Positions 1 through 64,000 of a stretch of DNA of 64,000 bases are shown here, piece by piece. The stretch comes from a virus, in the IMG/VR virus record IMGVR_UViG_3300020219_000012, positions 1-64,000 of that record. One strand, given 5' to 3'. A program made the translations under genes and the position numbers. Below the pieces are notes generated by a model, which saw nothing but the letters and a program-made list of their open reading frames with translations, made no database searches and had not been told where the DNA came from. Within the stretch, counting starts at the first letter, position 1. Each line of letters starts with the position of its first letter.

Positions 1-2
1 TC

Positions 3-899
3 GGTCGCGACCTAACCGAACATGCGCTGATGGAGAAGGAGGCGTTGGTGGCCGGACTGATCCGCGCAGGCCGAGCCCTTGGCGGGGCGCTGAAGGGGTG
101 GGGCGGCGCTGCCGCAAAGGCTACAGGTAGGGTCGCGAAGTCGACAGGTGGTGGCCTCGTCGAGGGGGTAAAGACGTTGACTGTCACGCCTGCCAAATTC
201 GTAGGCAGGACCCTTGCCAAGCCGTTCTCGCTTGAGAGTCGCATCGCCAGGGGGCAGAAGAATCTCGCCAAGACCGAGTCAATGATCGCCGGCCTCAAGG
301 CCAAGGGGGTTGGCAACGTCGGTCGAGACGGCGCCATCTCAAGCCTTGAGAAGGGCTTGGCCAAGGACACAGGTAAGCTAGAGAAGCTAAAAGGGCCGAT
401 GCCGTCCACATCGAGTGGGATTCAATCGAGGAACTCCCCGGATCCGAGTTCTGCGGCTTCGGCGTTGGCCGCCGCCCCTCGGACTACTCCCGGGCAGTTC
501 GCCCGATCCCCGGCTAGCAGGGCGGCTGATATGAAGGCCGGCAACGCCGATGCCGCTGGCGACGCGGCAAAGGCTGGCCACCGCCCCGCTGCTGCAGCCC
601 CCAAGGCCGAGGCAGAAAACCCGTCCGCGAACCTCACGACCGGCAAGCCGAAGAAGAAGAAGAAGAAGGGCGGTGGCCCTCCGGGCGCCGACCCGGCCGT
701 GCCAGCCGAAGGCCTCAACGTCAACAAGGGCAAGGGCGAGACCTTTATTAAATCCTGGGAGAAGTTTCGCGATGGTGGTTGGAAGTCGCTCTCGGGGCCC
801 GAGAAGCAGAAGCTCATTAACGCCGGAGCAGTGGCCGTAGTCGGTGGACGCGTGGTCACCGGTCAGGGCATGATCACCGGCGGTGACGGGATTATCTGA
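3..899 (+). CDS. Ala/Lys-rich putative virion protein, probably cut by the left edge
   Basis: The frame is open to the first bases of the window. The first internal ATG (position 30) has no ribosome binding site, so the true start probably lies outside. The first visible residues include LMEKEA, which fits the hydrophobic-x-K-x-A tag found in many structural genes here. The rest is low-complexity Ala/Gly/Lys sequence with a run of six lysines (near residues 215-220), a Pro-rich middle, and a C-terminal part with WEKFRDGGWKSLSG. It lies directly before the portal gene (7-base gap). No family is recognised. A minor virion or internal head protein is an inference from the tag and the location only. 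Confidence 0.6.
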   Translation, partial: GRDLTEHALMEKEALVAGLIRAGRALGGALKGWGGAAAKATGRVAKSTGGGLVEGVKTLTVTPAKFVGRTLAKPFSLESRIARGQKNLAKTESMIAGLKAKGVGNVGRDGAISSLEKGLAKDTGKLEKLKGPMPSTSSGIQSRNSPDPSSAASALAAAPRTTPGQFARSPASRAADMKAGNADAAGDAAKAGHRPAAAAPKAEAENPSANLTTGKPKKKKKKGGGPPGADPAVPAEGLNVNKGKGETFIKSWEKFRDGGWKSLSGPEKQKLINAGAVAVVGGRVVTGQGMITGGDGII

Positions 900-906
900 G
901 TAGCTG

Positions 907-2883
907 ATGTCCGACGTCTCGCTAGGCCAGGGCGGCGCAGATCGGAGGCGGGGAACGGTTTATCCGTCCCCGTTCTTCGATATTGCGCAGACCTACATGC
1001 CACCGACAGTCAAGGAACTGTTCAGGTGGTGCGCCTACTTCTTCTACAAGGACCCGATGATCGGGTCGGTCGTCACCAAGATGGCCGAGTACCCGGTCAC
1101 CGACTTCGTCTACAACGCCGAGGAGAAGCACGTCCGCGACGGGTGGAAGGAGTTGATGGAGGACACCCTCAATCTCAAGCCCTTCCTCATCGAGATCGGG
1201 CTCGATTTTTTCTGCTACGGCAACGCCTTCATCTCCATCAACTTGCCGTTCGTGCGCTGGCTGCAGTGCACGGGCTGCTCGACGATGTTCCGCCTGTCGG
1301 ATCCATCGGTTGACTACAAGTTCCAGAACTACGGATTCAACATCAAGTGCGCGTCTTGCGGCACCAGCTGCACGGCCAAGATCGTCGACAAGCCACTTCG
1401 CGACCGCAGCGGTATCAACTTCGTCCGCTGGGATCCGAAGAACATCGACATCCACTACAACCCGATCACGGGGCGGTCGAAGTACCGCTACAAGATCCCC
1501 AACAAGATCCAGAAGGCCGTCCAGCAGGGCGACCGCAGCGTCCTGGTGGATATACCGGACATCTTCCTTCAGGCCCTAAAGCAGAAGCGCGACATCGCAC
1601 TCTCTGACCAGAACCTCTTCCACTTCAAGCGCCCGACGCTGGCCGAGGCGGACATGGGCTGGGGCAAGCCGCTCATCATTCACTCGATGGGCCGCATGTT
1701 CTATCTGTACGTCCTGCGCCGAGCCCAGGAAGCAATCGCCCTCCAGCGCATCATGCCGCTAGAGTTCATCTTCCCGCAGGCCAACGCCCAGCAGGATCCG
1801 TATCAGCACGTCAACCTGTCCAGCTGGCAGGGCACGGTGCAGAACGAAATCCGCAAGTGGCGGACTGACCCCAATTACATCTCGGTCGTCGCAGTGCCGC
1901 TCGGATTCGAGCGCCTCGGAGGGGACGGCCGAGCCCTTTTGCTAGGTCCCGAGATTGAGGTCACGAACAAGGAGATTACTGGCGGCATGGGCGTGCCGCT
2001 GGAGTTCGTGTTCGGTGGCCTGTCGTGGTCGGGGTCCAGCGTGTCGCTGCGCACCCTCGAGAACCACTTCCTCATGCACCGTCGCCTACTGCTCCGCTTC
2101 GTCAACTGGTCAAAGAACCGCATCCGCCTTTACCTCGGCCTCCCCGACATTGAGATCGGGTTCACCGAGTTCAAGATGGCGGACGATATCCAGCGCAAGC
2201 AGATCGTCATCCAGCTCAACGCCGCCAACAAGATCTCCGATCACACGATGCTCACCGAGCTCGGGTTCGACTACGACGACGAGCTCAAGATGATCGAGAA
2301 GGAAGCGGAGCAGCGTAACCGCATCCAGGCCGTCACCATGAAGGCCCAGACCGAGGCCCAGGGCGAGGCGTCCATCGTCCAGGCCAAGTACCAGGCCCGT
2401 GCCCAGGAGGCCATGAACGAGGCGTCAGGCGGGCAGTCCGGCGGTCAGCCCGCGCAGGGCGAGCAGGCGCAGGGACAAGCGCAGGGCGAGCAGCCTCAGT
2501 ACGCCGAGCAGGGGCAACAGCAAGCCCCGAACGCCGACCAGATGGGCGCCGATCAGCAGATGAGCGAGCAGGCAGCCCAGCAGGGCGCAGCCCAGCTTCC
2601 AGCCAACGTCGAGGGCGAGGCCGGGACCCAGTCTGGTGGGCAGGTTGTCCAGATGGACGCCTCCAGGGTCGCCAAGCAGTGGGCGAATCGCATCTCAAGG
2701 ATTCCGCCAGATCAGCGCGCATCCGTCCTGGCAGACCTGCGGCAGAAGATGCCGAATATGGCGCGCCTGGTTGAACAGATCCTGACCCAGATGCAGACCG
2801 GCGAGACCGCCGGTGAATCCGAGGAGCGCAACAAGCCATTGCCGCAGAGTGCCCCTCCGCGGCGTGAGGCGGGGACCATCTAA
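907..2883 (+). CDS. Portal protein
   Basis: 658 residues. Forms the dodecameric ring at the capsid vertex through which DNA is packaged and ejected. The core reads like phage portal proteins: an N-terminal alpha/beta region (KDPMIGSVVTKMAEYPVTD), a central wing, and a long helical stem/crown region with EITGGMGVPLEFVFGG and a membrane-like aromatic stretch. Two Cys pairs (CTGC and CASC, about residues 120-155) suggest a zinc-ribbon insertion. The C-terminal 170 residues are Gln/Gly/Ala-rich and low complexity. It is followed by a TAATG overlap with the next gene. The call rests on overall pattern and synteny with other packaging and structural genes. Confident on class, less on the limits of domains. 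Confidence 0.8.
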   Translation: MSDVSLGQGGADRRRGTVYPSPFFDIAQTYMPPTVKELFRWCAYFFYKDPMIGSVVTKMAEYPVTDFVYNAEEKHVRDGWKELMEDTLNLKPFLIEIGLDFFCYGNAFISINLPFVRWLQCTGCSTMFRLSDPSVDYKFQNYGFNIKCASCGTSCTAKIVDKPLRDRSGINFVRWDPKNIDIHYNPITGRSKYRYKIPNKIQKAVQQGDRSVLVDIPDIFLQALKQKRDIALSDQNLFHFKRPTLAEADMGWGKPLIIHSMGRMFYLYVLRRAQEAIALQRIMPLEFIFPQANAQQDPYQHVNLSSWQGTVQNEIRKWRTDPNYISVVAVPLGFERLGGDGRALLLGPEIEVTNKEITGGMGVPLEFVFGGLSWSGSSVSLRTLENHFLMHRRLLLRFVNWSKNRIRLYLGLPDIEIGFTEFKMADDIQRKQIVIQLNAANKISDHTMLTELGFDYDDELKMIEKEAEQRNRIQAVTMKAQTEAQGEASIVQAKYQARAQEAMNEASGGQSGGQPAQGEQAQGQAQGEQPQYAEQGQQQAPNADQMGADQQMSEQAAQQGAAQLPANVEGEAGTQSGGQVVQMDASRVAKQWANRISRIPPDQRASVLADLRQKMPNMARLVEQILTQMQTGETAGESEERNKPLPQSAPPRREAGTI

Positions 2884-3233
2884 TGGCTGCCAAGGCAAGT
2901 GAAGTTAAGGTCTCAATCGGCGGCAAGAACCTCGGCGAGTTCGTCGTCGGTCGCTACAACATGTTCGACGACGAGGACATGGACAAGTACGCGACGCTCC
3001 GGACCAACGCGAATGACGCATCCCGGGGTATCTATATTGAGCAAATCCGGGAATATACTCGCAAGAAGACGACTCGCGACGGCGATGGCGAAGAAGCCAT
3101 GGTGACGACGACCGAGGAAGTGTTCTTGGTGGTCCATTACTGGATCAAGAAACCGTTACTCGAAAAGGGAGACAGCGATGCGGATGTCAAAGAAGCACGG
3201 CGCGACTGGGTCAAAGAACGTTCTGTGGGCTAG
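2883..3233 (+). CDS. Small protein of unknown function between portal and holin
   Basis: 116 residues, start ATG overlapping the portal stop (TAATG), so translationally coupled. The sequence is soluble and mixed in charge, with a predicted beta-rich first half and an acidic Lys/Asp-rich tail. The 3' end overlaps the next gene by 56 bases. I recognise no family. The position suggests a small structural or connector protein, but this is inference. Confidence 0.6.
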   Translation: MAAKASEVKVSIGGKNLGEFVVGRYNMFDDEDMDKYATLRTNANDASRGIYIEQIREYTRKKTTRDGDGEEAMVTTTEEVFLVVHYWIKKPLLEKGDSDADVKEARRDWVKERSVG

Positions 3234-3717
3234 CCTGGTCGCGATCGCGATCGTCTGCCTCCCATCCCTGGCAGCTGCGGACACCGCCCTCGGTAACGCC
3301 TCGTCGGAGGTCCTGAACATCCTCATCCCGGTGTTCGTCGCCCTCGTTGGCGCGCTGGCCACCTGGCTGCTCAACAAGATCCAGAAGAAGGTCGGCATCG
3401 ACGTCGGCCAGAAGACCGCTGACGCCTGGTCGGAGCTCGCGCGCAAGGCCGCCATGCGCGGCGGCGAGTACGCTCGCAAGAAGATGAAGGACGTCACCGA
3501 CGGCAAGAAGCTGCCTGGACCGGAAGTCATGGAGGTCGCCGCGAACTGGGCGATCGAGATGGCCAAGCAGCAGAAGCTCCCTGACATGGCTCGCGAAAAG
3601 CTCGAGGGGCTCATCGAGGCCAACCTGTTCGAGATCCGCATGGACGAGGCCGCCACGGCAGCTGCCGTCTCGGTGACTTCCGCCATCCCCGAGACCGGTC
3701 CGAAGGCTAAGAAGTAG
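3178..3717 (+). CDS. Holin-like membrane protein (LL-H holin-like)
   Basis: 179 residues. A Lys-rich N-terminus is followed by a hydrophobic, signal-like segment (about residues 13-34, ending AAAD) and a second transmembrane stretch (about 45-66, ILIPVFVALVGALATWLL). The remainder is a long charged helical C-terminal domain. This is the arrangement of the LL-H type phage holins, which make holes in the inner membrane at lysis. GGGAGA upstream of the ATG supports the start. It lies first in a run of three overlapping membrane-protein genes, as expected of a lysis cassette, although no endolysin is recognisable next to it. Confidence 0.6.
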   Translation: MRMSKKHGATGSKNVLWASLVAIAIVCLPSLAAADTALGNASSEVLNILIPVFVALVGALATWLLNKIQKKVGIDVGQKTADAWSELARKAAMRGGEYARKKMKDVTDGKKLPGPEVMEVAANWAIEMAKQQKLPDMAREKLEGLIEANLFEIRMDEAATAAAVSVTSAIPETGPKAKK

Positions 3718-3721
3718 CGAG

Positions 3722-4153
3722 ATGGCCGACCAGGCGCCGTCCTCCTTCGACCCCGCATCCATCCTGGGCAAGCTCAAGGATGTGGTCACGGAGAAGAAGG
3801 AAGCCGAGACCGGCGGTGGCAAGTCATGGGTCAGCGCGCTGATCCTTATTGCCACAGCCTTGATCGGCATGGCGGTCTGGGCCTGGATCAGCTGGCGACG
3901 CAACCAGGAGCTTGCCAAGCTCCGCCACGAGAAGTTCGTGACGGAGCTGAAGGCGTCCCAGGATGTGATCGACCAGAAGGTCGCCGAGGGTACGGCCAAG
4001 ATTGAAGAATCCAAGAAGGCTGTCAAGGCGGCGGTGGAGAAGATTCGCGTCATCGACGCAGACATTCGGGCCGAGGAGGCAAGGTATGCGGCTGACTTGC
4101 GCGCTATCGATAGCATTCGTTCTTGGCGTGACGTCGATCCCAGCGTTCGCTGA
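3722..4153 (+). CDS. Inner-membrane coiled-coil protein, i-spanin-like
   Basis: 143 residues. One transmembrane segment (about 38-57, SALILIATALIGMAVWAWI) is followed by RR and a long heptad-like helix rich in Lys, Glu and Ala (about 60-130). A single N-terminal membrane anchor plus a periplasmic coiled coil is the layout of the inner-membrane spanin (Rz-like), which helps to fuse inner and outer membranes during lysis of Gram-negative hosts. The next membrane-protein gene starts inside its 3' end, as in Rz/Rz1 pairs. Identity is inferred from topology and context, not sequence similarity. Confidence 0.5.
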   Translation: MADQAPSSFDPASILGKLKDVVTEKKEAETGGGKSWVSALILIATALIGMAVWAWISWRRNQELAKLRHEKFVTELKASQDVIDQKVAEGTAKIEESKKAVKAAVEKIRVIDADIRAEEARYAADLRAIDSIRSWRDVDPSVR

Positions 4154-4550
4154 CGATCTGTACCAGCCGCAGGTCGTTCCCGCGTGCAAGGTATACAAGA
4201 CCACCGGCGGCGATGTTTGCGGCTACCTCAACATCGAAGACTGGAAGTCGGTCCTCAGGGCTGACGCCGAGCTCGTTCATGCCCGGGTCAGGCTAACGAA
4301 AGAAGTCGAGCGAGTCACCCTCCTGACCCTTCAGCTCGCTGAGCTAGAGGGGCAGGTAGCAATCCACGCGAGCAGTCAATCGATAGTGGTGCAGAGAAAC
4401 TCCGATCTGACCAAGCAGCTGGTTGACCTGGGCCTCAAGTATCAACAGGAACGCGCCAAGCCGAGCTTCGGTTCTCCACTGGCCTGGACCTTGGCCGGCG
4501 TCTCGACGTCACTGCTTGCCGGGTTTCTGATCTCAAGCCTCATCAACTAG
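4086..4550 (+). CDS. Exported coiled-coil protein with C-terminal membrane anchor, possible spanin partner
   Basis: 154 residues. I chose the ATG at 4086 because GAGGAGGCAAGGT lies just upstream; a longer in-frame extension would run through the previous gene. Residues 1-22 form a signal peptide (cleavage likely after AFA). A helical coiled-coil region follows (about 50-120), then a C-terminal transmembrane stretch (about 130-152). The gene begins 68 bases inside the preceding spanin-like gene. There is no lipobox, so it is not a classical Rz1 lipoprotein. A signal peptide plus C-terminal anchor is closer to a unimolecular design. The stop codon shares the palindrome CTAG with the convergent gene. 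Confidence 0.6.
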   Translation: MRLTCALSIAFVLGVTSIPAFADDLYQPQVVPACKVYKTTGGDVCGYLNIEDWKSVLRADAELVHARVRLTKEVERVTLLTLQLAELEGQVAIHASSQSIVVQRNSDLTKQLVDLGLKYQQERAKPSFGSPLAWTLAGVSTSLLAGFLISSLIN

Positions 4551-4984
4551 CCCTCATACTCCTCCAGGAACGAGGTCTGTCCAGACTTGGCTCGCTGGAA
4601 CTGCGGGCCGGGTCCCAGGCCGGCGCCGGTGGCGCAGTTCTGCTGCGCTGCTGGCATCGCCTGGACCACATTGGCCGCGCCGGTTACCAGCGCGGCAACC
4701 GGCAGCATTGGCAGGCCGTGGCTCTGCCACTTCTTCACGAAGTGGGAATAGATGAGACTCCCCGCGGCGATCATGAACGCCCACGCGCAAGCCGCCAGAA
4801 ATGTTCTAAGGCCGGTCGCGAACGCGCTTACTCCAGGAGAGGTCCCGGCATAGGCGCCCTTGTTGTTAAGGATGAAGCCATGGGCAGGAACCATCGTGGC
4901 CGCAGCGAGGCCGGCGGCGATTCTCCGGACCGGGCTGGAATCACTAGAGAGCGCTGACGTTTTTCTTTCAGAGAAAAAATACAT
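4547..4984 (-). CDS. Small multi-spanning membrane protein, unknown
   Basis: 145 residues from the ATG at 4984, which lies just after the end of the preceding minus-strand gene. Three hydrophobic stretches are visible (about 25-45, 60-88 and 93-115), with Lys/Arg-containing connectors and a soluble acidic tail. It is convergent with the lysis cassette and the two stop codons share CTAG. No family is recognised. It could be a second holin or antiholin or a superinfection-exclusion protein, but nothing in the sequence decides. Confidence 0.5.
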   Translation of the reverse strand: MYFFSERKTSALSSDSSPVRRIAAGLAAATMVPAHGFILNNKGAYAGTSPGVSAFATGLRTFLAACAWAFMIAAGSLIYSHFVKKWQSHGLPMLPVAALVTGAANVVQAMPAAQQNCATGAGLGPGPQFQRAKSGQTSFLEEYEG

Positions 4985-4994
4985 GTCTTTCTTT

Positions 4995-5192
4995 CTATTT
5001 CCGCCGCGGCGCCAGCGCCGTCCTGGCCGCGTTAAGGACAACGATCGTCATCGCCCACTGGGTCGCGAGCTTTGCCGCAGTCCAGCAGCTCGCCTCGACC
5101 AGGAGGAACAACACTGATTTTGACCTGGCAGGCGGAGGCGCCTCGCGGACAGACGGGACGGTGGAGGGTGGTGGTTGCGTGTAGAAGTACAT
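4995..5192 (-). CDS. Small single-span membrane protein, unknown
   Basis: 65 residues. The ATG at 5192 is preceded by AGGAGG at good spacing, which favours this start over longer in-frame extensions. The N-terminal third is Pro-rich (YTQPPPSTVPS), followed by a Lys/Arg pair and one or two hydrophobic segments, ending in a basic tail. It is transcribed divergently from the RNA polymerase gene. The 112-base interval between the two holds one copy of the CTTATGCCAGC word. Function unknown. Confidence 0.55.
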   Translation of the reverse strand: MYFYTQPPPSTVPSVREAPPPARSKSVLFLLVEASCWTAAKLATQWAMTIVVLNAARTALAPRRK

Positions 5193-5277
5193 GGTCGATT
5201 GCCTCCTGATTTGGCAGTATTTCCGAGATGCTGGGGCAATCCGGCAGTCGTTCCGGGTAAGCTGGGTCCTTAAAACC

Positions 5278-5288
5278 CTTATGCCAGC
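5278..5288 (+). promoter_or_regulatory. CTTATGCCAGC motif, copy 1
   Basis: Exact copy of the 11-bp word, with the upstream context TCCTTAAAACC. It lies 16 bases before the start codon of the RNA polymerase gene and between two divergent genes. An AGGTGA ribosome binding site follows it. No sigma-70 -35/-10 pair is evident here. It may be a promoter element or operator; which direction it serves cannot be read from this copy. Confidence 0.5.
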
Positions 5289-5304
5289 GGCGGTCAGGTG
5301 ACCC

Positions 5305-8300
5305 ATGAACCCCTTTGACCACGAGAGCCAGTTCGAGAAGATCAAGAAGGACGTTGTCGCGTCCTTTTCGAAGGCCCTGGATATCCAGGCAACCGGTACG
5401 GGGCGAAAGATTGTCGTCAAAAACGTTTGGGTCGACGACAACAAGGACTCGTCCGACTGGGAGTCTCAGCGCGAGGCGGTTCGCAAGGACAGGACTTGGG
5501 GTGTTCCCGTCTACGCCGCAATGGATCTGGTCGATCGTAAGACTGGTGCCGTGCTTTCGTCGGCAAATAAACTGAAGGTCGCAACTCTTCCCAAGACCAC
5601 AGACCTCGGCAGCTTCATCGTCGACGGAAAGCACTACCAGGTTCAGAACCAGCTTCGCCGCAAGCCCGGCGTCTACGTCACCGAGAAGAAGAACGGCGAG
5701 AAGAAGACCGAGATCAACATCGCGGGGCGACCCTTCGACATCAAGTACGACAACGAGAGCGGCGTCTTCAAGCTGATGCGTGGCGGCCTGGACTCGACTG
5801 GCGTTCCGCTCTACCCGCTCCTGTCCCGCATCGGCATCTCCGACTCGGCCATGGCCAAGGCGTGGGGCGCCGATGTCCTCGAGGCCAACAAGGCGATCAA
5901 GGAGAAGGACGCCACCAAGGCGGTCCTGAAGGCAGGCGAGTACTTCACTCGCAGTAAGCACGACTCGCCCGATGCGGCAGCTGTTGCCATCAGTAGCTTC
6001 TTTGACACCGACGCCGAGCTCAGGCCGGAGGTCACCAAGGCAACTCTTGGCAAGGAGTTCAGTCGAGTTGGCCCCGAGACGCTGCTTTACGGTTCAGCCG
6101 AGCTGCTAAAGCTCAACCGGGGACAGCGCGGCATCGACGACCGAGAGGCGCTGGAGTTCAAGAAGGCGCTTGGCACCTCCGACCTCATTGGCGAGCGGAT
6201 GATTCAGAGCACCGGCGAGCTCGCGCCCAAGCTGTCCGAGCTGCGCAAGAAGATTTTTTACCGCCTGAACAATCGCAAGGCGCCACCGACGGACATCTCC
6301 AAGCTGGTCAGCTCCAACGAGCTCAGCTCCATCTTCACCAGTTTCTTCACGCAGTCCGCCCTGGCCAACACGACCGACCAGACCAACCCGGTCAACATCT
6401 TGAACGGCATGTCCAAGATCACCATCCTGGGCGAGGGTGGCGTGCAGTCCGAGCGGGCCATCCGCGACGAGGAGCACTCGCTCCATCCGTCACACATGGG
6501 GTTCATCGATCCAATTCACACGCCCGACTCGAGCAAGATCGGCGTCGTGATGAACCTGCCACTCGGTGGCGGCAGGAAGGGCGACGACCTTCAGACTCAG
6601 ATCATCTCGATCAAGGACGGCGCAAGGCGCTGGGCGACACCGGCCGACGTGCGCGACATGGTCCTCGCTTTCCCGGACCAGTACCAGGACGGCAAGCTCA
6701 TCGGCAACAAGGTCAAAGCGATGGTTCACGGCGAGATGCAGATGGTCAGGGCCGACCAGGTCGACGCCGTCCTTGCCTCGTCGAAGCAGGCATTCTCCAT
6801 CGCATCCAACACCATCCCATTCCTTCAGTCGGCGCAGGGTGTGCGGGCCCAGATGGCGACGAAGATGATCGAACAGGCGCTCCCGCTCACCTACCGGGAG
6901 GTACCTCTGGTGCAGGTCAAGGTTGGCAAAGGGACTATCGAAAACACGATCGGCGAAGGGTTCTCGGTCCGGTCACTGAGCGATGGCGTTGTCGAAAAGG
7001 TCACGCCCAATCGCATTACCATCAGGACATCCGACGGCGTCGTCGAGCAGCCGATTTACAATAATCTCCCGCTCAACGGGAAGTCGTTCCTGCACGCTAC
7101 CGCGACCGTGAAAGCCGGCGATGAGATCAAGAAGGGTGGGGTCATCGCAGACTCCAACTTCACCAGCGGTGGAACGATGGCCCTGGGTACTAATCTGCGG
7201 GCGGCGTATATCCCGTACAAAGGCTACAACTTCGAAGACGGCATCGTCATCACCGAGGCTGCGGCCAAGAAGCTGTCCAGCGAGCACATGCATGAGCATG
7301 CGATCTCGGCCGACAAAGGCGACACGTTCTCCAAGGACGCCTTCATGGCCTGGCGCCCCGGGGCGCTCACCCCGGAGCAGCAGGAGATGCTGGACACCGA
7401 CGGTGTTGTCCGAAAGGGGCAGATCATCAAAAAGGGCGATCCGCTCTGGGTCGGGACCCGGGAGAACCGGTATGACCCCGACTACCTGGCGATGAAGAAG
7501 ATCGCACCGAACACGAACCCGCGCCGCGGTCACATGGAAGAGTGGACGGGCGACACCGACGGTGTGGTGGTCGACGTCATCAAGACCGGCAAGAAGGTCA
7601 AGGTCTACATCAAGACCGAGGAGCCGGCGCAGATCGGCGACAAGCTGACGAACAGGCACGGCGCCAAGGGCATCATCACGAAGATCATCGCCGACGGCGA
7701 AGCCCCGTATACACAGAACGCCGACGGCACTTCAGAGAAGGTCGACATCCTCCTCAACCCCCACGGCATCGTCACGCGCATCAACCCATCTCAGATCTTG
7801 GAGACGGCTGCTGCGAAGATTGCCACCAAGTCCGGCAAGCCGTACATCGTCGATAACTTCACTGGTGCCGACTACGCGCGGGACATGGCTGCGGAGCTGG
7901 CAAAGAACAAGATCTCCGACACGGAGACCCTGTACGACGCCCACAGCAAGGAGGCCCTCGGTGACGTGCTCGTCGGACCACAGTACGTGCTCAAGCTGTC
8001 CAAGCAGGCGACGTCGCAGTTCTCCGCCCGCAACGACGGCAAGTACGACATCAACCGAGCCCCGATGCGAGGTGGCGAGGACGGCGCCAAGGCGCTAGAC
8101 CTTCTGTCCTTCTACTCGATGCTGTCGCACGGCAGCCGCGCCAACCTGCGCGAGATGGCGACTTATAAGGGTTCCCAGAACGAGCACTTCTGGAACTGGC
8201 TCTCCGCTGGACACAAGAGCGGCCAGGTGGCACCGCCGCCGCAGCCAACCTTTGCGTACAGGAAGTTCGAGGCGTACCTCAACGGCGCCGGCGTAAACAC

Positions 8301-11300
8301 CAAGCGCAATGGCTCAAAGATGGTCATCCAGCCAATGACCGACAGGGAGGTTTCGAGCATGAGCTCGGGAGCCATTACTGAGCCCATCTTCGTGCGCGGC
8401 AAGGATCTGCGCGAAGAAGTTGGCGGCCTGATGGACCCAAGCATCTTCGGAGGGAAGTTCGGTGATCGGTGGGGCCATATCGAGCTCTCCGAGTCGATCC
8501 CGAACCCGGTATTCGAGAACCCCATCAAGAAGCTGACGGGGATGAATGACACGCAGTACACCGGCCTGGTCAAGGGCGATCTGTTCGTCGACCCTGCGAC
8601 CGGAGAGTGGGCGGACCACGGACTCACCGGCGGCCCGGCCATCCAGAAGATGCTGAGCGGCATCGACATCGATACCGACATCAAGTCGTGGACCGACAAG
8701 GCCAAGCAGTCCAAGACGGCGGCGAAGTTGGACGAGGCGAATAAGCGCCTGAAGTACCTGCACGCCCTCAAGAAGATTGGCGTGCGACCCGAGGACGCGT
8801 ACGTCCAGAGCAAGATCCCGATCATCCCACCGCAGTTCAGGCAGATCGTCGAGACCGACGACGGGCAGATCTCGAACCCCGGCCTCAACACGCTCTACCG
8901 AGACGTCAGCCTCATCAACAACGAGCTGGCTTGGCAGAAGGGCATCGACTACATGCCCGAGGGGTCGAAAGCCGAGCTCCGCCAGAACCTCTACGACGGC
9001 GTGGCGGCGATCTATGGCCTCGGGGATCCGATCGCCAAGTATCCAAAGATGCGCGTCCCCCAGGGCATCATCAAGCAGATTAAGGGCGAGAAAGCAGCGA
9101 AGGAAGGCTTCTTCATCAAGAGCGTCCTCAAGCGAAACCAGGACCTGGTCGGCCGCGGCACCATCATTCCGGAGCCGAAGCTGGGGCTCGACGAGGTTGG
9201 TCTACCGGAGGAGATGTCGTGGAGCATCTTCCAGCCCTTCATCACCCGCAGACTTGTCAACTCGGCCGGCAAGTCTCCGAGCGATGCCTCGAGGGAGGTG
9301 CGCGACCGCACGCCGGCGGCGAGGGCGGCCCTGGATGCGGAGATGCTCGAGCGCCCCGTCATCCTCAATCGCGCCCCGTCGCTGCACAAGTTCTCCATCA
9401 TGTCGTTCAAGCCGCAGATCACCAGCGGCAAGGCCATCAAGATTCCACCACTGGTGGTCAAGGGGTTCAACGCCGACTTCGACGGCGACGCCATGACGGT
9501 CCACGTCCCGGTGCTGCCAGATGCCGTGGAAGAGGCGAAGCGGATGCTGCCATCCAACAACCTCTACAACCCCGGCACCGGTCAGATCATGATGCAGCCA
9601 CAGAACGAGGCCGCCCTCGGACTCTTTCTGATGTCGCAGGACTCGGTAAAGAAGAACGACATCCTGGCCGCGTTACCGGCGCAGCTACAGGAGAAGTTCA
9701 AGGATGTTGAGCTGAACAAGAAGGGGCTTAGCGCCCTGACTCGCGACCTCGCCGAGGCCATGCCGCGGGATTACGGCAAGGTCCTGGATAAGCTGAAAGC
9801 CCTCGGTGACGAGCACACCTATCGGACCGGCTTCACCGTCAGCATGAAGGATTTGACGCCGAACATCCCGGGCAGGCAGGACATCTTCGACCGAACGGCG
9901 AAGTCGCTGTCGAAACTGGACTTGTCCAGCGTGGACGGTCGAGAGCAAGGCCGCCAGATCACCGGAGCCGCTAACAAAGAGCTGGACTTGGCGGTTGTCG
10001 CTGGGCTCAATGCTCAGTCGAATAACCTGAACCTCATGGTTCAGTCCGGCGCCCGCGGCAACCTGAACCAGCTCAAGCAGACGGTGTCGACGCCGTTCAT
10101 GGTCGACGACCACCGCGGCAACGCTTCGCCATTCCCGGTCATGAACTCCTTCTCCGAGGGTCTCCGATTCTCGGATTACTGGAGCACGCTGTATGGCGCT
10201 CGCGCAGCCGCTGTCGACAAGCAGCTTCAGACCAGCAAGCCGGGCGAGTTCAATAAGGACATCATGGCCACGTCGGTCGCGACCGTCATCGCCAAGGATG
10301 ACTGCGGGACCAGGGAGGGCCTCGACATCGCCACCGGCTCATCCGACGCCGAGGACAGATTCTTGGCCAAGGACATCTCGGTCAGGGGGGATGTCATTGC
10401 TCCGGCCGGAAGCCAGGTGACGGCCGGCCTCCTGAGCACCCTTCGCGACAGAAGAATCAAGACTATCGACGTTCGGTCTCCGATTACGTGTCGTCTCCCG
10501 AAGGGGGTCTGCGGGAAGTGCTACGGGCTCAATGAGCACGGCATGTCCCCGTCCATTGGCGACAACGTTGGGGCCACGTCGGGGCAGTCGATGTCCGAGC
10601 CGCTCACGCAGATGACCATGCGTACCTTCCACTCGGGCGGAATCTCCGGCACCCGCGGCGTGGTCACCGGCTACGACAAGATCGACAAGCTCCTTAAGAT
10701 GCCCGAGATCAAGAAGGGGCGCGCCACTTTGTCACAGTCCGACGGTGTCGTTGACAGCGTCTCCGTGTCCGTCGGTGCTACGGGCAGGGACGTGAAGATC
10801 GGCGGCAAGAACCACTACATCTCGAATGACCTGTGGGACCCGGGCCGGGTTCGCGTCGGCGGACAGGTGGTCAAGGGCGACATCCTCTCGTCCGGCCTGG
10901 CTCAGCCAGATGAACTCGCCAGACTAAAGGGGATGCGGTCGGCCCAGGAGTACCTGGCAAATGAGATCCAGTCCGCCTACAGCAGCCAGGGCGTCGACCT
11001 CAAGCGTCGCTCGATCGAGACGGTCATCCGCTCTGTTGGCAACACCACCAGAGTCCTTGACCCCGGCGGTAGCGAGTTCCTCCACGGCGACGTCGCGCCA
11101 TGGACCGTCGTCGAGGACTACAACGCCAGGAAGCTGGGCAAGAAAAGCCTCGAGGAGGCTCACGGCATGACACTCCAGGAGGATGTGCCAGGAGTCGCAC
11201 GCGGCACGGTGATTAACGACCGCGTCAAGAAGCTACTCGAGCGCTCCGGGCTAACGGAGATCGAAACGGGGGTGCTGCCCATCCTGCACCGCCCATTCCT

Positions 11301-11505
11301 CAAGGGCATTCAGGAGATCCCGATGATGCGCGATGACTGGATGAGCCAGATGGGCTACCGCCGTCTCAAGGGGGCCATTGTCGAGGGGGCGGCTCGAGCT
11401 GCGGAGTCTGACCTTCACGGCTACTCGCCAATCCCTGGCTTTGCCTACGGGGCGGAGTTCGGCGAAGATCCAACGGGCAAGTCCAAGACTGAGGGCGTTT
11501 ACTGA
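5305..11505 (+). CDS. Single-chain DNA-directed RNA polymerase: beta and beta-prime fused
   Basis: 2066 residues in one uninterrupted frame; AGGTGA precedes the ATG. The first half is beta-like: FIVDGKHYQVQNQLRRKPGV (about residue 109 on), PIHTPDSSKIG (about 405), GYNFEDG (640-646), GDKLTNRHGAKG (778-789) and a VDILLNPHGIVTRINPSQ block (about 813). The second half is beta-prime-like: a shortened clamp coiled coil with IPIIPPQF (about 1172), VLKRNQDLVGRG (about 1273), the catalytic NADFDGD (1389-1395, three Mg-binding Asp), GARGNLNQLKQ, four Cys of a zinc site ending GVCGKCYG, and the trigger-loop region MRTFHSGG (1772-1779). Cellular beta plus beta-prime total about 2700 residues, so lineage-specific insertions are missing. 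No alpha or omega gene is visible in the window. It probably transcribes phage genes. Whether it is packaged in the virion is unknown. Confidence 0.95.
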   Translation: MNPFDHESQFEKIKKDVVASFSKALDIQATGTGRKIVVKNVWVDDNKDSSDWESQREAVRKDRTWGVPVYAAMDLVDRKTGAVLSSANKLKVATLPKTTDLGSFIVDGKHYQVQNQLRRKPGVYVTEKKNGEKKTEINIAGRPFDIKYDNESGVFKLMRGGLDSTGVPLYPLLSRIGISDSAMAKAWGADVLEANKAIKEKDATKAVLKAGEYFTRSKHDSPDAAAVAISSFFDTDAELRPEVTKATLGKEFSRVGPETLLYGSAELLKLNRGQRGIDDREALEFKKALGTSDLIGERMIQSTGELAPKLSELRKKIFYRLNNRKAPPTDISKLVSSNELSSIFTSFFTQSALANTTDQTNPVNILNGMSKITILGEGGVQSERAIRDEEHSLHPSHMGFIDPIHTPDSSKIGVVMNLPLGGGRKGDDLQTQIISIKDGARRWATPADVRDMVLAFPDQYQDGKLIGNKVKAMVHGEMQMVRADQVDAVLASSKQAFSIASNTIPFLQSAQGVRAQMATKMIEQALPLTYREVPLVQVKVGKGTIENTIGEGFSVRSLSDGVVEKVTPNRITIRTSDGVVEQPIYNNLPLNGKSFLHATATVKAGDEIKKGGVIADSNFTSGGTMALGTNLRAAYIPYKGYNFEDGIVITEAAAKKLSSEHMHEHAISADKGDTFSKDAFMAWRPGALTPEQQEMLDTDGVVRKGQIIKKGDPLWVGTRENRYDPDYLAMKKIAPNTNPRRGHMEEWTGDTDGVVVDVIKTGKKVKVYIKTEEPAQIGDKLTNRHGAKGIITKIIADGEAPYTQNADGTSEKVDILLNPHGIVTRINPSQILETAAAKIATKSGKPYIVDNFTGADYARDMAAELAKNKISDTETLYDAHSKEALGDVLVGPQYVLKLSKQATSQFSARNDGKYDINRAPMRGGEDGAKALDLLSFYSMLSHGSRANLREMATYKGSQNEHFWNWLSAGHKSGQVAPPPQPTFAYRKFEAYLNGAGVNTKRNGSKMVIQPMTDREVSSMSSGAITEPIFVRGKDLREEVGGLMDPSIFGGKFGDRWGHIELSESIPNPVFENPIKKLTGMNDTQYTGLVKGDLFVDPATGEWADHGLTGGPAIQKMLSGIDIDTDIKSWTDKAKQSKTAAKLDEANKRLKYLHALKKIGVRPEDAYVQSKIPIIPPQFRQIVETDDGQISNPGLNTLYRDVSLINNELAWQKGIDYMPEGSKAELRQNLYDGVAAIYGLGDPIAKYPKMRVPQGIIKQIKGEKAAKEGFFIKSVLKRNQDLVGRGTIIPEPKLGLDEVGLPEEMSWSIFQPFITRRLVNSAGKSPSDASREVRDRTPAARAALDAEMLERPVILNRAPSLHKFSIMSFKPQITSGKAIKIPPLVVKGFNADFDGDAMTVHVPVLPDAVEEAKRMLPSNNLYNPGTGQIMMQPQNEAALGLFLMSQDSVKKNDILAALPAQLQEKFKDVELNKKGLSALTRDLAEAMPRDYGKVLDKLKALGDEHTYRTGFTVSMKDLTPNIPGRQDIFDRTAKSLSKLDLSSVDGREQGRQITGAANKELDLAVVAGLNAQSNNLNLMVQSGARGNLNQLKQTVSTPFMVDDHRGNASPFPVMNSFSEGLRFSDYWSTLYGARAAAVDKQLQTSKPGEFNKDIMATSVATVIAKDDCGTREGLDIATGSSDAEDRFLAKDISVRGDVIAPAGSQVTAGLLSTLRDRRIKTIDVRSPITCRLPKGVCGKCYGLNEHGMSPSIGDNVGATSGQSMSEPLTQMTMRTFHSGGISGTRGVVTGYDKIDKLLKMPEIKKGRATLSQSDGVVDSVSVSVGATGRDVKIGGKNHYISNDLWDPGRVRVGGQVVKGDILSSGLAQPDELARLKGMRSAQEYLANEIQSAYSSQGVDLKRRSIETVIRSVGNTTRVLDPGGSEFLHGDVAPWTVVEDYNARKLGKKSLEEAHGMTLQEDVPGVARGTVINDRVKKLLERSGLTEIETGVLPILHRPFLKGIQEIPMMRDDWMSQMGYRRLKGAIVEGAARAAESDLHGYSPIPGFAYGAEFGEDPTGKSKTEGVY

Positions 11506-12587
11506 TGAGCGAAGAAGAAGACCAGGCGCCAGCGCCGGATTTTGAAGTATCGACGCTCCCATCGGTCGCGACGATGATGGCCGCCCTGGCAGCCGGGCGA
11601 GCGGCGCAGCGCTCCGCAGGCGCTGCCATGGTCAGGCGATTCGACAAAATGCCAGCCATCAACGAGCTGCCGGGCACCCCCCTGGAGAATCTGGCAGCCT
11701 TCACCCGCAGGGAGGTTGACGACCTCACTGAGTTCGCAGCCAAGAAGGGCGTCCGCACCCCGATCGTGGCAGGCGGCGCGCGTGGCAATGCGGCGTTCTT
11801 CCCCGGCATGCCGAGGGTCGCCGACGTCATGGGACCCGAGGAGGCTCGACGTGCGGCCGACAAGCTCGGTCTTCCGCTCGGGATAGGCAAAGAGCAGATC
11901 GTCACCAGGGTCGGCTCGGTCCCCGTGGTGATGCATGAGATCGGTCACGCGGCGCCAATCCTGGGAAGCACCCGGCTACGGAATGCCTGGCAGGGTCTCG
12001 GCGCCGGCGTTCGCCTCGTCGGCGGACCGGCACGCGCGGCACTCATGGCCAACGCCATAACCTCCGAGCAGGAGGGTGAGAGCGACGTCCGCGGCTTCGC
12101 CCGTGACAACGCGGCCGCCCTGGTAGGGGCGACGTCCGCCCCCCAGCTCCTGGAGGAAGCGCGCGCCACAGGCAACGCGCTGGCAGGTGCCCGGCGCTAT
12201 GGCCCCGGCGTTGGCCGGACGGCAAGGGAGCTACTCCCCGCCTACGGCACCTATGCGCTGGCCGCCGCCGTGCCGGTCATTGCCACCCTGGCAGCGCAGA
12301 AGGTCATGGAGTACATGCGCAGTCGCGCACTGGCCGGCGAGAAGGTCGCGGCAGCGCCGACGAAGGAAGTCCAATCTCCTGGCATCCTGAGGGCATCAGC
12401 GAGCGCAGCCTGGCGCACTGGCGCATCAGCGCCGAAGCCGAAGACCACGCGACCCAGCTCGAGCCCTGTGTCGCGGGCAAAGGACCATCCCCAGGCAAAG
12501 CCGCCGAGCAAGGCGGCGTACTTCGCCGATGTGATCAAGAGCCTGAACAATCCGCAACGCGGGTTCCGCGGCGCAAAGCCCGGCTAA
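11505..12587 (+). CDS. Zincin-like putative metallopeptidase (HExxH)
   Basis: 360 residues, start overlapping the polymerase stop (TGATG), so co-translated with it. The zinc motif HEIGH occupies residues 144-148. A later acidic stretch EQEGESD (about 185-191) could give the third ligand. Hydrophobic stretches around 165-185 and 235-265 suggest membrane contact. The C-terminal 80 residues are Pro/Ser/Lys-rich, ending with KPPSKAAYFADVIKSLNN. It ends at a bidirectional terminator. Three more HExxH proteins occur in the window. Substrate unknown; a virion or injected protease, or a degenerate fold without activity, are all possible. Confidence 0.6.
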   Translation: MSEEEDQAPAPDFEVSTLPSVATMMAALAAGRAAQRSAGAAMVRRFDKMPAINELPGTPLENLAAFTRREVDDLTEFAAKKGVRTPIVAGGARGNAAFFPGMPRVADVMGPEEARRAADKLGLPLGIGKEQIVTRVGSVPVVMHEIGHAAPILGSTRLRNAWQGLGAGVRLVGGPARAALMANAITSEQEGESDVRGFARDNAAALVGATSAPQLLEEARATGNALAGARRYGPGVGRTARELLPAYGTYALAAAVPVIATLAAQKVMEYMRSRALAGEKVAAAPTKEVQSPGILRASASAAWRTGASAPKPKTTRPSSSPVSRAKDHPQAKPPSKAAYFADVIKSLNNPQRGFRGAKPG

Positions 12588-12613
12588 AAAAGACGGGCGC
12601 GCGCCCGTCTTTA
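12586..12613. terminator. Bidirectional intrinsic terminator
   Basis: A perfect inverted repeat AGACGGGCGC / GCGCCCGTCT with a run of six A on its left and TTT on its right. It sits between the convergent ends of the polymerase/metallopeptidase operon and the minus-strand SSB operon, and is strongest for minus-strand transcripts (U-run from the A tract). Confidence 0.8.
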
Positions 12614-12617
12614 CCTG

Positions 12618-13049
12618 TTAGCTCAGGAAGGAGCCGACATATTGGTCGCGTTCGCGAACCGTCATCCGGGAGATGCTCCTGAGTTGAACGGCTACATCCT
12701 GATGCGGGCACTGATCGGCAATCCTCGAAGACCACGACAAGAGCTTGTCGGCGTCGACGGCGATCGAGGCGATGTTCCTGCTCAGCATGTCGGTGTCCGC
12801 GACACTCAGCTTTAGGCGGTTCACCAGCTGGCAGAGGACGTCGTCATCCGCATCCCCGTCGACCAGGGTTCGCATGGCCGACATGGCAAACGGCAGCATC
12901 CTCCATGGGTAGTACCTCGTCATCATGTCGAGGGGAGGGTGGACCTGCGCCCTGACTCCTCCGGGCATGATGGTGAACTCTCCAATGTCGAGTACTAGCG
13001 GGCTTGGGGTCACGTCAATGTCACTTAGGCGGTGGGTAAAGTAGTACAT
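12618..13049 (-). CDS. Unknown protein downstream of SSB
   Basis: 143 residues; GAGGAAGG precedes the ATG. Begins MYYFTHRLSDIDVTPSP, a beta-rich N-terminal part, then a mainly helical C-terminal part with RYYPWRMLPFAM. It follows the SSB gene by 11 bases in the same operon, so a link to DNA metabolism is plausible. I recognise no family. Confidence 0.6.
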   Translation of the reverse strand: MYYFTHRLSDIDVTPSPLVLDIGEFTIMPGGVRAQVHPPLDMMTRYYPWRMLPFAMSAMRTLVDGDADDDVLCQLVNRLKLSVADTDMLSRNIASIAVDADKLLSWSSRIADQCPHQDVAVQLRSISRMTVRERDQYVGSFLS

Positions 13050-13060
13050 GACGCCCTTCC

Positions 13061-13483
13061 TCAGAACGGGATGTCGTCGGTGCTCGAGCCACCCGCCGGC
13101 GGTCCGTCGTCATCGGAGCGCGCCGCAGTCGGCTTGCCGTCCTTGTCCTTGCCGCTCGACGCGCCGTCGACGAAGCGGAAAAACTCGCCCTTGACCTCGC
13201 GGCGGTACTGCTTCACGCCATCCTTGTCAGGGTAGCTGCGAGTCTTGGTCTTGCCCTCGATGTAGATCGACCCGCCCTTGCCGAAGTACTTGAAGATGGT
13301 CTCGGCCTGCTTCCCCCAGAAGCTCACCTCGAACCACTCAGTCTCCTTATGGGTGTTGCCGCTCTTGTCCGTCCAGGACTCATCGGTTGCCACGCTGAAC
13401 GACGTCACCGACGAGTCGCCGATGACCTTGTTCTCCGGATCTTTGCCCAGTCTTCCGAGAATGATCTGCTTGTTCACTGACAC
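13061..13483 (-). CDS. ssb: Single-stranded DNA-binding protein
   Basis: 140 residues, GTG start with AAGGAG upstream. The OB fold is clear: NKQIILGRLGKDPE at the N-terminus, then SFSVATDESW, TEWFEVSFWGKQAE and FGKGGSIYIEGKTKTRSY. The C-terminal 35 residues are disordered and end in the acidic tip DDIPF, the site through which SSB recruits partner proteins. It protects ssDNA during replication and recombination, and probably works with the Sak4-like ATPase encoded further along. The upstream interval holds a CTTATGCCAGC copy. Confidence 0.93.
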   Translation of the reverse strand: MSVNKQIILGRLGKDPENKVIGDSSVTSFSVATDESWTDKSGNTHKETEWFEVSFWGKQAETIFKYFGKGGSIYIEGKTKTRSYPDKDGVKQYRREVKGEFFRFVDGASSGKDKDGKPTAARSDDDGPPAGGSSTDDIPF

Positions 13484-13537
13484 TGCTAGCTCCTTGAAAA
13501 CGGTGGATGAGGCGGGATGCTCCTGGCCTTCAAAACC

Positions 13538-13548
13538 CTTATGCCAGC
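13538..13548 (+). promoter_or_regulatory. CTTATGCCAGC motif, copy 2
   Basis: Exact copy preceded by CTTCAAAACC, very like copy 1. It sits in the 86-base interval between the divergent SSB and spike-like genes, 21 bases before the GTG of the latter and 54 bases before the GTG of SSB on the other strand. Confidence 0.5.
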
Positions 13549-13569
13549 GAAACTGGGTAGGATGGCCCT

Positions 13570-14541
13570 GTGAACAACAACTTCTGGAAGGGTGGCGGAC
13601 AGCCCTCTGGCCGCATCCTCTTCGGGGTCGTTGGGGAGCAGAACCCCAATCGTCCCGGAATCTATAGGTTTTCTTCGACCTGCGGGATCGTCGTGAACGA
13701 CGCCCACGTCCTGAGCCCTGACGCCGACAACAGCGGTGGCGGAGAGCATACCCAGCCCAGGGCCGGGTCCACCTGCGTGGCGGTAATGACCAGCAACGGA
13801 GCTCAGTGCTTCATTATTGGCTTCTCGCGATCGCCCACCGTGGACGACGAGTCAGATGAGGCTCCGAGCGTTGGAACTCCGGCCGACAGCGACACGGCCG
13901 GTGACAAGGTCTACAAGACCGCCGGTGGTGCCACTCTGCTTCTCAAGCGGGGTGGGGCGGTGGTCATGGAAGGTGGTCCGGGTTCGAGCATTCTACTGAA
14001 CCCGCTCAACAACCAGATGTCGCTCAGGTCATCGAACCTCCGCCAGAACGCCGACGGATACCTGGCCAAGCGAGGGCGGCAAAAGATCGGCTCCACCGAT
14101 CCGGAGACCGTCCACGAGGAAGCATTCCTCCACCAAGTTGGGCCCGCGTACGACAGGATCAGAATCCGCCACGGCAACCTGGACGCCAACGCCAGACGAA
14201 CGCTCGAGCTCGCCTCGGTAAAGATCGTGTCCAGCAAAGAGGTCGCCGAGATCAAGACCCGCGAGACCTACTTCAGCGACGGGTCCTGGGTCGGCGAAGG
14301 TCCCAAATACCAGTGGGGCGGGGCGGGCGCGGACGAGCCAGCCGTGCTCGGCCTCCAGCTGGTCGAAGCGTTCTCGACGCTCATCGACATCATCAAGGAA
14401 CTCAAGGTCGGGACCGCGTGGGGACCCTCGACTCCGCCGCTACCCCCGACTCCGATCCAGCTTGAACAGCTCAAGAGCCAGCTATCTGATAAGATTCTCT
14501 CGACCTTCGCCTTCTTCTCCAAGACTCCACCGACCCTTTAA
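13570..14541 (+). CDS. Putative baseplate spike/hub protein
   Basis: 323 residues, GTG start with GGATGG upstream. The N-terminal 90 residues look like an OB-type barrel (RILFGVVGEQNPNRPGIYRF), followed by Gly-rich beta sequence (AGGATLLLKRGGAVVMEGG) that resembles the beta-helical stalk of gp5/VgrG-like spikes. The C-terminus has a helical stretch and a Pro-rich turn (STPPLPPTP). It leads the long plus-strand structural operon and is coupled to the next gene by TAATG. The spike assignment is by pattern and place; sequence similarity was not tested. Confidence 0.5.
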   Translation: MNNNFWKGGGQPSGRILFGVVGEQNPNRPGIYRFSSTCGIVVNDAHVLSPDADNSGGGEHTQPRAGSTCVAVMTSNGAQCFIIGFSRSPTVDDESDEAPSVGTPADSDTAGDKVYKTAGGATLLLKRGGAVVMEGGPGSSILLNPLNNQMSLRSSNLRQNADGYLAKRGRQKIGSTDPETVHEEAFLHQVGPAYDRIRIRHGNLDANARRTLELASVKIVSSKEVAEIKTRETYFSDGSWVGEGPKYQWGGAGADEPAVLGLQLVEAFSTLIDIIKELKVGTAWGPSTPPLPPTPIQLEQLKSQLSDKILSTFAFFSKTPPTL

Positions 14542-14996
14542 TGCCAGTCGTAGCCGTCACATCCGTCCTGGCGGCTGGCCTCCTGCCGATGTTCACCACC
14601 GGATCTTCACCGTCAACGACCAGGGCGTCGGCCGAGGCGTGGGCGCAGGCGTACATCGCGTACGTGACCGCCGGTGGCGTGGTTGGCGGTCAGGCCAAGG
14701 AGACGGCGTTCGCCGCCGCCCTCGAGACGGCGTTCAATCCCAACCTTTCTGGCGGCGGTCCTGCGCTATTCCTGAGCGCAATGAGCTCGTTCTGGATTGG
14801 TCTGCAGGTGCCGGCCCAATTGGCCACGGCAACGATCTTCGTCCCATCGTCGCCTAGCGTGGATAATCCACAGCCGGATGACGCCACGCCACAACAGCAA
14901 GCAAACGGATTGGCTCAAGTAATCGCTGGGCTTACACTGGGGGCCGTCAAGGTCATGCTGATTGCCCCGCCCAACACGGTACTGCCGCTCCTCTAG
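14541..14996 (+). CDS. Putative baseplate-associated structural protein
   Basis: 151 residues, Ala/Thr/Val-rich with few charges, start overlapping the previous stop. It contains AEAWAQAYIAYVTAGG and a Pro-rich loop before a hydrophobic C-terminal segment. Such short, Ala-rich proteins often neighbour spike and baseplate genes in myoviruses, but I do not recognise a specific family. Confidence 0.5.
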   Translation: MPVVAVTSVLAAGLLPMFTTGSSPSTTRASAEAWAQAYIAYVTAGGVVGGQAKETAFAAALETAFNPNLSGGGPALFLSAMSSFWIGLQVPAQLATATIFVPSSPSVDNPQPDDATPQQQANGLAQVIAGLTLGAVKVMLIAPPNTVLPLL

Positions 14997-15005
14997 GAGA
15001 ACACG

Positions 15006-17378
15006 ATGGAAAACCTATTCTCAGAAGACCCACAGTTCCGTCGCGTTCAGTACAAGAAGCTGTCGGACAACGCCCGTGAGTGGCAGCAGGAGATCGCAGC
15101 CCTGGTCGCCGAGAAGCTGCCGAAGGACCTTGGCCTGAGCATCGCCGTCACCTTCCAGAAGGTTGACGACGAAAAGGGTTACGCCATCGGTTCGGCGATT
15201 GCCTCCGACGAGAGCGGTAACTCGATCGGCATCCCGGCGATCGTCAAGTCATGGAATCTGGCGCCCATCGACCTGTTCTTCAAGGAGAACAAGGTCTACC
15301 CGCTGACCGATGACAACCTGGCCAAGGTCTTCTACCAGTCGAGCATGGGCACCGGCCTCGCCCCCGCGAACCCGCCTCCGGCGATGGCGGACGACAGCTT
15401 CGCAGAGGTCCGCTCGCCGCCCATGGGCGGGAAGTACTCCTACTCCTCGCCGCACTCGATGATTGGGGCGATCAGCGGGACCTTGGGCGCGGGCGATCTC
15501 CGGATGTTTAAGCAGGCTGTGGCACAGGAGCCGCGTCTGCTGGCGGCCTATCACCGCCGTGGCACCGACTCACTGCTGCGTAAGATCGCCGCCGAGGCTC
15601 CCAAGCAGACCGAGCAGGACGACGCCAACAAGGAGCGGGCCTCGGAGGTCTTCACCGTCAAGAAGGACGGCCCCAACCAGTACCGCCTGTTCTCGGCACC
15701 TGACGAGGTCTACGACCCGGTCATGATCTCGACCGATCGCCAGGGGCTCAAGCGCTTCCTGGAGATGCGCAAGTCCGAGCTGTGGGACTACGAGCAAGAT
15801 CCGCTCAACAGCATCGACCAGTACGGTCACTTCACCGTCATTCCTCCTGAGACGGTCTATGGCAAAGAGGTCGACGGCCCCGCCGGCAACATCAGCCTGG
15901 GCAAGCACCTGAATCCTTGGGTGTTCGATCCGCTACAGGACGACCGAATCGTCAGGACCGTCGACAAGTTCGGTCGCTACGGCGTCAAGGATGCCGACGG
16001 CGTTCTGGCCAAGGGCTGGGTCATCCCCAACGTCGTCGACTTCACTGGCGCCAGCAAGCCGATCAAGCTGTTCCTGGGCAAGTCGCTCGCCTCCATGCAG
16101 GGCCGCATTGCCGGCATCGCCCTCAACGACGATGCCGATGTCACGCTCAAGGCCGACCGGCCGGACACCGGCAAGATGGGGACCTTGGTTTACCGCGATG
16201 GGGACAGGGTGCTCGCCACCGTGCCCTTCCAGGTAACTTCGGTGACCGTCTACAAGAACCTTCGCAGCCTTGGCGTCGTTGACTACCAGGGCCACATCGC
16301 GAACCTGATCATCTCGCCCAATATCGACGGCATCGTCGCCGTCAACGACAAGCAGAAGTCAACCCTTGGGCCACTCCTGGGCGCCGGCAAGAACTACATC
16401 GTGTCGGCGAAGATGTTCTTCGTCCGCATGCCTCGCCTCTGCCAAGTCTCGGAAGGCCCCGACGACTTCAAGCGGATGGCAGCTGAGTGGCTGGACAAGA
16501 ATCCCGTAAAGGTGGCGCAGGCGAATGGCCGCTACATCTTCAAGGGTGGTGCGATCTCCAAGTATGCCAACCCGCTGTCGAGCCCCTCGCAGGGCGCCGG
16601 CACGATGGAAGTCAAAACGCCGGTAACCGCCCCCGCGGTCAAGCCGGGCATGGCCGGCAGCCTCGACAAGAAGGTAGAGACCCCGAAGCCCATCGCCCCC
16701 GCGGTCAAGCCGGGCATGGCCGGCAGCCTCGACAAGAAGGTAGAGACCCCGAAGCCCATCGCCCCTGCCGCTCCAGGTGCGGGCGCGACCGCGATGGGCA
16801 AAGTGTCGTTCGACTTCAACTCGCTGGCCCGCCACGAGGCTGAATTTCTGCTCGGCTACTGGGGGCTTGGCAGCGAGAAGGTCGCGGAGGTCCTCGACAG
16901 GTCCAGGGACCACATCCGCCTCGAGGTTCACCACCTACGCTTCCCTGCAGCTGGCCGGATGGCCAAGACGGCGTCGCCTAAGATCAAGGCATTCATCGAC
17001 TCGGTGCGGTCGCCTATCGGAGATCTGCTGAAGTGTGCTGCAAGCATCGACGATGCGCAGGCCGTTGACGCCGTCCTGTCTCTCGGATTCGTGAACGACG
17101 AGAACATCGTCAGGTTCGCGTCCGCCAAGCCGATGCTCTGGGAGGTTAGCCAGATGCTCGCCAAGCTGCTCCTGGCCTCCCGCCTGGGCATGGAGGATGT
17201 CCCCGAGGAGAACGTCAGGGCCGCCCTGGCTCACATCCAGAAGATCCTGGCCGGCCTCGAGCGCCTCCAGATGCTTAGCAAAACCCAAGAGAAGACGTCT
17301 GCCGTGAAGCAGTCGCCGCGGTCCCATGTTGGCGGCCGCCTGCTCCCGGCGGCGAGCTCCTACGGGTTTGTTCGATGA
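15006..17378 (+). CDS. Large virion protein with tandem repeat linker
   Basis: 790 residues; AGGAGAAC precedes the ATG. The N-terminal 500 residues are mixed alpha/beta with no recognised motif. A Pro/Lys linker (about 535-595) contains two identical 22-residue copies of PAVKPGMAGSLDKKVETPKP-type sequence. The C-terminal 190 residues are helical and carry DFNSLARHEAEFLLGYWG, AGRMAKTASPKIKA and many Leu/Ala, consistent with an oligomerising or DNA/protein-binding domain. Lies between spike and terminase genes. The role (baseplate or internal virion protein) is inferred only from context. Confidence 0.55.
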   Translation: MENLFSEDPQFRRVQYKKLSDNAREWQQEIAALVAEKLPKDLGLSIAVTFQKVDDEKGYAIGSAIASDESGNSIGIPAIVKSWNLAPIDLFFKENKVYPLTDDNLAKVFYQSSMGTGLAPANPPPAMADDSFAEVRSPPMGGKYSYSSPHSMIGAISGTLGAGDLRMFKQAVAQEPRLLAAYHRRGTDSLLRKIAAEAPKQTEQDDANKERASEVFTVKKDGPNQYRLFSAPDEVYDPVMISTDRQGLKRFLEMRKSELWDYEQDPLNSIDQYGHFTVIPPETVYGKEVDGPAGNISLGKHLNPWVFDPLQDDRIVRTVDKFGRYGVKDADGVLAKGWVIPNVVDFTGASKPIKLFLGKSLASMQGRIAGIALNDDADVTLKADRPDTGKMGTLVYRDGDRVLATVPFQVTSVTVYKNLRSLGVVDYQGHIANLIISPNIDGIVAVNDKQKSTLGPLLGAGKNYIVSAKMFFVRMPRLCQVSEGPDDFKRMAAEWLDKNPVKVAQANGRYIFKGGAISKYANPLSSPSQGAGTMEVKTPVTAPAVKPGMAGSLDKKVETPKPIAPAVKPGMAGSLDKKVETPKPIAPAAPGAGATAMGKVSFDFNSLARHEAEFLLGYWGLGSEKVAEVLDRSRDHIRLEVHHLRFPAAGRMAKTASPKIKAFIDSVRSPIGDLLKCAASIDDAQAVDAVLSLGFVNDENIVRFASAKPMLWEVSQMLAKLLLASRLGMEDVPEENVRAALAHIQKILAGLERLQMLSKTQEKTSAVKQSPRSHVGGRLLPAASSYGFVR
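16632..16763 (+). repeat. Perfect 66-bp in-frame tandem duplication
   Basis: Two identical 66-bp units (16632-16697 and 16698-16763), each encoding 22 residues that begin PAVKPGMAG and end ETPKPIA. They lie within the 790-residue virion protein gene. Exact identity, including third codon positions, points to a recent duplication. Confidence 0.9.
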
Positions 17379-17384
17379 ACCTGC

Positions 17385-18269
17385 GTGCGCTACCCCTACG
17401 AGAGATTCCTTAGATTCCTCGTTTCGCGCAAGGTTGACCCCAACCAGACGCTGAAGCGATACGGGCTTCCGCCCGTGAGCTCGCTATGGATCTCCGACTG
17501 TCGATCTGGGTTCCGCAGGTCAGCCCCGCACGCTCTTGTGCGGCACCTGGACTCCGACGATACCGAGCTCCTGACGACGGATGGCGTCGCGGAGTGGGCA
17601 GAGCGAGAGGGGATTCGCCTGCTCTGGGAGATTCAGCCGGAGCTCGGCGGCCTTGCGATGGCCAGGGAGCTGGACCTCTCGGCGAGGATCTTCGCCAACC
17701 AACAGGCCCGCCTGCGACTGGGGTTGTTTCTATTTTCGAAGGCTACCTCGTCCGAGATCGCCGAGCTCGCGGCCATCCACTTCGACATGGAGATCGATCC
17801 GCTCGTCATCGAGACGTATCGGAAGATCTTCTGGGATTCGCAGGCCGTTCCAAGTGGCGACTGGGAAACGCTCATCGACGCGATGGACAGGGACGAGCGC
17901 CACTACCTGGCGCTGGGATTCGAGAGACCAACCCTTGAGAACGTCCAGTGCATCCTGGGCATGAAGTACTCGCTGGAGCCCGATGCCGTCCTCAGGCGGT
18001 TGATGAATACCTCCATTGAGCAGTATGACTTGGCCATGAAGCAGCCGATTCCAGCGTCAGCCGACGCGTTGCGCTGGGGTGAGATGGCAAAGCAGGCGGC
18101 GGTCGCGCTGGCCGCCCATGTCCCCAAGAAGGCTCCCGAATCGTCGATTCCGAACGACTTTAACGGCCTGTTCACGGTTCAAATCTCCAAGTCCAACCAC
18201 ATCTCCCTGGCAAACCTGCAGGGTCGGGTAGGGGCGCCCTTGCCGCCCAAGCCCCCCGAGGAGGCGTAA
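17385..18269 (+). CDS. Unknown protein directly upstream of the large terminase
   Basis: 294 residues, GTG start six bases after the preceding stop, and its own stop overlaps the terminase start (TAATG). Mostly helical, with YPYERFLRFLVSRKVDP at the N-terminus, where a helix-turn-helix is conceivable, and a Pro-rich end (PPKPPEEA). The position matches where a small terminase subunit often lies. It is longer than most and no family is recognised, so this is only a suggestion. Confidence 0.55.
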   Translation: MRYPYERFLRFLVSRKVDPNQTLKRYGLPPVSSLWISDCRSGFRRSAPHALVRHLDSDDTELLTTDGVAEWAEREGIRLLWEIQPELGGLAMARELDLSARIFANQQARLRLGLFLFSKATSSEIAELAAIHFDMEIDPLVIETYRKIFWDSQAVPSGDWETLIDAMDRDERHYLALGFERPTLENVQCILGMKYSLEPDAVLRRLMNTSIEQYDLAMKQPIPASADALRWGEMAKQAAVALAAHVPKKAPESSIPNDFNGLFTVQISKSNHISLANLQGRVGAPLPPKPPEEA

Positions 18270-20059
18270 TGGAGGGCCCAGATCTCGAGGGCGACGATAG
18301 CGACCTGGAGGCGGACCCATTTGACTTCACAGGCAAGGAGATCGATCACGACGCTCCGGCGTTCGCCAACGACGTCAAGCGGGACGGCCAGTATGACTGG
18401 GAGCCACGCCTCACCCAGCTGACCCGACCCGGCAAGGCACGCCCAACCTTCCAGGGCCGCAAGAGCGACATTGCCCAGGCCGTGCTCTATCACCTTGGCC
18501 GGCCGCTCCGCCTCGACAACCACGCCTTCATGCTCCCCATCTACAACGATGAGGATGAGCGCCTGGTAATGAAGTGCAGTCGACAGGTTTCGAAATCCAC
18601 GACTGTCTGCAACCTGCAAATTATCGAATCGATCATTCGCCCGCACTGGCGGTCTCTCTACGTCTCGCCGTCCGCCCTCCAGACGCGGCAGTACTCCAAC
18701 GAGAAGCTGCGGCCGACGCTGATCGAGTCCCCGTTCGTCCAGCGCTACCTGTTCAACAAGGGCGTCACGGACCAGGTCTTCGAGAAGACCCTCGCTAACG
18801 GCTCGTACATCTTCCTGCGTTACGCCTTCCTCACGGCCGCTCGAGCTCGAGGCATCCCAGCCAGCCGCGTCTTCTTCGACGAGGCTCAGGATCTCCTCAA
18901 GGACAACATCAAGGTCATCAGCCAGTCGCTGTCGGCGTCGCGGCTCTCGATGGGTGTCCCGGGCAAAGAGATGATTACCGGCACCCCGTTGACCTTCTCG
19001 AACGCGCTCGAGGAGTACTGGCAGTGGTCCACCCAGAACGAATGGATGGTCCCCTGCGACTGCACCGGCGGCGAATCGGGCCGTTACTGGAATTACCTGG
19101 ACGCTCGCAGCATCGGCAGGAAGGGGCTGATCTGCTCGAAGTGCGGCAAGGCCATCAATCCGGCGCAGGGTCAGTGGGTCAGCTTCGCTCCAAATGAGTT
19201 CTACGTCGGCTACCACATCTCACAGCTGATGGTCCCGTGGAAGCAGAGCGAGGACGCCTGGCGGACCGAGATCGTTATGCCGCACGAGAAATGGCCGGAG
19301 TCGAAGTTCAACAATGAGATCTTGGGGATCTCCTACGACAATGCATCCGCGCCGGTTACGCGCATGGACATCCAGCAGAACTGCTGGCCGGTCAAGAAGC
19401 ACGAAGGCATCGACAGCTCGAACTTCACTTACTCGCGGGGGCCGGCCCATAGCGGCCTGCGCATCTTTGCCGGCATCGACTGGGGCGAAGGTCGCGAAGA
19501 GGGTGAGGTCAACTCGGGCAGGAAGAAGTTCGCTTCTTGGACCGTCCTGACCCTCGGAGCCTACGTCAACGCCGAGACCTTCTGGCCCTTCATGATGAAG
19601 CGGTACGTCGGCAAGGAGGTCGATCCGGAGCTAATCCTCCCCGACGTCGAACACATCTGCGCCCACTGGAACGTCGAAATCATCGGCGCCGACTGGGGTC
19701 ACGGATGGGGCATGAACAGCCGCCTGTTCAAGAGCCGTGGGAGGGAAGGCGTCATGCAGTTTGCCTACTCCGCCAACCTTGGCGAGCGCAAGCGCTGGGA
19801 CTCCAACGCCTACAAGTTCATCGTCAATCGGAACGCTGCCATGTCCACCTTTTTTGGTGACATCAAGCAGGGGAATTTCATGTTCCCCGCCTGGGACGCC
19901 TTCGAGCCATTCGCCAAGGACATCCTGGCCGAGTACGTAGAGTACAACGATCGCACCCGGACTATGATGTACGACCATCCTATCGACCAACCGGATGACG
20001 CCCTCCACAGCATGGTTTATGCGAAACTCGCCGCCGACATCACCCTCGGAAAGTTCTAG
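18269..20059 (+). CDS. Terminase large subunit (TerL)
   Basis: 596 residues. ATPase and nuclease that pumps DNA into the prohead through the portal. Walker A variant CSRQVSKSTT (103-112), Walker B VFFDEA (201-206), and a zinc-like knuckle from C263/C265 and C289/C292. The RNase H-like nuclease has AGIDWG (D404), IIGADWGHGWG and the C-terminal HPIDQPDDALHS with the third acidic position. All catalytic elements are present and full length is typical. The gene sits in the middle of the structural block, with the upstream gene translationally coupled. Confidence 0.93.
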   Translation: MEGPDLEGDDSDLEADPFDFTGKEIDHDAPAFANDVKRDGQYDWEPRLTQLTRPGKARPTFQGRKSDIAQAVLYHLGRPLRLDNHAFMLPIYNDEDERLVMKCSRQVSKSTTVCNLQIIESIIRPHWRSLYVSPSALQTRQYSNEKLRPTLIESPFVQRYLFNKGVTDQVFEKTLANGSYIFLRYAFLTAARARGIPASRVFFDEAQDLLKDNIKVISQSLSASRLSMGVPGKEMITGTPLTFSNALEEYWQWSTQNEWMVPCDCTGGESGRYWNYLDARSIGRKGLICSKCGKAINPAQGQWVSFAPNEFYVGYHISQLMVPWKQSEDAWRTEIVMPHEKWPESKFNNEILGISYDNASAPVTRMDIQQNCWPVKKHEGIDSSNFTYSRGPAHSGLRIFAGIDWGEGREEGEVNSGRKKFASWTVLTLGAYVNAETFWPFMMKRYVGKEVDPELILPDVEHICAHWNVEIIGADWGHGWGMNSRLFKSRGREGVMQFAYSANLGERKRWDSNAYKFIVNRNAAMSTFFGDIKQGNFMFPAWDAFEPFAKDILAEYVEYNDRTRTMMYDHPIDQPDDALHSMVYAKLAADITLGKF

Positions 20060-20065
20060 GCGACC

Positions 20066-20272
20066 ATGGCCCGCGGCCCCTACCTCCAGTACCGCTACGA
20101 GATCTTGTCCGACGCGATCTACGTGGGCGAGGCGGCTCGTGGCGAGCTGTCCAGCGAGGCCGTCTGGACGATCAAGAAGATCGAACTCAGTCCCGATGGG
20201 GACCCGACGCGGGTTCGATGGACCGACACCACGGGGGTATGGGACAATCGCGCCACCGAGACGTACACCTAG
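20066..20272 (+). CDS. Small structural-region protein, unknown
   Basis: 68 residues, six bases after the terminase stop. Compact beta-rich sequence (YRYEILSDAIYVGEAARG ... RVRWTDTTGVWD) that looks like a small barrel or a capsid/tail accessory. Codon pattern and spacing support a real gene. No family recognised. Confidence 0.55.
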   Translation: MARGPYLQYRYEILSDAIYVGEAARGELSSEAVWTIKKIELSPDGDPTRVRWTDTTGVWDNRATETYT

Positions 20273-20289
20273 TACCCTGAGGCAAATCC

Positions 20290-22674
20290 ATGGCGCTGAT
20301 TACCGACCCCGACAACCTTTCCCAGGGCTTCTCCACAACGGTCGCGCTCGCGACCTGGACTGGCGCCGCGGGCGCGGCTGTGGCTATCACGGCGGCCGCG
20401 ACGCTGCCGGCGATGGGTACAGCCGACTACTTCGAGGTCCGAGATCACTCAGTGCCCGGAAACAACGGTCTGTATCTCACGACCGGCACTCCGACGACGT
20501 CGTCTATTTCTTGCACCAAGCAGACGGGTGTTAACCCGGTCAACTCGGCAGCCGAGGCCATCCGGGTACTTGGTCGCAACAACACTCTCGCTGATGAGAA
20601 GGTGATCCACTTCGACGTGGACGCCCGGGAGATCTGGATTCTAGGCGGCATGGGTAACGTCTCGAATGACGGCGTCATGCTGCAGACCATCTATTCCTTC
20701 GCCAAGGAAGAGTGGAAGGACGACGTTGACCTGATCCAGCACCCGTTCCCGTTCACGGCGATTACGCCAGAGCAGTTCGAGCTCACCGACTCGTGGAACT
20801 TCAACAACGACACCACACGCAAGCTGGTGCGGACCGGCGGCTGGCGCGAGATCAGCTCGGCGGACATCCTCCAGCAGGAGTGGGTTGGCGTCGTAACGCT
20901 CGGCAGCTTCGAGGACGAAACCGCCGTCACCGGCGACCGAGCGTATTACCAGCAGGGGTCCGACCCAGTCGACACGGCCGCGGCCGTGAACTTCTCGTTC
21001 ACCGGGCCCGTAAACGAGGCGGTCAAGAGCTACGACCTTGTAACGTCGCCTTCGACCTACACCACGATCGCGATCACGACCAACAACACGCTGACGCGCT
21101 CGATCGGGTCGTGGATCACCGAGGGGTATCGGAAGGGTGGGCGCATTACCATCGCGAGCGCTGAGGACGGCGGGAACAACGGCACCTGGACCATCGCCTC
21201 CGTTACGGCTCTCGTTTTGGTGGTTACCGCCTCGTCGCTGGTCAACAACGCAGCCGATACGGCGCTGACAGGGGCGGTCAACAACCGCAACATCCTCAAC
21301 GTGTTCCTTCGCGTCCGCGATGCGGACACGAACGGCAAGACGTTCTCGCAGTCGAACCTGGCGGCCATCGGCACGACTGCCGTTGACAACAAGGTGTTTC
21401 GTTTCCCGCTCACTAACTCGACCGACCTCAAGATCGGCGAGACCGACGCGAACATCGCGGCCAACTCGCCGTACACGCAGATCAGGGCCAGGTACTTCGA
21501 TCAGGCGTTCTCCGTCGAGGTCGACAGCGGCACCAATCGAAACTACGGAATCGTCATCGATGTAGGAACTCACTCTGGAGTCGATGGCTCCACTGCGAGT
21601 GGTTTCACCCTCACATCCGCCGAAGGCGCCATCCCAACCGACGCGACCTACACCGGCGGCACGATCACCGTCTGGGACGGCACTCCAGACGGCACGGCCT
21701 ACACTATCGACGGAACGCCGACGGCGACGGTCGTTACGATCACGGGCACCTTCCCGTCGACGGAGTCGAATCTCTCGTTCACGCTTCAGCGGGCCACGCC
21801 CGTCGTGGCCACGGCCGAGCAGATCTACGAGAAAGTCCAGTACCTTCTTCGGCAGGCGGCCGACGTCGACTCGACTGACCAGACGGTCACGGGGCGAACC
21901 GCCGACGCCTTGCTGCGCTTCGTCGGAGACACTCTCGAGTGCGGGCAGGCGATCCCGAGCAACCCGAACGGTGGCGGCTCAGGCGTCATCATCGTTGGGT
22001 TCGACTCGAACGACACCAACCGACTCACGTTTTTCGACAACACCGGCACCAGCCGAAACTACCCGTTCGTCGCGGCCGGTTCGATCAACTTCAACGCCAA
22101 CCTCGTCAACGACGGGTCGGCGAAATACTGGATGTTTTACGAGTACGTTGCGCGCAAGTCGGTCGCCGATCTCGCCATCAGCGCCTCCTCTGGCTCGACT
22201 GCTAGCATCGATTCGTCAGGTGCAAACCTGCCGGCAGTTGCCCAGAACGACTACATCAACATCCTCGGCGCCGCCAGCCCCAAAAACAACGGCATCTGGC
22301 TGGTCACGGATGCAGCGCCCACGACCTCGCAGTTCGACGCGCGCAAAGTAGATGGCGTGACCGTTGTGAACCAGACCGCGTTCGCGGGAACGATCGACGA
22401 CAACCCGGTCAACAGCCCGCAGGCAATCATCGTCAACAACAACGCTGGCGACGCCGTCGCTGGAACGATTGGTGGCGCATCGGTCGGATTCGACTTCGAC
22501 TACGACAACAACGTTCAAGGTGGTCGGGTGGCAGCCACCGACGCCGCGGTCCGCCTGCGGGCCATCGGCCTCAACTCGGGGCAGTTTGTTGAGACCACAG
22601 GTACCATCACCCGAGCGACGGGGCTCACGTTCTCCCTGGTGGCGGCCCTCGAGCGTAATTATTCCAATACCTAA
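20290..22674 (+). CDS. Large beta-rich tail/fibre protein A
   Basis: 794 residues; CTGAGG precedes the ATG. Rich in Thr, Ser, Gly, Asn and Asp, with few Cys and alternating hydrophobic beta-strand patterns throughout. Internal modules recur with the theme N-N-G-x-W/L followed by T or V strands, for example AEDGGNNGTWTIASVTAL and ASPKNNGIWLVTDA, and similar modules occur in the tail sheath. It ends in the phrase ALERNYSNT; the next protein ends similarly (FDRNFSNP), suggesting a shared C-terminal domain. Likely a tail fibre or baseplate periphery protein; receptor unknown. Confidence 0.55.
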   Translation: MALITDPDNLSQGFSTTVALATWTGAAGAAVAITAAATLPAMGTADYFEVRDHSVPGNNGLYLTTGTPTTSSISCTKQTGVNPVNSAAEAIRVLGRNNTLADEKVIHFDVDAREIWILGGMGNVSNDGVMLQTIYSFAKEEWKDDVDLIQHPFPFTAITPEQFELTDSWNFNNDTTRKLVRTGGWREISSADILQQEWVGVVTLGSFEDETAVTGDRAYYQQGSDPVDTAAAVNFSFTGPVNEAVKSYDLVTSPSTYTTIAITTNNTLTRSIGSWITEGYRKGGRITIASAEDGGNNGTWTIASVTALVLVVTASSLVNNAADTALTGAVNNRNILNVFLRVRDADTNGKTFSQSNLAAIGTTAVDNKVFRFPLTNSTDLKIGETDANIAANSPYTQIRARYFDQAFSVEVDSGTNRNYGIVIDVGTHSGVDGSTASGFTLTSAEGAIPTDATYTGGTITVWDGTPDGTAYTIDGTPTATVVTITGTFPSTESNLSFTLQRATPVVATAEQIYEKVQYLLRQAADVDSTDQTVTGRTADALLRFVGDTLECGQAIPSNPNGGGSGVIIVGFDSNDTNRLTFFDNTGTSRNYPFVAAGSINFNANLVNDGSAKYWMFYEYVARKSVADLAISASSGSTASIDSSGANLPAVAQNDYINILGAASPKNNGIWLVTDAAPTTSQFDARKVDGVTVVNQTAFAGTIDDNPVNSPQAIIVNNNAGDAVAGTIGGASVGFDFDYDNNVQGGRVAATDAAVRLRAIGLNSGQFVETTGTITRATGLTFSLVAALERNYSNT

Positions 22675-22691
22675 AGGGGTAGAGTGCCCAC

Positions 22692-25097
22692 GTGGCCTAT
22701 GTCTTCGACTTTCTGACCCAGAGCAGCACCGTGGGTGCTGCGGCAGTCGTTGTCACACTGCCGGCTCACCTGGCCGACGATGTTATCGTGGTCTGCGTAT
22801 CCGCCGACGGCGGTGGCACGCTGACCGCGACCTGGGGCGGAACCTCGACCGGAGCCGGTCAGGTTGGTGCAACACAGGTCAGCGGAGCGCTGCTCTCGGC
22901 GGCTGTCTTCTACGCCCGCGCCACAGGGGCGGGTGCGACGGTGACCGTGAACATGGGGACGTTGGATGCCATCCACATCCACACGGTAATCCTGCGAGAC
23001 TGCGACACCACCTCATTCCTGGACATCGGCGACGCAGCGGTGGAGGCGTCGGCGTCGGCGGTTACGACCGGCTCGGTCACTACAACGGCTGCGGACTGCC
23101 TGATCCTTCACTACCTCGCAATCGACAACCCGATCACGCCGATCGCCGCGCACTCCAGGCCCGGCCCGGCGGCGACGATGCAGTTCCTGGATTCATCGGA
23201 TAACGGTGGAATCACCGTCACGACAGCGGCGGGCGGGGCGATCGGCTGGTACTTCCAGCGCGATGCCGGCGCGACACCCCAGCCCGTCTGGGACCTGAGC
23301 GTCTCGGGTATCACCGCCCGGTTCGTGATGGCCTTCCGCAATAAGTCGGGCGGAACGATTCCGCCGTACGTGGATGACTCGGCGCAGCTCGGGACTCAGC
23401 TGATGACCGGAAGCTGGTGGCTGTCGGCCACCACCGTCAACAATCAGAACTTCAAGGCGACACCGCTGACGTATGCCAACATCGGCCCCAGCGGCGCCGG
23501 CCAGGCGACGGCGTTCGATGCCGGCGCCGCGGTGGTCGACGCTGGCCTGAATCCATACTCAAGCGCCGTCAGGAGCACGCCTTCGGCCAGCGCGTCAACC
23601 GCGGGCGGCTTCGAGGTCGGATTTCCTACAGCCGCTGTCGATATGACCACGGGCTGGGTAGTTGGGGCGCTCCAGGCATCCACGTCCAAAATGGCCCTCT
23701 TCCACCAGGGATCTATTTCCCAGGGAGGGACCTTCCTGGTCATCGGCCAGGGTGCAAATTACCGAAGCTACAAAGTAATGGCCCGCAACAACCGCGATGG
23801 GGCCGGGGCAGGCTTTGCGATCTTCTCGGTCCAGGCAAACCAAACCCAGACTCGCTTCGGATTCAGCGCCACGGCGCCAACTATCACGGCGATCGACAAG
23901 CTCTTGGTCCTGCACAAGGGACAAAACGCCACGGGCTCGTTTTACTACATGGACTTTCACCTCATCAAGCGGGTGATCCTGGCCGGTGGCGACGCGACAA
24001 CCCCGGTTGATTCCGCGGGCGTCGCCGACATCGGCAAGTTCTGCAGATTACCGCTGCTTACCAAGTCCGGTGCCGCCGGCATCATCGCCTATGTTCCGAT
24101 TCAGGTCGGCGGCGGCGATGCCATCAATTTTCAGATCGCTGCCGGCGCCCTGCAGTTCCCGCGCATCTCGTCCGAGGCGGCGAAGGAAGTGAACTACCAC
24201 GGGGAGGATGGCGCCATCGGCATCAGCTATGCCGGCAAGAGCGGCGACGTCATCAAGCACACGAACTCGGTCGTCACATCGAAGAGCCCGTACTACTGGG
24301 AGATCAATTCAGCCGCCACGGCCGCGGCGGCCTGGGACTTCACGGGGCTGGCCATCGTTAATGCGAACGTGACACTACGCAACGTCGTGACGTTCTCGAG
24401 CATGACGTTCAACTCGTGCCCCACCCTGACCTTCTCTGATTGTCTGCTGACGTCTTGTGTGATCGGCGGCGTACCTGCGGCCAGCGATACAATGACGGCC
24501 ACGGCGGCGACCCTGATATCGAGCACCTCGATCGATGTCACCGGAGTCGCCGCTGGCAACAACTGGTGCAGCATCGTGACGCCCAGCATCTTTCAGTCAT
24601 GCGCATTCACTGGCTCTGCATCGACTGGTCATGCGATGCGCATTACAGCGGCGGGAACATATTCCTTCATCGGCAACACCTTCAGCGGCTTCGGCGCGGG
24701 AGACACGACATCGGCGGCCATTTACAATGACTCCGGCGGCCTCGTCACGCTCAACATCTCCGGCGGTGGATCCACCCCGACGATCAGGAACGGCGCTGCC
24801 GCCTCGACGGTCGTGAACAACAATGTAAACGTCACATTCACCGGGTTGCGAGACAGTACTGAGGTTCGCGTCTACACAACCAGCACGACTACGGAGCTTG
24901 CCGGCATCGAGGATGCGACCGACGGAACCGCCGACGCTCGCACGTTCACATTCGCCCTGGCTGCCGGCGTCATCGTTGATGTTCGAATTCACAACAAGAC
25001 ATATGAAGCCCTATCCTTGTTAGCTTTCACGATCCCGGCCTCCGATTCCTCGATTCCGATCTCCCAGCGCTTTGACCGTAACTTCAGCAACCCCTGA
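22692..25097 (+). CDS. Large beta-rich tail/fibre protein B
   Basis: 801 residues, GTG start. The N-terminal domain (about 1-215) is Ala/Val/Thr-rich beta sequence. The central part contains an extended lectin-like region. The region 525-720 has short repeating strands with N, T, S and G turns (FTGLAIVNANVTLRNVVTF) that resemble a right-handed beta helix, as in fibre and depolymerase proteins. It ends SQRFDRNFSNP, similar to the end of the previous fibre-like protein. No catalytic residues identified. Adsorption or tail-tip role inferred. Confidence 0.5.
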   Translation: MAYVFDFLTQSSTVGAAAVVVTLPAHLADDVIVVCVSADGGGTLTATWGGTSTGAGQVGATQVSGALLSAAVFYARATGAGATVTVNMGTLDAIHIHTVILRDCDTTSFLDIGDAAVEASASAVTTGSVTTTAADCLILHYLAIDNPITPIAAHSRPGPAATMQFLDSSDNGGITVTTAAGGAIGWYFQRDAGATPQPVWDLSVSGITARFVMAFRNKSGGTIPPYVDDSAQLGTQLMTGSWWLSATTVNNQNFKATPLTYANIGPSGAGQATAFDAGAAVVDAGLNPYSSAVRSTPSASASTAGGFEVGFPTAAVDMTTGWVVGALQASTSKMALFHQGSISQGGTFLVIGQGANYRSYKVMARNNRDGAGAGFAIFSVQANQTQTRFGFSATAPTITAIDKLLVLHKGQNATGSFYYMDFHLIKRVILAGGDATTPVDSAGVADIGKFCRLPLLTKSGAAGIIAYVPIQVGGGDAINFQIAAGALQFPRISSEAAKEVNYHGEDGAIGISYAGKSGDVIKHTNSVVTSKSPYYWEINSAATAAAAWDFTGLAIVNANVTLRNVVTFSSMTFNSCPTLTFSDCLLTSCVIGGVPAASDTMTATAATLISSTSIDVTGVAAGNNWCSIVTPSIFQSCAFTGSASTGHAMRITAAGTYSFIGNTFSGFGAGDTTSAAIYNDSGGLVTLNISGGGSTPTIRNGAAASTVVNNNVNVTFTGLRDSTEVRVYTTSTTTELAGIEDATDGTADARTFTFALAAGVIVDVRIHNKTYEALSLLAFTIPASDSSIPISQRFDRNFSNP

Positions 25098-25109
25098 GAC
25101 ACCCACCCA

Positions 25110-26687
25110 ATGAGTCTTCATAATGTTCGCGTGCCACCCGACTCGTCGGGAAAGCGGGTGCTTCAGCAGGCCCTGATCGAGATCAGCTACGGCAGTGGCA
25201 CAGCGCCGTTCGTGACCGGCGACCGCATCCTCTGCGCCAGTTCGGCCATCGCCGGGGTGGTCGTCCAGGTGGATGGGGGTACCTTGACCGGCACCATCAC
25301 GGTCAACCTGGACGATGACAGTCCATCGACAGAGACCCTGGGCGAGGCCATCGAGGTTGCGTCGATCTCTCGCGCCTTGCTCACATTGGCGACCCCTTAC
25401 TTCGTCCAGAGCGTCGTAAACGTCAGCGCTGCCAATGCCCTGAACGGGCAGATTATCAACGATTACGGAGCCTCACTGGTCGCCTTCGCTGAGGGTCAGC
25501 CCACGCTGACGGCTGATGGCGGCATGCGAACGGGGACTGCGTTTCAGCTGGGGCGGTACTCGTTTATCGATAGCTCGAATCCGCTGGACCTGTGGTCCGA
25601 TGTGGCCGGAACGGGTGCGACGACTCACGCTCCGGTATCCTCAACCATGCTTCTGCAGGTAGGGAGCGATAGCGGCGCTCGCGCCAACCTGACCACGGTC
25701 AGGTATCACTCCTATCTGCCGGGCGTTAGCCAGGCCGGCCTGTTCTCGCTCGTCCTGGGCGATTCCGGTAAAGCTGGCAACGTGCGCGAATGGGGATACG
25801 GCGACAACCTCAACGGCCTGTTCTGGACGATGAACGGAACGGATCTGGGGGTTACGGTGCGGTCGGACACTTCCGGAGCCCCTGTCGACACGTTCACGCC
25901 CAGGGCGGACTGGAACGGAGATCCACTCGACGGGACCGGTCAGTCGAGGTTCGTGCTGGACGTTTCCAAGAGGAACATTTTCTGGATCGACTTTCTCTGG
26001 CTTGGCAGCGGTGCCGTTCGATTCGGGGTGTACGACGGTCACGGGCGGAGGTTGGTGGCGCACACAGCCGAACACGTCGGCGTTGGCGTGTTGCCATATA
26101 TGTCCACGGCCACCCTCCCGCTAATGGTCTCAAATCGGAACACGGCGGCCACGGCTTCAACTACCGAGCTGCGACTGATCTGCATGTCCGTGGAGGCAGG
26201 CAATCGCCACGACTACGTCTACGATCATTTCTCGGACATCCAGGGGTCGACCCTTAAGACCATTACCACCGAGACTCCGGTGCTTAGCATCCGTCCGAAG
26301 ACGACGGTCAGTGGCAAGGTTAATAGAATTCAGGTGGTGCTGGATACGGTCTCCGTCCTGGTCATCGGCGGACCCGTGCGGGTGGATTTTTTGTACGGCG
26401 TACTGGCGATGACCGGGGCCGTCTGGAGCCCGGGCGAGGGCAGCATGGAGTATGACGTCGACGCCTCGGCCGTCACCGACTACACCCGAAAGTCGATCTC
26501 ACTGATTCTAGCCCCCGGTGCTCACAACATCGAGATGCTCAAGTACATCGCGCCTACCCAGTCCGCCATTGGACTTCACCCGGATGGCGTTACCGCCCCG
26601 GTCGTGAGCTGCGTCTTGACCAAGCTGGTACCGGCCGACACCGTCACGGCATTGGCCGGACTCACCCACCGCGAACATCGAATCTAG
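25110..26687 (+). CDS. Tail/fibre protein C
   Basis: 525 residues, 12 bases after the previous gene. Beta-rich with a central region of LFSLVLGDSGKAGNVREWGY and RNIFWIDFLWLGSGAVRFGV, which looks like a concanavalin-like/jelly-roll phage structural fold seen in tail proteins. The C-terminus contains APGAHNIEMLKYIAPT. It is the third of a series of large beta proteins followed by a small conserved tail gene. Receptor-binding or baseplate function is inference. Confidence 0.5.
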   Translation: MSLHNVRVPPDSSGKRVLQQALIEISYGSGTAPFVTGDRILCASSAIAGVVVQVDGGTLTGTITVNLDDDSPSTETLGEAIEVASISRALLTLATPYFVQSVVNVSAANALNGQIINDYGASLVAFAEGQPTLTADGGMRTGTAFQLGRYSFIDSSNPLDLWSDVAGTGATTHAPVSSTMLLQVGSDSGARANLTTVRYHSYLPGVSQAGLFSLVLGDSGKAGNVREWGYGDNLNGLFWTMNGTDLGVTVRSDTSGAPVDTFTPRADWNGDPLDGTGQSRFVLDVSKRNIFWIDFLWLGSGAVRFGVYDGHGRRLVAHTAEHVGVGVLPYMSTATLPLMVSNRNTAATASTTELRLICMSVEAGNRHDYVYDHFSDIQGSTLKTITTETPVLSIRPKTTVSGKVNRIQVVLDTVSVLVIGGPVRVDFLYGVLAMTGAVWSPGEGSMEYDVDASAVTDYTRKSISLILAPGAHNIEMLKYIAPTQSAIGLHPDGVTAPVVSCVLTKLVPADTVTALAGLTHREHRI

Positions 26688-26690
26688 GCG

Positions 26691-27224
26691 ATGCTGACGT
26701 CCGTCTACAGTGGCGCCTGGGACTACTGGGAGCTTCGTCACAAAGTGACTTTCGATCCCGAGCTGAAGCTCATCGTTATTAACGACGGCGTGGGCGAGAT
26801 CGATGTGCAGATCGATCTTTACTCCGACTCGAAGGAGTGGCTGCTGGTTGATGACAACGGCAGGTACGCCCCGCCGATGCGATCCGTTGGTGGCGATCCA
26901 CTTCCGGGTGGAAATCCACTGGGGCGAACATTCTTCCTGATCAACGGATGGCGCATCCTGCTGGGCCACGCCGTCGTGTTCACGGGGAACCTCTATTCCG
27001 AGAACTTCGCCAGCCCCTACCTTGTCGCCGCCGGCGTGCAGCTCGCCTCCGAGCAGCGGTCGAATCTGGTCGACGTGGCCCAGGCAACCATCGAGCCAAG
27101 CGACCTGGCCGGCCTGTCAGACGACATCTCTGCTGCCGTCTGGCAGTACACGCTTGGCGGGGCCACTGCCGAGGACCGCCTGCGACGAGCCCTGACCCTC
27201 GCGCAGTTCCTTGCCCTCAAGTAG
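26691..27224 (+). CDS. Conserved tail-fibre-associated protein
   Basis: 177 residues. The middle (KLIVINDGVGEIDVQIDLYS, KEWLLVDDNGRYAPPMRSVG, FFLINGWRILLG, GNLYSE) matches the pattern of a family I have seen beside tail-fibre genes in many tailed phages. The C-terminal 50 residues are helical. It closes the plus-strand fibre operon and is convergent with the next minus-strand gene with a 5-base gap. Exact role unknown. Confidence 0.6.
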   Translation: MLTSVYSGAWDYWELRHKVTFDPELKLIVINDGVGEIDVQIDLYSDSKEWLLVDDNGRYAPPMRSVGGDPLPGGNPLGRTFFLINGWRILLGHAVVFTGNLYSENFASPYLVAAGVQLASEQRSNLVDVAQATIEPSDLAGLSDDISAAVWQYTLGGATAEDRLRRALTLAQFLALK

Positions 27225-27229
27225 CGCGG

Positions 27230-27688
27230 TCAATCCGGGTAGCCCGGTCCAAACCGATGCCTCAGTGCCTGCAGGATCGAACCGCCGGCTGCGCCGCTGA
27301 AAACGTCAGAGCCAAGATCTGCATATGACATGACCGGGGCTCGATTCAATTTATGACCGAAGCTGCGCCCCAGAAACGGCCCAGTTTTAAGTTCCTTCGT
27401 CAGCTTGCGCTTGGACTGGCGGCCCACCGCATTGGCAACAGCCTTCATCACGCTCCGGTTGTGTACAAACCGTCCCAGGCTACGAGATAGTACGGTCATC
27501 ACGGGGGCGATGACCGCACCGAAGGCGATCGAGCGAGCGTAGTTTTTACCATGGCTGGTAGATGACGAAACGATCCTGTCGACCGTGTCGTCTCCATCGG
27601 AGGAAAGAACAGATTGCCTGATCAGGGCTGGGTTCGCCGCCCCGACCTTCATGAGCTCGTCCGAGAACGCGGCAAGGAATGGTCGCAT
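27230..27688 (-). CDS. Tagged putative virion protein, small
   Basis: 152 residues beginning MRPFLAAFSDELMKVGAANP, one of the clearest copies of the F-x-x-E-L-x-K-x-A/G tag. Central hydrophobic stretch (SIAFGAVIAPVMTVLSRSLG) followed by a basic region. It is one of few tag-bearing genes on the minus strand. Function unknown; packaged or processed with the head is inferred from the tag alone. Confidence 0.55.
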   Translation of the reverse strand: MRPFLAAFSDELMKVGAANPALIRQSVLSSDGDDTVDRIVSSSTSHGKNYARSIAFGAVIAPVMTVLSRSLGRFVHNRSVMKAVANAVGRQSKRKLTKELKTGPFLGRSFGHKLNRAPVMSYADLGSDVFSGAAGGSILQALRHRFGPGYPD

Positions 27689-27705
27689 CGAACTTCAGTC
27701 TACCT

Positions 27706-27727
27706 AAAAAACAGCGCGCCAGCGCTG
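27706..27727 (-). terminator. Intrinsic terminator (minus strand)
   Basis: Read on the minus strand: CAGCGC-TGGC-GCGCTG followed by TTTTTT. It lies nine bases beyond the end of the 27736-28170 gene and stops that operon before the tagged gene. Confidence 0.75.
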
Positions 27728-27735
27728 CTGTCGGA

Positions 27736-28170
27736 CTAGCAGATGAAGAGTTTAGGGATGCCGCTCTCGGCGAGAGTCTTGCGGATCATCTCGACAAGGG
27801 AGAATGCCCCCTCGAGCTCTCGATTCGCCGCCGCCACCGCGTCGTCGGCCATCTTGCTGGCGTTGCGGGCGGTGACAGAGTCCCCCATGCCGGCCGCCAC
27901 CTCGGACTGCAATGTGAACCTGCCCAGACTCTGCAGATGGTCGGCCGCATCCCGCATGGCCGACTGGGCAAGGTCACGCCCTGCCGCCATCCTGCGGCGC
28001 CCAACGACAAGCCGCTGCATGTGCGTGCCGCTCAGCATCGCTGCATCGAGCTCTACCAGATCCAGTGTCAGCTCGGAGGTTTTCTCGAACTTTTCGACAT
28101 CCTTCAGCAGGGCTCTAAGCTCTCGTCCGAGACTCTCATACATATCAATCAGGGCTTCGTAGGTGGACAT
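27736..28170 (-). CDS. Helical protein of unknown function
   Basis: 144 residues, AGGAGG-like site (AAAGGAGGC) upstream of the ATG. Almost entirely helical, rich in Ala, Glu, Arg and Met, with heptad-like patterns (YESLGRELRALLKDVEKFEK), so an oligomeric coiled-coil protein is likely. Second gene of a two-gene minus-strand operon that ends at a terminator. No family recognised. Confidence 0.6.
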   Translation of the reverse strand: MSTYEALIDMYESLGRELRALLKDVEKFEKTSELTLDLVELDAAMLSGTHMQRLVVGRRRMAAGRDLAQSAMRDAADHLQSLGRFTLQSEVAAGMGDSVTARNASKMADDAVAAANRELEGAFSLVEMIRKTLAESGIPKLFIC

Positions 28171-28194
28171 CGTGAAGCCTCCTTTCTGATCTAC

Positions 28195-28848
28195 TTATGC
28201 CTGGATCGAGATCTCCGCAGCGAGTGGGCGAGCGATGGAGCCAGAGCCGCCAACACCGGAAGACAGTGTCTCGAATAGTTGAAGCAGTGCTTCGCCAACC
28301 TTTGACCCATCGGTCCAGGTTGCACCGAAGGCGAGCATGGTCTCGTCCATGAAGAAGGGATCGCCATTACGGGAGGCGTTCAGCACTACCGGCCCAGCCA
28401 GACGCCATCGCTTGTGCTGCTTGTCGCCACCCCAGTAGTCGACGGCGCCGTACACGGCACCGACCGGCATGTCGCCAACCACTCGGACCTTGTCATCCTC
28501 GATGAGGTAACCGCGGGCACGGAAGTAGCCCATGTCGGTCGGACCCAGGCGACCGTTCGACATGGCTGCCTGGTACAGGGCTCCACCCTCAGGGACGATC
28601 TTTCGATCGAAAGCGACGTGGACGATCGTTCGCAGCGGGGAGCCGTCGAAGCTGGGGGCGATCCTCTGTGCGAGTCCAAAGGCCAGTGCCGATATATCGG
28701 GCGGCTGTCCGCCGCAGGCATTGGCTTGCTCGATTAGACCCTTCCAGATCTTCGTCTGGTCGTATTTGCCTGGGCGTGCTGCAGGCGTCGCACCGGCGAC
28801 GGCCGCGAACGCCGATAGGTCTCCGCCGCAGTGGGGGCAGAACTTCAT
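28195..28848 (-). CDS. Zinc-ribbon protein of unknown function
   Basis: 217 residues; AAGGAG precedes the ATG. The N-terminus MKFCPHCGGDL is half of a zinc ribbon. The rest is alpha/beta with IVHVAFDRKIVPEGG and GYFRARGYLIEDDKVRVVG. It is divergent from the plus-strand head operon. Its stop lies in the sequence CCAGGCATAAG (minus strand), a partial match to the repeated motif. No family recognised. Confidence 0.6.
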   Translation of the reverse strand: MKFCPHCGGDLSAFAAVAGATPAARPGKYDQTKIWKGLIEQANACGGQPPDISALAFGLAQRIAPSFDGSPLRTIVHVAFDRKIVPEGGALYQAAMSNGRLGPTDMGYFRARGYLIEDDKVRVVGDMPVGAVYGAVDYWGGDKQHKRWRLAGPVVLNASRNGDPFFMDETMLAFGATWTDGSKVGEALLQLFETLSSGVGGSGSIARPLAAEISIQA

Positions 28849-28879
28849 CTGATTCTCCTTTTGCTGTATTTCCCGTCGC

Positions 28880-28906
28880 TTGACCCGGTTCGGGATAGCT
28901 TATACT
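28880..28906 (+). promoter_or_regulatory. Sigma-70-like promoter for the head operon
   Basis: TTGACC (28880-28885), 15-base spacer, TATACT (28901-28906), in the 93-base divergent interval, 35 bases before the ATG at 28942. The best host-type promoter in the window by match to TTGACA/TATAAT, though the spacer is short. Drives the long plus-strand head and tail block. Confidence 0.55.
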
Positions 28907-28941
28907 TTCGACAACGCGCCAGGCGCAACGAGGGCAACCCG

Positions 28942-29886
28942 ATGAACAGCCACTTCCAGTATTTGCTTGGTGGGTCGCAGCAGACCAAGGTCGCGTCCGA
29001 GCAGCTCGAGTTGCTAGGAAGGACCGCCGCCCGTCGCTACCTCCATGAGAGCGCGCCCTTGAACTCGTCCATCAAGAAGATGGCTGAGGAAAACGAGCTC
29101 AATCCCAATCAGATCGAGCGGGTCTGCGAGATCGCCAACATCGCCACGCACCAGGGTCTCTGGGCGAAGACGGCGCAGAAGGAGAGCATCGCCTTCGATC
29201 TGGCAGACGCCAAAACCATCGTGCGCGTAGGCGGAGGAGCTGCCGCGGCCCCGTGCGGCGAGTGCAGCACGCCCAAGCCGCCGGTCGTGTCGTGCGGAGA
29301 CTCGGACTACATGGGGCCGCCGAAGGGGATTCCCTCGGCCGGCCCGACGATGTCGTCGCTAATGGGTGTAGATCCGTCGCAGGTTCACAACGGACTAGGC
29401 GCCGAGCCTGACCGCAAGCGAATCATCATCGTTATCCAGAAGCACGCAGAGGCGCGCAAGACGCTCGCCGGCCAGCTCGTCTACAAGGGCATGGAGCTCG
29501 AGTCGCTCGAGAAGAAGGCGTTCGAGACCGTCAAGCAATGCGTACTGGGCGGCGATAGCATTGCCCACATCTACCAGGCCGCCGCCGGCATGGGCCTCGG
29601 CAAGATCGCCGAAGAGTACCTCCCAGAGTTCGAAGATCGGCTCATCGAGTCGGTCCATGGCCACATCCATCGCCGCCTCGTCAAAGAGGCTATCGGACGG
29701 GCCCCCGAGGATCTCATCAGCTCCGACATGGGAAACACGACCGTGATCAACGGCGCCCACCCTGTCATGATCTCGCTGGATACGATCCAGAGGAAGACCG
29801 GCGAGATCAAGAACGGACTCCACAACCTCCTGCGCATCGACGACGAGATCAAGGTCTTCAGCCAGCGCATGCGTGAGCTGTCGTGA
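28942..29886 (+). CDS. Putative virion structural protein, head operon first gene
   Basis: 314 residues. I chose the ATG at 28942 because it lies after the promoter and begins MNSHFQYLLGGSQQTKVASEQ. An upstream in-frame ATG (28831) would lie inside the opposite gene and the promoter. Helical N-terminal domain with SSIKKMAEENELNPNQIERV and TKVAS, a flexible Cys/Pro middle (CGECSTPKPP), and a helical C-terminal domain. The pattern is one I have seen in other large phages next to prohead protease and tagged proteins, without a known role. Confidence 0.65.
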   Translation: MNSHFQYLLGGSQQTKVASEQLELLGRTAARRYLHESAPLNSSIKKMAEENELNPNQIERVCEIANIATHQGLWAKTAQKESIAFDLADAKTIVRVGGGAAAAPCGECSTPKPPVVSCGDSDYMGPPKGIPSAGPTMSSLMGVDPSQVHNGLGAEPDRKRIIIVIQKHAEARKTLAGQLVYKGMELESLEKKAFETVKQCVLGGDSIAHIYQAAAGMGLGKIAEEYLPEFEDRLIESVHGHIHRRLVKEAIGRAPEDLISSDMGNTTVINGAHPVMISLDTIQRKTGEIKNGLHNLLRIDDEIKVFSQRMRELS

Positions 29887-30290
29887 ATCATCGAACGGTT
29901 GGCTTTGCCAGCGAGCTCATCAAGATGGGCGGTCTACTCAGCGGCATCATGTCCAGCGGCGGCGGACTCCTGAAGAAGACCGTCGGCCTAGCCGCTCGTA
30001 ATCCGATGAAGGCGCTTGGGGTCGGCATGATCGTCGCGCCCACGGTCATGGCTGCCAGCAGCGCCTATAAGGGCGGCATGCAGCCTGGGGAGAAGGGGCG
30101 CTACCTGGCCGCGGGGCGCGACGGGTCCGGGCGCATCCGTGCAAGCGATGCCGCCTATACGAACTACCACGAGCTGTTCGATCACAAGCCGACGCCAAAG
30201 CAGGTTCGGGCGCTCAGCAAGAATCACAAGCCCGAGATGTTCAACCGCGTGAAGCATGCGCTTACGCCGACCGGCCCCAAGGAGAAGTGA
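29883..30290 (+). CDS. Tagged small membrane-associated virion protein
   Basis: 135 residues, GTG start overlapping the previous stop (GTGA). It begins with the tag variant VGFASELIKMGGLLSG, then a hydrophobic segment (MKALGVGMIVAPTVMAA, about 40-56) and a basic C-terminal half. Coupled to both neighbours. Function unknown. Confidence 0.6.
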   Translation: MNHRTVGFASELIKMGGLLSGIMSSGGGLLKKTVGLAARNPMKALGVGMIVAPTVMAASSAYKGGMQPGEKGRYLAAGRDGSGRIRASDAAYTNYHELFDHKPTPKQVRALSKNHKPEMFNRVKHALTPTGPKEK

Positions 30291-30291
30291 G

Positions 30292-30912
30292 ATGCCACTC
30301 AGCTCGGTAGAACTAGCAAGACGTTGCCATGAGCGAGGGATCCTCTCCAAGGAGGCGATGGACGATGTCCTGCGCGTTCGCTCCAAGCTGATCAAGGAGG
30401 CCCTCGCAGAGAAGGCGGCAAGCTGGGCCGGTGGACTCGGCAAGACGATCAAGGACGGAGCCATCGGATGGAGGGATGCGGCGGGGCACATCGGCAAGAT
30501 GGTCGCCCTCGGCGGGGCGCTCGCCGTCGGGGGCGCAGGGGTCAGCGGACTGATGCGTCACAGCCGTGACAAGTCCGCCATGCGGGACATCGAGAGCTCG
30601 TACAAGCAGATGTTTCACGAGACGCCCGGCCTCGACCAGATGGACAAGGCGAAGATCGTCCGCCACTTCGGCGTGCTCGCTCGCTACGCACCCTCAATCG
30701 CCGCCGACCCGACCGTCGCCGGCGCCTGGGTCAAGAGCACGATCCAGATGGGCCACGTGGACGCCGACCTGGTCGGCAAGCTGAGCACCACGCAGTCCAT
30801 CATCGATCGGCACAATGAAGGTCGCACACTCTTCCAGCCCGGCGCGTTCACGGCCGGGATCAGTGTCGCCAAGGCAGCTCTGGGTAAGCCGCAAACCTCT
30901 GACAACGGCTAG
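30292..30912 (+). CDS. Membrane-associated virion-region protein, unknown
   Basis: 206 residues from the ATG at 30292, which follows AAGGAGAAG; an in-frame start 36 bases earlier would overlap the preceding gene. The first 50 residues are helical with LIKEALAEKAASWAGG, which fits the broader K-x-A motif. A Gly/Ala hydrophobic segment (about 69-85) follows, then a soluble helical domain with IVRHFGVLARYAPSIAADP. Similar helical proteins occur in the structural modules of other large phages; role not known. Confidence 0.6.
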   Translation: MPLSSVELARRCHERGILSKEAMDDVLRVRSKLIKEALAEKAASWAGGLGKTIKDGAIGWRDAAGHIGKMVALGGALAVGGAGVSGLMRHSRDKSAMRDIESSYKQMFHETPGLDQMDKAKIVRHFGVLARYAPSIAADPTVAGAWVKSTIQMGHVDADLVGKLSTTQSIIDRHNEGRTLFQPGAFTAGISVAKAALGKPQTSDNG

Positions 30913-30921
30913 GGCTGCATC

Positions 30922-32406
30922 GTGCTCAGGCCCGATCCGCTTAACTGGTTCGCCCACGAGAAGGTGGCGAGTGACGTTGATCCGGGTAAGCCGTATCAAA
31001 TCACGAGCGACATCTCGCGCGACGCGATGGACCCGGGGGAGCGCGCCCTGGCCGGAGTGCTTAGCGTTGCCGGATCGCTGAGCGCAAAGTTAGCTCCGAT
31101 GGTCGGCCGAGCCATCGGCAGCAACTCCCTGGACAAGGCGTCCGTCCCTTGGGATGTGGCGCCAATCCGTGGCGTCGGGTCCATCGACGAAGCCCTGGAC
31201 GTCATGCACGACCGCAAGGCTCGGCCGGTCCGCCAGACCGGTCAGGTCATGGGCTTGTTCGATATCAAGCAACGTCACCCGGGCGTGCGCCGCGGTGACG
31301 AGGCTGCTGCCAAGCACCTTTTCGGCCGCTTCGAAAACCTCGACGACCTGCGGACGACCGTTGATTCGTTCATTGACAAGCACGACCTCAAAGCCAAGGG
31401 CGTGCGACTCAACATCCAGAACGGCCCGCTCTCCGGTCTTAGCGGCGGCGCCTATCACCCGGCAACCAAGGAAGTCTACCTGCCGCGCGTCGGCAAGGAG
31501 GTCGTCCTTCACGAGCTCGGCCACGCCGCCGACTACTCCACTCGCATCGGTCGCGTGCGAGCCTTTGCCGAGCCGGCCCTCGAGCGCGGCGTGATGATGG
31601 CACTGCCGATCGCCCTCGCGGCCGGAGACCACATCAAGGAAATGATCCCCGGCACCGTGGATGACAGGGCGATCTCGTTCATGCAGGACCATGCGCCCGG
31701 GATCATGGCCGCCACGTTGACGGCGACCACCCTCTACCCAGAAGCCAAGGCGTCCATCTCGGCTATTCGCCACATCCGCGACCTGGAGCGAGCAGGACGG
31801 CAGCCGGCTGGAGCGACCGTGAAGGCGTTCAAGCGACTGTCTCCTCTGTTTGGGTCGTATCTACTGGGGGCTGTGCCCGCCGTCGTGGGCATGGCCCTGG
31901 CCAAGAAGTACATGAACCAGGCGCGCGATGAGAAGCGAGAGCTTCAGGAGAACGCAGCCATCCAGTTCGAAGAGTTGGAGAAATCGGCCGCCGGATTTCT
32001 GACCGGAGTCCGGCAGGTCGGCGACGTCGCCAAGCAGATCGCCATCGGCACCCGCGACCTGATGACTCACCCCCACACCCTTCGTCGCTTGGGGCGAGCC
32101 GCGAAGGAGGTCGGTGGTTCACCGGAGTTCATCCGCGGTGCCCTCGGGGCCGCGATCCCGGCCACGCTCGGCGCGCTCTATATCTACGGGACGCCGGGCG
32201 GCAAAGAAGTCAGCTCGCGCATGCATCCAGATGTCCAGTCGCACTTGCTCAGGCATAAAGGCAGCTCCATCGGGCCGGCGGCCATCAAGGACGAGAAGTG
32301 GCGTGGGGAGCATCCGTTTCGGTTCGCCGGCATGGTCGCTGCCGGGGCAGCCCTCTCCGGTGGCATCATGTCGCGCTTCATCCATGACCTGACCAGGGTG
32401 CTCTGA
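30922..32406 (+). CDS. Zincin-like putative metallopeptidase with internal tag
   Basis: 494 residues, GTG start. The N-terminus LNWFAHEKVASD is a tag-like sequence. The zinc motif HELGH is at residues 197-201 in VVLHELGHAADYS. A hydrophobic segment lies near 310-330. A second, internal tag FEELEKSAAG (about 349-358) precedes a C-terminal domain that looks like a separate small virion protein with its own hydrophobic segments. The arrangement suggests a precursor that is cut after the internal tag. The stop overlaps the next start (TGATG). Substrate unknown. Confidence 0.6.
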   Translation: MLRPDPLNWFAHEKVASDVDPGKPYQITSDISRDAMDPGERALAGVLSVAGSLSAKLAPMVGRAIGSNSLDKASVPWDVAPIRGVGSIDEALDVMHDRKARPVRQTGQVMGLFDIKQRHPGVRRGDEAAAKHLFGRFENLDDLRTTVDSFIDKHDLKAKGVRLNIQNGPLSGLSGGAYHPATKEVYLPRVGKEVVLHELGHAADYSTRIGRVRAFAEPALERGVMMALPIALAAGDHIKEMIPGTVDDRAISFMQDHAPGIMAATLTATTLYPEAKASISAIRHIRDLERAGRQPAGATVKAFKRLSPLFGSYLLGAVPAVVGMALAKKYMNQARDEKRELQENAAIQFEELEKSAAGFLTGVRQVGDVAKQIAIGTRDLMTHPHTLRRLGRAAKEVGGSPEFIRGALGAAIPATLGALYIYGTPGGKEVSSRMHPDVQSHLLRHKGSSIGPAAIKDEKWRGEHPFRFAGMVAAGAALSGGIMSRFIHDLTRVL

Positions 32407-33218
32407 TGTGGATGCGTGGCGTAAGGCTGCTGGGCGGGTGGACGCACCCAGAGCTTGCTGCATTGAACCGCATGCTAAGGCCGCTGCCGAGAAACTGGCT
32501 CGAGGGCAACGGGAACCTGCTTTCCATCATTCGGCGCAAGGCACTAGCCGATGCGCCGCCCGGTGCACCGGGTCATTCGAAGTACGACCCGGGGGCTCGC
32601 TCGATTGTCGTATACGACAAGGGCGTGTATCATCGCGGCCGCATCGACCAGGAGCAATTTCGGAGATCTGTATTTCATGAACTCGGTCACTCCATCCTCG
32701 AAGGGGATGATTCGATCCTTGCCCGATGGACCGCTGACACATCAAAAGATGGCTTCGTCGACGAGTACGCCAAGACCAGCCCCGCCGAAGACTTCTGCGA
32801 CACGTTCTCCGAGTTCCTGATCTTTCCTCAAAAGACCCAGCAAGTCGTCCCACGCAAGTGGCGGTTCTTGTACAACCTCATGCATCAAGCCCGGCCACAG
32901 GAGAAAACAGCCATGCCATTCCTCTACGCATTCACCCAAGAGCTCACCAAGGTCGCCGCCAGCTCCGGCGCGATGCGCGGATTCGCGAACATGGCCAAGA
33001 AGGTCATGGGATCGAACGTCGGCAAGGGAGCTCTTGCGGTCGGCGCCGGTGGCGCCGGTGGCGCGGCGCTCGGGCTAGCGAAGGGCAAGCGCTCCGGCTA
33101 CGAGCGGGGCACTGAAGACGTTTCAGTCGTCGCTACCCGCGCGCTGCAGGTCGGCCGCCAGCAGGGCGCGCAGATCGGCTACAGCTACGCCATGCAGCAG
33201 ATGAAGGCGAAGAAGTAG
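32406..33218 (+). CDS. Zincin-like protein fused in frame to a tagged small protein
   Basis: 270 residues. Residues 1-169 hold HELGH (91-95, in SVFHELGHSI) and a downstream PAEDFCDTFSEF, which would supply the third acidic zinc ligand, so the metal site looks complete. Residues 170-270 restart with MPFLYAFTQELTKVAASSGA, a full tag sequence after a methionine, followed by a Gly/Ala segment (GALAVGAGGAGGAALGLAKG) and a helical tail. A strong internal ribosome binding site precedes that methionine. The gene may therefore give both a fusion and a separate 101-residue protein, or a precursor cleaved near the tag. Confidence 0.65.
   Translation: MWMRGVRLLGGWTHPELAALNRMLRPLPRNWLEGNGNLLSIIRRKALADAPPGAPGHSKYDPGARSIVVYDKGVYHRGRIDQEQFRRSVFHELGHSILEGDDSILARWTADTSKDGFVDEYAKTSPAEDFCDTFSEFLIFPQKTQQVVPRKWRFLYNLMHQARPQEKTAMPFLYAFTQELTKVAASSGAMRGFANMAKKVMGSNVGKGALAVGAGGAGGAALGLAKGKRSGYERGTEDVSVVATRALQVGRQQGAQIGYSYAMQQMKAKK
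32899..32915 (+). promoter_or_regulatory. Internal ribosome binding site and in-frame start
   Basis: AGGAG at 32899-32903, nine bases before an in-frame ATG at 32913 inside the HExxH gene. Initiation here would give a 101-residue product that begins with the tag. Whether it is used cannot be seen. Confidence 0.55.
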
Positions 33219-33222
33219 CGCA

Positions 33223-34074
33223 ATGACCAGGAAGCCCGAAGGACGCTTCTTCCGCGACCTCGACGGCCGTGACGACGGCATGTTCATGGGCAAGGCTGCC
33301 AGCCAGCCGGTGCCGATCGTCAACGCGTCCGGGGGCAAGGGCGACAAGTCAGATCAGTCGTCGAAGCTCAACGTCGGCGCTACTGGTGCGCCGGTAGGCG
33401 GCAGCGGCTTCGGTGGCCAGGGCATGGGCGGCGGAATGTACGGCACCGGCAAGGGTGTCGCCAAGAAGGCGGGGGCCGCTCCTTCCGACTGGGATGCCGA
33501 TACCAGCCTGCCGACCGGCTTCCATCGTCCAGCCTCCGAGCAGCCGAACGAGCTCGAGTCTGGCGGCGAGCGATTTCATGACACGAGCGACGGCACCGTG
33601 GCCCAACCAAGCAACCGCCACCGCCACGGTCTAGTGGAGGGTGGAGCCATGACGATGCGAGCCACTTCCAGCTCTCAGATGGGCAAGCACGCCTCTGCGC
33701 CAAGGTTCCTGGGCACGTCGTACGGAATCGAGAAGAGCGCCTTTGCTAGCGGACCTGAGCCAGGCAAGGCGAAGGGTAGCGAATGGGTTGGCCGGCGCGC
33801 GGACGAGTTCACTGGCAGCCTACGCAACGCGGCCGGTGGCGTCGGAGACTTTCTTGACTCTGGCGTCAAGGCAGTCACTCGCAGCCCCGTCGGCGCAACG
33901 CTCGCCACGCTCCTTGCGGCGCGCATGGGCCTCGGCGGAATCAAGAGGATCGGCCGCCTTGCCAAGGGCAAGCCGCCGACTCCGCCACCGTCGGCGGCAT
34001 CGGGCTTCGTTGGAAAGCTCAGGGCTGCCGCCGGGCGCGCAGTCCTCAACGCTCGCAACTTCGTGACCAAGTAA
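33223..34074 (+). CDS. Gly-rich putative virion protein
   Basis: 283 residues. N-terminal half is Gly/Ser/Pro-rich and disordered (GGQGMGGGMYGTGKG). It carries FMGKAASQPV and, near residue 167, GIEKSAFASGP, both of the hydrophobic-x-K-x-A type. The C-terminal half has RADEFTGSLRNAAGG, an Ala/Leu stretch (VGATLATLLAARMGLGG) and a basic end. No family recognised. Processing at the GIEKSA site would release a C-terminal fragment of about 115 residues; this is speculation. Confidence 0.55.
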   Translation: MTRKPEGRFFRDLDGRDDGMFMGKAASQPVPIVNASGGKGDKSDQSSKLNVGATGAPVGGSGFGGQGMGGGMYGTGKGVAKKAGAAPSDWDADTSLPTGFHRPASEQPNELESGGERFHDTSDGTVAQPSNRHRHGLVEGGAMTMRATSSSQMGKHASAPRFLGTSYGIEKSAFASGPEPGKAKGSEWVGRRADEFTGSLRNAAGGVGDFLDSGVKAVTRSPVGATLATLLAARMGLGGIKRIGRLAKGKPPTPPPSAASGFVGKLRAAAGRAVLNARNFVTK

Positions 34075-34125
34075 ACTTTCTCGAACTCAGATATAACCAG
34101 CAGAGCCACAAAGGACGAAAGACAC

Positions 34126-34554
34126 ATGCGCAACCTGACCGACATCCACAACCAGCTCAGCGCGGCCGATCAGGTCTACCTCGAGAAGCACGCCGAGCAG
34201 ATCAAGATCGCCGAAGAGGAGGATGCGGCCGGCCGCATCATGGCGCGCGGCTTCGCCGATGAGCTCACCAAGCTCGCAGGGCCGGCCAAGAGCCCCCTCA
34301 CCAATACCGTTCCTGGATCGACTGGCGGCTTTGGTAGCAGCTCCGCGTCCATCAAGGCGCCAGGTGGCACCGTGAAGTCGGGGCCGTACAAGACCGGTGG
34401 CGGCGCGACGGGCCCCGCCAAGCCTGCCGCCCCTGCGCAGCGTACGCCGATGGTGCCGCCGGTGAACCCGAACAGCGCTGCCAACGGCGGCGGTGGTCGC
34501 GCGTCGGCCGTGCCGAAGCCCAAGATGGGCACCGGTCGCGGCGTTCGCGGTTAA
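34126..34554 (+). CDS. Tagged low-complexity protein, putative head core component
   Basis: 142 residues; AAAGGACG precedes the ATG. The N-terminus MRNLTDIHNQ is similar to the internal start of the 37297 gene (MKSLTDIYLS) and to 38054 (MNSLKEVYAG). It contains YLEKHAEQIKIAEEEDAAGR and then GRIMARGFADELTKLAG, a 29-residue module shared with those two proteins. The last 90 residues are Gly/Pro/Ala-rich. Near the prohead protease gene, so a processed core or internal head protein is the best guess. Confidence 0.6.
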   Translation: MRNLTDIHNQLSAADQVYLEKHAEQIKIAEEEDAAGRIMARGFADELTKLAGPAKSPLTNTVPGSTGGFGSSSASIKAPGGTVKSGPYKTGGGATGPAKPAAPAQRTPMVPPVNPNSAANGGGGRASAVPKPKMGTGRGVRG

Positions 34555-34574
34555 TCATTCGACCGGAGGTCCGC

Positions 34575-35429
34575 TTGCGTCCATTTCTGAGAGGTTTCTG
34601 CTCGGAGCTGGTGAAGACTGCCTTCGCCAGTGGACCAGTCGCGCCCGTCCCGGCCAGTGGGAAGCCAACGGCTCAGCGCCCCATCGGCGCCGCCGCGGCG
34701 CCGCCGCCTCCCGGATCTGCCCGGTCGTCTCCCGCTATCCCCACGCAGCAGATGCGGTTCGATAGGCCGAAGCAGGGGGACACCCATCGCCCTTCGCCAA
34801 CCTATACGCCAAAGCCGGGGGTGGCTGGGCCGGACCAGATTGCTGGTGGTGGCAAGCGCGGCGGTGGGCGCGGCCCAAAGGACCTTTCGCTCACGATGAG
34901 CGGACGGCTGGACGCAGGCAACAGGAACGCGCCGAGGGCCAGCTCATTTACCAGGGGTGACGCAGCACCGACCAGGCCAATCGGAAAGCCGATCGACCAG
35001 GGCGGTGAGTTGAGAAACAAGGACCTGCCGAATGCGACCGTCCTTGGCCCAGACGGCAAGCGGCGAGCTCCCAATGCTCAGGAGCAAACGTCGTCGCATG
35101 TGGATCCGAATTCGACCAGGAGGAAGGTGACTCCGGCCGACATGACAGCCAAAGACTGGATGCAGCCGAAGACCACCGATCGCCACACCGGCAAGCCAAC
35201 CAAGCGAGCCGTGTTCGAGTCGGACAACCCCATCAATGCTACGAGGGGCATGACTGACATCCGCGATGCGCCGTCGAGTCAGTTCGCCGGCGGGGGGCGC
35301 ATGCCGCCGCCCCCCAGGGCGATGGGGCCAGTCGCGCGCGGCGGGTGGGAAAACTCTACCGACCAGAGAGATCTGGCGGCACAGCAGATGCGTGACCACT
35401 TCGCAAGAAACGCCAAGCCGGGTAAATAG
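34575..35429 (+). CDS. Tagged, disordered basic protein
   Basis: 284 residues, TTG start supported by GGAGGT five bases upstream. It begins MRPFLRGFCSELVKTAFASG, a canonical tag. The remainder is Pro/Gly/Arg/Lys-rich and probably disordered (PPPPGSAR, KRGGGRGPKD), with a basic character suited to binding DNA. It directly precedes the prohead protease. An internal head protein packaged with DNA would fit; no direct evidence. Confidence 0.55.
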   Translation: MRPFLRGFCSELVKTAFASGPVAPVPASGKPTAQRPIGAAAAPPPPGSARSSPAIPTQQMRFDRPKQGDTHRPSPTYTPKPGVAGPDQIAGGGKRGGGRGPKDLSLTMSGRLDAGNRNAPRASSFTRGDAAPTRPIGKPIDQGGELRNKDLPNATVLGPDGKRRAPNAQEQTSSHVDPNSTRRKVTPADMTAKDWMQPKTTDRHTGKPTKRAVFESDNPINATRGMTDIRDAPSSQFAGGGRMPPPPRAMGPVARGGWENSTDQRDLAAQQMRDHFARNAKPGK

Positions 35430-35431
35430 AC

Positions 35432-37288
35432 GTGTACAAGCTCGTCACATTCGCCGGCTACGACACATCGGGGCCGCACATCTTTCCGATTGAGCCGGAC
35501 CTGGACCGGACGATCGGTCATATCAAGATGGCGCGGCCGCTGCCGCCGGAGATCGAGCAGTACATCCGCACGGCCAAGCCGATCGCCGGAAAGACCCAGC
35601 TCCTCATCGACGCCATGGGCGCCGGTGAGTTCTACGGATCCAACGTCAACGGCGACTACTTCCCCGAGGAAGCGCTCCGCGCTGCTGGACCGGACTACGG
35701 CCACAAGACATTCGAGCTCTACGCCTATCCGTTCAAGCACCACGTCAACAAGGATCCGGGGCGGGCGTACGGCGAGAAGGTCACCCTCTCGGCTTACGAC
35801 CCGTACATGCACCGCGTACTCCTGATCGTCAGCGTCGACGATTCGAAGTGCCAGGACATCCTCGGCGACCTGGCGCAGAACAAGTACTGGGATGTCTCGA
35901 TGGGTTGCCGGGTGCCCTGGGACGAGTGCTCCATCTGCCACAACAAGGCGAAGAATCGCGGCGAGTACTGCCCGCACCTTCGCTACCAGATGAATAAGAT
36001 CCTCCAGGACGGCCGGCGCGTGTTCGCCTACAACCGCCTGCCGAAGTTCTTCGACATCTCGTTCGTGACGATCGGCGCCGAGAAGGCGAGCCACGTTCTC
36101 AAGAAGGTGGCGCACGCCAATCTCACGCCCAACGTCGTGAGCTCGGCCTCCCTCGGCGAGGTCTACTACGACAAGCTCGCCCTTCAAGAGAAGGATGCGA
36201 CACAGACCAAGAACGCCGACATCGAAAAGAACATCCCCTCGCAGCCGGCGGCCAACGTCACCGGGGTCACGCCGGAGGACAAGAGCAAGCTCCTCTCGTT
36301 CATGGATGCCGCCGGCGACGTGAAGGCGAGAGAAGTTTCGATCCCGCCTCCGGTGCTGGATCGCATGTCCGAGTTTCCGCTCGGCGAGGTGTTCTCGACT
36401 CTGACCTCGCTGGGCATCGGCCTGCGCCCCGAGGAGTTCCAGCGCATCGTCCTGGTCAAACAGGGAGCGAAGGCCTTGGCTGACAAGCTCGCCCACCACC
36501 GCATGGTCTTCGACGAGACCAAGACGGCCGCCAAGGCTCCGAGCTGGACTCGGGAGTTCGGGCCCTACTCCGTCGACGACTGCAACGAGAAGGTTGCGAT
36601 GCTGCTCGCTCCTTACATGCAGGAGCGGTCTTGTTATCCGGAGATTCTAAACGAGCGACTCGCTCGTATGGAGAAGCGCGGCGGCAGTGAAGACGCGGTG
36701 CGCGAGTCCCAGCGCCAGTGGTATCCGATGACAGACGAGCAGAAGCGTCTGTCGTCGGGCGTCCACGGCCTGGTGCCGGCAAGCCTGGCCCTGGCGGCGG
36801 GGTTCCTGGTTTTCAAGAAGGCGTTCCCGGGACTCATGGCCAAGGCCCCGCCGACGCTGCAGGCGATGGGGAAGTTCCCGTGGTTGCTCCCGCTACTACT
36901 TGGCGCTGGCGTCGCAACATCAGTTGGGGTTTCCAACATGACCGCCCCAATGCCCCTTACTAAACATGGGGCGAGTCGCGGGCTTGACGCTAAAAACACT
37001 GGGGCCTACCATGAGCCCAAGGTCGCGACGATCGCGCGGCTTGGTCTGATCCCACTTGCATATATGTACTCAGGCATTCAGCAGAAGCGATGGGAACGAG
37101 GAGAGCGACTCAATGCTCTCGATCGTTTGATTGCGGTGCGGCCTGAAGTCTTCGCTCTCGGTTCTTTCGCCGCTGGACCTTCCGTATGGAATGGCGTTAA
37201 AAGACTTACCGGCGGTTTGCTCAAGTCGGGCTCCGAGTCAATCGAAGATTCGATCATCAACGCGACTCGCCGGCTTGCGAGCCACTAG
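35432..37288 (+). CDS. Prohead maturation serine protease with long membrane-like C-terminal part
   Basis: 618 residues, GTG start. Residues 55-215 have the pattern of phage prohead proteases of the His/Ser herpesvirus-like fold: FYGSNVNGDYFPEEAL, the His in YPFKHHVNKDPGR (103/104), and the Ser in WDVSMGCRV (156), followed by a zinc-knuckle ECSICHNKAKNRGEYCPH (C166, C169, C180, H182) and FDISFVTIG. It would cleave core and capsid proteins during head maturation. The remaining 400 residues exceed the usual length (about 200-250) and include hydrophobic segments (about 450-470 and 485-505). The C-terminal extension is unusual and may have been added as a separate domain. Confidence 0.75.
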   Translation: MYKLVTFAGYDTSGPHIFPIEPDLDRTIGHIKMARPLPPEIEQYIRTAKPIAGKTQLLIDAMGAGEFYGSNVNGDYFPEEALRAAGPDYGHKTFELYAYPFKHHVNKDPGRAYGEKVTLSAYDPYMHRVLLIVSVDDSKCQDILGDLAQNKYWDVSMGCRVPWDECSICHNKAKNRGEYCPHLRYQMNKILQDGRRVFAYNRLPKFFDISFVTIGAEKASHVLKKVAHANLTPNVVSSASLGEVYYDKLALQEKDATQTKNADIEKNIPSQPAANVTGVTPEDKSKLLSFMDAAGDVKAREVSIPPPVLDRMSEFPLGEVFSTLTSLGIGLRPEEFQRIVLVKQGAKALADKLAHHRMVFDETKTAAKAPSWTREFGPYSVDDCNEKVAMLLAPYMQERSCYPEILNERLARMEKRGGSEDAVRESQRQWYPMTDEQKRLSSGVHGLVPASLALAAGFLVFKKAFPGLMAKAPPTLQAMGKFPWLLPLLLGAGVATSVGVSNMTAPMPLTKHGASRGLDAKNTGAYHEPKVATIARLGLIPLAYMYSGIQQKRWERGERLNALDRLIAVRPEVFALGSFAAGPSVWNGVKRLTGGLLKSGSESIEDSIINATRRLASH

Positions 37289-37296
37289 GAGAAGAG

Positions 37297-38007
37297 ATGC
37301 CCACCCTTGGTGAACTGATGGAGAAGTTCGGCTCTGCGGCCGATTCGAACAATGACGATGCTGGCGACGAGATCGTCCCGGCTGCCAGGCACAATCCGGC
37401 CACTGGCCACAACAAGACCGCTTCTGGAGGGGACGCTATGAAATCGCTTACGGACATCTACCTTTCGCTCACCCACGTCGACATGAACAAGGAAGCGGCC
37501 CAGGCCGCTTACGCCCCGAACGACGACGTCGACTTCGCCAAGATGGCGGAAGCGATGGCAGACGCCGAGGCGACCGAGTACGTCGAGCAGGACCAGTCGT
37601 ACAACGACGACGGCGGCCAGGACATCGTGAAGGTTGCCCAGGAGTATGACTCCGCCGGCCGCATCATGGCCCGTGGCTTCTTCGACGAGTTCAACAAGCT
37701 CGCCGGCGCGCTCGACACCGCCGCGGCGGACAACCAGATGACCGAGTCGGTCTCGGCTGCCTCGACCCCTGCGCTGGGTAACCGTGGCCTGCCGACCCTC
37801 GAGACCAACTACGCCGGATCGGCCGCGCACGACCAGGCGATGGAGACCGCGGGCCAGGCTGGCAAGCAGGTCTACCTCGACTCGCTGGCCCCGGCCAAGT
37901 CGATCAGCGCTGGCGCTGGCACCGGCGACGACCCCGAGGCTGCGGCGCTCTCGCTCGGCAGCGGGTCGCCGGCCGGGTTCGCCACGGTCAAGGATCTCCA
38001 GGTCTGA
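37297..38007 (+). CDS. Multi-tag putative head core protein
   Basis: 236 residues, AGGAGAAG before the ATG. Contains at least five hydrophobic-x-K-x-A type sites: GHNKTAS, DMNKEAAQ, DFAKMAE, DIVKVAQ and EFNKLAG. The section VKVAQEYDSAGRIMARGFFD plus EFNKLAG is the module shared with 34126 and 38054. An internal ATG at residue 48 (37438) begins MKSLTDIYLS and has its own strong ribosome binding site. The C-terminal third is Ala/Gly-rich. Placement next to the prohead protease and the repeated sites suggest a scaffold or core protein cleaved into pieces. Confidence 0.6.
   Translation: MPTLGELMEKFGSAADSNNDDAGDEIVPAARHNPATGHNKTASGGDAMKSLTDIYLSLTHVDMNKEAAQAAYAPNDDVDFAKMAEAMADAEATEYVEQDQSYNDDGGQDIVKVAQEYDSAGRIMARGFFDEFNKLAGALDTAAADNQMTESVSAASTPALGNRGLPTLETNYAGSAAHDQAMETAGQAGKQVYLDSLAPAKSISAGAGTGDDPEAAALSLGSGSPAGFATVKDLQV
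37426..37440 (+). promoter_or_regulatory. Internal ribosome binding site and in-frame start
   Basis: GGAGG at 37426-37430, seven bases before the in-frame ATG at 37438. The product would begin MKSLTDIYLS, aligned with the starts of the related genes at 34126 and 38054, which argues that this start is real. Confidence 0.6.
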
Positions 38008-38053
38008 CCTGTTGATCTGAGATCGTCCACCGAACCAACAGCTGAGGACACCC

Positions 38054-38479
38054 ATGAACTCTCTCAAAGAAGTCTACGCAGGCATCGCGCAGCAGGACCA
38101 CGTCAAGGTGGCTCAGGCTCGCGACACCCATGTCGAGTCGGCGGATTACTCCGACGTTGACGCTGGCCTCATGAAGCAGGCCCAGGACTACGACAACGTC
38201 GGTCGCATCCTCGCTCACAACGTGTTCAGCGACATGCTGAAGACGGCCCTCGACGAGTCGGCGCCCGGCGCCGGCGACGAGGAGAAGGCCAAGGCGCTCG
38301 CGGCGCTCCTTGCCGCTGCCAATGGCGAGAAGGCGGCCGAGGGCGAGGACGAGGACGAGTCCGAGGAGAAGTCCGAGGAAGGCGAGAAGAAGGCGAGCGC
38401 CAAGGAGGCCATTCTTCGGCGCATGTCCCAGGATCCGCAGTACGTGGCCCACCTCGTGGGCAAGTACTACGGTCGCTGA
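38054..38479 (+). CDS. Tagged acidic putative head core protein
   Basis: 141 residues; TGAGGACA precedes the ATG. Begins MNSLKEVYAGIAQQDHVKVA. Contains LMKQAQDYDNVGRILAHNVF and DMLKTAL, the third copy of the shared module. The centre is very acidic (GEDEDESEEKSEEG, about 95-110), as in many scaffold proteins. The C-terminus has AKEAILRRMSQDPQYVAHL. A role as scaffold or core is inferred from position between protease and capsid genes, charge and tags. Confidence 0.6.
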   Translation: MNSLKEVYAGIAQQDHVKVAQARDTHVESADYSDVDAGLMKQAQDYDNVGRILAHNVFSDMLKTALDESAPGAGDEEKAKALAALLAAANGEKAAEGEDEDESEEKSEEGEKKASAKEAILRRMSQDPQYVAHLVGKYYGR

Positions 38480-38510
38480 TCACCTCCCCGCTCCTCGCTA
38501 GGAGGTCCCC

Positions 38511-38939
38511 TTGGGTTTCACACTCGACCAGCTTCTGGAAACGACGGGCGTTGGCGGCCTGTCTGGCCGCGATCTCAAAAAGACCGCTGCCAAGCAGGAC
38601 GGCCGCGAACTGCTCAAGCTCGCGGAGCGATGCCGTCGTGCCGCCGACGTTGTCGAGGAGGTCCGGCCGATCGTCGATGAGCGCGACCTCGTCGAGAAGA
38701 CTGCGGCCGTTCAGATCATTCGTCGAGCCATCGAAGAGATTCGGGAGATCGACGGCGAGGTGATCGAGAAGGTGGCTTCGCCCTCGACGCCTTCGCAGCA
38801 GGCGACCTTCATCAAGGCCGCGCTCGAGGCAGGGCACCCGCCCGAGTCCATCGCCCGCTTCCTCGACAAGGTTCCCGGTGGCGCACCCGCTCGTCCCGCT
38901 GAGAAGCGGAAGAAGACAAGCGGCACGATCGTCGGATAG
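38511..38939 (+). CDS. Helical protein with several K-x-A sites, putative scaffold/core
   Basis: 142 residues, TTG start with GGAGGT upstream. Helical and charged. Sites of the hydrophobic-x-K-x-A type: DLKKTAAK, ELLKLAE, LVEKTAAV and VIEKVAS. Ends at a strong plus-strand terminator, so it is the last gene of the upstream transcription unit. Putative substrate of the prohead protease. Confidence 0.55.
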   Translation: MGFTLDQLLETTGVGGLSGRDLKKTAAKQDGRELLKLAERCRRAADVVEEVRPIVDERDLVEKTAAVQIIRRAIEEIREIDGEVIEKVASPSTPSQQATFIKAALEAGHPPESIARFLDKVPGGAPARPAEKRKKTSGTIVG

Positions 38940-38956
38940 GCCACCTGACTCCGACA

Positions 38957-38984
38957 AGCCCGGGTCCTCCGGGCTCTTTTTTTA
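38957..38984 (+). terminator. Intrinsic terminator between core and capsid genes
   Basis: AGCCCGG-GTCCT-CCGGGCT followed by C and seven T. It follows the 38511 gene by 17 bases and precedes a promoter for the capsid genes, dividing the head block in two. Confidence 0.85.
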
Positions 38985-39004
38985 CTCCGAAATGGTCGCG
39001 CGAT

Positions 39005-39032
39005 TTGACGTTATTCGGGTCACGCGTACCAT
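39005..39032 (+). promoter_or_regulatory. Sigma-70-like promoter for capsid genes
   Basis: TTGACG (39005-39010), 16-base spacer, TACCAT (39027-39032), directly after a terminator and 14 bases before the ATG at 39047. The -10 match is moderate. The context (terminator then promoter) makes a real promoter likely. Confidence 0.5.
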
Positions 39033-39046
39033 CAGAAAGGCAAACG

Positions 39047-39355
39047 ATGAGCAACGTCGAAAACAAAGACGAGCTTCTAAAGGAAGCCGCCGGCGCCCTG
39101 GAGCAGTCCCAGCGTCGCATGGAAGCGACGAAGCTGGCGTTTGAGATGGTTGAGCGCGGGAAGATCGTCCCGTTCTCCGACTATGCATCGTTTGAAACTA
39201 AAATTGCCTCCCTCATGAACAAGGACCTCCGGGTCGTTGAGGAAGCACTCGAGATGGACGGTAGCCTTGCCGATTTTGGCAAGGTCGCATCAGAAGCCCG
39301 TCCTACTGGCAACGACCCGGCTAGCAACTTTTTTCACGCGCTAGCGGACGACTGA
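39047..39355 (+). CDS. Small helical protein before the capsid genes, possible scaffold
   Basis: 102 residues from the ATG at 39047, chosen because AAAGG lies upstream and an earlier in-frame start would lie on the promoter. Helical and charged, with DELLKEAAG, ASFETKIAS and DFGKVASEA, again the K-x-A type. First gene of the capsid transcription unit. Small helical proteins here are often scaffolds; no family recognised. Confidence 0.6.
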   Translation: MSNVENKDELLKEAAGALEQSQRRMEATKLAFEMVERGKIVPFSDYASFETKIASLMNKDLRVVEEALEMDGSLADFGKVASEARPTGNDPASNFFHALADD

Positions 39356-39382
39356 TCGCAGTTCCTTTGAAGGAGGACTCAG

Positions 39383-39898
39383 ATGGCATTTCCGGTTCCT
39401 AAGGATGTTCGCACCACCCGTGATTTCGAGCTGGTTCTAGGCCAGGACGAAGTCCTTCGTCAGTCGATGGCAATCGCTGATCTGACCAAGAATCTAGATG
39501 TTGGCGAGTGGGTCAAGCCTTCCACCAGCGGCGGCGTCACCAAGGCGGCCAAGCTCGTCGTTGGCGACACGCTCGCAGCGCCGGCGCTTGGCGCTCGCGC
39601 TTCCTGGACCCGCTTTCGTCCCGGCGATGCGTCGACCGGCCAGTCGGACGCTCTCGCAACCGGTACCTGCGATCTCCTGGGCGGCACCTACCAGGCCAAG
39701 ACCAAGATCTACGACACCGCCAGCGTGCTGTTCGCGCCGGGTCGTCTTCTAGTCGCGAAGTGGGACTCGGTCAACGACCGAGGCTATCTCGACGCCCTCG
39801 ACCCGGCTGCCGCCACCATCCGTCAGCTCCAGGCTGTCGTTGGTCGCTGCATCGAGGTCGCCGGTGGCGTCCTTCATTACGAGAGCCCGGGCCTCTAA
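39383..39898 (+). CDS. Putative head decoration/capsid-associated protein
   Basis: 171 residues, GAAGGAGGAC before the ATG. Beta-rich, begins MAFPVPKDVRTTRDFELVLG and has LGARASWTRFRPGD, KIYDTASVLFAPGRLLVAKW. No tag. Immediately upstream of the major capsid gene, where decoration or stabilising proteins are usually found. Assigned by position and composition. Confidence 0.55.
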   Translation: MAFPVPKDVRTTRDFELVLGQDEVLRQSMAIADLTKNLDVGEWVKPSTSGGVTKAAKLVVGDTLAAPALGARASWTRFRPGDASTGQSDALATGTCDLLGGTYQAKTKIYDTASVLFAPGRLLVAKWDSVNDRGYLDALDPAAATIRQLQAVVGRCIEVAGGVLHYESPGL

Positions 39899-39943
39899 GG
39901 GTCTCCTGGTAACCCCCCAAAGAAAGTACACAGGAGAAATCCC

Positions 39944-40837
39944 ATGGACCAGATCGACGCCGCAACTTTCAACAACCTGTTCATCTCGAAGCTCGACACC
40001 CACGACGGTCTCGAGAAGGCCGCCCAGGCGGGTGGCGCCTTCGTGCGTGAGCGCCTGCGCGAAGTCAGCTTCGCGCGCAGCATCGTGCCGCCCGAGTACG
40101 TCACCAAGGCGGACTGCCAGCGCTCGGTGAACCACGACACCCTCGTCAAGATCGTCGACATCGAGCCGCAGTCGTCTGCCGCCGCTGTCAACTTTCGCGG
40201 CAAGGCGTTCGAGCGCTACATCGAGGGCGATCGCTACGAGATCCCCTTCTTCAAGATCGAGTCCGAGAAGTTCCGCAAGAACGAGGCGGAGCTCCTGGCC
40301 TACGACTACCCGGTGACCAAGGTCATCGAGGAGAACTCGGTCAAGGACATCCAGAAGATCGAGGACGGCAAGTTCATCGAGTTCACCAACGCGGTCATCG
40401 TGGCCAATGGCAAGACCATTACTCCGGCGGCGGCGGGACCCGCAACCTCGGAGAACCTCGTCAAGCTCTTCAAGGCGCTGGATACCGACGAGCTCGCCGT
40501 CGGCACCATCCTGATGCACAAGGCTGACTGGGATGACTTCATGACCCAGGAGTCGGCTGTCATCGGAAGCCCGCTCGCCTCGGAGATCCTGGTCAACGGC
40601 TACAAGTACAACACCATCCTCGGCCACAAGCTGGTGGTGACTATCAAGTCGTCGATCGTCGTCCCCGGCGACATCTACATCTTCACGGACCCGAAGTACC
40701 TCGGTAACTTCTACATCCTGAACGACACGAAGTTCTACATCGAGAAGCGTGGCGACATGGTGTCGTGGCAGACCTGGGAGTACATCGGCATGGGCTACGG
40801 AAACCTCCGCGCCTGCGCGAAGATGACCCTGACCTGA
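39944..40837 (+). CDS. Major capsid protein (HK97 fold)
   Basis: 297 residues, strong AGGAG before the ATG. Forms the icosahedral shell. The N-terminal arm contains GLEKAAQAGGAF, which resembles the tag and is a likely maturation cleavage zone. The core follows a familiar phage capsid pattern: FARSIVPPEYVT, CQRSVNHDTLVKIVDIEP, FRGKAFERYIEGDRYEIPFF (E-loop to spine), VGTILMHKADWDDFM and KLVVTIKSSIVVPGDIYIF, and an aromatic C-terminal GDMVSWQTWEYIGMG. High expression is suggested by strong RBS and promoter upstream. Confidence 0.88.
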   Translation: MDQIDAATFNNLFISKLDTHDGLEKAAQAGGAFVRERLREVSFARSIVPPEYVTKADCQRSVNHDTLVKIVDIEPQSSAAAVNFRGKAFERYIEGDRYEIPFFKIESEKFRKNEAELLAYDYPVTKVIEENSVKDIQKIEDGKFIEFTNAVIVANGKTITPAAAGPATSENLVKLFKALDTDELAVGTILMHKADWDDFMTQESAVIGSPLASEILVNGYKYNTILGHKLVVTIKSSIVVPGDIYIFTDPKYLGNFYILNDTKFYIEKRGDMVSWQTWEYIGMGYGNLRACAKMTLT

Positions 40838-40841
40838 TCCA

Positions 40842-40868
40842 TTGACCGACTGCTGGTCTGAGGATACC
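40842..40868 (+). promoter_or_regulatory. Possible promoter after the capsid gene
   Basis: TTGACC (40842-40847), 15-base spacer, GATACC (40863-40868), then eight bases to the ATG at 40877. The same geometry (N15, then N8 to ATG) occurs on the minus strand at 59663-59637. Start would be close to leaderless. Weak -10. Confidence 0.35.
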
Positions 40869-40876
40869 GTCACCCC

Positions 40877-41356
40877 ATGAAGTTCAACGTCACCAACGTT
40901 TCCACGCGGTCTGAAAAGGGCGCGCGAAATGTCTTCCTGACGGAAGCCGGCAAGCTCCTCAAGGCGGGAGATTCGATTGCGTGCAATCGTATCGACAGCG
41001 GAACTTGGGGCCTGGAGAAGGCCGGCATCCTGAAGATCGAGGAAGGCAACTTCCCGACCCCGCCGATCTTCACGGATAAGCCAAAGGCCATCGAAGATGA
41101 CCAAACTGCCACGGCCCCCAAGGCTGAGGATGTTGCGGTTCGTCGGGCCGAGGCCGAGGCCATGGACAAGCGGATCGCCGCTGCCAAGGCGCTCGATGAT
41201 GCGAAGGTCGCTGCCGAGGTTGCCGCCAAGGCGCCGCCGGTGGTGGCGCCTGCGACTGACGAGTCGCATGACTCGCCGGTGACCGACGAGTCGCATGACT
41301 CGCCGGCCGCTGGCACGACCACGGCTTCGAAGAAGCATCGCGGCAGCAAGTTCTAA
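40877..41356 (+). CDS. Capsid-neighbour protein with DESHDSP repeats
   Basis: 159 residues. The N-terminal 60 residues form a compact domain (MKFNVTNVSTRSEKGARNVF ... GTWGLEKAGILKIEE). Then a charged Ala/Lys helix, and two copies of DESHDSP separated by two residues, and a basic Ser/Lys C-terminus. There is no good ribosome binding site. A head-accessory protein with a flexible tail is the best guess from position. Confidence 0.55.
   Translation: MKFNVTNVSTRSEKGARNVFLTEAGKLLKAGDSIACNRIDSGTWGLEKAGILKIEEGNFPTPPIFTDKPKAIEDDQTATAPKAEDVAVRRAEAEAMDKRIAAAKALDDAKVAAEVAAKAPPVVAPATDESHDSPVTDESHDSPAAGTTTASKKHRGSKF
41258..41306 (+). repeat. Direct repeat that also forms hairpins
   Basis: Two 22-bp copies (41258-41279 and 41285-41306) starting GACGAGTCGCATGACTCG. 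Each contains CGAGTC-GCAT-GACTCG, a perfect six-base stem with a four-base loop. They encode DESHDSP twice. Confidence 0.75.
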
Positions 41357-41385
41357 ACCTGCCGGCAACCCCGGGAGGCTAGGAC

Positions 41386-41862
41386 ATGCCTACGACGATT
41401 GGTACTGAGGAGCAGCGCCGGGCGCAGGAAGCGCGGCGGCTGCTTCGCCTTTTCTTGAACGACACCCCGGAGCTGAATCGCTTGATTCGGACCCAGGAGT
41501 CAGACGACGCCAAGCTCGACCTGGCGTTGCTGCTGGCCGTCGATGATTACAACATCACGGCTCCGCTACTGGGCAACGTCCAGGTATGGAACTTCCCGTC
41601 GATGTTCATGCTCATCTACGGGGCATCGATTCAGGTCCTGCGCAGCGCCGGACTCCTGCAGTCGCGCAATGAGTTGGCCTACAGCTCCGGCGGGGTCTCG
41701 GTTCGGATCTTCGACAAGACCCAGCTCTACCAGAGCTGGATTGCCCAGTTCGTCGCCGAGTACGAACTAAAGAAGCGCAACTTCAAGATGGCGCTCAACA
41801 TCGACGCCGCCCTCGCGGGTGGCGTCTCCTCTGAGTATTCCATCCTCAACTACTTCTGGTGA
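41386..41862 (+). CDS. Putative head-tail adaptor/neck protein 1
   Basis: 158 residues. Helical N-terminal part (EEQRRAQEARRLLRLFLND), then VDDYNITAPLLGNVQVWNFPSMFMLIYG. Lies directly after the capsid genes and before other neck candidates, as adaptor proteins do in myoviruses. No family recognised with certainty; assigned by gene order. Confidence 0.5.
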   Translation: MPTTIGTEEQRRAQEARRLLRLFLNDTPELNRLIRTQESDDAKLDLALLLAVDDYNITAPLLGNVQVWNFPSMFMLIYGASIQVLRSAGLLQSRNELAYSSGGVSVRIFDKTQLYQSWIAQFVAEYELKKRNFKMALNIDAALAGGVSSEYSILNYFW

Positions 41863-41865
41863 ACC

Positions 41866-42738
41866 ATGCTGGCGTTCTCCAGGCTCGATATCATCATCGC
41901 CGAGCTCGGTGGTCCGCCATCGAACATCGCCCGCGTGCTTGTATGCTGGGAGCTGGTCACCCAGCACAGCGGCCTTCCTGCGACGCAGTTCTTCGTGGAG
42001 CGGTCGCTGTCTCCGCAGTTCACGGACGGCGAATACGACGTAATCAGTAATGCGATCCCTGGGGCCGCTGGCGATTACGTCTACGAGTACACGGACATCA
42101 CGCCCAACCTGTTCAGCTTCTGGCGGATGTACTTTTATCGAATCCGTGCGGTGACGCCGGACGGGACCGTCTACTCACAGATCCGCAGCTGGGAGACGTC
42201 GCCGCGCCCGCACGAGCTCGCCATCATCGAGCGCCATGACTTCGTGCTTCGGTACCTGCAGGGGCAGCCCAGCTTCGCCTTCGTGGAGCGCACCATCGGG
42301 TCCGCCCGCTGCAACTGCTACGACGCCACAGCAGGTCGCAGTCGGAAGTCGAACTGCACCGACTGCCTGGGGACCGGGCGGCAGCGCCCGTTCTTTGAAC
42401 CGATTCCGCTCTACGTCGACTACAACCCCGACGAGAAGCTCGTTCAGATCGCCAGCATGGGCGAGCTCCAGATGAACGAGAAGGACTCGTGGTTCTCGGC
42501 TTACCCACGGGTCAAGCCGGGAGACATCATCTACCAGGTACAGAACGCCATGCTCTGGCGCATCTCCCGGGTCAGCGTCATCCAGCCCATGGGCACGACG
42601 ATTCAGCACGTCGCCCGCCTGACCGGCCTCGAGCGCAACGAGGTTGAGTACCAGCGTCTGGTTCAGCGGATTGCCCCGGAGAGCCTCCAGGGAATCGTGC
42701 AAGAATGGGAAATGCTCAAGCGGGAGCGGATGTTCTGA
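41866..42738 (+). CDS. Neck/structural protein with Cys cluster
   Basis: 290 residues. An N-terminal Ig/fibronectin-like half (about 1-110) contains FFVERSLSPQFTDGEYDV and FYRIRAVTPDGTVYSQIRSW. A Cys group CNCYDATAGRSRKSNCTDCL (about 146-166) resembles a zinc-binding knuckle. The C-terminal half has VDYNPDEKLVQIASMGEL and VKPGDIIYQVQNAMLWRISR, a barrel like head-closure proteins. Probably at the neck. The stop overlaps the next start (TGATG). Confidence 0.5.
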   Translation: MLAFSRLDIIIAELGGPPSNIARVLVCWELVTQHSGLPATQFFVERSLSPQFTDGEYDVISNAIPGAAGDYVYEYTDITPNLFSFWRMYFYRIRAVTPDGTVYSQIRSWETSPRPHELAIIERHDFVLRYLQGQPSFAFVERTIGSARCNCYDATAGRSRKSNCTDCLGTGRQRPFFEPIPLYVDYNPDEKLVQIASMGELQMNEKDSWFSAYPRVKPGDIIYQVQNAMLWRISRVSVIQPMGTTIQHVARLTGLERNEVEYQRLVQRIAPESLQGIVQEWEMLKRERMF

Positions 42739-42983
42739 TGCGCCCATTTCTAAACGGATTCGCCCGCGAGCTAGTCAAGCTCGCCGCCTTCCCGCAGCAG
42801 GAGCAGAGCCCTGGCTCGTTTGATGCCGCAACTGCCACGTCGATGGATTCGACCTCCGGGACTGGAGCGAAGGCTGGCGTGAAGGCCGCAGTTCCCACGC
42901 AAACCGCCCAGGCCCCCAAGAAGATCTCGCCCACGCCGCTCACCACCCCAAACGCCATGGTCGACGTCGCTTCGAAGTCGTAA
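42738..42983 (+). CDS. Small tagged protein
   Basis: 81 residues, starting within the stop of the preceding gene. Begins MRPFLNGFARELVKLAAFPQ, a textbook copy of the tag, almost identical at the start to MRPFLRGFCSELVKTAF (34575) and MRPFLAAFSDELMKVG (27230). The rest is Ser/Thr/Pro/Lys-rich and disordered. A processing or delivery signal with a short cargo; function unknown. Confidence 0.6.
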   Translation: MRPFLNGFARELVKLAAFPQQEQSPGSFDAATATSMDSTSGTGAKAGVKAAVPTQTAQAPKKISPTPLTTPNAMVDVASKS

Positions 42984-43504
42984 TGAACATCTCTTCCTGG
43001 ATATCCTTTGAGCCGGGCTCCGGCGACGAGAAGTCTGAAGAGATCGACTCGCTGGCGAAGTCGCGGCTTGCCGCGCAGATCCAGACCCGCCTCCGCAATC
43101 AGGTCGACCCCGGCATCGACCTCCAGTCCGCTCGGCGCGCTCAATCGATCCAGGCCAGGGAAGCTGACGGGCAGATCGTCATCAGCGAAGACGACCAGGC
43201 CAAGCTGTTCTCCGGGGGCCAGGAGCAAGGCGAGGACGACTCTGAGCCGCCCGCTGGCAACCTGGACGATCTGTTCAAGCCAGGCTCCGGTGTGCCCGAG
43301 TCGGTCAGCAATCCCGATGGATCGACTCAGCTTGTTTTCAGATCGATCAAGGCCGCCGACGTGTTCGGCGAGCAGACCAAGCTGCGCCGCTCCGAGGCGA
43401 CCGAGCACGCCATCTCGGATGCGCTTCGCAATGGCGTGGTCGACGCCATCGAGAATGCGACCGATGAAGTCGAGCGTATGCGGGGCGGGGGCCGCGGCAG
43501 ATGA
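42983..43504 (+). CDS. Unknown neck-region protein
   Basis: 173 residues, start codon overlapping the previous stop (TAATG). Acidic, with disordered Asp/Glu/Gly-rich middle (GQEQGEDDSEPPAGNLDDLF) and a helical C-terminal end. No family recognised. Coupled to the next gene by a GATGA overlap. Confidence 0.55.
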   Translation: MNISSWISFEPGSGDEKSEEIDSLAKSRLAAQIQTRLRNQVDPGIDLQSARRAQSIQAREADGQIVISEDDQAKLFSGGQEQGEDDSEPPAGNLDDLFKPGSGVPESVSNPDGSTQLVFRSIKAADVFGEQTKLRRSEATEHAISDALRNGVVDAIENATDEVERMRGGGRGR

Positions 43505-44166
43505 GCGAGCCGGTCATCACACAGGACAACGCCCGTAGCCTCCACGACGAGACGCAGCGGTACGTGATGCCCCATCAGGTCATCAAGAACCACATCCTCG
43601 AGGTCTGCCAGCTTCTCTTCGCCGACGCCACCAACCCAACCGGGTATACGTGGTCGCCCGAGGAGGAGAAGTCGACCATCCGAATCTGCGACAAGCACGC
43701 CTTCAACCTCGACAACGTCGGGGCTAACCCAGCCGTGGTGGCCAATCGAGGACCTCAGGCGTGGGCTAAGACCTCCGGATTTCGGCAGCTCCAGGGCGTG
43801 GACCTGCGGACGGACACCAGAACCTATATTGACCTGGTCCGAGGCAGCGTCATCCTGTCCTGCTTTTCCAGGTCGGGCCTTGAGGCTGAGGACGTGGCGG
43901 GGTTCCTGTTCGAATCCCTCCAAGTCTTTCGCGATGTCCTGCGGAAAATCGCAAGACGAGGTATCATCGTGCCGCATCATCTGGGGTTCTTCAGGATCGA
44001 AGCCTCCAGCATGGGCGAAGAAGCTCTCGTTAAAAGTGACTCGCGCCCCGACATCTCGGTTGTCCCCGTGGCTATCCAGGCAACGGTCCAGCGGCGCTAC
44101 AGCGTAGAACCCACGAACTCCCAGAAGCTGCAGAACATCGAAGTCCGGACAAGCAGGCGTGGTTAG
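43501..44166 (+). CDS. Putative tail terminator/neck protein
   Basis: 221 residues. Alpha/beta sequence with DLVRGSVILSCFSRSGLEAE and FESLQVFRDVLRKIARRGII, HHLGFFRIEASSMG, and a beta C-terminus. It lies just upstream of the sheath gene, the usual place of the tail terminator. Assigned by position and fold-like pattern; not certain. Confidence 0.5.
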   Translation: MSEPVITQDNARSLHDETQRYVMPHQVIKNHILEVCQLLFADATNPTGYTWSPEEEKSTIRICDKHAFNLDNVGANPAVVANRGPQAWAKTSGFRQLQGVDLRTDTRTYIDLVRGSVILSCFSRSGLEAEDVAGFLFESLQVFRDVLRKIARRGIIVPHHLGFFRIEASSMGEEALVKSDSRPDISVVPVAIQATVQRRYSVEPTNSQKLQNIEVRTSRRG

Positions 44167-44187
44167 CAACTCATGAGGAGCATTTAG

Positions 44188-47019
44188 ATGGCATACCGCC
44201 GACCTGCAATTGAAGTCATTCAGGAGTTCCAGGAGGCCGCTGCCTCCCTGTCGCTTCCCTCCTTGCCCGCCGTTATCGTGGGGCCCGGTTATCAGATCAA
44301 GGACGACGTTAACGTCGGCGTCTATTCTGAGACCGACCTCGCCGTGACCTCCTACGTCTACTCGGGGCTGTTCGCTGGATCGATCGTCGATCTGGCCGAC
44401 GCCCCGGAGGACGAGGCCGCAGCCAACGCGCACAAGTCCGTTGGGGTCGAGCTCAAGGATGCCTTCTTGGTCAAGGAGCCCGCGCTCCCCTCGACCTCGC
44501 AGATTACCGGCAAGCTCGCCACGACGAACCTGTTCCAGGACGTCACGGTTGGAGTGTTCTCCTCGTTCGATCCGGACGCCGATGAGGCTCCAACCTTCTA
44601 CGTTGACGTCATCAGCGGCGCCGGGCTGGACCCCGCCGACGTCGGCCGCAAGCTGGTCATCGACAAGAACAGTGACAACGAGCTCGTGGTGGCGGCGGAG
44701 TGGAAGTCCTCGCTTCCCCTCCTCAACGTTGTCTACCGCGTCCTCGAGTTCCGCGAGTCCGAGGTCTACCCCGAGACCGACTTCGACGTCGCCGGCATCT
44801 CCAAGGATTCCGTCGGCGTTGACATCAACCCCGGCCTCAAGACCGTCACCGACGCGGTCCCGATGACCGTGGTCGAGGGTACCGTCCTCCTGTCGTGGCG
44901 CGCGCTGCGGCCCGACCTGGCCGGCGCCTTGACTGCATTCACCGACCTGGACTCACTCGAGGCGGTATTCGGGGTCGGCTCGATCGTCCCCGCCAACACC
45001 GGCGCCTACGCGATCAACCTCGCCCTTCTGAACACCACCACGGAGGTGAACTTCACGGGGCTTGGGGCCGCGCTGTTCACCAGCGAAGAGAACGCTTACC
45101 AGGACGCCCTCGAGTACCTCGAGAACAAGGATGTCTACGGCGTCGCGATTCTCACGCAGAACGCAGCCGTTCATCAGATCCTGAAGACCCACGTGACCGG
45201 GATGTCCCTGTCGACGGTCGGACGCGAGCGAGTTGGTTTTCTCAACCGCGTGCTCAGCACGGTCGAGGTCGCGGTGCCGGCTTCTGGCATCGGCAACGAG
45301 ATCACCGCCGGCGCCAGCAACGGCATCAGCGGCGCCACCAACACAGAGTTCAAGGATCCAACCAACGGATCGTTCATCACGGACGACGTCGGCGTCGGCT
45401 ACTTCCTTGAGATCGTCGACTACACGGCAGTCTCCGGCGTCCACCGGTCGGTAACCCCCAACGAGCGCGACTACCTCAGATCCGGCCCAGACCAGCTGCA
45501 GATCGTCGGGGCGGCTTTTACGGGGACCGACATCGGCCGTAAGATCATCGTTCGCGGCGCCACCACCGGTGCCAACAACATCGTCTTCACGATCAGTGCT
45601 GCTGCCAGCGCGATCAAGGCGACGGTGACCCCGACGCCGACGGCCGAGCTCATGCTCAGCACGACCCGGGCATGGATCGCGGACACCCAGCGCGTTATCA
45701 CGCACAACGCCGCGGACGCGGTCGTTCTGGCAACCAGCACCTGGTCGTTCCTCAACGGCGCCTTCACGGCTGCCGATGTGGGCCGCCTGCTGTTCGTGGC
45801 CGGCACGGCCACCGCGGGCAACAGCGGCGCCTTCACGATCGCCGAGATCGTCAGCGCCACGTCGATCCGGACGGTCGAGGCTCCCGCGGCTGACGAGACC
45901 CTTGGTGTCGGTGTGACCCAGAGCGTCTACACCGTCAACCGCGAGCCGGCTCGCGACGTCACCTCGGACTCGGTCAACGGTACCAGCCGTGAGTGGACCA
46001 TCCTTGGCGGCGCCTTCACGTCGGCCGACATCGGTCGACGCCTCAGTGTCGCTGGGGCATCCAGCGCTGGTAACAACAGCGCCCTCCATGTCATCGAGTC
46101 CATCGTCTCCTCGACCGTGGTCAAGACCGACAACACCACGACTCCGGTCACCGAGACGTTCAGCGGGCTCGCCGTCACCCTCTCCACGCTTGACGTGGTG
46201 TCGGTGACTCCGAGCGCGGACGAGGAAGACTACATCCTCAACACCCGCCACCAGATCGCCAGCATCTCTTCGGAGAGCTCGCTGGTCTTGGTTGCCGATG
46301 CGACCGCCGGCTTCGGCGGCACACTCGGCAGCGTCGAGTACCGCATCACCAAGGATCTATCGCTCACCGAGCAGGCGACCCTGCTGGCTGGCTACGCGAC
46401 GTCGCTGGGCACCCGTCGCCTGGTTTCGTCCTGGCCGGACGTCCTGGCAGTGTCCGTGAACTCCCTGGCCACGAAGGTCCCCGGCTACTTCGCCGGTGCC
46501 GTTCTGGCCGGCATGACGGCCGGGCTGCCCAGCCAGGCCGGGTTCACCAACCTGACCATGACCGGGTTCGTGGGTCGCGAGAACTCGGATGACCGGTTCT
46601 CGGACGCGCAGCTGGACGTCATCGCCGGCGGCGGCAACATGATCCTGACCCAGTCGGTGCCGGATGCGGCGCTGGGCGTGCGCCATCAGCTGACGACCGA
46701 CCTGTCGACGATCCAGTTCCAGGAGTTCTCGGTCACCAAGAACGTCGACCTGATTGCGCGGTTCTTCCGTGGCGTCTACCGGCCGTTCCTGGGCATCTAC
46801 AACATCACCGATGGGCTGATGGACCTGCTCAAGACCCGAGGCGAAGGTGCGTTGGCGTTCCTCAGGTCGCAGCGTGTGGCACGGCTCGGTCCGCCCATCC
46901 TGACGGGCGAGATGACCCGCATCGAGACTTCCGAGACTCAGCCCGACACCGTCGAGATCGACATCGAGATCAGCGTGCCGCTGCCGCTCAACAACATCAA
47001 GCTGACCCTGCTGGTCTAA
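44188..47019 (+). CDS. Tail sheath protein with inserted repeat domains
   Basis: 943 residues, GAGGAG before the ATG. The contractile sheath. N-terminal YRRPAIEVIQEF and LPAVIVGPGYQI, and C-terminal FFRGVYRPFLGIYNITDG, RVARLGPPILTGEM, DTVEIDIEISVPLPLNNIKL match sheath ends that form the interlocking strands. About residues 415-675 hold three related repeats of roughly 70-75 residues, each with a GAFTxxDIGRxL-like phrase and NNxxFTI strands; they make it longer than typical sheaths (roughly 450-700 residues). The repeats are probably surface Ig-like or similar domains. Confidence 0.88.
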   Translation: MAYRRPAIEVIQEFQEAAASLSLPSLPAVIVGPGYQIKDDVNVGVYSETDLAVTSYVYSGLFAGSIVDLADAPEDEAAANAHKSVGVELKDAFLVKEPALPSTSQITGKLATTNLFQDVTVGVFSSFDPDADEAPTFYVDVISGAGLDPADVGRKLVIDKNSDNELVVAAEWKSSLPLLNVVYRVLEFRESEVYPETDFDVAGISKDSVGVDINPGLKTVTDAVPMTVVEGTVLLSWRALRPDLAGALTAFTDLDSLEAVFGVGSIVPANTGAYAINLALLNTTTEVNFTGLGAALFTSEENAYQDALEYLENKDVYGVAILTQNAAVHQILKTHVTGMSLSTVGRERVGFLNRVLSTVEVAVPASGIGNEITAGASNGISGATNTEFKDPTNGSFITDDVGVGYFLEIVDYTAVSGVHRSVTPNERDYLRSGPDQLQIVGAAFTGTDIGRKIIVRGATTGANNIVFTISAAASAIKATVTPTPTAELMLSTTRAWIADTQRVITHNAADAVVLATSTWSFLNGAFTAADVGRLLFVAGTATAGNSGAFTIAEIVSATSIRTVEAPAADETLGVGVTQSVYTVNREPARDVTSDSVNGTSREWTILGGAFTSADIGRRLSVAGASSAGNNSALHVIESIVSSTVVKTDNTTTPVTETFSGLAVTLSTLDVVSVTPSADEEDYILNTRHQIASISSESSLVLVADATAGFGGTLGSVEYRITKDLSLTEQATLLAGYATSLGTRRLVSSWPDVLAVSVNSLATKVPGYFAGAVLAGMTAGLPSQAGFTNLTMTGFVGRENSDDRFSDAQLDVIAGGGNMILTQSVPDAALGVRHQLTTDLSTIQFQEFSVTKNVDLIARFFRGVYRPFLGIYNITDGLMDLLKTRGEGALAFLRSQRVARLGPPILTGEMTRIETSETQPDTVEIDIEISVPLPLNNIKLTLLV

Positions 47020-47052
47020 GCCGCCCCACTAGCTAGGTAAGGAGACTCAGCA

Positions 47053-47826
47053 ATGCCACTTCGTCCACAGGCCACGACCAGCTTCAACAACTGGAACTTT
47101 CACAACCACCACGTTCAAGAGGAACTGATGGGTGGAGAGTTCATCTCCGCCGAGACCACGCTCATCGCGGCAGGTCCGCCGCGCCTGACCGACGTCGGCA
47201 ACGGCGACACCGAGATTTCGGCCGACGAGGGCGACCTCGTCTTCCCGATCGGCGTTCTCGAAAACGTGGGCATGAGCCAGTCCAAGCAGCTGCAGCGGAT
47301 CTTCGAGATCGGCTCGAGCCGCAGCTACTTCGTGCCCGGCCGCACCGTCGGGTCGCTGACCCTGGGGCGCGTGCTCTATCACGGTCCCTCGCTGCTCAAG
47401 GTGCTCTACGCGCACTACAAGCAGAGCCGCGGCGACATCCGCTTCAACCACAAGGGCAAGGGCGCCACGATGAACCAGGGCGGCGTCCAGGTTCCTGACC
47501 CGAACGCTACCCTGCTCGAGCTCGCCTCGCTGCAGAACGAGCTGCACCGGGTGAAGTTCAACCCGGGCTACGACGACCTGTGGCTCAACCTGGCGTCGGA
47601 TCTATTCAACCAGCCGACCGGCATGGCGATCTACTTCCGCAACCAGCTCGACATGACGGTTGGCGGCGTCTACCTCGAGGAGTGCTACATCCAGGGCCAC
47701 CAGCTCTCGATCAGCTCCGGCTCAGCGCTCCTCATGGAGGGCGTCTCGCTGCAGTTCGAACAGGTTCGCCCGATCCGCATGCGCCTCGGTGGCGCAGGCC
47801 AGCCGCTCTACGCTAACGTCGGCTAA
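47053..47826 (+). CDS. Tail tube protein
   Basis: 257 residues; AAGGAGAC precedes the ATG. Follows the sheath gene, as in most myoviruses. Beta-rich with QRIFEIGSSRSYFVPGRTVG, GGVYLEECYIQGHQLSISSG and LLMEGVSLQFEQVRPI, typical of the beta-barrel of tubes with an extended N-terminal arm. Forms the inner conduit for DNA. Confidence 0.82.
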   Translation: MPLRPQATTSFNNWNFHNHHVQEELMGGEFISAETTLIAAGPPRLTDVGNGDTEISADEGDLVFPIGVLENVGMSQSKQLQRIFEIGSSRSYFVPGRTVGSLTLGRVLYHGPSLLKVLYAHYKQSRGDIRFNHKGKGATMNQGGVQVPDPNATLLELASLQNELHRVKFNPGYDDLWLNLASDLFNQPTGMAIYFRNQLDMTVGGVYLEECYIQGHQLSISSGSALLMEGVSLQFEQVRPIRMRLGGAGQPLYANVG

Positions 47827-47828
47827 TC

Positions 47829-48083
47829 ATGAACCGGCAGGCATTCGCAGATGAGCTCATGAAGGTCGCCGCCGGTGGCCTGTTCACGCGCATGGGCGCC
47901 ATCGGTGCAGCATCAGGCCTTGGCGCCCTGGGCCTTGGCAAGATGAAGCACATGATGACCGGCGATCCGTATGATGAGCCGGCGGACAACGTCCTGGGAG
48001 CCGCTGCCAAGGGCGGACTTGGCGGCCTGTCGGTTGCTGGACTCTTGCACCTGATTGGCAAGGCGTCCCGCAAGGTGCCCTAG
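47829..48083 (+). CDS. Small tagged membrane-associated protein
   Basis: 84 residues. The N-terminus MNRQAFADELMKVAAGGLF is a clear tag copy. A Gly/Ala/Leu segment (AIGAASGLGALGLGK) follows. It is the last plus-strand gene of the tail block; its TAG stop shares CTAG with the convergent minus-strand gene. Shows that the tag extends beyond head genes. Confidence 0.6.
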   Translation: MNRQAFADELMKVAAGGLFTRMGAIGAASGLGALGLGKMKHMMTGDPYDEPADNVLGAAAKGGLGGLSVAGLLHLIGKASRKVP

Positions 48084-48586
48084 CCCCAGGCTGGCACCCC
48101 GGAGAGCGCCTTCAGCGCCCGCTTCTCACAGGCATCCTCCCAGCCGGGCTGGACCGTCACCCGGATCACCTTGATGGTGAAGTAGGTGATCTGGTACTTC
48201 TCGCTGGGCGGGACGTACCTGATCTCGACCGAGCGCGGAAACACGGCGTCCATCGCAGCGATGAAGAGGATGATGGTGTCGCGCCAGTCAGCCTGAATGG
48301 GGCGCAGCGGGAACATCTGGTAGATGTAGTCGTCGCCATCCTTGGTGTGCTCGATCATCCAACGCGAGCCAGACTGCCTGAACTCCTTGTAGTGGATGGC
48401 TGTGATGCCCATCGCCTCGGCTGAGCCGGAGAGGCGCTCTCCCAGATCCCGGCTTGCCTTGTCGAGCTCGAGCTCGTCATGGAGCAGCTGGTCGATCTCA
48501 GCCGCACGGCGGCGCACCGACTCCTTGTTCTCTTTGGCTTCGTCGGCCTTCCTGGCGACCGATCCGGAATCAAACATTCGTCCCAT
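48080..48586 (-). CDS. Unknown protein at the end of the minus-strand block
   Basis: 168 residues. N-terminal half is a charged helix (KADEAKENKESVRRRAAEID), the C-terminal half alpha/beta with WRDTIILFIAAMDAVFP and YFTIKVIRVTVQPGW. No family recognised. It lies 65 bases after the preceding minus-strand gene. Confidence 0.55.
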   Translation of the reverse strand: MGRMFDSGSVARKADEAKENKESVRRRAAEIDQLLHDELELDKASRDLGERLSGSAEAMGITAIHYKEFRQSGSRWMIEHTKDGDDYIYQMFPLRPIQADWRDTIILFIAAMDAVFPRSVEIRYVPPSEKYQITYFTIKVIRVTVQPGWEDACEKRALKALSGVPAWG

Positions 48587-48651
48587 GAAAGGGACGGTAT
48601 GCCAAAACCTACGCTTCCGTCAACGCCGATGCGCAGGCTAAAAAAGGTGGC

Positions 48652-49005
48652 TCACGTGAACATGTAGACGCGAAACTTCGCGTTCGCCGTCGTCGTCACC
48701 GACAGAGCGGTCAGCCCGCCATTGGGATTGAACCAAGCCCAGAACCCGCCATCGACCGAGATGGGTAGGACCTCGGTGGAGCCATTGATCTTGAGGTCAC
48801 CCTCCCCGGTCTCTACTTCGATGTAGCAGGCCTTGGCGTCGGTCAGCCGGCCCATCAGGCTCTGGTCGGTCTGCGCGCCAGTGATGCCCACGTCGTCGAC
48901 AGTGCGCTGCGTGTAGATCAGCGAGGCGCTGAACGTGCGGGTCGGCGGGGTCGCCTCGGCGCCCAGAGGAAAGGAGATCGTCCCGGCGATGGTCAAGGTC
49001 GGCAT
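48652..49005 (-). CDS. Beta-sandwich-like protein, unknown
   Basis: 117 residues, Thr/Ser/Ala/Val-rich, with TISFPLGAEATPPTRTFSAS and a C-terminal ALSVTTTANAKFRVYMFT. Looks like a small beta-sandwich of the kind found in phage virion accessories, but it lies with DNA-metabolism genes on the minus strand. No family recognised. Confidence 0.5.
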   Translation of the reverse strand: MPTLTIAGTISFPLGAEATPPTRTFSASLIYTQRTVDDVGITGAQTDQSLMGRLTDAKACYIEVETGEGDLKINGSTEVLPISVDGGFWAWFNPNGGLTALSVTTTANAKFRVYMFT

Positions 49006-49020
49006 CGCCCGATACTACAC

Positions 49021-49812
49021 CTACTCAACGAGCACGGCAGCCCGGTCGATCTTCTCGTGGAAAGCCGGGTCCGCCGAGGCGACGAAGCTAAGGAGCGCGC
49101 CCGCAGACTCGCGATACTCGGTCGGGGTCATCGCACCGGAGAGGTGCTGGATCCTCTGAAGGATGAAGGCCGTCTGAAAGACGTCCTGCATGCAGTAGGT
49201 GTCGATCTCAAGGAACTTGCCCTCCTTGAATGCATCGTAGACCTTGCTGCCGTCGATGCCGACCTTGCCGGGTAGACCCATCAGCATCGCCAGGTTTGCC
49301 ATGTGCGGCCGCTGGAACGATCCCTTGTTGGTCCAGAGCTCCGCCAGGTCCATGTGGTGACCGGCGTAGCGATCGCGATACTCCTTGGACCACTGCGACT
49401 TGCCGCCCTTGTTGTCGTCGAGAAGGCCGAAGTACCACGGCATGGGGATACCGTAGCGAAAGGCCCTGGTTTGCAAGACCGGAACATCAAACCCTCGGCC
49501 ATGCCAGTCGACCAGGCGAAGCGGTTCCCGTTGCTCGAATAGAGAGCCGGAGGCGGCGGCGCTCCACCGCTCAATCATCTCCTTCTCGCTCTTGCCGCCA
49601 GCTAGGCCGCCGGCCGCGCAGCCACCCTTGACCGGCCTGAACCGTTCATCCAGGGCCAGCATCCCGATCGTCACAACCCTGTGCATTGAGATCGGCGGGA
49701 AGTCCGGGACGGGCTTCCCCTTCTCTGCCGAGATCCTGCACTCCTCGGCCCACGTCGACTGAAGCTCCGTCTCCGGGATCGTCTCGATGTCCTGAACCAG
49801 ATATTTGACCAT
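49021..49812 (-). CDS. Predicted 3'-5' exonuclease (PolB-like DEDDy family)
   Basis: 263 residues; GGAGAAGC precedes the ATG. The N-terminal LVQDIETIPE carries the first acidic pair (Exo I, D8/E10). DWHGRGFDVPVLQTRAF is the Exo II-like block, and IDTYCMQDVFQTAFILQR holds the Tyr and Asp of a DEDDy Exo III. This is the pattern of the exonuclease family related to the PolB proofreading domain, found as a stand-alone protein. It probably removes 3' ends in replication or repair. No polymerase gene is visible in the window. Confidence 0.75.
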   Translation of the reverse strand: MVKYLVQDIETIPETELQSTWAEECRISAEKGKPVPDFPPISMHRVVTIGMLALDERFRPVKGGCAAGGLAGGKSEKEMIERWSAAASGSLFEQREPLRLVDWHGRGFDVPVLQTRAFRYGIPMPWYFGLLDDNKGGKSQWSKEYRDRYAGHHMDLAELWTNKGSFQRPHMANLAMLMGLPGKVGIDGSKVYDAFKEGKFLEIDTYCMQDVFQTAFILQRIQHLSGAMTPTEYRESAGALLSFVASADPAFHEKIDRAAVLVE

Positions 49813-50251
49813 GCTGCTTCTCCAGGAAGAGCCATCGCCCTTCTCGTCGGTGGACCGGACGACCGATTTTCACCATCTCTTCGTAGGTGAAATTTCCTGT
49901 CTTGGCCGGCAGATCGCTTGGGTGGATTCGATACGCAGTATCTAGAGAGACTCTGACAATGCCAAAGGCCTCCACCCCCGCCCTGTCCATTTTTCGCAGC
50001 ATAGAGATCTGTGGGCCCGAGAAGGTGTGCTTGAGCATCTGTCCAATGCGGCGCCCCCTGTGGAGGGAGTTCGGCATCAGTGGCTGAATCTGCTTGGCCT
50101 CCACCGCCAAGGGCCTCTCGTCCAGGCGCCAGCACAGCAGGTCTGGGATCCCGAGCGTGTAGCCATCGTTTGGCCTGACGATGACTGCCGCATCCCCGTA
50201 GATGAGCTCGAGCGTCCTGATGAGCGCATCGACGAATCCGCGCTCAACCAT
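49646..50251 (-). CDS. PD-(D/E)XK nuclease, Holliday-junction-resolvase-like or VRR-NUC-like
   Basis: 201 residues from the ATG at 50251, overlapping the preceding stop. GIPDLLCWRLDERPLAVEAK contains the PD ... E-x-K nuclease signature (about residues 33-52), preceded by DALIRTLELIYGDAAVIVRP. The ORF then runs 167 bases out of frame into the exonuclease gene, where the amino acids look non-native. Its real C-terminus may be shorter than the stop suggests, or this is one of several long overlaps in the region. Could cut branched DNA or ends. Confidence 0.65.
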   Translation of the reverse strand: MVERGFVDALIRTLELIYGDAAVIVRPNDGYTLGIPDLLCWRLDERPLAVEAKQIQPLMPNSLHRGRRIGQMLKHTFSGPQISMLRKMDRAGVEAFGIVRVSLDTAYRIHPSDLPAKTGNFTYEEMVKIGRPVHRREGRWLFLEKQHGQISGSGHRDDPGDGASVDVGRGVQDLGREGEARPGLPADLNAQGCDDRDAGPG

Positions 50252-50840
50252 ACCGCCTGGCCTTGCCGATCTCGAAGGTGGTCTTGACCGCCGCCCCCGT
50301 GGCATCAATTCGTATCACTTGCTCTCCCAGCCCGGGCTGCTTGAAGGTCGGGTCCCTGGGCGGCCAGGAGCCTGACATTTTAATAACCGCCGCGACGGTC
50401 GGGTTGAGCCAGGTGAGCATCTCATCGACGGTGCACCAGTTGACCCCCAGTGGCTTACGCGATGACATGCGGGGTATGAGATAGAGCTCGCCCAGCGGCG
50501 AGGAGAACTGGATGTATCTGATATTCATCCACTTGACGTATCGGAGTTCCCAGAGCTCTGGGTCCAGGTGGGTCGTGCGATACACTTCGGCGAGCCGCTC
50601 GTTGACTCGCTCCCAGGCCAGTATCACGCTATCGAGCTCCTTGTCGAAGCGAGAGGTGTCCTCGTCTCGGATGGAGTTCTCGACCTGCAGGCAAAGCTGG
50701 TCCAGGTATGGCTGAACCTTCGGATCGCCGGCCGCGTAGTCATTCCATCCGGGGAGACGCTCAGATTGAAGACGTGTCACTTCCCGGACGAGGCGAGCTC
50801 GCAGCTTCGCCTCCGTCGTCATGGGTTGGTCGCTGGTCAT
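50244..50840 (-). CDS. Unknown protein
   Basis: 198 residues from the ATG at 50840 (GGGGTG upstream); a GTG six bases earlier is an alternative. Helical N-terminal half (LRARLVREVTRLQSERLPGW), then a more beta C-terminal half with LGELYLIPRMSSRKPLG. No family recognised. Between the OB-fold and nuclease genes. Confidence 0.6.
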   Translation of the reverse strand: MTSDQPMTTEAKLRARLVREVTRLQSERLPGWNDYAAGDPKVQPYLDQLCLQVENSIRDEDTSRFDKELDSVILAWERVNERLAEVYRTTHLDPELWELRYVKWMNIRYIQFSSPLGELYLIPRMSSRKPLGVNWCTVDEMLTWLNPTVAAVIKMSGSWPPRDPTFKQPGLGEQVIRIDATGAAVKTTFEIGKARRYG

Positions 50841-51159
50841 GATCACCCCATATATCGATGGATAGGGTCCGGACCTTCGTAAGGTCCTGGCCCTTGAATT
50901 GTTCAGAACGAATGTAACCCTCGATCGTCACCCAGGAGCCCAGTCGGGCCTCGCGTGCGACCTTCTCGGCGTCCCTGCCGACCACCTCTACCAGCACGCG
51001 GTTCTTGCGTGCTCTGGCCTCACCGTCTGGATTGAGCCAGCTTTCGACCATGCATAGCTGAAAAGAAGTCAGCTTCGTCCTGGGACTGAGTGAACTGACC
51101 GTTGGCGTCGAGACCACAGTCCCCTGAAGCCAAGTCCGGTTGATGAACGGTGGCGGCAT
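50761..51159 (-). CDS. OB-fold SSB/PriB-like protein
   Basis: 132 residues; AGGAACG precedes the ATG. Pattern of a short OB fold: NRTWLQGTVVSTP, KLTSFQLCMVES, RKNRVLVEVVGRDAEKVARE, LGSWVTIEGYIRSEQFKGQD and VRTLSIDIW. Ends in a disordered acidic tail with DTSSI. Likely binds ssDNA, as a second SSB-like or primosome-accessory protein. It starts within the 3' end of the sigma-like gene (140-base overlap) and overlaps the next gene by 80 bases. Confidence 0.65.
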   Translation of the reverse strand: MPPPFINRTWLQGTVVSTPTVSSLSPRTKLTSFQLCMVESWLNPDGEARARKNRVLVEVVGRDAEKVAREARLGSWVTIEGYIRSEQFKGQDLTKVRTLSIDIWGDHDQRPTHDDGGEAASSPRPGSDTSSI

Positions 51160-51508
51160 TTCGTTCCTGTGACTCTGCCATAGCCATGCGTAGTTTGCGC
51201 AAGGCGCTTACCTCGATCTGCCTGACCCGCTCCCGGGTCAAGTCCATCGCATCGCCAATCTCGTCGAGCGTGTGGGACCCGCCGGCCTCGGCTCCAACGA
51301 AGGTGCAGTTCATGTACCCCGCCTGCCTGATGGCGAAGGGGCAGCCGCGATTGGTGCACGGCTCATTCGGGAAGACCTGCCGCAAGTCCGGGCATCGGTC
51401 GGCCAGCACGCGACTCGGCGTTCCGATGATCCGATTCACCTCTTCGGTGTTGAACTCGCGCTTGATTCTCACGGTGTGTCTGTTCCTGGGGTTACTGCGC
51501 CGGGTCAA
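51020..51508 (-). CDS. Sigma-70 region 4-like protein
   Basis: 162 residues from a TTG at 51508, or 150 from a GTG at 51472, which better fits the coding start; neither has a strong ribosome binding site. A Cys-containing part (CPDLRQVFPNEPCTNRGCPF) precedes SHTLDEIGDAMDLTRERVRQ and IEVSALRKLR, the helix-turn-helix of sigma region 4 that contacts -35 DNA and the RNAP flap. Regions 2 and 3 are absent. It may direct the phage RNA polymerase or modify the host one. The last 50 residues overlap the OB-fold gene. Confidence 0.75.
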   Translation of the reverse strand: MTRRSNPRNRHTVRIKREFNTEEVNRIIGTPSRVLADRCPDLRQVFPNEPCTNRGCPFAIRQAGYMNCTFVGAEAGGSHTLDEIGDAMDLTRERVRQIEVSALRKLRMAMAESQERNAATVHQPDLASGDCGLDANGQFTQSQDEADFFSAMHGRKLAQSRR

Positions 51509-51524
51509 GCAGTGACATACGCTA

Positions 51525-51698
51525 TCACGGACGGATCAGCTTTTCACGCAGGCAGTCGCGGTGTACGTGGCAGACGGCAAGGACCGACTCGTCGACAACG
51601 AAGAAGTCCGGATCCGCTGGATCGAGTAGACCGCCGGCCAGCTCCACCGCAGGGGTGGAGGGCTTGATGGGCTGTCTGCACAGCACACATGTTTTCAT
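51525..51698 (-). CDS. Small Cys/His protein, possible zinc finger
   Basis: 57 residues. Starts in an ATGA overlap with the preceding stop. MKTCVLCRQP at the N-terminus and CHVHRDC near the C-terminus give C-x2-C ... C-x-H-x2-C, a likely zinc site. No family recognised. The overlap and codon use support a real gene. Confidence 0.6.
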   Translation of the reverse strand: MKTCVLCRQPIKPSTPAVELAGGLLDPADPDFFVVDESVLAVCHVHRDCLREKLIRP

Positions 51699-52120
51699 AT
51701 AATGATTCCGCCGCTAAGATCTTTGAGAATCCTTACCGACGGAAGGCCTAGCCCGTGGCGAGCCTGGTACCACTTGGGGACGGGGAACAGATCGTCGATA
51801 TGCTGTGACGGGAAGACCAAGCCGAGGATCTCATCCAGTCGCCAGTGCACGCCCCAGCCTCCGTTTTCGGAGTGCCACTCATGGGTGAGTGGTCGGTCGT
51901 CCAGCCAGTGCATGACCTCAACCGCCCACCCGTAGTCGCGTGGGACCTCGACGCGGGCGGCCTTCCCGCACATTCGGCACCAGGTCTGAACCATGACCGA
52001 CTCGGACTTGGTCTTCCGATTCGACCGAAGCCACTCGCGGTTGAGGTCTCGGAGGTGGAGGCACTTGAGGCAATCACCCGCCGCTGGTGGCCGTCTGGAT
52101 CGTGAACGAGGAGAGGTCAT
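51695..52120 (-). CDS. Cys-pair protein, unknown
   Basis: 141 residues from the ATG at 52120 (AAGGAG upstream), inside the 3' end of the preceding gene. Two Cys pairs, CLKC and CRMC, about 30 residues apart, suggest a zinc ribbon. Aromatic-rich C-terminal half (HEWHSENGGWGVHWRLDEIL). No family recognised. The longer in-frame extension upstream has poor composition and was rejected. Confidence 0.6.
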   Translation of the reverse strand: MTSPRSRSRRPPAAGDCLKCLHLRDLNREWLRSNRKTKSESVMVQTWCRMCGKAARVEVPRDYGWAVEVMHWLDDRPLTHEWHSENGGWGVHWRLDEILGLVFPSQHIDDLFPVPKWYQARHGLGLPSVRILKDLSGGIII

Positions 52121-52586
52121 CGTCGGTCTCCTTCGTGAGTCCACGGCTGTGCACGGGCAGGGTGGACATCGTCTCCCTGGCCTCTCGGATTGCAGCCAGC
52201 GATTCACCCACGCCGGGTAGCGCCAGGTCGAGGCCGGCCAGGCTCTGCATGGCGAAGTCGAGGCGATTCTCGACGCGGGCCGCGGTCGCCCGAAGATCGG
52301 AGGCGAACGCCCCGGCATCCATCCGCGACTGCCGCGTGAAGTTCTCGAAAAGGTCGATGACGTTCTTGAACGTGGTCACCAGCGGGCGAGAGATGGCGGC
52401 GCGAACCCGGTCGTCCCCGAGGGCGGCGCGCTCGAGGAGGTTGGTGATCGTCAGCAGCGTGTTGTCGGGGAGAACCTGCACGAGCTCCTCGCAGACCCTG
52501 CACACATACACGTTCTGCTTGGGCAGATCGATCCTGCCCATCACGGACTCACACACAGGACACTTCACATCGTTGGCCTTGGTCAT
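52074..52586 (-). CDS. Zinc-ribbon coiled-coil protein
   Basis: 170 residues from the ATG at 52586 (AAGGAG upstream), 11 bases before the stop of DnaN-like gene. CPVCESVMG and CRVCEEL form a two-pair zinc ribbon (about residues 9-32). The remaining part is helical (FKNVIDLFENFTRQ, VENRLDFAMQSL). No family recognised. Confidence 0.65.
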   Translation of the reverse strand: MTKANDVKCPVCESVMGRIDLPKQNVYVCRVCEELVQVLPDNTLLTITNLLERAALGDDRVRAAISRPLVTTFKNVIDLFENFTRQSRMDAGAFASDLRATAARVENRLDFAMQSLAGLDLALPGVGESLAAIREARETMSTLPVHSRGLTKETDDDLSSFTIQTATSGG

Positions 52587-52596
52587 CTGATTCTCC

Positions 52597-53982
52597 TTAT
52601 CCAATCGGCATCACGATCGCCTTAAACTGCTCATCCTCGCCGCGGATCGTAACGGGCGAGGTTGCCTGATCTTTGGTGGGCGCAAACCCTAGTCGGATAA
52701 GGCCACTCTTGCACGCCAGTACAGCGGTCAGCAGGAAGCTGGCGTCGATTGCGACGTTGACCGAGGCCGGTCCGTCGAATCTCCTGGCCCCAATGGATTC
52801 CTTGAAACGCCGCCCCGACGGACCCGCGGAGGTGATGCTCAGCTCGTCACGTAAGACGTCGACGGCCAGCTCGATCCGCGTGTCGCCCTCGCCTCCATCG
52901 AGCTTCTTGAGGACGCGCTCGAGCTCGAGGCGGTCAACCGACCAGTGACCGCGATGGCCGGCATTTACAGACCGCCAGTTTTCCAGTCCCTGGGTCCCGG
53001 TGGCGCCCTTCATGGTCGCGTCGGCGACGGCCTGGTAGTCCGCGCCGCGGGCCACTATCTGAGTTTCGCTGATCTCGATGGCCGTCCATTCGCGATTGGC
53101 CACCGTCCGCAGATAGCGGAAGAACTGCTCACCCACCACAATGCCCGGAGGCAGCACACTGCCACGAGGCTGGACCTTCATCTGCGGCAGCTCGAGAATA
53201 TGAAGGCGTACGCCGTCGGTGCCGACCGCCGTGCACACCACGGTTCGGTTGGCATCCAGGCTGAAATCGAACAGCACCCCATGCAGACCTGGGCGCGTCG
53301 GATCTTTCGAGGTGGCGGCCATGACCCGGTTGCAGATCTCCTCGAAGTAGAAGGCGGGGACCACCGCCCTAGCCTCCCATGCACGAATGAGTGGCCGAGA
53401 TGGGAAGATGGCTTGGTCGGCGGTCTGCGGCATGCAGTGCTTTCCAATCCAGAACCGCCCGTCGCTCACTCCGACGGGGACTGTCTTGAAATTCTGTCGC
53501 ATTGCATTCGCCGCACTCCTGGCGCGGCGGGCGGGCACGATGGCCGAGAAGCCAGCGCCGCCGGGCTTCGCCACGCCTACCGCAACGGCGGTCCACAGGG
53601 ACGTTGAGGCGGCCTCCACGGTCATGCGATCCGAGTCCGGCTCATAGCCAAGCCTGACGTTGGACAGGAAGGGTAGCGCCTTGGTTGAGGGGATCGCCTT
53701 CTCGGCCGCGGACAGGAATCCGAACAGCACCTCACTGTCGATCTCCACCCCTACAACCCGTCGGTCGGTGGCGGACGAGCTGGAGACGAAGCAGTCCGTG
53801 GGTGGCTTGGCCTTCCTCTTGACCTGCGATTCGTGACGTAGCTCCTCCGCGGTGACGATCTCCACCTCGCGAACCGGCACGGCGTCCGTCTCTGTCAGTC
53901 GGGCCTTCCGTGGTGGGCGGCGTGGGGCGAGGATCTCGGTCGCCAGGGTGGCCGGCGACAGCTTGTTTTCCATGGTGGGCAT
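52597..53982 (-). CDS. DNA sliding clamp, DnaN-like, with N-terminal extension
   Basis: 461 residues. Beta-clamp pattern: STKALPFLSNVRLGYE, RPGLHGVLFDFSLDANRTVV, AVGTDGVRLHILEL, a final domain with INVAIDASFLLTAVL-like sequence and LIRLGFAPTKDQ, and the C-terminal FKAIVMPIG that matches the conserved MPxR-like end. The ring tethers polymerase and other factors to DNA. About 75 N-terminal residues, basic and Glu/Arg-rich, precede the first clamp domain; normal clamps are about 370 residues. The motif copy at 54024-54034 lies 41 bases upstream. Confidence 0.85.
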   Translation of the reverse strand: MPTMENKLSPATLATEILAPRRPPRKARLTETDAVPVREVEIVTAEELRHESQVKRKAKPPTDCFVSSSSATDRRVVGVEIDSEVLFGFLSAAEKAIPSTKALPFLSNVRLGYEPDSDRMTVEAASTSLWTAVAVGVAKPGGAGFSAIVPARRARSAANAMRQNFKTVPVGVSDGRFWIGKHCMPQTADQAIFPSRPLIRAWEARAVVPAFYFEEICNRVMAATSKDPTRPGLHGVLFDFSLDANRTVVCTAVGTDGVRLHILELPQMKVQPRGSVLPPGIVVGEQFFRYLRTVANREWTAIEISETQIVARGADYQAVADATMKGATGTQGLENWRSVNAGHRGHWSVDRLELERVLKKLDGGEGDTRIELAVDVLRDELSITSAGPSGRRFKESIGARRFDGPASVNVAIDASFLLTAVLACKSGLIRLGFAPTKDQATSPVTIRGEDEQFKAIVMPIG

Positions 53983-54023
53983 CGGTCGTTCTCCTGGATC
54001 CCGTGACGTCGGGGTCCAGATCT

Positions 54024-54034
54024 CTTATGCCAGC
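54024..54034 (+). promoter_or_regulatory. CTTATGCCAGC motif, copy 3
   Basis: Exact copy, written on the plus strand, between a minus-strand terminator and the start of the clamp gene (minus strand). Read as its complement GCTGGCATAAG it points toward the clamp gene. Confidence 0.5.
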
Positions 54035-54035
54035 T

Positions 54036-54073
54036 AAAAAAGTGACCTCTCCCCGCGTGGGGAGGGAGAGGTC
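54036..54073 (-). terminator. Intrinsic terminator (minus strand)
   Basis: Read on the minus strand: an imperfect GC-rich hairpin (GACCTCTCC ... GGAGAGGTC with CCCC-ACGC-GGGG core) followed by TTTTTT. It ends transcripts coming from the 54176-54640 gene or from the motif at 54175-54185. Confidence 0.7.
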
Positions 54074-54175
54074 CACGGCACAGGTGCGCCCCCACACACG
54101 ACGCCAACATCAAATCCATCGCGTTCCACCGAAACGAAGGATTCGATTATTGGATACCTGCTCCTCTCGTAACTC
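54036..54175 (-). ncRNA. Candidate small RNA
   Basis: A 140-base stretch without a convincing gene between motif copy 4 and a strong terminator. If the motif is a promoter read on the minus strand, the transcript would be about 130 nt ending in a GC hairpin and U run. A 31-codon frame from GTG also fits part of it but runs through the terminator. Nothing beyond location supports RNA function. Confidence 0.3.
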
Positions 54176-54185
54176 TTATGCCAGC
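54175..54185 (+). promoter_or_regulatory. CTTATGCCAGC motif, copy 4
   Basis: Exact copy that contains the TAA stop codon (as TTA) of the 54176-54640 minus-strand gene, whose last codons CTG-GCA-TAA are part of the motif. Preceded on the plus strand by TAACT. Confidence 0.5.
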
Positions 54186-54640
54186 AAAGAGGCGTCGATC
54201 GGCGTGCCGCGGGGCAGCTCGTCGATGACGGTCGGGTCAAGGAACTCAACATCCGCAAGGCCGCGGTCATCGACAACATCCCGGAACCGCAACGAGAACT
54301 CGATGTTCACGGTTGACGAGTGTCCGTTCGGGTGACAGACCCCGAGCCTGCAGCGCCCACTGGCCTCGTAGGTCTGGGCCTCACCGGCCTTGCCGCCTGT
54401 CGAGCTCGGCTGGGTCAGGACCTGGATCTTGTTGTTGGCGATGAAGTAGCGGCAGCCACTGGGATGGCCGTCGCTCATCTTGGTGAGCGCCTTGCGCAGC
54501 GCACAGATCATCTTCTCGTTCGGCGTCAGCGTGGCCACGCGCTTCGCCTTGCGATCAAGGCGATGGTTGACGGTCGCCGGGATGATGTTGCTGGTCGGCG
54601 CCTTGCGTTGGGCGGCGAACATTTCTTTGCGGATATGCAT
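54176..54640 (-). CDS. Unknown protein
   Basis: 154 residues, GAGGTAG upstream of the ATG. N-terminal basic helix (RLDRKAKRVATLTPNEKMIC), then a beta-rich half with CRYFIANNKIQVLTQ and CRLGVCHPNGHSSTVNIEF; three Cys with a CRLGVCHP group could bind metal. No family recognised. Its last codons overlap a motif copy. Confidence 0.6.
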   Translation of the reverse strand: MHIRKEMFAAQRKAPTSNIIPATVNHRLDRKAKRVATLTPNEKMICALRKALTKMSDGHPSGCRYFIANNKIQVLTQPSSTGGKAGEAQTYEASGRCRLGVCHPNGHSSTVNIEFSLRFRDVVDDRGLADVEFLDPTVIDELPRGTPIDASLLA

Positions 54641-54644
54641 TGGC

Positions 54645-55820
54645 CTACTCTACCTCGCTTTCATCATCCTCAGCATCCCCCAGCCGATAGCCACGGAACT
54701 CGGTCTTGACCTTGGTCTTCTGGATCTGGGCGATGTCGGATTCGAGTCCCGGGTTGGCCCGAGTCGCGACCTTGAGGAACTTCTTGAGCTTGCGGGAGTC
54801 TATGCTGGCCACCTCCTGGATTTCATGGCCGTACTCCATCAGGACATCAAGCAGCTCCTGCATGTCCCAGACTGCCGACGCCTTGGATCGGTACCCCCAG
54901 CACCACTTGTCGCCGATAACGACGGAGTCGTTCTCTTTGACGTAGGCCTTGAGGCGGGCCTTGAGCTCCTTGCTGAGGGCGTCCATGACAGTGATCCGCT
55001 GGGCGGCGTCGATGGCCTGGTCTTGGCTGATGACCTGGGTGTTTGTGACACTCAGATCCTGCGACAGCGGGCAGTGCTGGATGACATCGCAGTACTGGCA
55101 GTGCTTGCCGGGGATCGGATCCCAGTTCGAGATCTCCAGGATCTTCTGCTCCTTGAGCATCAGCGTCTGCTCAAAGAGCTGAAGGTCTTTGACGGTCCTC
55201 TTGGTCTCCGCGTAGAAGCCGTACCGCAGGTACCAGATCCTGGCCGTGTACTCCTCGATGTGAGGATACAGCTTGGATGCCAGCCAGCAGTACATGGTCA
55301 GCTGCTCATGGGCGTCCAGCTCGGCCTGGGTCATGACATGCGGCTGGCTCTTCCAGTCCGTGACCGTGCAGTGCTTCTTGTTAACATCAACGACGTCAAG
55401 AATGCCGCGGTAACTGGCGTTGTCCCACTCGGTATCATCGAACGCCTCATCGAGGGCGACCTTCTCCTCCACGCCGTAGATGTGCTTTGAGATCTGATAT
55501 CGCTCCGCCCACAGCCGAACCCAGGACATGATTTCGCCGATCTCGGCGAGGATGGTGTGCGGGGTGTGGCTGGCTACCGCGTCGGAGATCTGGTCCAGCG
55601 ACAGGCTGCTGGGCTGGATCTGCGCCTCCTGGCAAAGGGAGATGAGCTCCGCGATCGCCTCGTGACAGGCGGACCCGCGCTCGGCGGCTACTCGGATATA
55701 GCGATCGTCGACCTTGTCGATGTAGTGGAGTTTCAGATACCTGGGACAAGCGGCGTTGGTCAGAAAAGAGGGTGAAAGTTTCAGGGACAGTTCCTGCCCC
55801 AGGACCTTCAGCTTCTTCAT
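54645..55820 (-). CDS. Cas4/RecB-like PD-(D/E)XK exonuclease with Cys cluster
   Basis: 391 residues. The first part has ACPRYLKLHYIDKV and GSACHEAIAELI (the N-terminal Cys and helical pattern), then YRGILDVVDVNKKHCTVTDWK, containing the catalytic D ... D-x-K, and YCWLASKLYPHIEEYTARIW. The cluster CQYCDVIQHC in the centre, with the N-terminal Cys, would bind Fe-S as in Cas4/AddB proteins. Likely a 5'-3' or end-processing exonuclease working with the Sak4-like ATPase, whose gene overlaps by four bases. Confidence 0.8.
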   Translation of the reverse strand: MKKLKVLGQELSLKLSPSFLTNAACPRYLKLHYIDKVDDRYIRVAAERGSACHEAIAELISLCQEAQIQPSSLSLDQISDAVASHTPHTILAEIGEIMSWVRLWAERYQISKHIYGVEEKVALDEAFDDTEWDNASYRGILDVVDVNKKHCTVTDWKSQPHVMTQAELDAHEQLTMYCWLASKLYPHIEEYTARIWYLRYGFYAETKRTVKDLQLFEQTLMLKEQKILEISNWDPIPGKHCQYCDVIQHCPLSQDLSVTNTQVISQDQAIDAAQRITVMDALSKELKARLKAYVKENDSVVIGDKWCWGYRSKASAVWDMQELLDVLMEYGHEIQEVASIDSRKLKKFLKVATRANPGLESDIAQIQKTKVKTEFRGYRLGDAEDDESEVE

Positions 55821-56824
55821 TGCGTGACTTCAGTCCCCGGCGGTAGCGCCGTCGTAACGGACTGGGTGACGGCCGCCGCCTTCGCAGCAGACTTGGCCCT
55901 CGCCGACTCCTCCTCCTTGACCTTGCCCTCGAGGATCTCGATCAGCTTGGCGTCGACCGCGTACTTCTTGAGAGAGGCCAGGCGCTTTGCTTCTGGTGCG
56001 CCGAGCTTGTCGAACAACTCCTTGATGCGCGGGGTCGCCAGGCGCTCGCGCTCGAGCGGCGTGGGACCGTCTTCGCCTTCCGCGGCAACCTGCGCCAGGG
56101 GCTGGCGCATCACCTCAGGCTCGTTGGTGCCGTCCGTGAGCCAGTCGCGCAGGACCTTGGCGACCTGGGCACCCGGCTTCTCGATGTACTGACCGTCCAG
56201 ATCGGAGCAGCGTGTCTTGGTGATCGACAGCGCATGGTCATTGTTCATGTCGCCGACGACATCGAACTCGTACTCAAGGCCATCCCGCTGAACCGGAGCC
56301 AGACCAATCTTCTTGGGAGCCGTCTTGCCAGTGCGCTCGTCCTTCTCCAGGACGTACTCGGTCTTGGTCCTCATCGTGGCGATGACGTGAGCGCTGGAGC
56401 GAAGGACGCCCTCCACCATGCTGTTGTGCTGCGGGGTAACGTCCCGCCAGGCGTTGAAGGAGCTGCCACTGTTCGAGCGCTTGGCCGAACGATCCACCTG
56501 CTCCAGGGCGCCATCCTTGCCGGTCCAGGCGTGCGACAGGGAGTCGATGACGATCACGTCATAGCCTGCCGCGTCAGCCGCCGAGATCGCCTCGACGTAC
56601 TTGGCCGGAGCGAAGCTGGCGAGCTCGAGGACATCGAACTCAAACTTGCCAGCGTACTTGGAGGCCGAGCCGCGCTCCGTGTCGATGACGGCAACCCGGC
56701 CGCCGGGCACGAGGTTGCAGGCGATTGCCAAGGCGGAGTAGGTCTTGCCGCTGCCCGCGGGGCCGATGAGGGCGATGCGCAGGCGGGCCTGCTTCTTGGT
56801 GGCCTTAACGAAATTCAAGCTCAT
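55817..56824 (-). CDS. Sak4-like RecA-fold ATPase (ssDNA annealing)
   Basis: 335 residues. GPAGSGKTYSALAIA (Walker A, about 20-34), VAVIDTERGSASKYAG, DVIVIDSLSHAWTG (Walker B), NAWRDVTPQH and SSAHVIATMRTKTEYV match the phage Sak4/AAA_24 group of single-strand annealing proteins. Probably anneals or pairs ssDNA together with SSB during recombination-dependent replication. The C-terminal 100 residues are charged and helical. It overlaps the Cas4-like nuclease gene by ATGA, indicating a common pathway. Confidence 0.85.
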   Translation of the reverse strand: MSLNFVKATKKQARLRIALIGPAGSGKTYSALAIACNLVPGGRVAVIDTERGSASKYAGKFEFDVLELASFAPAKYVEAISAADAAGYDVIVIDSLSHAWTGKDGALEQVDRSAKRSNSGSSFNAWRDVTPQHNSMVEGVLRSSAHVIATMRTKTEYVLEKDERTGKTAPKKIGLAPVQRDGLEYEFDVVGDMNNDHALSITKTRCSDLDGQYIEKPGAQVAKVLRDWLTDGTNEPEVMRQPLAQVAAEGEDGPTPLERERLATPRIKELFDKLGAPEAKRLASLKKYAVDAKLIEILEGKVKEEESARAKSAAKAAAVTQSVTTALPPGTEVTQ

Positions 56825-56908
56825 GAGTCAGATCCTTTACCGGAGTGATGCCGGGGTGAAACGAACAGGGGCGCCAGCAACATGCCGCGCCCCGTCTGTC
56901 CTAAGAAC

Positions 56909-56919
56909 CTTATGCCGGC
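56909..56919 (+). promoter_or_regulatory. CTTATGCCGGC motif, copy 5 (one mismatch)
   Basis: CTTATGCCGGC, preceded by CCTAAGAAC. Lies in the 101-base interval between the minus-strand genes ending at 56926 and starting at 56824. On the minus strand it precedes the Sak4-like gene by 85 bases. Confidence 0.45.
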
Positions 56920-56925
56920 GGTCTG

Positions 56926-57105
56926 TCACTGGGCAGCGATTGACGCCTCCAGCTGAGCGATCTCCTCCGTCAGGGCCGTCGCCTCCGTCGCCTCGGAGGC
57001 CGTCTTCTCCAGGACGCCATCGAGGGTCGCCAGACGAGATCTGGCAATCAGCAGGGCGTCCTCCTGGGCGCCCCTGACGCTCTCCACCCCGTACTTCTCA
57101 ATCAC
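56926..57105 (-). CDS. Small helical protein (GTG start)
   Basis: 59 residues with a GTG overlapping the previous stop (GTGA). Almost all helical and charged: VIEKYGVESVRGAQEDALLI, followed by a Glu/Ala/Thr coiled-coil pattern (EEIAQLEASIAAQ). Too short for many gene finders. Function unknown. Confidence 0.65.
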   Translation of the reverse strand: MIEKYGVESVRGAQEDALLIARSRLATLDGVLEKTASEATEATALTEEIAQLEASIAAQ

Positions 57106-57293
57106 GAGCGCGTGTCCTGAATCTCCCTGGAGGGCTGGAAGATGCCGAGCTTGCCGAACCAGGCGGACACCACCTTCGTCACGTTGAGGCCACCAACCAC
57201 CTCGCCGTAGTGAGTGATCTCCATGACGACATCGCCGTTGGACTTGATGGTCGGAGTGACCTGCGGGAGATCGAGCTTTTGCGGGTTGTTCAT
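57102..57293 (-). CDS. Small unknown protein
   Basis: 63 residues, overlaps both neighbours by ATGA/GTGA. DLPQVTPTIKSNGDVVMEIT and a C-terminal FGKLGIFQPSREI. Compact beta-alpha sequence, no family recognised. Coupling suggests co-function with the FmdB-like protein. Confidence 0.6.
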   Translation of the reverse strand: MNNPQKLDLPQVTPTIKSNGDVVMEITHYGEVVGGLNVTKVVSAWFGKLGIFQPSREIQDTRS

Positions 57294-57604
57294 TTTCTGT
57301 ATCCCCTTCCCTTTGCCATGAATCGCCTGTTCGGGTTCAACGGGTCGTAGCGCCCTTCTCGTGCTGCGTCCCTGTTTGCCGACGCGCCATGATCGAGGGC
57401 GCCGGCTGGATTGCTGTGAGAGATGATGTGAACCGCCTTGAGCATGCAGGGGACGTCGAAGACGTCAGGCTCGGCGTCGGTGCCATGATCGAGCGCCAGG
57501 CGTGGGACCATGCTCTCGCACGGCACCGGGTCGTTGACCTCTGCCATGGGGACGATCTTCTCGAAAACGTGCCCGTGCGGACATTCGAAATCGTAAAGCG
57601 GCAT
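57290..57604 (-). CDS. FmdB-like zinc-ribbon protein
   Basis: 104 residues starting MPLYDFECPHGHVFEKIVPM, very like the FmdB regulatory-family zinc ribbon (MPxYDFxCxxGHxFE), although the second Cys is replaced by His (CPHGH). VPCESM and PCML follow. It ends in a basic stretch (NPNRRFMAKGRGYRK). Possible DNA- or RNA-binding; used here as a name for the fold only. Confidence 0.65.
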   Translation of the reverse strand: MPLYDFECPHGHVFEKIVPMAEVNDPVPCESMVPRLALDHGTDAEPDVFDVPCMLKAVHIISHSNPAGALDHGASANRDAAREGRYDPLNPNRRFMAKGRGYRK

Positions 57605-57789
57605 CAGCGAACCTTCTTGATCTTGAAGAGGTCTAGTCGGGCGTCCAGGGCATCCTGGACGAATCCCGAGAAGGTCATCCCGTTGTTGCTTTCGAGGAAG
57701 CTCTCGACTCGCTGCACTGTGTCAGCCGGAAGGCTGACGGTCTTACGAGCAAAGCCTCCTGCGTAGCCGAGGCTGCGGTGACGACCCAT
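57604..57789 (-). CDS. Ribbon-helix-helix DNA-binding protein
   Basis: 61 residues. RKTVSLPADTVQRVESFLES and FSGFVQDALDARLDLF have the strand-helix-helix pattern of Arc/CopG-type repressors, with a basic N-terminus (MGRHRSLGY). Candidate regulator; an inverted repeat lies upstream of the preceding gene in the same operon. Confidence 0.75.
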   Translation of the reverse strand: MGRHRSLGYAGGFARKTVSLPADTVQRVESFLESNNGMTFSGFVQDALDARLDLFKIKKVR

Positions 57790-58101
57790 TTAGACGTCCC
57801 AGCCCTTGCCGCGAGCCACGCGCTTGGATGCGTAGAACCGGAGCATCTTGTCGCCCATCTGCTGGCCCACGTCGTAGGCCTTCTCAGCGAGCGCGTTGCG
57901 GACCTGGTAGCTCGGATGCTCGGCCCGGAAGGAGATAAAAAACCGGGGCGGCACGCCGTTGGCGCTGACGTGCACGCCAGTAGCGGTGCAGCCCATGGAC
58001 TCAATCTCCGCCTTCTGCTCGATGATGAGGGTGGTCAGTGCATCGTCGACCACGAGCTCGGCGTCGCTGGTGAGGGGTAGGCCGGCAATCCTTGGCTCCA
58101 T
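57790..58101 (-). CDS. Unknown protein at start of regulator operon
   Basis: 103 residues from the ATG at 58101 (MEPRIAGLPL). The longer frame would begin inside a terminator. EPRIAGLPLTSDAELVVDDA is beta-alpha; C-terminal ALAEKAYDVGQQMGDKMLRF. A stop-start TAAATG couples it to the ribbon-helix-helix gene. There is no ribosome binding site upstream, so leaderless translation is possible. Confidence 0.6.
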   Translation of the reverse strand: MEPRIAGLPLTSDAELVVDDALTTLIIEQKAEIESMGCTATGVHVSANGVPPRFFISFRAEHPSYQVRNALAEKAYDVGQQMGDKMLRFYASKRVARGKGWDV

Positions 58102-58120
58102 GGAAAGTATGAGTACTTCG

Positions 58121-58133
58121 TAAGACGGTCTTA
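58121..58133. promoter_or_regulatory. Inverted repeat, possible operator
   Basis: TAAGAC-G-GTCTTA, a perfect 6+1+6 inverted repeat in the 50 bases between a terminator and the ATG at 58101. TTGACT (minus strand, 58139-58134) lies next to it, but no good -10 at 17 bases. Could be the site of the ribbon-helix-helix protein of this operon; untested. Confidence 0.4.
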
Positions 58134-58151
58134 AGTCAACGGCGTTGAGGC

Positions 58152-58180
58152 AAAAAAAATAGGCCCCGGTCAAGGGGCCT
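58152..58180 (-). terminator. Intrinsic terminator (minus strand)
   Basis: Minus strand: AGGCCCC-TTGACC-GGGGCCT followed by A and eight T. Ends the operon of zinc-ribbon and acidic genes before the regulator operon. Confidence 0.85.
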
Positions 58181-58203
58181 GCTTTTCCGATGGGGCTGGA
58201 GGG

Positions 58204-58347
58204 TTACTCCGCGTCCGCCTTCTCGTCGTCGGAGTCGTCGCCGGACTCCTCGGACTCCTCGTCCTCGTCCTCGTCTTCGTCCTCGGACTCAGACTCCGCC
58301 TCGGGCTCGTCCTTCTCGGTCTCGGTCTCGGTCTCGTCGTCGGGCAT
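58204..58347 (-). CDS. Very acidic 47-residue protein
   Basis: GAGGAG six bases before the ATG. More than half of the residues are Asp or Glu, starting MPDDETETETEKDEP and ending DDEKADAE, with Ser; no hydrophobic core. Could be a DNA mimic or a charged decoy, but also a disordered chaperone-like tail. Last gene before a terminator. Gene finders will usually miss it. Confidence 0.7.
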   Translation of the reverse strand: MPDDETETETEKDEPEAESESEDEDEDEDEESEESGDDSDDEKADAE

Positions 58348-58356
58348 GGTATCTCC

Positions 58357-58749
58357 TCAGGGTTTCGCGGAAGCCGAAGTGGCGTCCTTGGTTGCGGTCT
58401 TCGGCTTGGAAGCCGTACTGCCGGGATTATCACCGAGGTTTGCCTTGGCGTCATCCCCCTTTGCCTCGTCCTTCGGGACGTCGTCCAGACGAATCTGGCT
58501 GAGCAGTGCCTGGACTCGGGTGACGCACTTCGCGCAGAGGTCGACGAAGTGGATCTTGGTGGTGTCAGTGAGGAGGGACCCCTCGACGTAGACCCTGGGG
58601 GCGGTCGGGGTTGCGACCAGTCCGCCGTTGAACGCGGCGGTCCCGAGGGCTGCCGGGGCGGAGGGCTCATCGGATGGAGGCTGCGAATCCCCCTCGATGA
58701 CCTTGTCGCAGCGATCGCAGATGATCTGAGTGACTTTCTTAACGGCCAT
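58357..58749 (-). CDS. Zinc-ribbon protein, disordered C-terminus
   Basis: 130 residues. CDRCDKVI (residues 11-18) and CAKC (about 73-76) form a split zinc ribbon. Between them lies HFVDL, and the C-terminal 40 residues are Ala/Lys/Asp/Ser. No specific family. ATG close to the end of the preceding frame. Confidence 0.6.
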   Translation of the reverse strand: MAVKKVTQIICDRCDKVIEGDSQPPSDEPSAPAALGTAAFNGGLVATPTAPRVYVEGSLLTDTTKIHFVDLCAKCVTRVQALLSQIRLDDVPKDEAKGDDAKANLGDNPGSTASKPKTATKDATSASAKP

Positions 58750-58927
58750 TTTTCTTTCCTCGAATCGGTTGCGGTGTGTTGTCCCAGACGTAAACGATCT
58801 GGGTGTCGCACTGTCGACATAGCGTGTTCGACAGGGCTGTATTTTCTACGCGCCCCCCGCGGGCGTCGCGGCACTCGTGGGGGACGGGGAGGAAGGGGCG
58901 GATGCTAGTACGCAGGACCCTGGGCAT
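58739..58927 (-). CDS. Small Cys protein, unknown
   Basis: 62 residues, starting four bases after the previous stop. HECRDARGG and LCRQCDTQIVYVWDN; the CRQC-x-TQIVYVW pattern resembles small zinc ribbons. Basic end overlaps the next start by 11 bases. Weak evidence apart from filling the gap and the Cys motif. Confidence 0.5.
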   Translation of the reverse strand: MPRVLRTSIRPFLPVPHECRDARGGRVENTALSNTLCRQCDTQIVYVWDNTPQPIRGKKNGR

Positions 58928-58930
58928 GAC

Positions 58931-59422
58931 TCAGTCTGGCACAGGGCCGAGCATCATCAGAGAGTCGAACTCCGCTAGCGCCGGTGGCGTTAGGTAGACC
59001 AAGCCGCCATGCAGACGGCAAATGCTCTCGGATGCTGGGAATGATCTCTTGCTCCAGAGCTCGCGCAGGCGCTTGAGTCGCCCCTCCTTCAGGTTGTGCT
59101 GATAGAAGGCCAGGCAGCGCAGGAAGCCATCGAGATAGGCCTCTCGATAGACCTTGGCAAAGTAGGCAGTGACTTTCGCGTTGGGATCGCTGGTGAGCGC
59201 CTCGGTGGCCGCACGACCGGACTGCGCCGCCGCCTCGGCCATGTCCTTGGCTTGCGCCTCGAACGCCTCGGGGAACTGAAGGGCTGAGCCGTTGACCGTG
59301 ATCTGCCCACAGGATCGGCAGACCAGCGGCAACTCGGCATCGTTGACGGCTCGCTTGCTGGACGCCGGCGTGGCTAAAAACTGGAACAGGCGGTCAGAGC
59401 CGCACCGGCCACAGCTCTGCAC
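58931..59422 (-). CDS. Zinc-ribbon protein, unknown
   Basis: 163 residues, GTG start with GGAGCTGACC upstream. MQSCGRCGSDRLFQF and CRSCGQI give two Cys pairs of an N-terminal zinc ribbon. The rest is helical with YREAYLDGFLRCLAFYQHN and RLRELW. No specific family recognised. In the regulator-rich minus cluster. Confidence 0.65.
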   Translation of the reverse strand: MQSCGRCGSDRLFQFLATPASSKRAVNDAELPLVCRSCGQITVNGSALQFPEAFEAQAKDMAEAAAQSGRAATEALTSDPNAKVTAYFAKVYREAYLDGFLRCLAFYQHNLKEGRLKRLRELWSKRSFPASESICRLHGGLVYLTPPALAEFDSLMMLGPVPD

Positions 59423-59424
59423 GG

Positions 59425-59628
59425 TCAGCTCCGCGGCCCTGCCGCCAGAGTCACCTCATCCCGAGCGACCTTCTCTTCGAGGGCCGCCAGGGCATAGGAC
59501 ATCAGAGACACCTTCTTCATCACGCAGAGCATCTTCACGCGCGTGTGGAAGCTCTCAGGGACCTCGACATGGAGGTTCTTGACCTTCTCCACGTCCTTGA
59601 CATCAGATGCCTCTTTGTCGTTAGCCAT
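59425..59628 (-). CDS. Ribbon-helix-helix protein
   Basis: 67 residues. Charged N-terminus (MANDKEASDVKDVEKVKN), then LHVEVPESFHTRVKMLCVMK and SLMSYALAALEEKVARDEV, fitting an RHH strand and two helices. Its ATG has no ribosome binding site and lies eight bases after a promoter -10, so possibly leaderless. Likely transcription factor. Confidence 0.7.
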   Translation of the reverse strand: MANDKEASDVKDVEKVKNLHVEVPESFHTRVKMLCVMKKVSLMSYALAALEEKVARDEVTLAAGPRS

Positions 59629-59636
59629 GGTTAGTG

Positions 59637-59663
59637 GGTATCATCGAATCAGGGTTCAGTCAA
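59637..59663 (-). promoter_or_regulatory. Possible leaderless promoter (minus strand)
   Basis: Minus strand TTGACT (59663-59658), 15-base spacer, GATACC (59642-59637), and eight bases to the ATG at 59628. The same geometry is seen at 40842-40868. The stop of the small membrane gene lies inside the -35. Confidence 0.4.
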
Positions 59664-59776
59664 CACCGCCAGGCAGCCAACATCAGAGTCAGAAAGCCGA
59701 ACAGGACGATGAATGTCCCGTCCGACGTCAGCGGCCAGCGCGGCATCCGCCGTTCCTGGCGATTGCCTTCGATCAT
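59660..59776 (-). CDS. Tiny membrane protein
   Basis: 38 residues with GAGGAG upstream of the ATG. N-terminal charged part (MIEGNRQERRMPRWPL) and a single hydrophobic helix (about 21-36, TFIVLFGFLTLMLAAW). Its stop is in the -35 element of the next promoter. No family; typical of phage membrane microproteins. Confidence 0.6.
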   Translation of the reverse strand: MIEGNRQERRMPRWPLTSDGTFIVLFGFLTLMLAAWRC

Positions 59777-59789
59777 AGATCTCCTCGGC

Positions 59790-60395
59790 CTAGAGGCCGA
59801 CGTGGGTCAGGACTTGATCAATGAGGGATTCGGGCGTGTTGGTGCCGTCGAGCAGGGTTGCCTTGTACGTCTTCGCCAGCGCCAGGTAGCGCTGCCTCAG
59901 CTCCTCGACCTTCTCGATCTTGTCGCTCTCGAAGACGACATCCTTGTACTTCTCGCGGCTCTTCATGCGGGACAGGCTGACTTCGGCCGGGATGTCGATG
60001 ACGAACAGGTGGTCCGGCAGCAGGACGCCGTCTGCGGTCGCCGAGTCGTAGACCTGCTCGATCTGCTTAACTTCGTGATGGTCTGGCTGGAACACGCGGC
60101 CCGACAAGGTCGGGTGACGATCGCAGACCACGTGATGACCCATGCGGAGACAGGCGCCGAGCTCGGCGTTGGCCTGCAGGCCGTCGGCGGCGAACAGGTA
60201 GAGGTATGCCTCCTGGGCGATCTTGACCTCCCCCCGCAGGCCTTTGCGAATGAGGGCGCCGACAGTGTTCTCGGACGGAAACCAGTACCGCAGGGAGTTA
60301 ACCCCCTTGCCGGCCAGGCGCTGGCAGATCATGCGCGCCAGGGTGGTCTTTCCACCGCCGTCACCGCCCTCCAGGCAGATGTACTTTCCGGTCAT
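59790..60395 (-). CDS. tmk: Thymidylate kinase
   Basis: 201 residues. KYICLEGGDGGGKTTLARMI (P-loop), YLYLFAADGLQ (where DR would be usual), VVCDRHPTLSG (DRH/DRY motif) and a C-terminal LID region with SRMKSREKYKDVVFESD. Phosphorylates dTMP to dTDP for phage DNA synthesis. Start overlaps the preceding stop. The loss of Arg in AADR is worth noting (G in its place). Confidence 0.88.
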   Translation of the reverse strand: MTGKYICLEGGDGGGKTTLARMICQRLAGKGVNSLRYWFPSENTVGALIRKGLRGEVKIAQEAYLYLFAADGLQANAELGACLRMGHHVVCDRHPTLSGRVFQPDHHEVKQIEQVYDSATADGVLLPDHLFVIDIPAEVSLSRMKSREKYKDVVFESDKIEKVEELRQRYLALAKTYKATLLDGTNTPESLIDQVLTHVGL

Positions 60396-60715
60396 GGCGC
60401 CTCGATGAGCGAGCTGGCGAGGAGGGTGACTTGCTTGAGGGCGTCCGCCTGGTCATGCATAGCGTCAGCGACGCGCCGATGGTGGGTGGCCAGACTTTCG
60501 ATAGCAGCAGCGGCAGCGGTCGCCTTAGCGGCATCCCAGGCGTCGATGGCCTCAGGGCTTGCGTTCGACTTCGACGGGCCGAGCAGTCGGTACGTGGCCC
60601 CCGTTGCTTCCAGCAGATCTTTTTGACTCACACCCAGGACGCGACTCCTGTCCTGATACAGCTTGTACGCCACCCTGAACCGGTCCGTCTGCTCGTCCGT
60701 TAACTGCTGCACCAT
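60392..60715 (-). CDS. Small helical protein, unknown
   Basis: 107 residues from the ATG at 60715 (AAGGAGCAAG upstream). VQQLTDEQTDRFRVAYKLYQ and LGVSQKDLLEATGATYRLLG resemble a short helix-turn-helix, with a helical Ala/His-rich C-terminal half. Its start lies 164 bases inside the preceding ORF. Possible DNA-binding protein. Confidence 0.6.
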   Translation of the reverse strand: MVQQLTDEQTDRFRVAYKLYQDRSRVLGVSQKDLLEATGATYRLLGPSKSNASPEAIDAWDAAKATAAAAAIESLATHHRRVADAMHDQADALKQVTLLASSLIEAP

Positions 60716-60995
60716 CTTGCTCCTTGAGTCGTCGGGCCTCTCGATCCCGGCGAACTTTCTGTTCGTGGCCTGATTGCAAACGCTTCGCCCGGCCGTCGAG
60801 GGCACTGGCGATTGCTGTGTATTGATCCGGGAACTCCTCTAGCAGTTGGTCGACTACATCATCCAGCGCGGCGTCGATCGCTGAGGCGATCTGGCGCATG
60901 GCGCGCCCCTTGAGCATCGTCGTCTCCACGCCTGGATCGATCTTGAACAGGAACAGCTGCGGCGGCGGCGGCTCGTTGTTGTCATCTCCGTCCAT
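60552..60995 (-). CDS. Acidic/charged protein, C-terminus uncertain
   Basis: 147 residues from the ATG at 60995 (GAGGAG upstream). Pro-rich start (DDNNEPPPPQLFLFKI), then AMRQIASAIDAALDDVVDQLL and a basic part. The last 55 residues overlap the next gene out of frame and look unlike a protein, so the functional part may end earlier. No family. Confidence 0.5.
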   Translation of the reverse strand: MDGDDNNEPPPPQLFLFKIDPGVETTMLKGRAMRQIASAIDAALDDVVDQLLEEFPDQYTAIASALDGRAKRLQSGHEQKVRRDREARRLKEQDGAAVNGRADGPVQGGVQAVSGQESRPGCESKRSAGSNGGHVPTARPVEVERKP

Positions 60996-61317
60996 CTGAC
61001 TCCTCGTAGAGAACTCTGGCCTGCATCTCGGCACTTCGTGCCGAGCGAGCGAGCTTTTTCATTTTGTCGGTCTCGAATAGGCGTCGGTCATGAGCAGAGT
61101 CCGCCGACCGCTCCAGCATCCGTAACACAGTTGCCCGAGGTCCTTCCACACGAGACAGCTCCAACCGAAACATAAACCGCCGAGATTTCTCCAGGAGCAG
61201 AAGGCTGCGGACTCTATGGCGGGATGCGCGATACGATCCCCAAAAACTACTCGAACGGCGCATCTGAGCCTCGGCCCCCTTGGGCGCAGCGTAGTTGATG
61301 ACTTGCCACTCCCCCAT
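60982..61317 (-). CDS. Basic protein, first gene of the minus-strand block
   Basis: 111 residues, AGAGGAGG before the ATG. Many Arg/Ser, with RRSSSFWGSYRASRHRVRSL and FRLELSRVEGPRATVLRML, then a basic helical end. Could bind nucleic acid. Divergent from the 61425 gene. Confidence 0.6.
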   Translation of the reverse strand: MGEWQVINYAAPKGAEAQMRRSSSFWGSYRASRHRVRSLLLLEKSRRFMFRLELSRVEGPRATVLRMLERSADSAHDRRLFETDKMKKLARSARSAEMQARVLYEESDGRR

Positions 61318-61333
61318 GCCCGGCCTCCTCTGG

Positions 61334-61362
61334 TTGACGGTTTGAATGGCTAGGTTGATACT
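61334..61362 (+). promoter_or_regulatory. Sigma-70-like promoter
   Basis: TTGACG (61334-61339), 17-base spacer, GATACT (61357-61362), in the interval upstream of the isolated 61425 gene. Good -35 and moderate -10 with ideal spacing. Confidence 0.5.
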
Positions 61363-61424
61363 CTCTGGCCTGGGCGCAGGGCGGAATCTCCCGCTTCTGC
61401 CATGAACTCTAGAAGGAGATCCCC

Positions 61425-61823
61425 ATGGCCCGCACGAAGCTCTCGATCAAAGAAACCCGCAATCTCACCAAGCTCAACCGCGCGATCTCCGTCGCCTCCA
61501 AGCTGGAGGACGCCGACGACTACTTCGACGCGATTGAGACCACGGTCTACTCGGCGGCCGGCGCGATCGCCGTCACCGATGGACTGTCCGTCCTCACGGC
61601 CACCGGCGTCGCCCAGGCGATGACCCTGGCCGACGGCACCGTGGTTGGTCAGCAGATGGCCCTCATCATGCGCAGCACGACCACCGGCGGCAGCATGGTC
61701 GTCACTGGCACCTTCACGGGTGGCACGACCCTGACCTTCGATGCGGTTAGCGAGCGCGCCAAGCTCATCTGGGTCGGCGCGGCCTGGACGCCGGTCCCCG
61801 GCTACAGCGCAACGCTTGCCTAG
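61425..61823 (+). CDS. Isolated beta-rich protein, possible decoration protein
   Basis: 132 residues; AGAAGGAGATCCCC before the ATG is the strongest ribosome binding site seen. N-terminal helix (KLSIKETRNLTKLNRAISVA), then a Thr/Ala/Gly beta domain (GQQMALIMRSTTTGGSMVVT, FTGGTTLTFDAV) like a trimer-forming decoration protein. A separate promoter on a strand opposite to its neighbours suggests high or independent expression. Role unproven. Confidence 0.55.
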   Translation: MARTKLSIKETRNLTKLNRAISVASKLEDADDYFDAIETTVYSAAGAIAVTDGLSVLTATGVAQAMTLADGTVVGQQMALIMRSTTTGGSMVVTGTFTGGTTLTFDAVSERAKLIWVGAAWTPVPGYSATLA

Positions 61824-61906
61824 CAAGTAGCTTGCCTGCCATGTGCAGGTGGAGTATCGGGGTCCGTCATCGCAAGGTGGCGGGCCCTAGCCCTTTCTGC
61901 ATTGTC

Positions 61907-61917
61907 CTTATGCCAGC
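61907..61917 (+). promoter_or_regulatory. CTTATGCCAGC motif, copy 6
   Basis: Exact copy, 31 bases before the ATG at 61949. The only nearby gene that reads away from it is the plus-strand HEMQH protein, which gives the best evidence of use in this direction. Confidence 0.5.
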
Positions 61918-61948
61918 GGCGTCGACGACGACGTGACAGAATCCGACT

Positions 61949-62545
61949 ATGTCAACTCTCGACCGCTACGCCGTCCTCAGCCTGCAGGTCAAGGACAGGT
62001 ATCCGCGATTCTCCGTGGTCGAGCGGGATAAGTCCTGGCTCCGCCCCATCTTCTGGCTGCTCCAGAAGATCACCCGGCAGGACTACTCCGGCTTCACCAC
62101 CACCATCTTCTCCACCATGTACGTCGGATCGGACTGGGCCACCAGCTCGACCACGTCACGCTACCGGCTGCTTCGTCACGAGATGCAGCACATCAAGCAG
62201 TTCCACAACTGGCCCCTGGGCAGGCGGGCCTGGCCGGTAAACCACCTCCTGATGTCGCTGGTCTACCTGCTCCTGCTTCCGGTGATCTGGACTCTGCGGG
62301 CCAAGTTCGAGCGAGAGGGCTACACCCAGACCCTGCTGGTCGAGTACGAGCTCACCGGCCCCATTGCGGATACCCGGATGGAGGAGAACGCCCGCTGGCT
62401 GGCAGAGACGTTCGGAGGCTCCGCGTACCTGTACATGTGGAGGAAGAAGGCTGCTTACGCCTGGGCGATGGAAACCCAGCGCAAGATCAACGCGGGGGAG
62501 ATTCGGAACCAGCAGGATCGGGTAGAGGTACCCCGAGCTGCATAG
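61949..62545 (+). CDS. Membrane-associated HExxH protein
   Basis: 198 residues. HEMQH at 77-81 in LLRHEMQHIKQF is a zinc motif, with an acidic LVEYELTG further on as possible third ligand. A hydrophobic stretch (about 99-115, LLMSLVYLLLLPVIWTL) follows. The class is reminiscent of small membrane metallopeptidase-like proteins; activity is not shown. Its end overlaps the convergent gene by 59 bases. Confidence 0.6.
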   Translation: MSTLDRYAVLSLQVKDRYPRFSVVERDKSWLRPIFWLLQKITRQDYSGFTTTIFSTMYVGSDWATSSTTSRYRLLRHEMQHIKQFHNWPLGRRAWPVNHLLMSLVYLLLLPVIWTLRAKFEREGYTQTLLVEYELTGPIADTRMEENARWLAETFGGSAYLYMWRKKAAYAWAMETQRKINAGEIRNQQDRVEVPRAA

Positions 62546-62936
62546 CCAGGTCGCGTAACATCATGAACCGCTCGGCCACCCAGTCCGGGGAGGCTTCCCC
62601 GATAGCCGGGATACACAGCATGGTCCTGATCGTGGCCAGGCACCTCCTGGACAGATCCTTGAATCTCTCGGCATCGTGTCTGGCCTGCCACAGCGGAGAC
62701 CAATCGCCCATGGCGATATAACGGCGACCGACCTCCATCGCCAACTCGCCACAGGGATCCTTCTCGGTCGCCATCTTGGTGAGGATGTCCAGGTAGCGCG
62801 TGGAGACCTCGAAGGACAAGGTCGCGGCAGCCTCCCGCTGGCGACGAAGTGCGGCTTGAAGAGCGTGGCAGCAGTCAATGAGCGCCGGGTGGCGTACGCC
62901 ATCCTCGAGAGTCAGGCCGCAGCTACAGCTGATCAC
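62487..62936 (-). CDS. Cys-rich helical protein, unknown
   Basis: 149 residues, GTG start overlapping the previous stop (GTGA). ISCSCGLTLEDGVRHPALID and DCCHALQAAL give a CxC ... CC group, then helical YLDILTKMATEKDPCGELAM. No family. The longer frame upstream overlaps two genes and was rejected. Confidence 0.55.
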   Translation of the reverse strand: MISCSCGLTLEDGVRHPALIDCCHALQAALRRQREAAATLSFEVSTRYLDILTKMATEKDPCGELAMEVGRRYIAMGDWSPLWQARHDAERFKDLSRRCLATIRTMLCIPAIGEASPDWVAERFMMLRDLAMQLGVPLPDPAGSESPPR

Positions 62937-63154
62937 GGGAGTACCGGGACCGGCCGTAGGTTCTTGTCGAAGCCGACTTGCCCCAGCATGGACTCCATGC
63001 TGCGGCAGGCGCCGCGGGAGCAGTCTCGCCAGTTGGCCGGGGACGTCTCCCCGGCCACGTCTTGGTGATGGGCCTGGTGGACTGTCTGGGCAATCCAGCA
63101 CATGTTCTTGGCGGCCAATCGCAGCAAGTGCGACGAGCCCTTCTCTTCTGGCAT
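62933..63154 (-). CDS. Small Cys/His protein, unknown
   Basis: 73 residues from the ATG at 63154 (AAGGA upstream). HLLRLAAKNMCWIAQTVHQA and DCSRGACRSMESML contain Cys and His positions that could bind zinc. No specific family recognised. Confidence 0.5.
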   Translation of the reverse strand: MPEEKGSSHLLRLAAKNMCWIAQTVHQAHHQDVAGETSPANWRDCSRGACRSMESMLGQVGFDKNLRPVPVLP

Positions 63155-63162
63155 GGGGTCCT

Positions 63163-63375
63163 TTAATTTGTGCGACGGTGGAAGATCCGATAGACGCTCT
63201 CGCCCAGGCGCCGGCACTCCACCTGACTGGAGACGTACAGGCCCTCCAGAACCATCCGAACCTGGTCCGCAGCAAGGCCTGTAGCTTGCGCCACGGCCGC
63301 CGCCGTCACACCATTGGCGTGATTGCGGAGGGCGCCTAGCACCTGGTTCTGAATTGACACATTCGACACGGTCAC
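63163..63375 (-). CDS. Small winged-helix-like DNA-binding protein
   Basis: 70 residues, GTG start overlapping the methyltransferase stop. SIQNQVLGALRNHANGVTAA, AVAQATGLAADQVRMVLEGL and VSSQVECRRLGESVYRIF have the helix-turn-helix plus wing pattern. A candidate regulator of the methyltransferase region. Confidence 0.65.
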   Translation of the reverse strand: MTVSNVSIQNQVLGALRNHANGVTAAAVAQATGLAADQVRMVLEGLYVSSQVECRRLGESVYRIFHRRTN

Positions 63376-64000
63376 GTGTTTTCCCCTGTCGGCACCCCAG
63401 CAGTCAAGGTACCTGTCGCTGAACTGACATCGAGCAGACGGCTTCTCGCCAAGTCGACGGCGACGGGAGACAGGTCGTTGCCGGCGAAGGTGCGTCCATT
63501 CCGGAGGGCGGCCACGCCGCACGAGCCTGACCCCATGAAGGGGTCGCAGACCAGCTCACCCGGAGCCGAACTCTGCTTGATCAGCACCTCATTGACCGCT
63601 ACCGGCTTCTCGGTCGGATAGCCGTTGCGAACGCGGGGCACCTTGATGACGTCGGCCACGCCGAGGTTGTTAAGTCTTCGCTTGCCCTTCTCGAAGAACA
63701 AGATGAGCTCGTATCGGCACCGGTAGTGGTAGCCCATCCCAATCCCCATCTTGTCCCACACGATCGGCTTCCAGAACTTGAAGCCCACCGCCTCGGCCAA
63801 CGGCTTGGCGACGAACATCGTTTCCTGATCACAGAACATGTAGAAGTGGGCGTTCTTCTGGAGGGCCGCGTAGACCAACACGAATAGCTCGGTGAACCGG
63901 GAATTCGGGAAGATCTCGAACCAGTCATTGCTCGATGACTTGCTGTGCTTGAGGCGGGTCGTGGTCCCCCGCTTGCGGTGCTTCTCCAGCGACTCATAGG
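63372..64000 (-). CDS. DNA (N6-adenine or N4-cytosine) methyltransferase, cut by right edge
   Basis: The visible part is 208 residues; the N-terminus lies beyond the window. CDPFMGSGSCGVAALRNGRT with FAGND is motif I (F-x-G-x-G, SAM binding) placed near the C-terminus, so the order is that of beta-class enzymes, with motif IV (DPPY/SPPY) probably outside. KPIVWDKMGIGMGYHYRCRY and ELILFFEKGKRRL lie between. Likely modifies phage DNA against host restriction. Specificity unknown. Confidence 0.8.
   Translation of the reverse strand, partial: YESLEKHRKRGTTTRLKHSKSSSNDWFEIFPNSRFTELFVLVYAALQKNAHFYMFCDQETMFVAKPLAEAVGFKFWKPIVWDKMGIGMGYHYRCRYELILFFEKGKRRLNNLGVADVIKVPRVRNGYPTEKPVAVNEVLIKQSSAPGELVCDPFMGSGSCGVAALRNGRTFAGNDLSPVAVDLARSRLLDVSSATGTLTAGVPTGENT

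Follow-up and report, generated by a model that had tools for sequence, protein, structure and literature searches.

We analysed a 64,000-nucleotide window (positions 1 to 64,000 of IMG/VR virus record IMGVR_UViG_3300020219_000012) and identified one intact 2066-codon frame (5305-11505, + strand) that encodes a bacterial-type RNA polymerase (RNAP) beta sequence followed by a beta-prime sequence in a single chain. The same joined gene occurs in scores of other uncultured phages, usually next to the portal gene, and in the virions of a cultured relative, Salmonella phage Arash, the homologous polymerase is the most-detected protein. We infer that the chain is a packaged, sigma-directed, alpha-free polymerase for early, probably rifampicin-insensitive, transcription, and we give this reading a probability of about 0.72. 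Single-chain phage polymerases and bacterial-like phage polymerases were each known, but a large family combining both appears to be undescribed.

The frame encodes beta and beta-prime in one chain

The open reading frame starts with ATG, ends with TGA and is open throughout, with a uniform third-position GC of 0.81-0.89 in sliding windows, including across residues 900-1100. A Pfam search found Rpb2_3 (residues 357-418), Rpb2_6 (560-923), Rpb1_1 (1118-1211), Rpb1_2 (1349-1414), and Rpb1_4 and Rpb1_5 (1619-1919) in order. The beta-like half spans 5305-8304 (residues about 1-1000), and the beta-prime-like half spans 8365-11502 (residues about 1021-2066) and matched PDB beta-prime chains with E values to 9e-109. 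We place the approximate junction at 8302-8364 (residues 1000-1020), since bacterial N-terminal beta-prime columns are missing after residue 1017. Confident AlphaFold models of both core parts (pLDDT 88.8 and 87.5) had Thermus beta and beta-prime as their best PDB matches, with a Foldseek match of the beta half to the Thermus beta chain 4g7h_C at E=2e-39.

The catalytic residues are kept. The initial annotation had placed the NADFDGD motif at residues 1389-1395, which we confirmed (9469-9489), and D1391, D1393 and D1395 are invariant in 111/111 family members. In the beta half, the motif GYNFEDGI lies at 7222-7245 and the catalytic-barrel motif GDK..RHG.KG at 7636-7671, with K780 conserved in 110/111 and K788 in 109/111 members, while R825 is conserved in 111/111. 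The trigger-loop region (10558-10656, residues about 1752-1784) carries His1776, a His in 108/111 members, and the model shows a long helix at residues 1630-1657 (bridge helix) and paired trigger helices. Comparison with an 86%-identical relative gave a dN of 0.094 and a dS of 1.05 (dN/dS about 0.09), showing purifying selection. In an alignment to 23 bacterial RNAPs, the region equivalent to the rifampicin pocket (6358-6450, residues 352-382) has G368, K371 and T373 at what, in the usual E. coli numbering, should be the H526, R529 and S531 positions.

The initial annotation had also noted zinc-site cysteines, and this required a qualification. The four Zn2 ligands are present (C1667 at 10303-10305; C1729, C1736 and C1739 within 10489-10521), but only this second beta-prime zinc site exists. 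The bacterial N-terminal zinc-binding domain is deleted at residue about 1050 (8449-8457), where about 32 alignment columns are absent in the family and there is no Cys in this region.

The genes form one phage family

Contigs 76%, 86% and 100% identical, and 86 dereplicated fused sequences in a 145-taxon tree, cross the junction in one frame, which excludes the frameshift or assembly join at residues 930-1050 that the initial annotation had raised as a possible refutation. The genes form one phage family, with a support of 1.0 on the full alignment and on the beta-prime half. However, the beta-only tree did not recover a clean family, since the divergent phages YerA41 and Carin-5, which have separate beta and beta-prime genes, fall inside it. 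On the full alignment the separate-gene group is sister to the family, and the family lies outside the sampled bacteria (no archaea were included), while the Helicobacter-type fusion nests inside them. A scan of a genome collection returned only cellular-type RNAPs among the 80 loci kept.

Some family members are genetically split inside beta-prime (at positions about 1450 and 1095), apparently later events, but the beta/beta-prime junction was never split in 111 sequences. In phage Arash (OQ632216; PMC10585845), gp206 is beta fused to the N-terminal part of beta-prime, and beta-prime is cut after the catalytic domain into a second gene, gp216. Arash belongs to the same family by tree and synteny (portal, small gene, RNAP) and is about 33% identical over the shared part, although the description we consulted calls gp206 "subunit beta" and does not mention a fusion. 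Vibrio phages D69, D148 and D181 (OZ195729, OZ196545 and OZ196140) belong to the same family, with the same neighbourhood in D69 and D181, which we examined. Their genes are split at about residue 1445 and annotated as hypothetical proteins, and the D181 gene is also interrupted by a homing-endonuclease gene at about residue 509.

No alpha or omega gene was found in any of 26 related phage records (0/26 each), while the controls were positive in 13/14 and 14/14. In each of the 26 records, some of which may be fragments, all PF00623 hits fell in one RNAP gene. These results support the initial annotation, which had noted the fusion, its streamlined length, the lack of visible alpha or omega genes and the contrast with split phiKZ-type enzymes, but which had missed the large phage family, the loss of the first zinc-binding domain and the sigma factor described below.

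Genomic context, virion proteins and sigma factors

The polymerase gene lies among phage structural genes. The portal gene (907-2883, +) matched phrog_16240 and phrog_64 at E about 1e-5, and a portal homolog lies within 6 kb upstream on the same strand in 95 of 106 loci. The window also encodes a GpA-type terminase large subunit (18269-20059, +; PF05876 E=1e-11, phrog_675 E=9e-51), a major capsid protein (39944-40837, +; phrog_2522 E=1.5e-15, with a weak PF05065 match, E=0.0011) and a tail sheath protein (44188-47019, +; phrog_279, E=8e-9), which supports the initial assignment to a contractile-tailed phage.

The initial annotation had suggested from gene position alone that the polymerase could be virion-borne. 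This is now supported by the conserved portal-RNAP synteny and by published virion mass spectrometry of Arash (PMC10585845), though not for this phage itself. In Arash virions, gp206 has 3516 spectra, the most of any virion protein, compared with 1210 for gp216, 467 for the sigma factor gp10 and 1333 for the major capsid protein. Arash has the split form, not the single chain, and its virion list also holds likely contaminants such as ribonucleotide reductase and DNA ligase, as its authors concede.

Homologs of the gp10 sigma occur in 21 of 27 family records, although those beyond the Arash group are weak in Pfam. A profile of the gp10 family and its two flanking genes all failed to match the contig, but this contig is a 100,342-base linear fragment, so genes missing from it are weak evidence. 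In the 86%-identical relative, the sigma gene lies about 24.5 kb upstream of the RNAP on the same strand, beyond where the window contig starts. An in-frame TAG in the sigma hit of one record (G026) does not reflect stop-codon recoding, since it lies upstream of the gene start, and the window genes use all three stops. A 162-aa protein with sigma-70 region 4 only (51020-51508, -; PF04545 E=6e-11) is a possible transcription factor but a weak candidate for the cognate sigma, with a clear homolog, 43% identical, only in one related record (G001).

Interpretation and alternatives

Based on these results, we propose that the gene encodes an active DNA-dependent RNA polymerase in which the covalent link replaces the alpha-dimer scaffold that brings beta and beta-prime together in cells, so that the core forms without alpha or omega. 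We infer that the enzyme is loaded into the virion during head assembly together with a phage sigma factor, enters the host with the DNA and transcribes the early genes from phage promoters. It probably ignores rifampicin because three key pocket residues differ. Packaging in this phage, sigma dependence, the early role, rifampicin insensitivity and compensation for alpha by the fusion are inferences, no expression or virion data exist for this phage, and a host alpha or omega could still bind.

The best surviving alternative, which we consider unlikely, is a nonvirion polymerase made during infection for middle or late genes, like the phiKZ nvRNAP, with its location only reflecting late co-transcription. 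Late-region genes are not always packaged, and the separate-gene phages YerA41 and Carin-5 keep their RNAP beside DNA polymerase. However, the single beta-prime gene per record leaves no separate virion enzyme of this kind in the 26 records, and the very high spectra in Arash virions with its sigma and the tight portal linkage across divergent members also argue against it. It is somewhat less likely that the enzyme borrows host sigma, alpha or omega instead of phage factors. The beta-prime stretch that includes the clamp helices, which bind sigma region 2 in bacteria, aligns to bacterial chains, and no sigma with region 2 is on this contig, but the gp10-type sigma is found in most larger related records, including the nearest with enough flanking sequence. 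Processing of the chain into beta and beta-prime parts after translation is doubtful. The splits inside beta-prime show that pieces can assemble without a covalent link there, but no member is split at the beta/beta-prime junction, the linker is short and the Helicobacter fusion appears to work uncut, although we did not look for protease sites. An assembly artefact or a recent host capture with a chance fusion, conceivable since the contig is metagenomic and bacteria such as Helicobacter have fused rpoBC, is refuted by the many independent contigs, the tree and the flanking phage portal, terminase and capsid genes.

A more speculative possibility, which remains tentative, is that a large, old lineage of tailed phages carries this covalently self-assembling, alpha- and omega-free enzyme as its only polymerase, that the fused form is ancestral, and that it is packaged as a holoenzyme with its own sigma, passes through the portal and tail as one threadable chain, refolds in the host and runs the phage transcription programme.

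Relationship to known polymerases

The mReC phages (Weinheimer and Aylward 2020, PMC7481178) also encode bacterial-like beta and beta-prime, but that paper reports no fusion, and their capsid and terminase families (PF07068 and PF03237) differ from those found here. We infer that the separate-gene group, which has the order beta-prime then beta, is probably mReC. The crAss-like phage phi14:2 gp66 is a single-chain two-barrel RNAP (PMC10770324), but crAss-type enzymes are too divergent for bacterial beta or beta-prime models to detect (PMC7481178), unlike the chain reported here. The phiKZ and AR9 virion RNAPs also lack alpha and omega, but they are split into five or so chains, are distant in sequence, and coexist with a second, nonvirion polymerase. 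Thermus phage P23-45 gp96 and gp64 are single-chain two-barrel polymerases, one of them in the virion, but gp96 is fused to the tape measure protein, and they are structurally far from bacterial RNAP. The fused RpoBC of Helicobacter and Wolbachia has the same order but is cellular, longer (2896 aa in the sequence L139) and nests inside bacteria, so it is an independent fusion.

How phage multisubunit polymerases hold together without the universal alpha scaffold is stated as unknown (PMC7598289). This family is a natural experiment, a near-bacterial enzyme whose two large subunits are one chain, with close relatives that split it at defined places but never at the beta/beta-prime junction. It makes alpha-free assembly directly testable, gives a minimal single-gene bacterial-type polymerase for synthetic biology and structure work, and links a well-alignable polymerase to virion packaging. 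It also suggests that some phage genes labelled "RNAP beta subunit" are beta-beta-prime fusions.

Sequence and predicted structure of the fused polymerase gene

We found that the frame at 5305-11505 is a real gene, consisting of one ATG-to-TGA frame of 2066 codons with a uniform coding signature (third-position GC of 0.81-0.89 in all sliding windows, including those over the junction). Pfam analysis placed beta domains (Rpb2_3 and Rpb2_6) and then beta-prime domains (Rpb1_1, Rpb1_2, Rpb1_4, and Rpb1_5) in order along the frame, and a sequence search of the PDB matched bacterial beta-prime chains at E values down to 9e-109. The linear virus record is 100,342 bases long, and its bases 1-64000 carry portal, GpA-type terminase, capsid, and tail sheath genes.

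The fused frame is not an artefact, since close relatives carry the same uninterrupted frame (the related stretches L004, L006, and L005, which are 100%, 86%, and 76% identical, respectively). We used wider scans to bring in about 200 more viral stretches and read all their frames, which showed that most complete members of this family are single frames of about 2000-2200 codons. Between this gene and that of L006, dN is 0.094 and dS is 1.05, so the protein is under strong constraint.

We aligned 111 family members with 23 bacterial and 11 separate-gene phage polymerases to determine which residues are kept. The Mg-binding residues D1391, D1393, and D1395 are present in 111/111 family members, R825 in 111/111, K780 in 110/111, K788 in 109/111, the four Zn2 cysteines in at least 109/111, and the trigger-loop His1776 in 108/111. 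However, the N-terminal zinc-binding domain of bacterial beta-prime is deleted. In the rifampicin pocket, the positions taken to be equivalent to E. coli H526, R529, and S531 are G368, K371, and T373, and based on these differences, we predict insensitivity. Interestingly, the RNAP genes of eight stretches (L071, L080, L086, L093, L094, L099, L254, and L258) have inserts of about 340-500 aa that look like inteins, many of which start with C and end with GN or HN before S, T, or C. These inserts sit at the most conserved RNAP motifs, near residues 405-409, 781-792, 1394-1397 (at NADFDGD), and 1776 (the trigger loop) in P0001 numbering.

AlphaFold models of residues 481-1460 (pLDDT, 88.8; pTM, 0.77) and residues 1441-2066 (pLDDT, 87.5; pTM, 0.69) are confident, and Foldseek searches returned Thermus RNAP beta and beta-prime, respectively, as the best solved matches. 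The second model superposes only in parts (rmsd of about 21 over the full length), which is not surprising for a flexible multidomain piece predicted alone. We read the long predicted helix at residues 1630-1657 as the bridge helix and the paired helices around residues 1755-1798 as the trigger helices.

Phylogeny of the fused family

A 145-taxon tree gave the fused family, together with its split members, as one clade (support of 1.0). The full alignment and the beta-prime half agree, but on the beta half, two long-branched phages, YerA41 and Carin-5, fall inside the family. The fused polymerase of Helicobacter sits inside bacteria, so that fusion is independent. A second phage RNAP group (including L238, L240, L259, L267, L268, L279, L293, and L303) has separate genes in which beta-prime (about 900 aa) is upstream of beta (about 1000 aa), opposite to the bacterial order. 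This group, which is probably the mReC type, is the sister of the fused family on the full alignment.

Within the family, 86 dereplicated members are single chains and 25 are split, nearly all after the catalytic domain at about residue 1440-1470, some also at about residue 1092-1107, and a few at 509 or 733. The splits at 509 or 733 could be intron or sequencing effects. In L357 (Vibrio phage D181; 2381-3330), the beta part is interrupted at about residue 509 with a homing-endonuclease gene in the gap, although Vibrio phage D69 is continuous there, and this interruption is probably an intron. All but one of the split members form one clade, with one long-branched fused member inside, and none of the 111 is split at the beta/beta-prime junction. 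On a tree without archaea that was rooted on bacteria for display only, the simplest reading is one ancestral fusion followed by later fissions inside beta-prime.

Polymerase partners

We searched 26 family records for the alpha (PF01193) and omega (PF01192) subunits, and both were absent, while the cellular controls were positive. One polymerase gene per record accounted for all PF00623 hits. The virion sigma factor of Salmonella phage Arash, gp10, has homologs in 21 of 27 records. Neither this sigma factor nor either of its conserved neighbours is present on our contig, but the 86%-identical relative has the sigma gene at 40981-41871 (-), about 24.5 kb upstream of its RNAP on the same strand. 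Our contig begins only 5.3 kb upstream of the RNAP, so the absence is explained by the missing end. A separate 162-aa protein encoded at 51020-51508 (-) has only sigma-70 region 4 plus a short cysteine-bearing stretch. This protein is not a good candidate for the general partner, because only one record (G001) has a clear homolog. In the stretch L008, we also noted neighbouring genes for a GHKL-type ATPase (HATPase_c_3) and a 1124-aa protein with an MCM-like P-loop domain, at 1196-3328 (-) and 3841-7215 (-).

Linkage of the polymerase to the virion

A portal homolog lies within 6 kb upstream on the same strand in 95 of 106 loci with enough upstream sequence, although these loci were not fully dereplicated. 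Arash shows the order portal, small gene, RNAP directly, and D69 has the same layout. Three proteins encoded at 13570-14541, 15006-17378, and 17385-18269 have no Pfam or PHROG match, but their homologs occur in 74-86 related loci near the RNAP, making them conserved unknown members of the structural module. Published mass spectrometry of Arash particles found gp206 as the most-detected protein (3516 spectra, 100% coverage), with gp216 at 1210 spectra, the sigma factor gp10 at 467, and the capsid at 1333 (PMC10585845). The authors of that study allow that some enzymes may be carry-over.

Relation to known phage polymerases and proposed mechanism

Bacterial-like beta and beta-prime in tailed phages (mReC; PMC7481178), single-chain but very divergent polymerases of the crAss and P23-45 types (PMC10770324), and split virion polymerases of the phiKZ type (PMC7598289) were already known. 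The mReC paper mentions fusion only for crAssphage, and by its capsid and terminase families, this phage does not meet the published mReC definition. In a search of open-access papers that did not cover subscription journals or bioRxiv, we found no paper that describes the combination seen here, a bacterial-type, single-chain, portal-linked family, but prior description is possible.

Based on these results, we favor a virion-packaged, sigma-directed, alpha- and omega-independent single-chain polymerase that starts early phage transcription. A single chain may also help passage through the tail, although this is speculation. We infer that the covalent junction does the job of the alpha scaffold.
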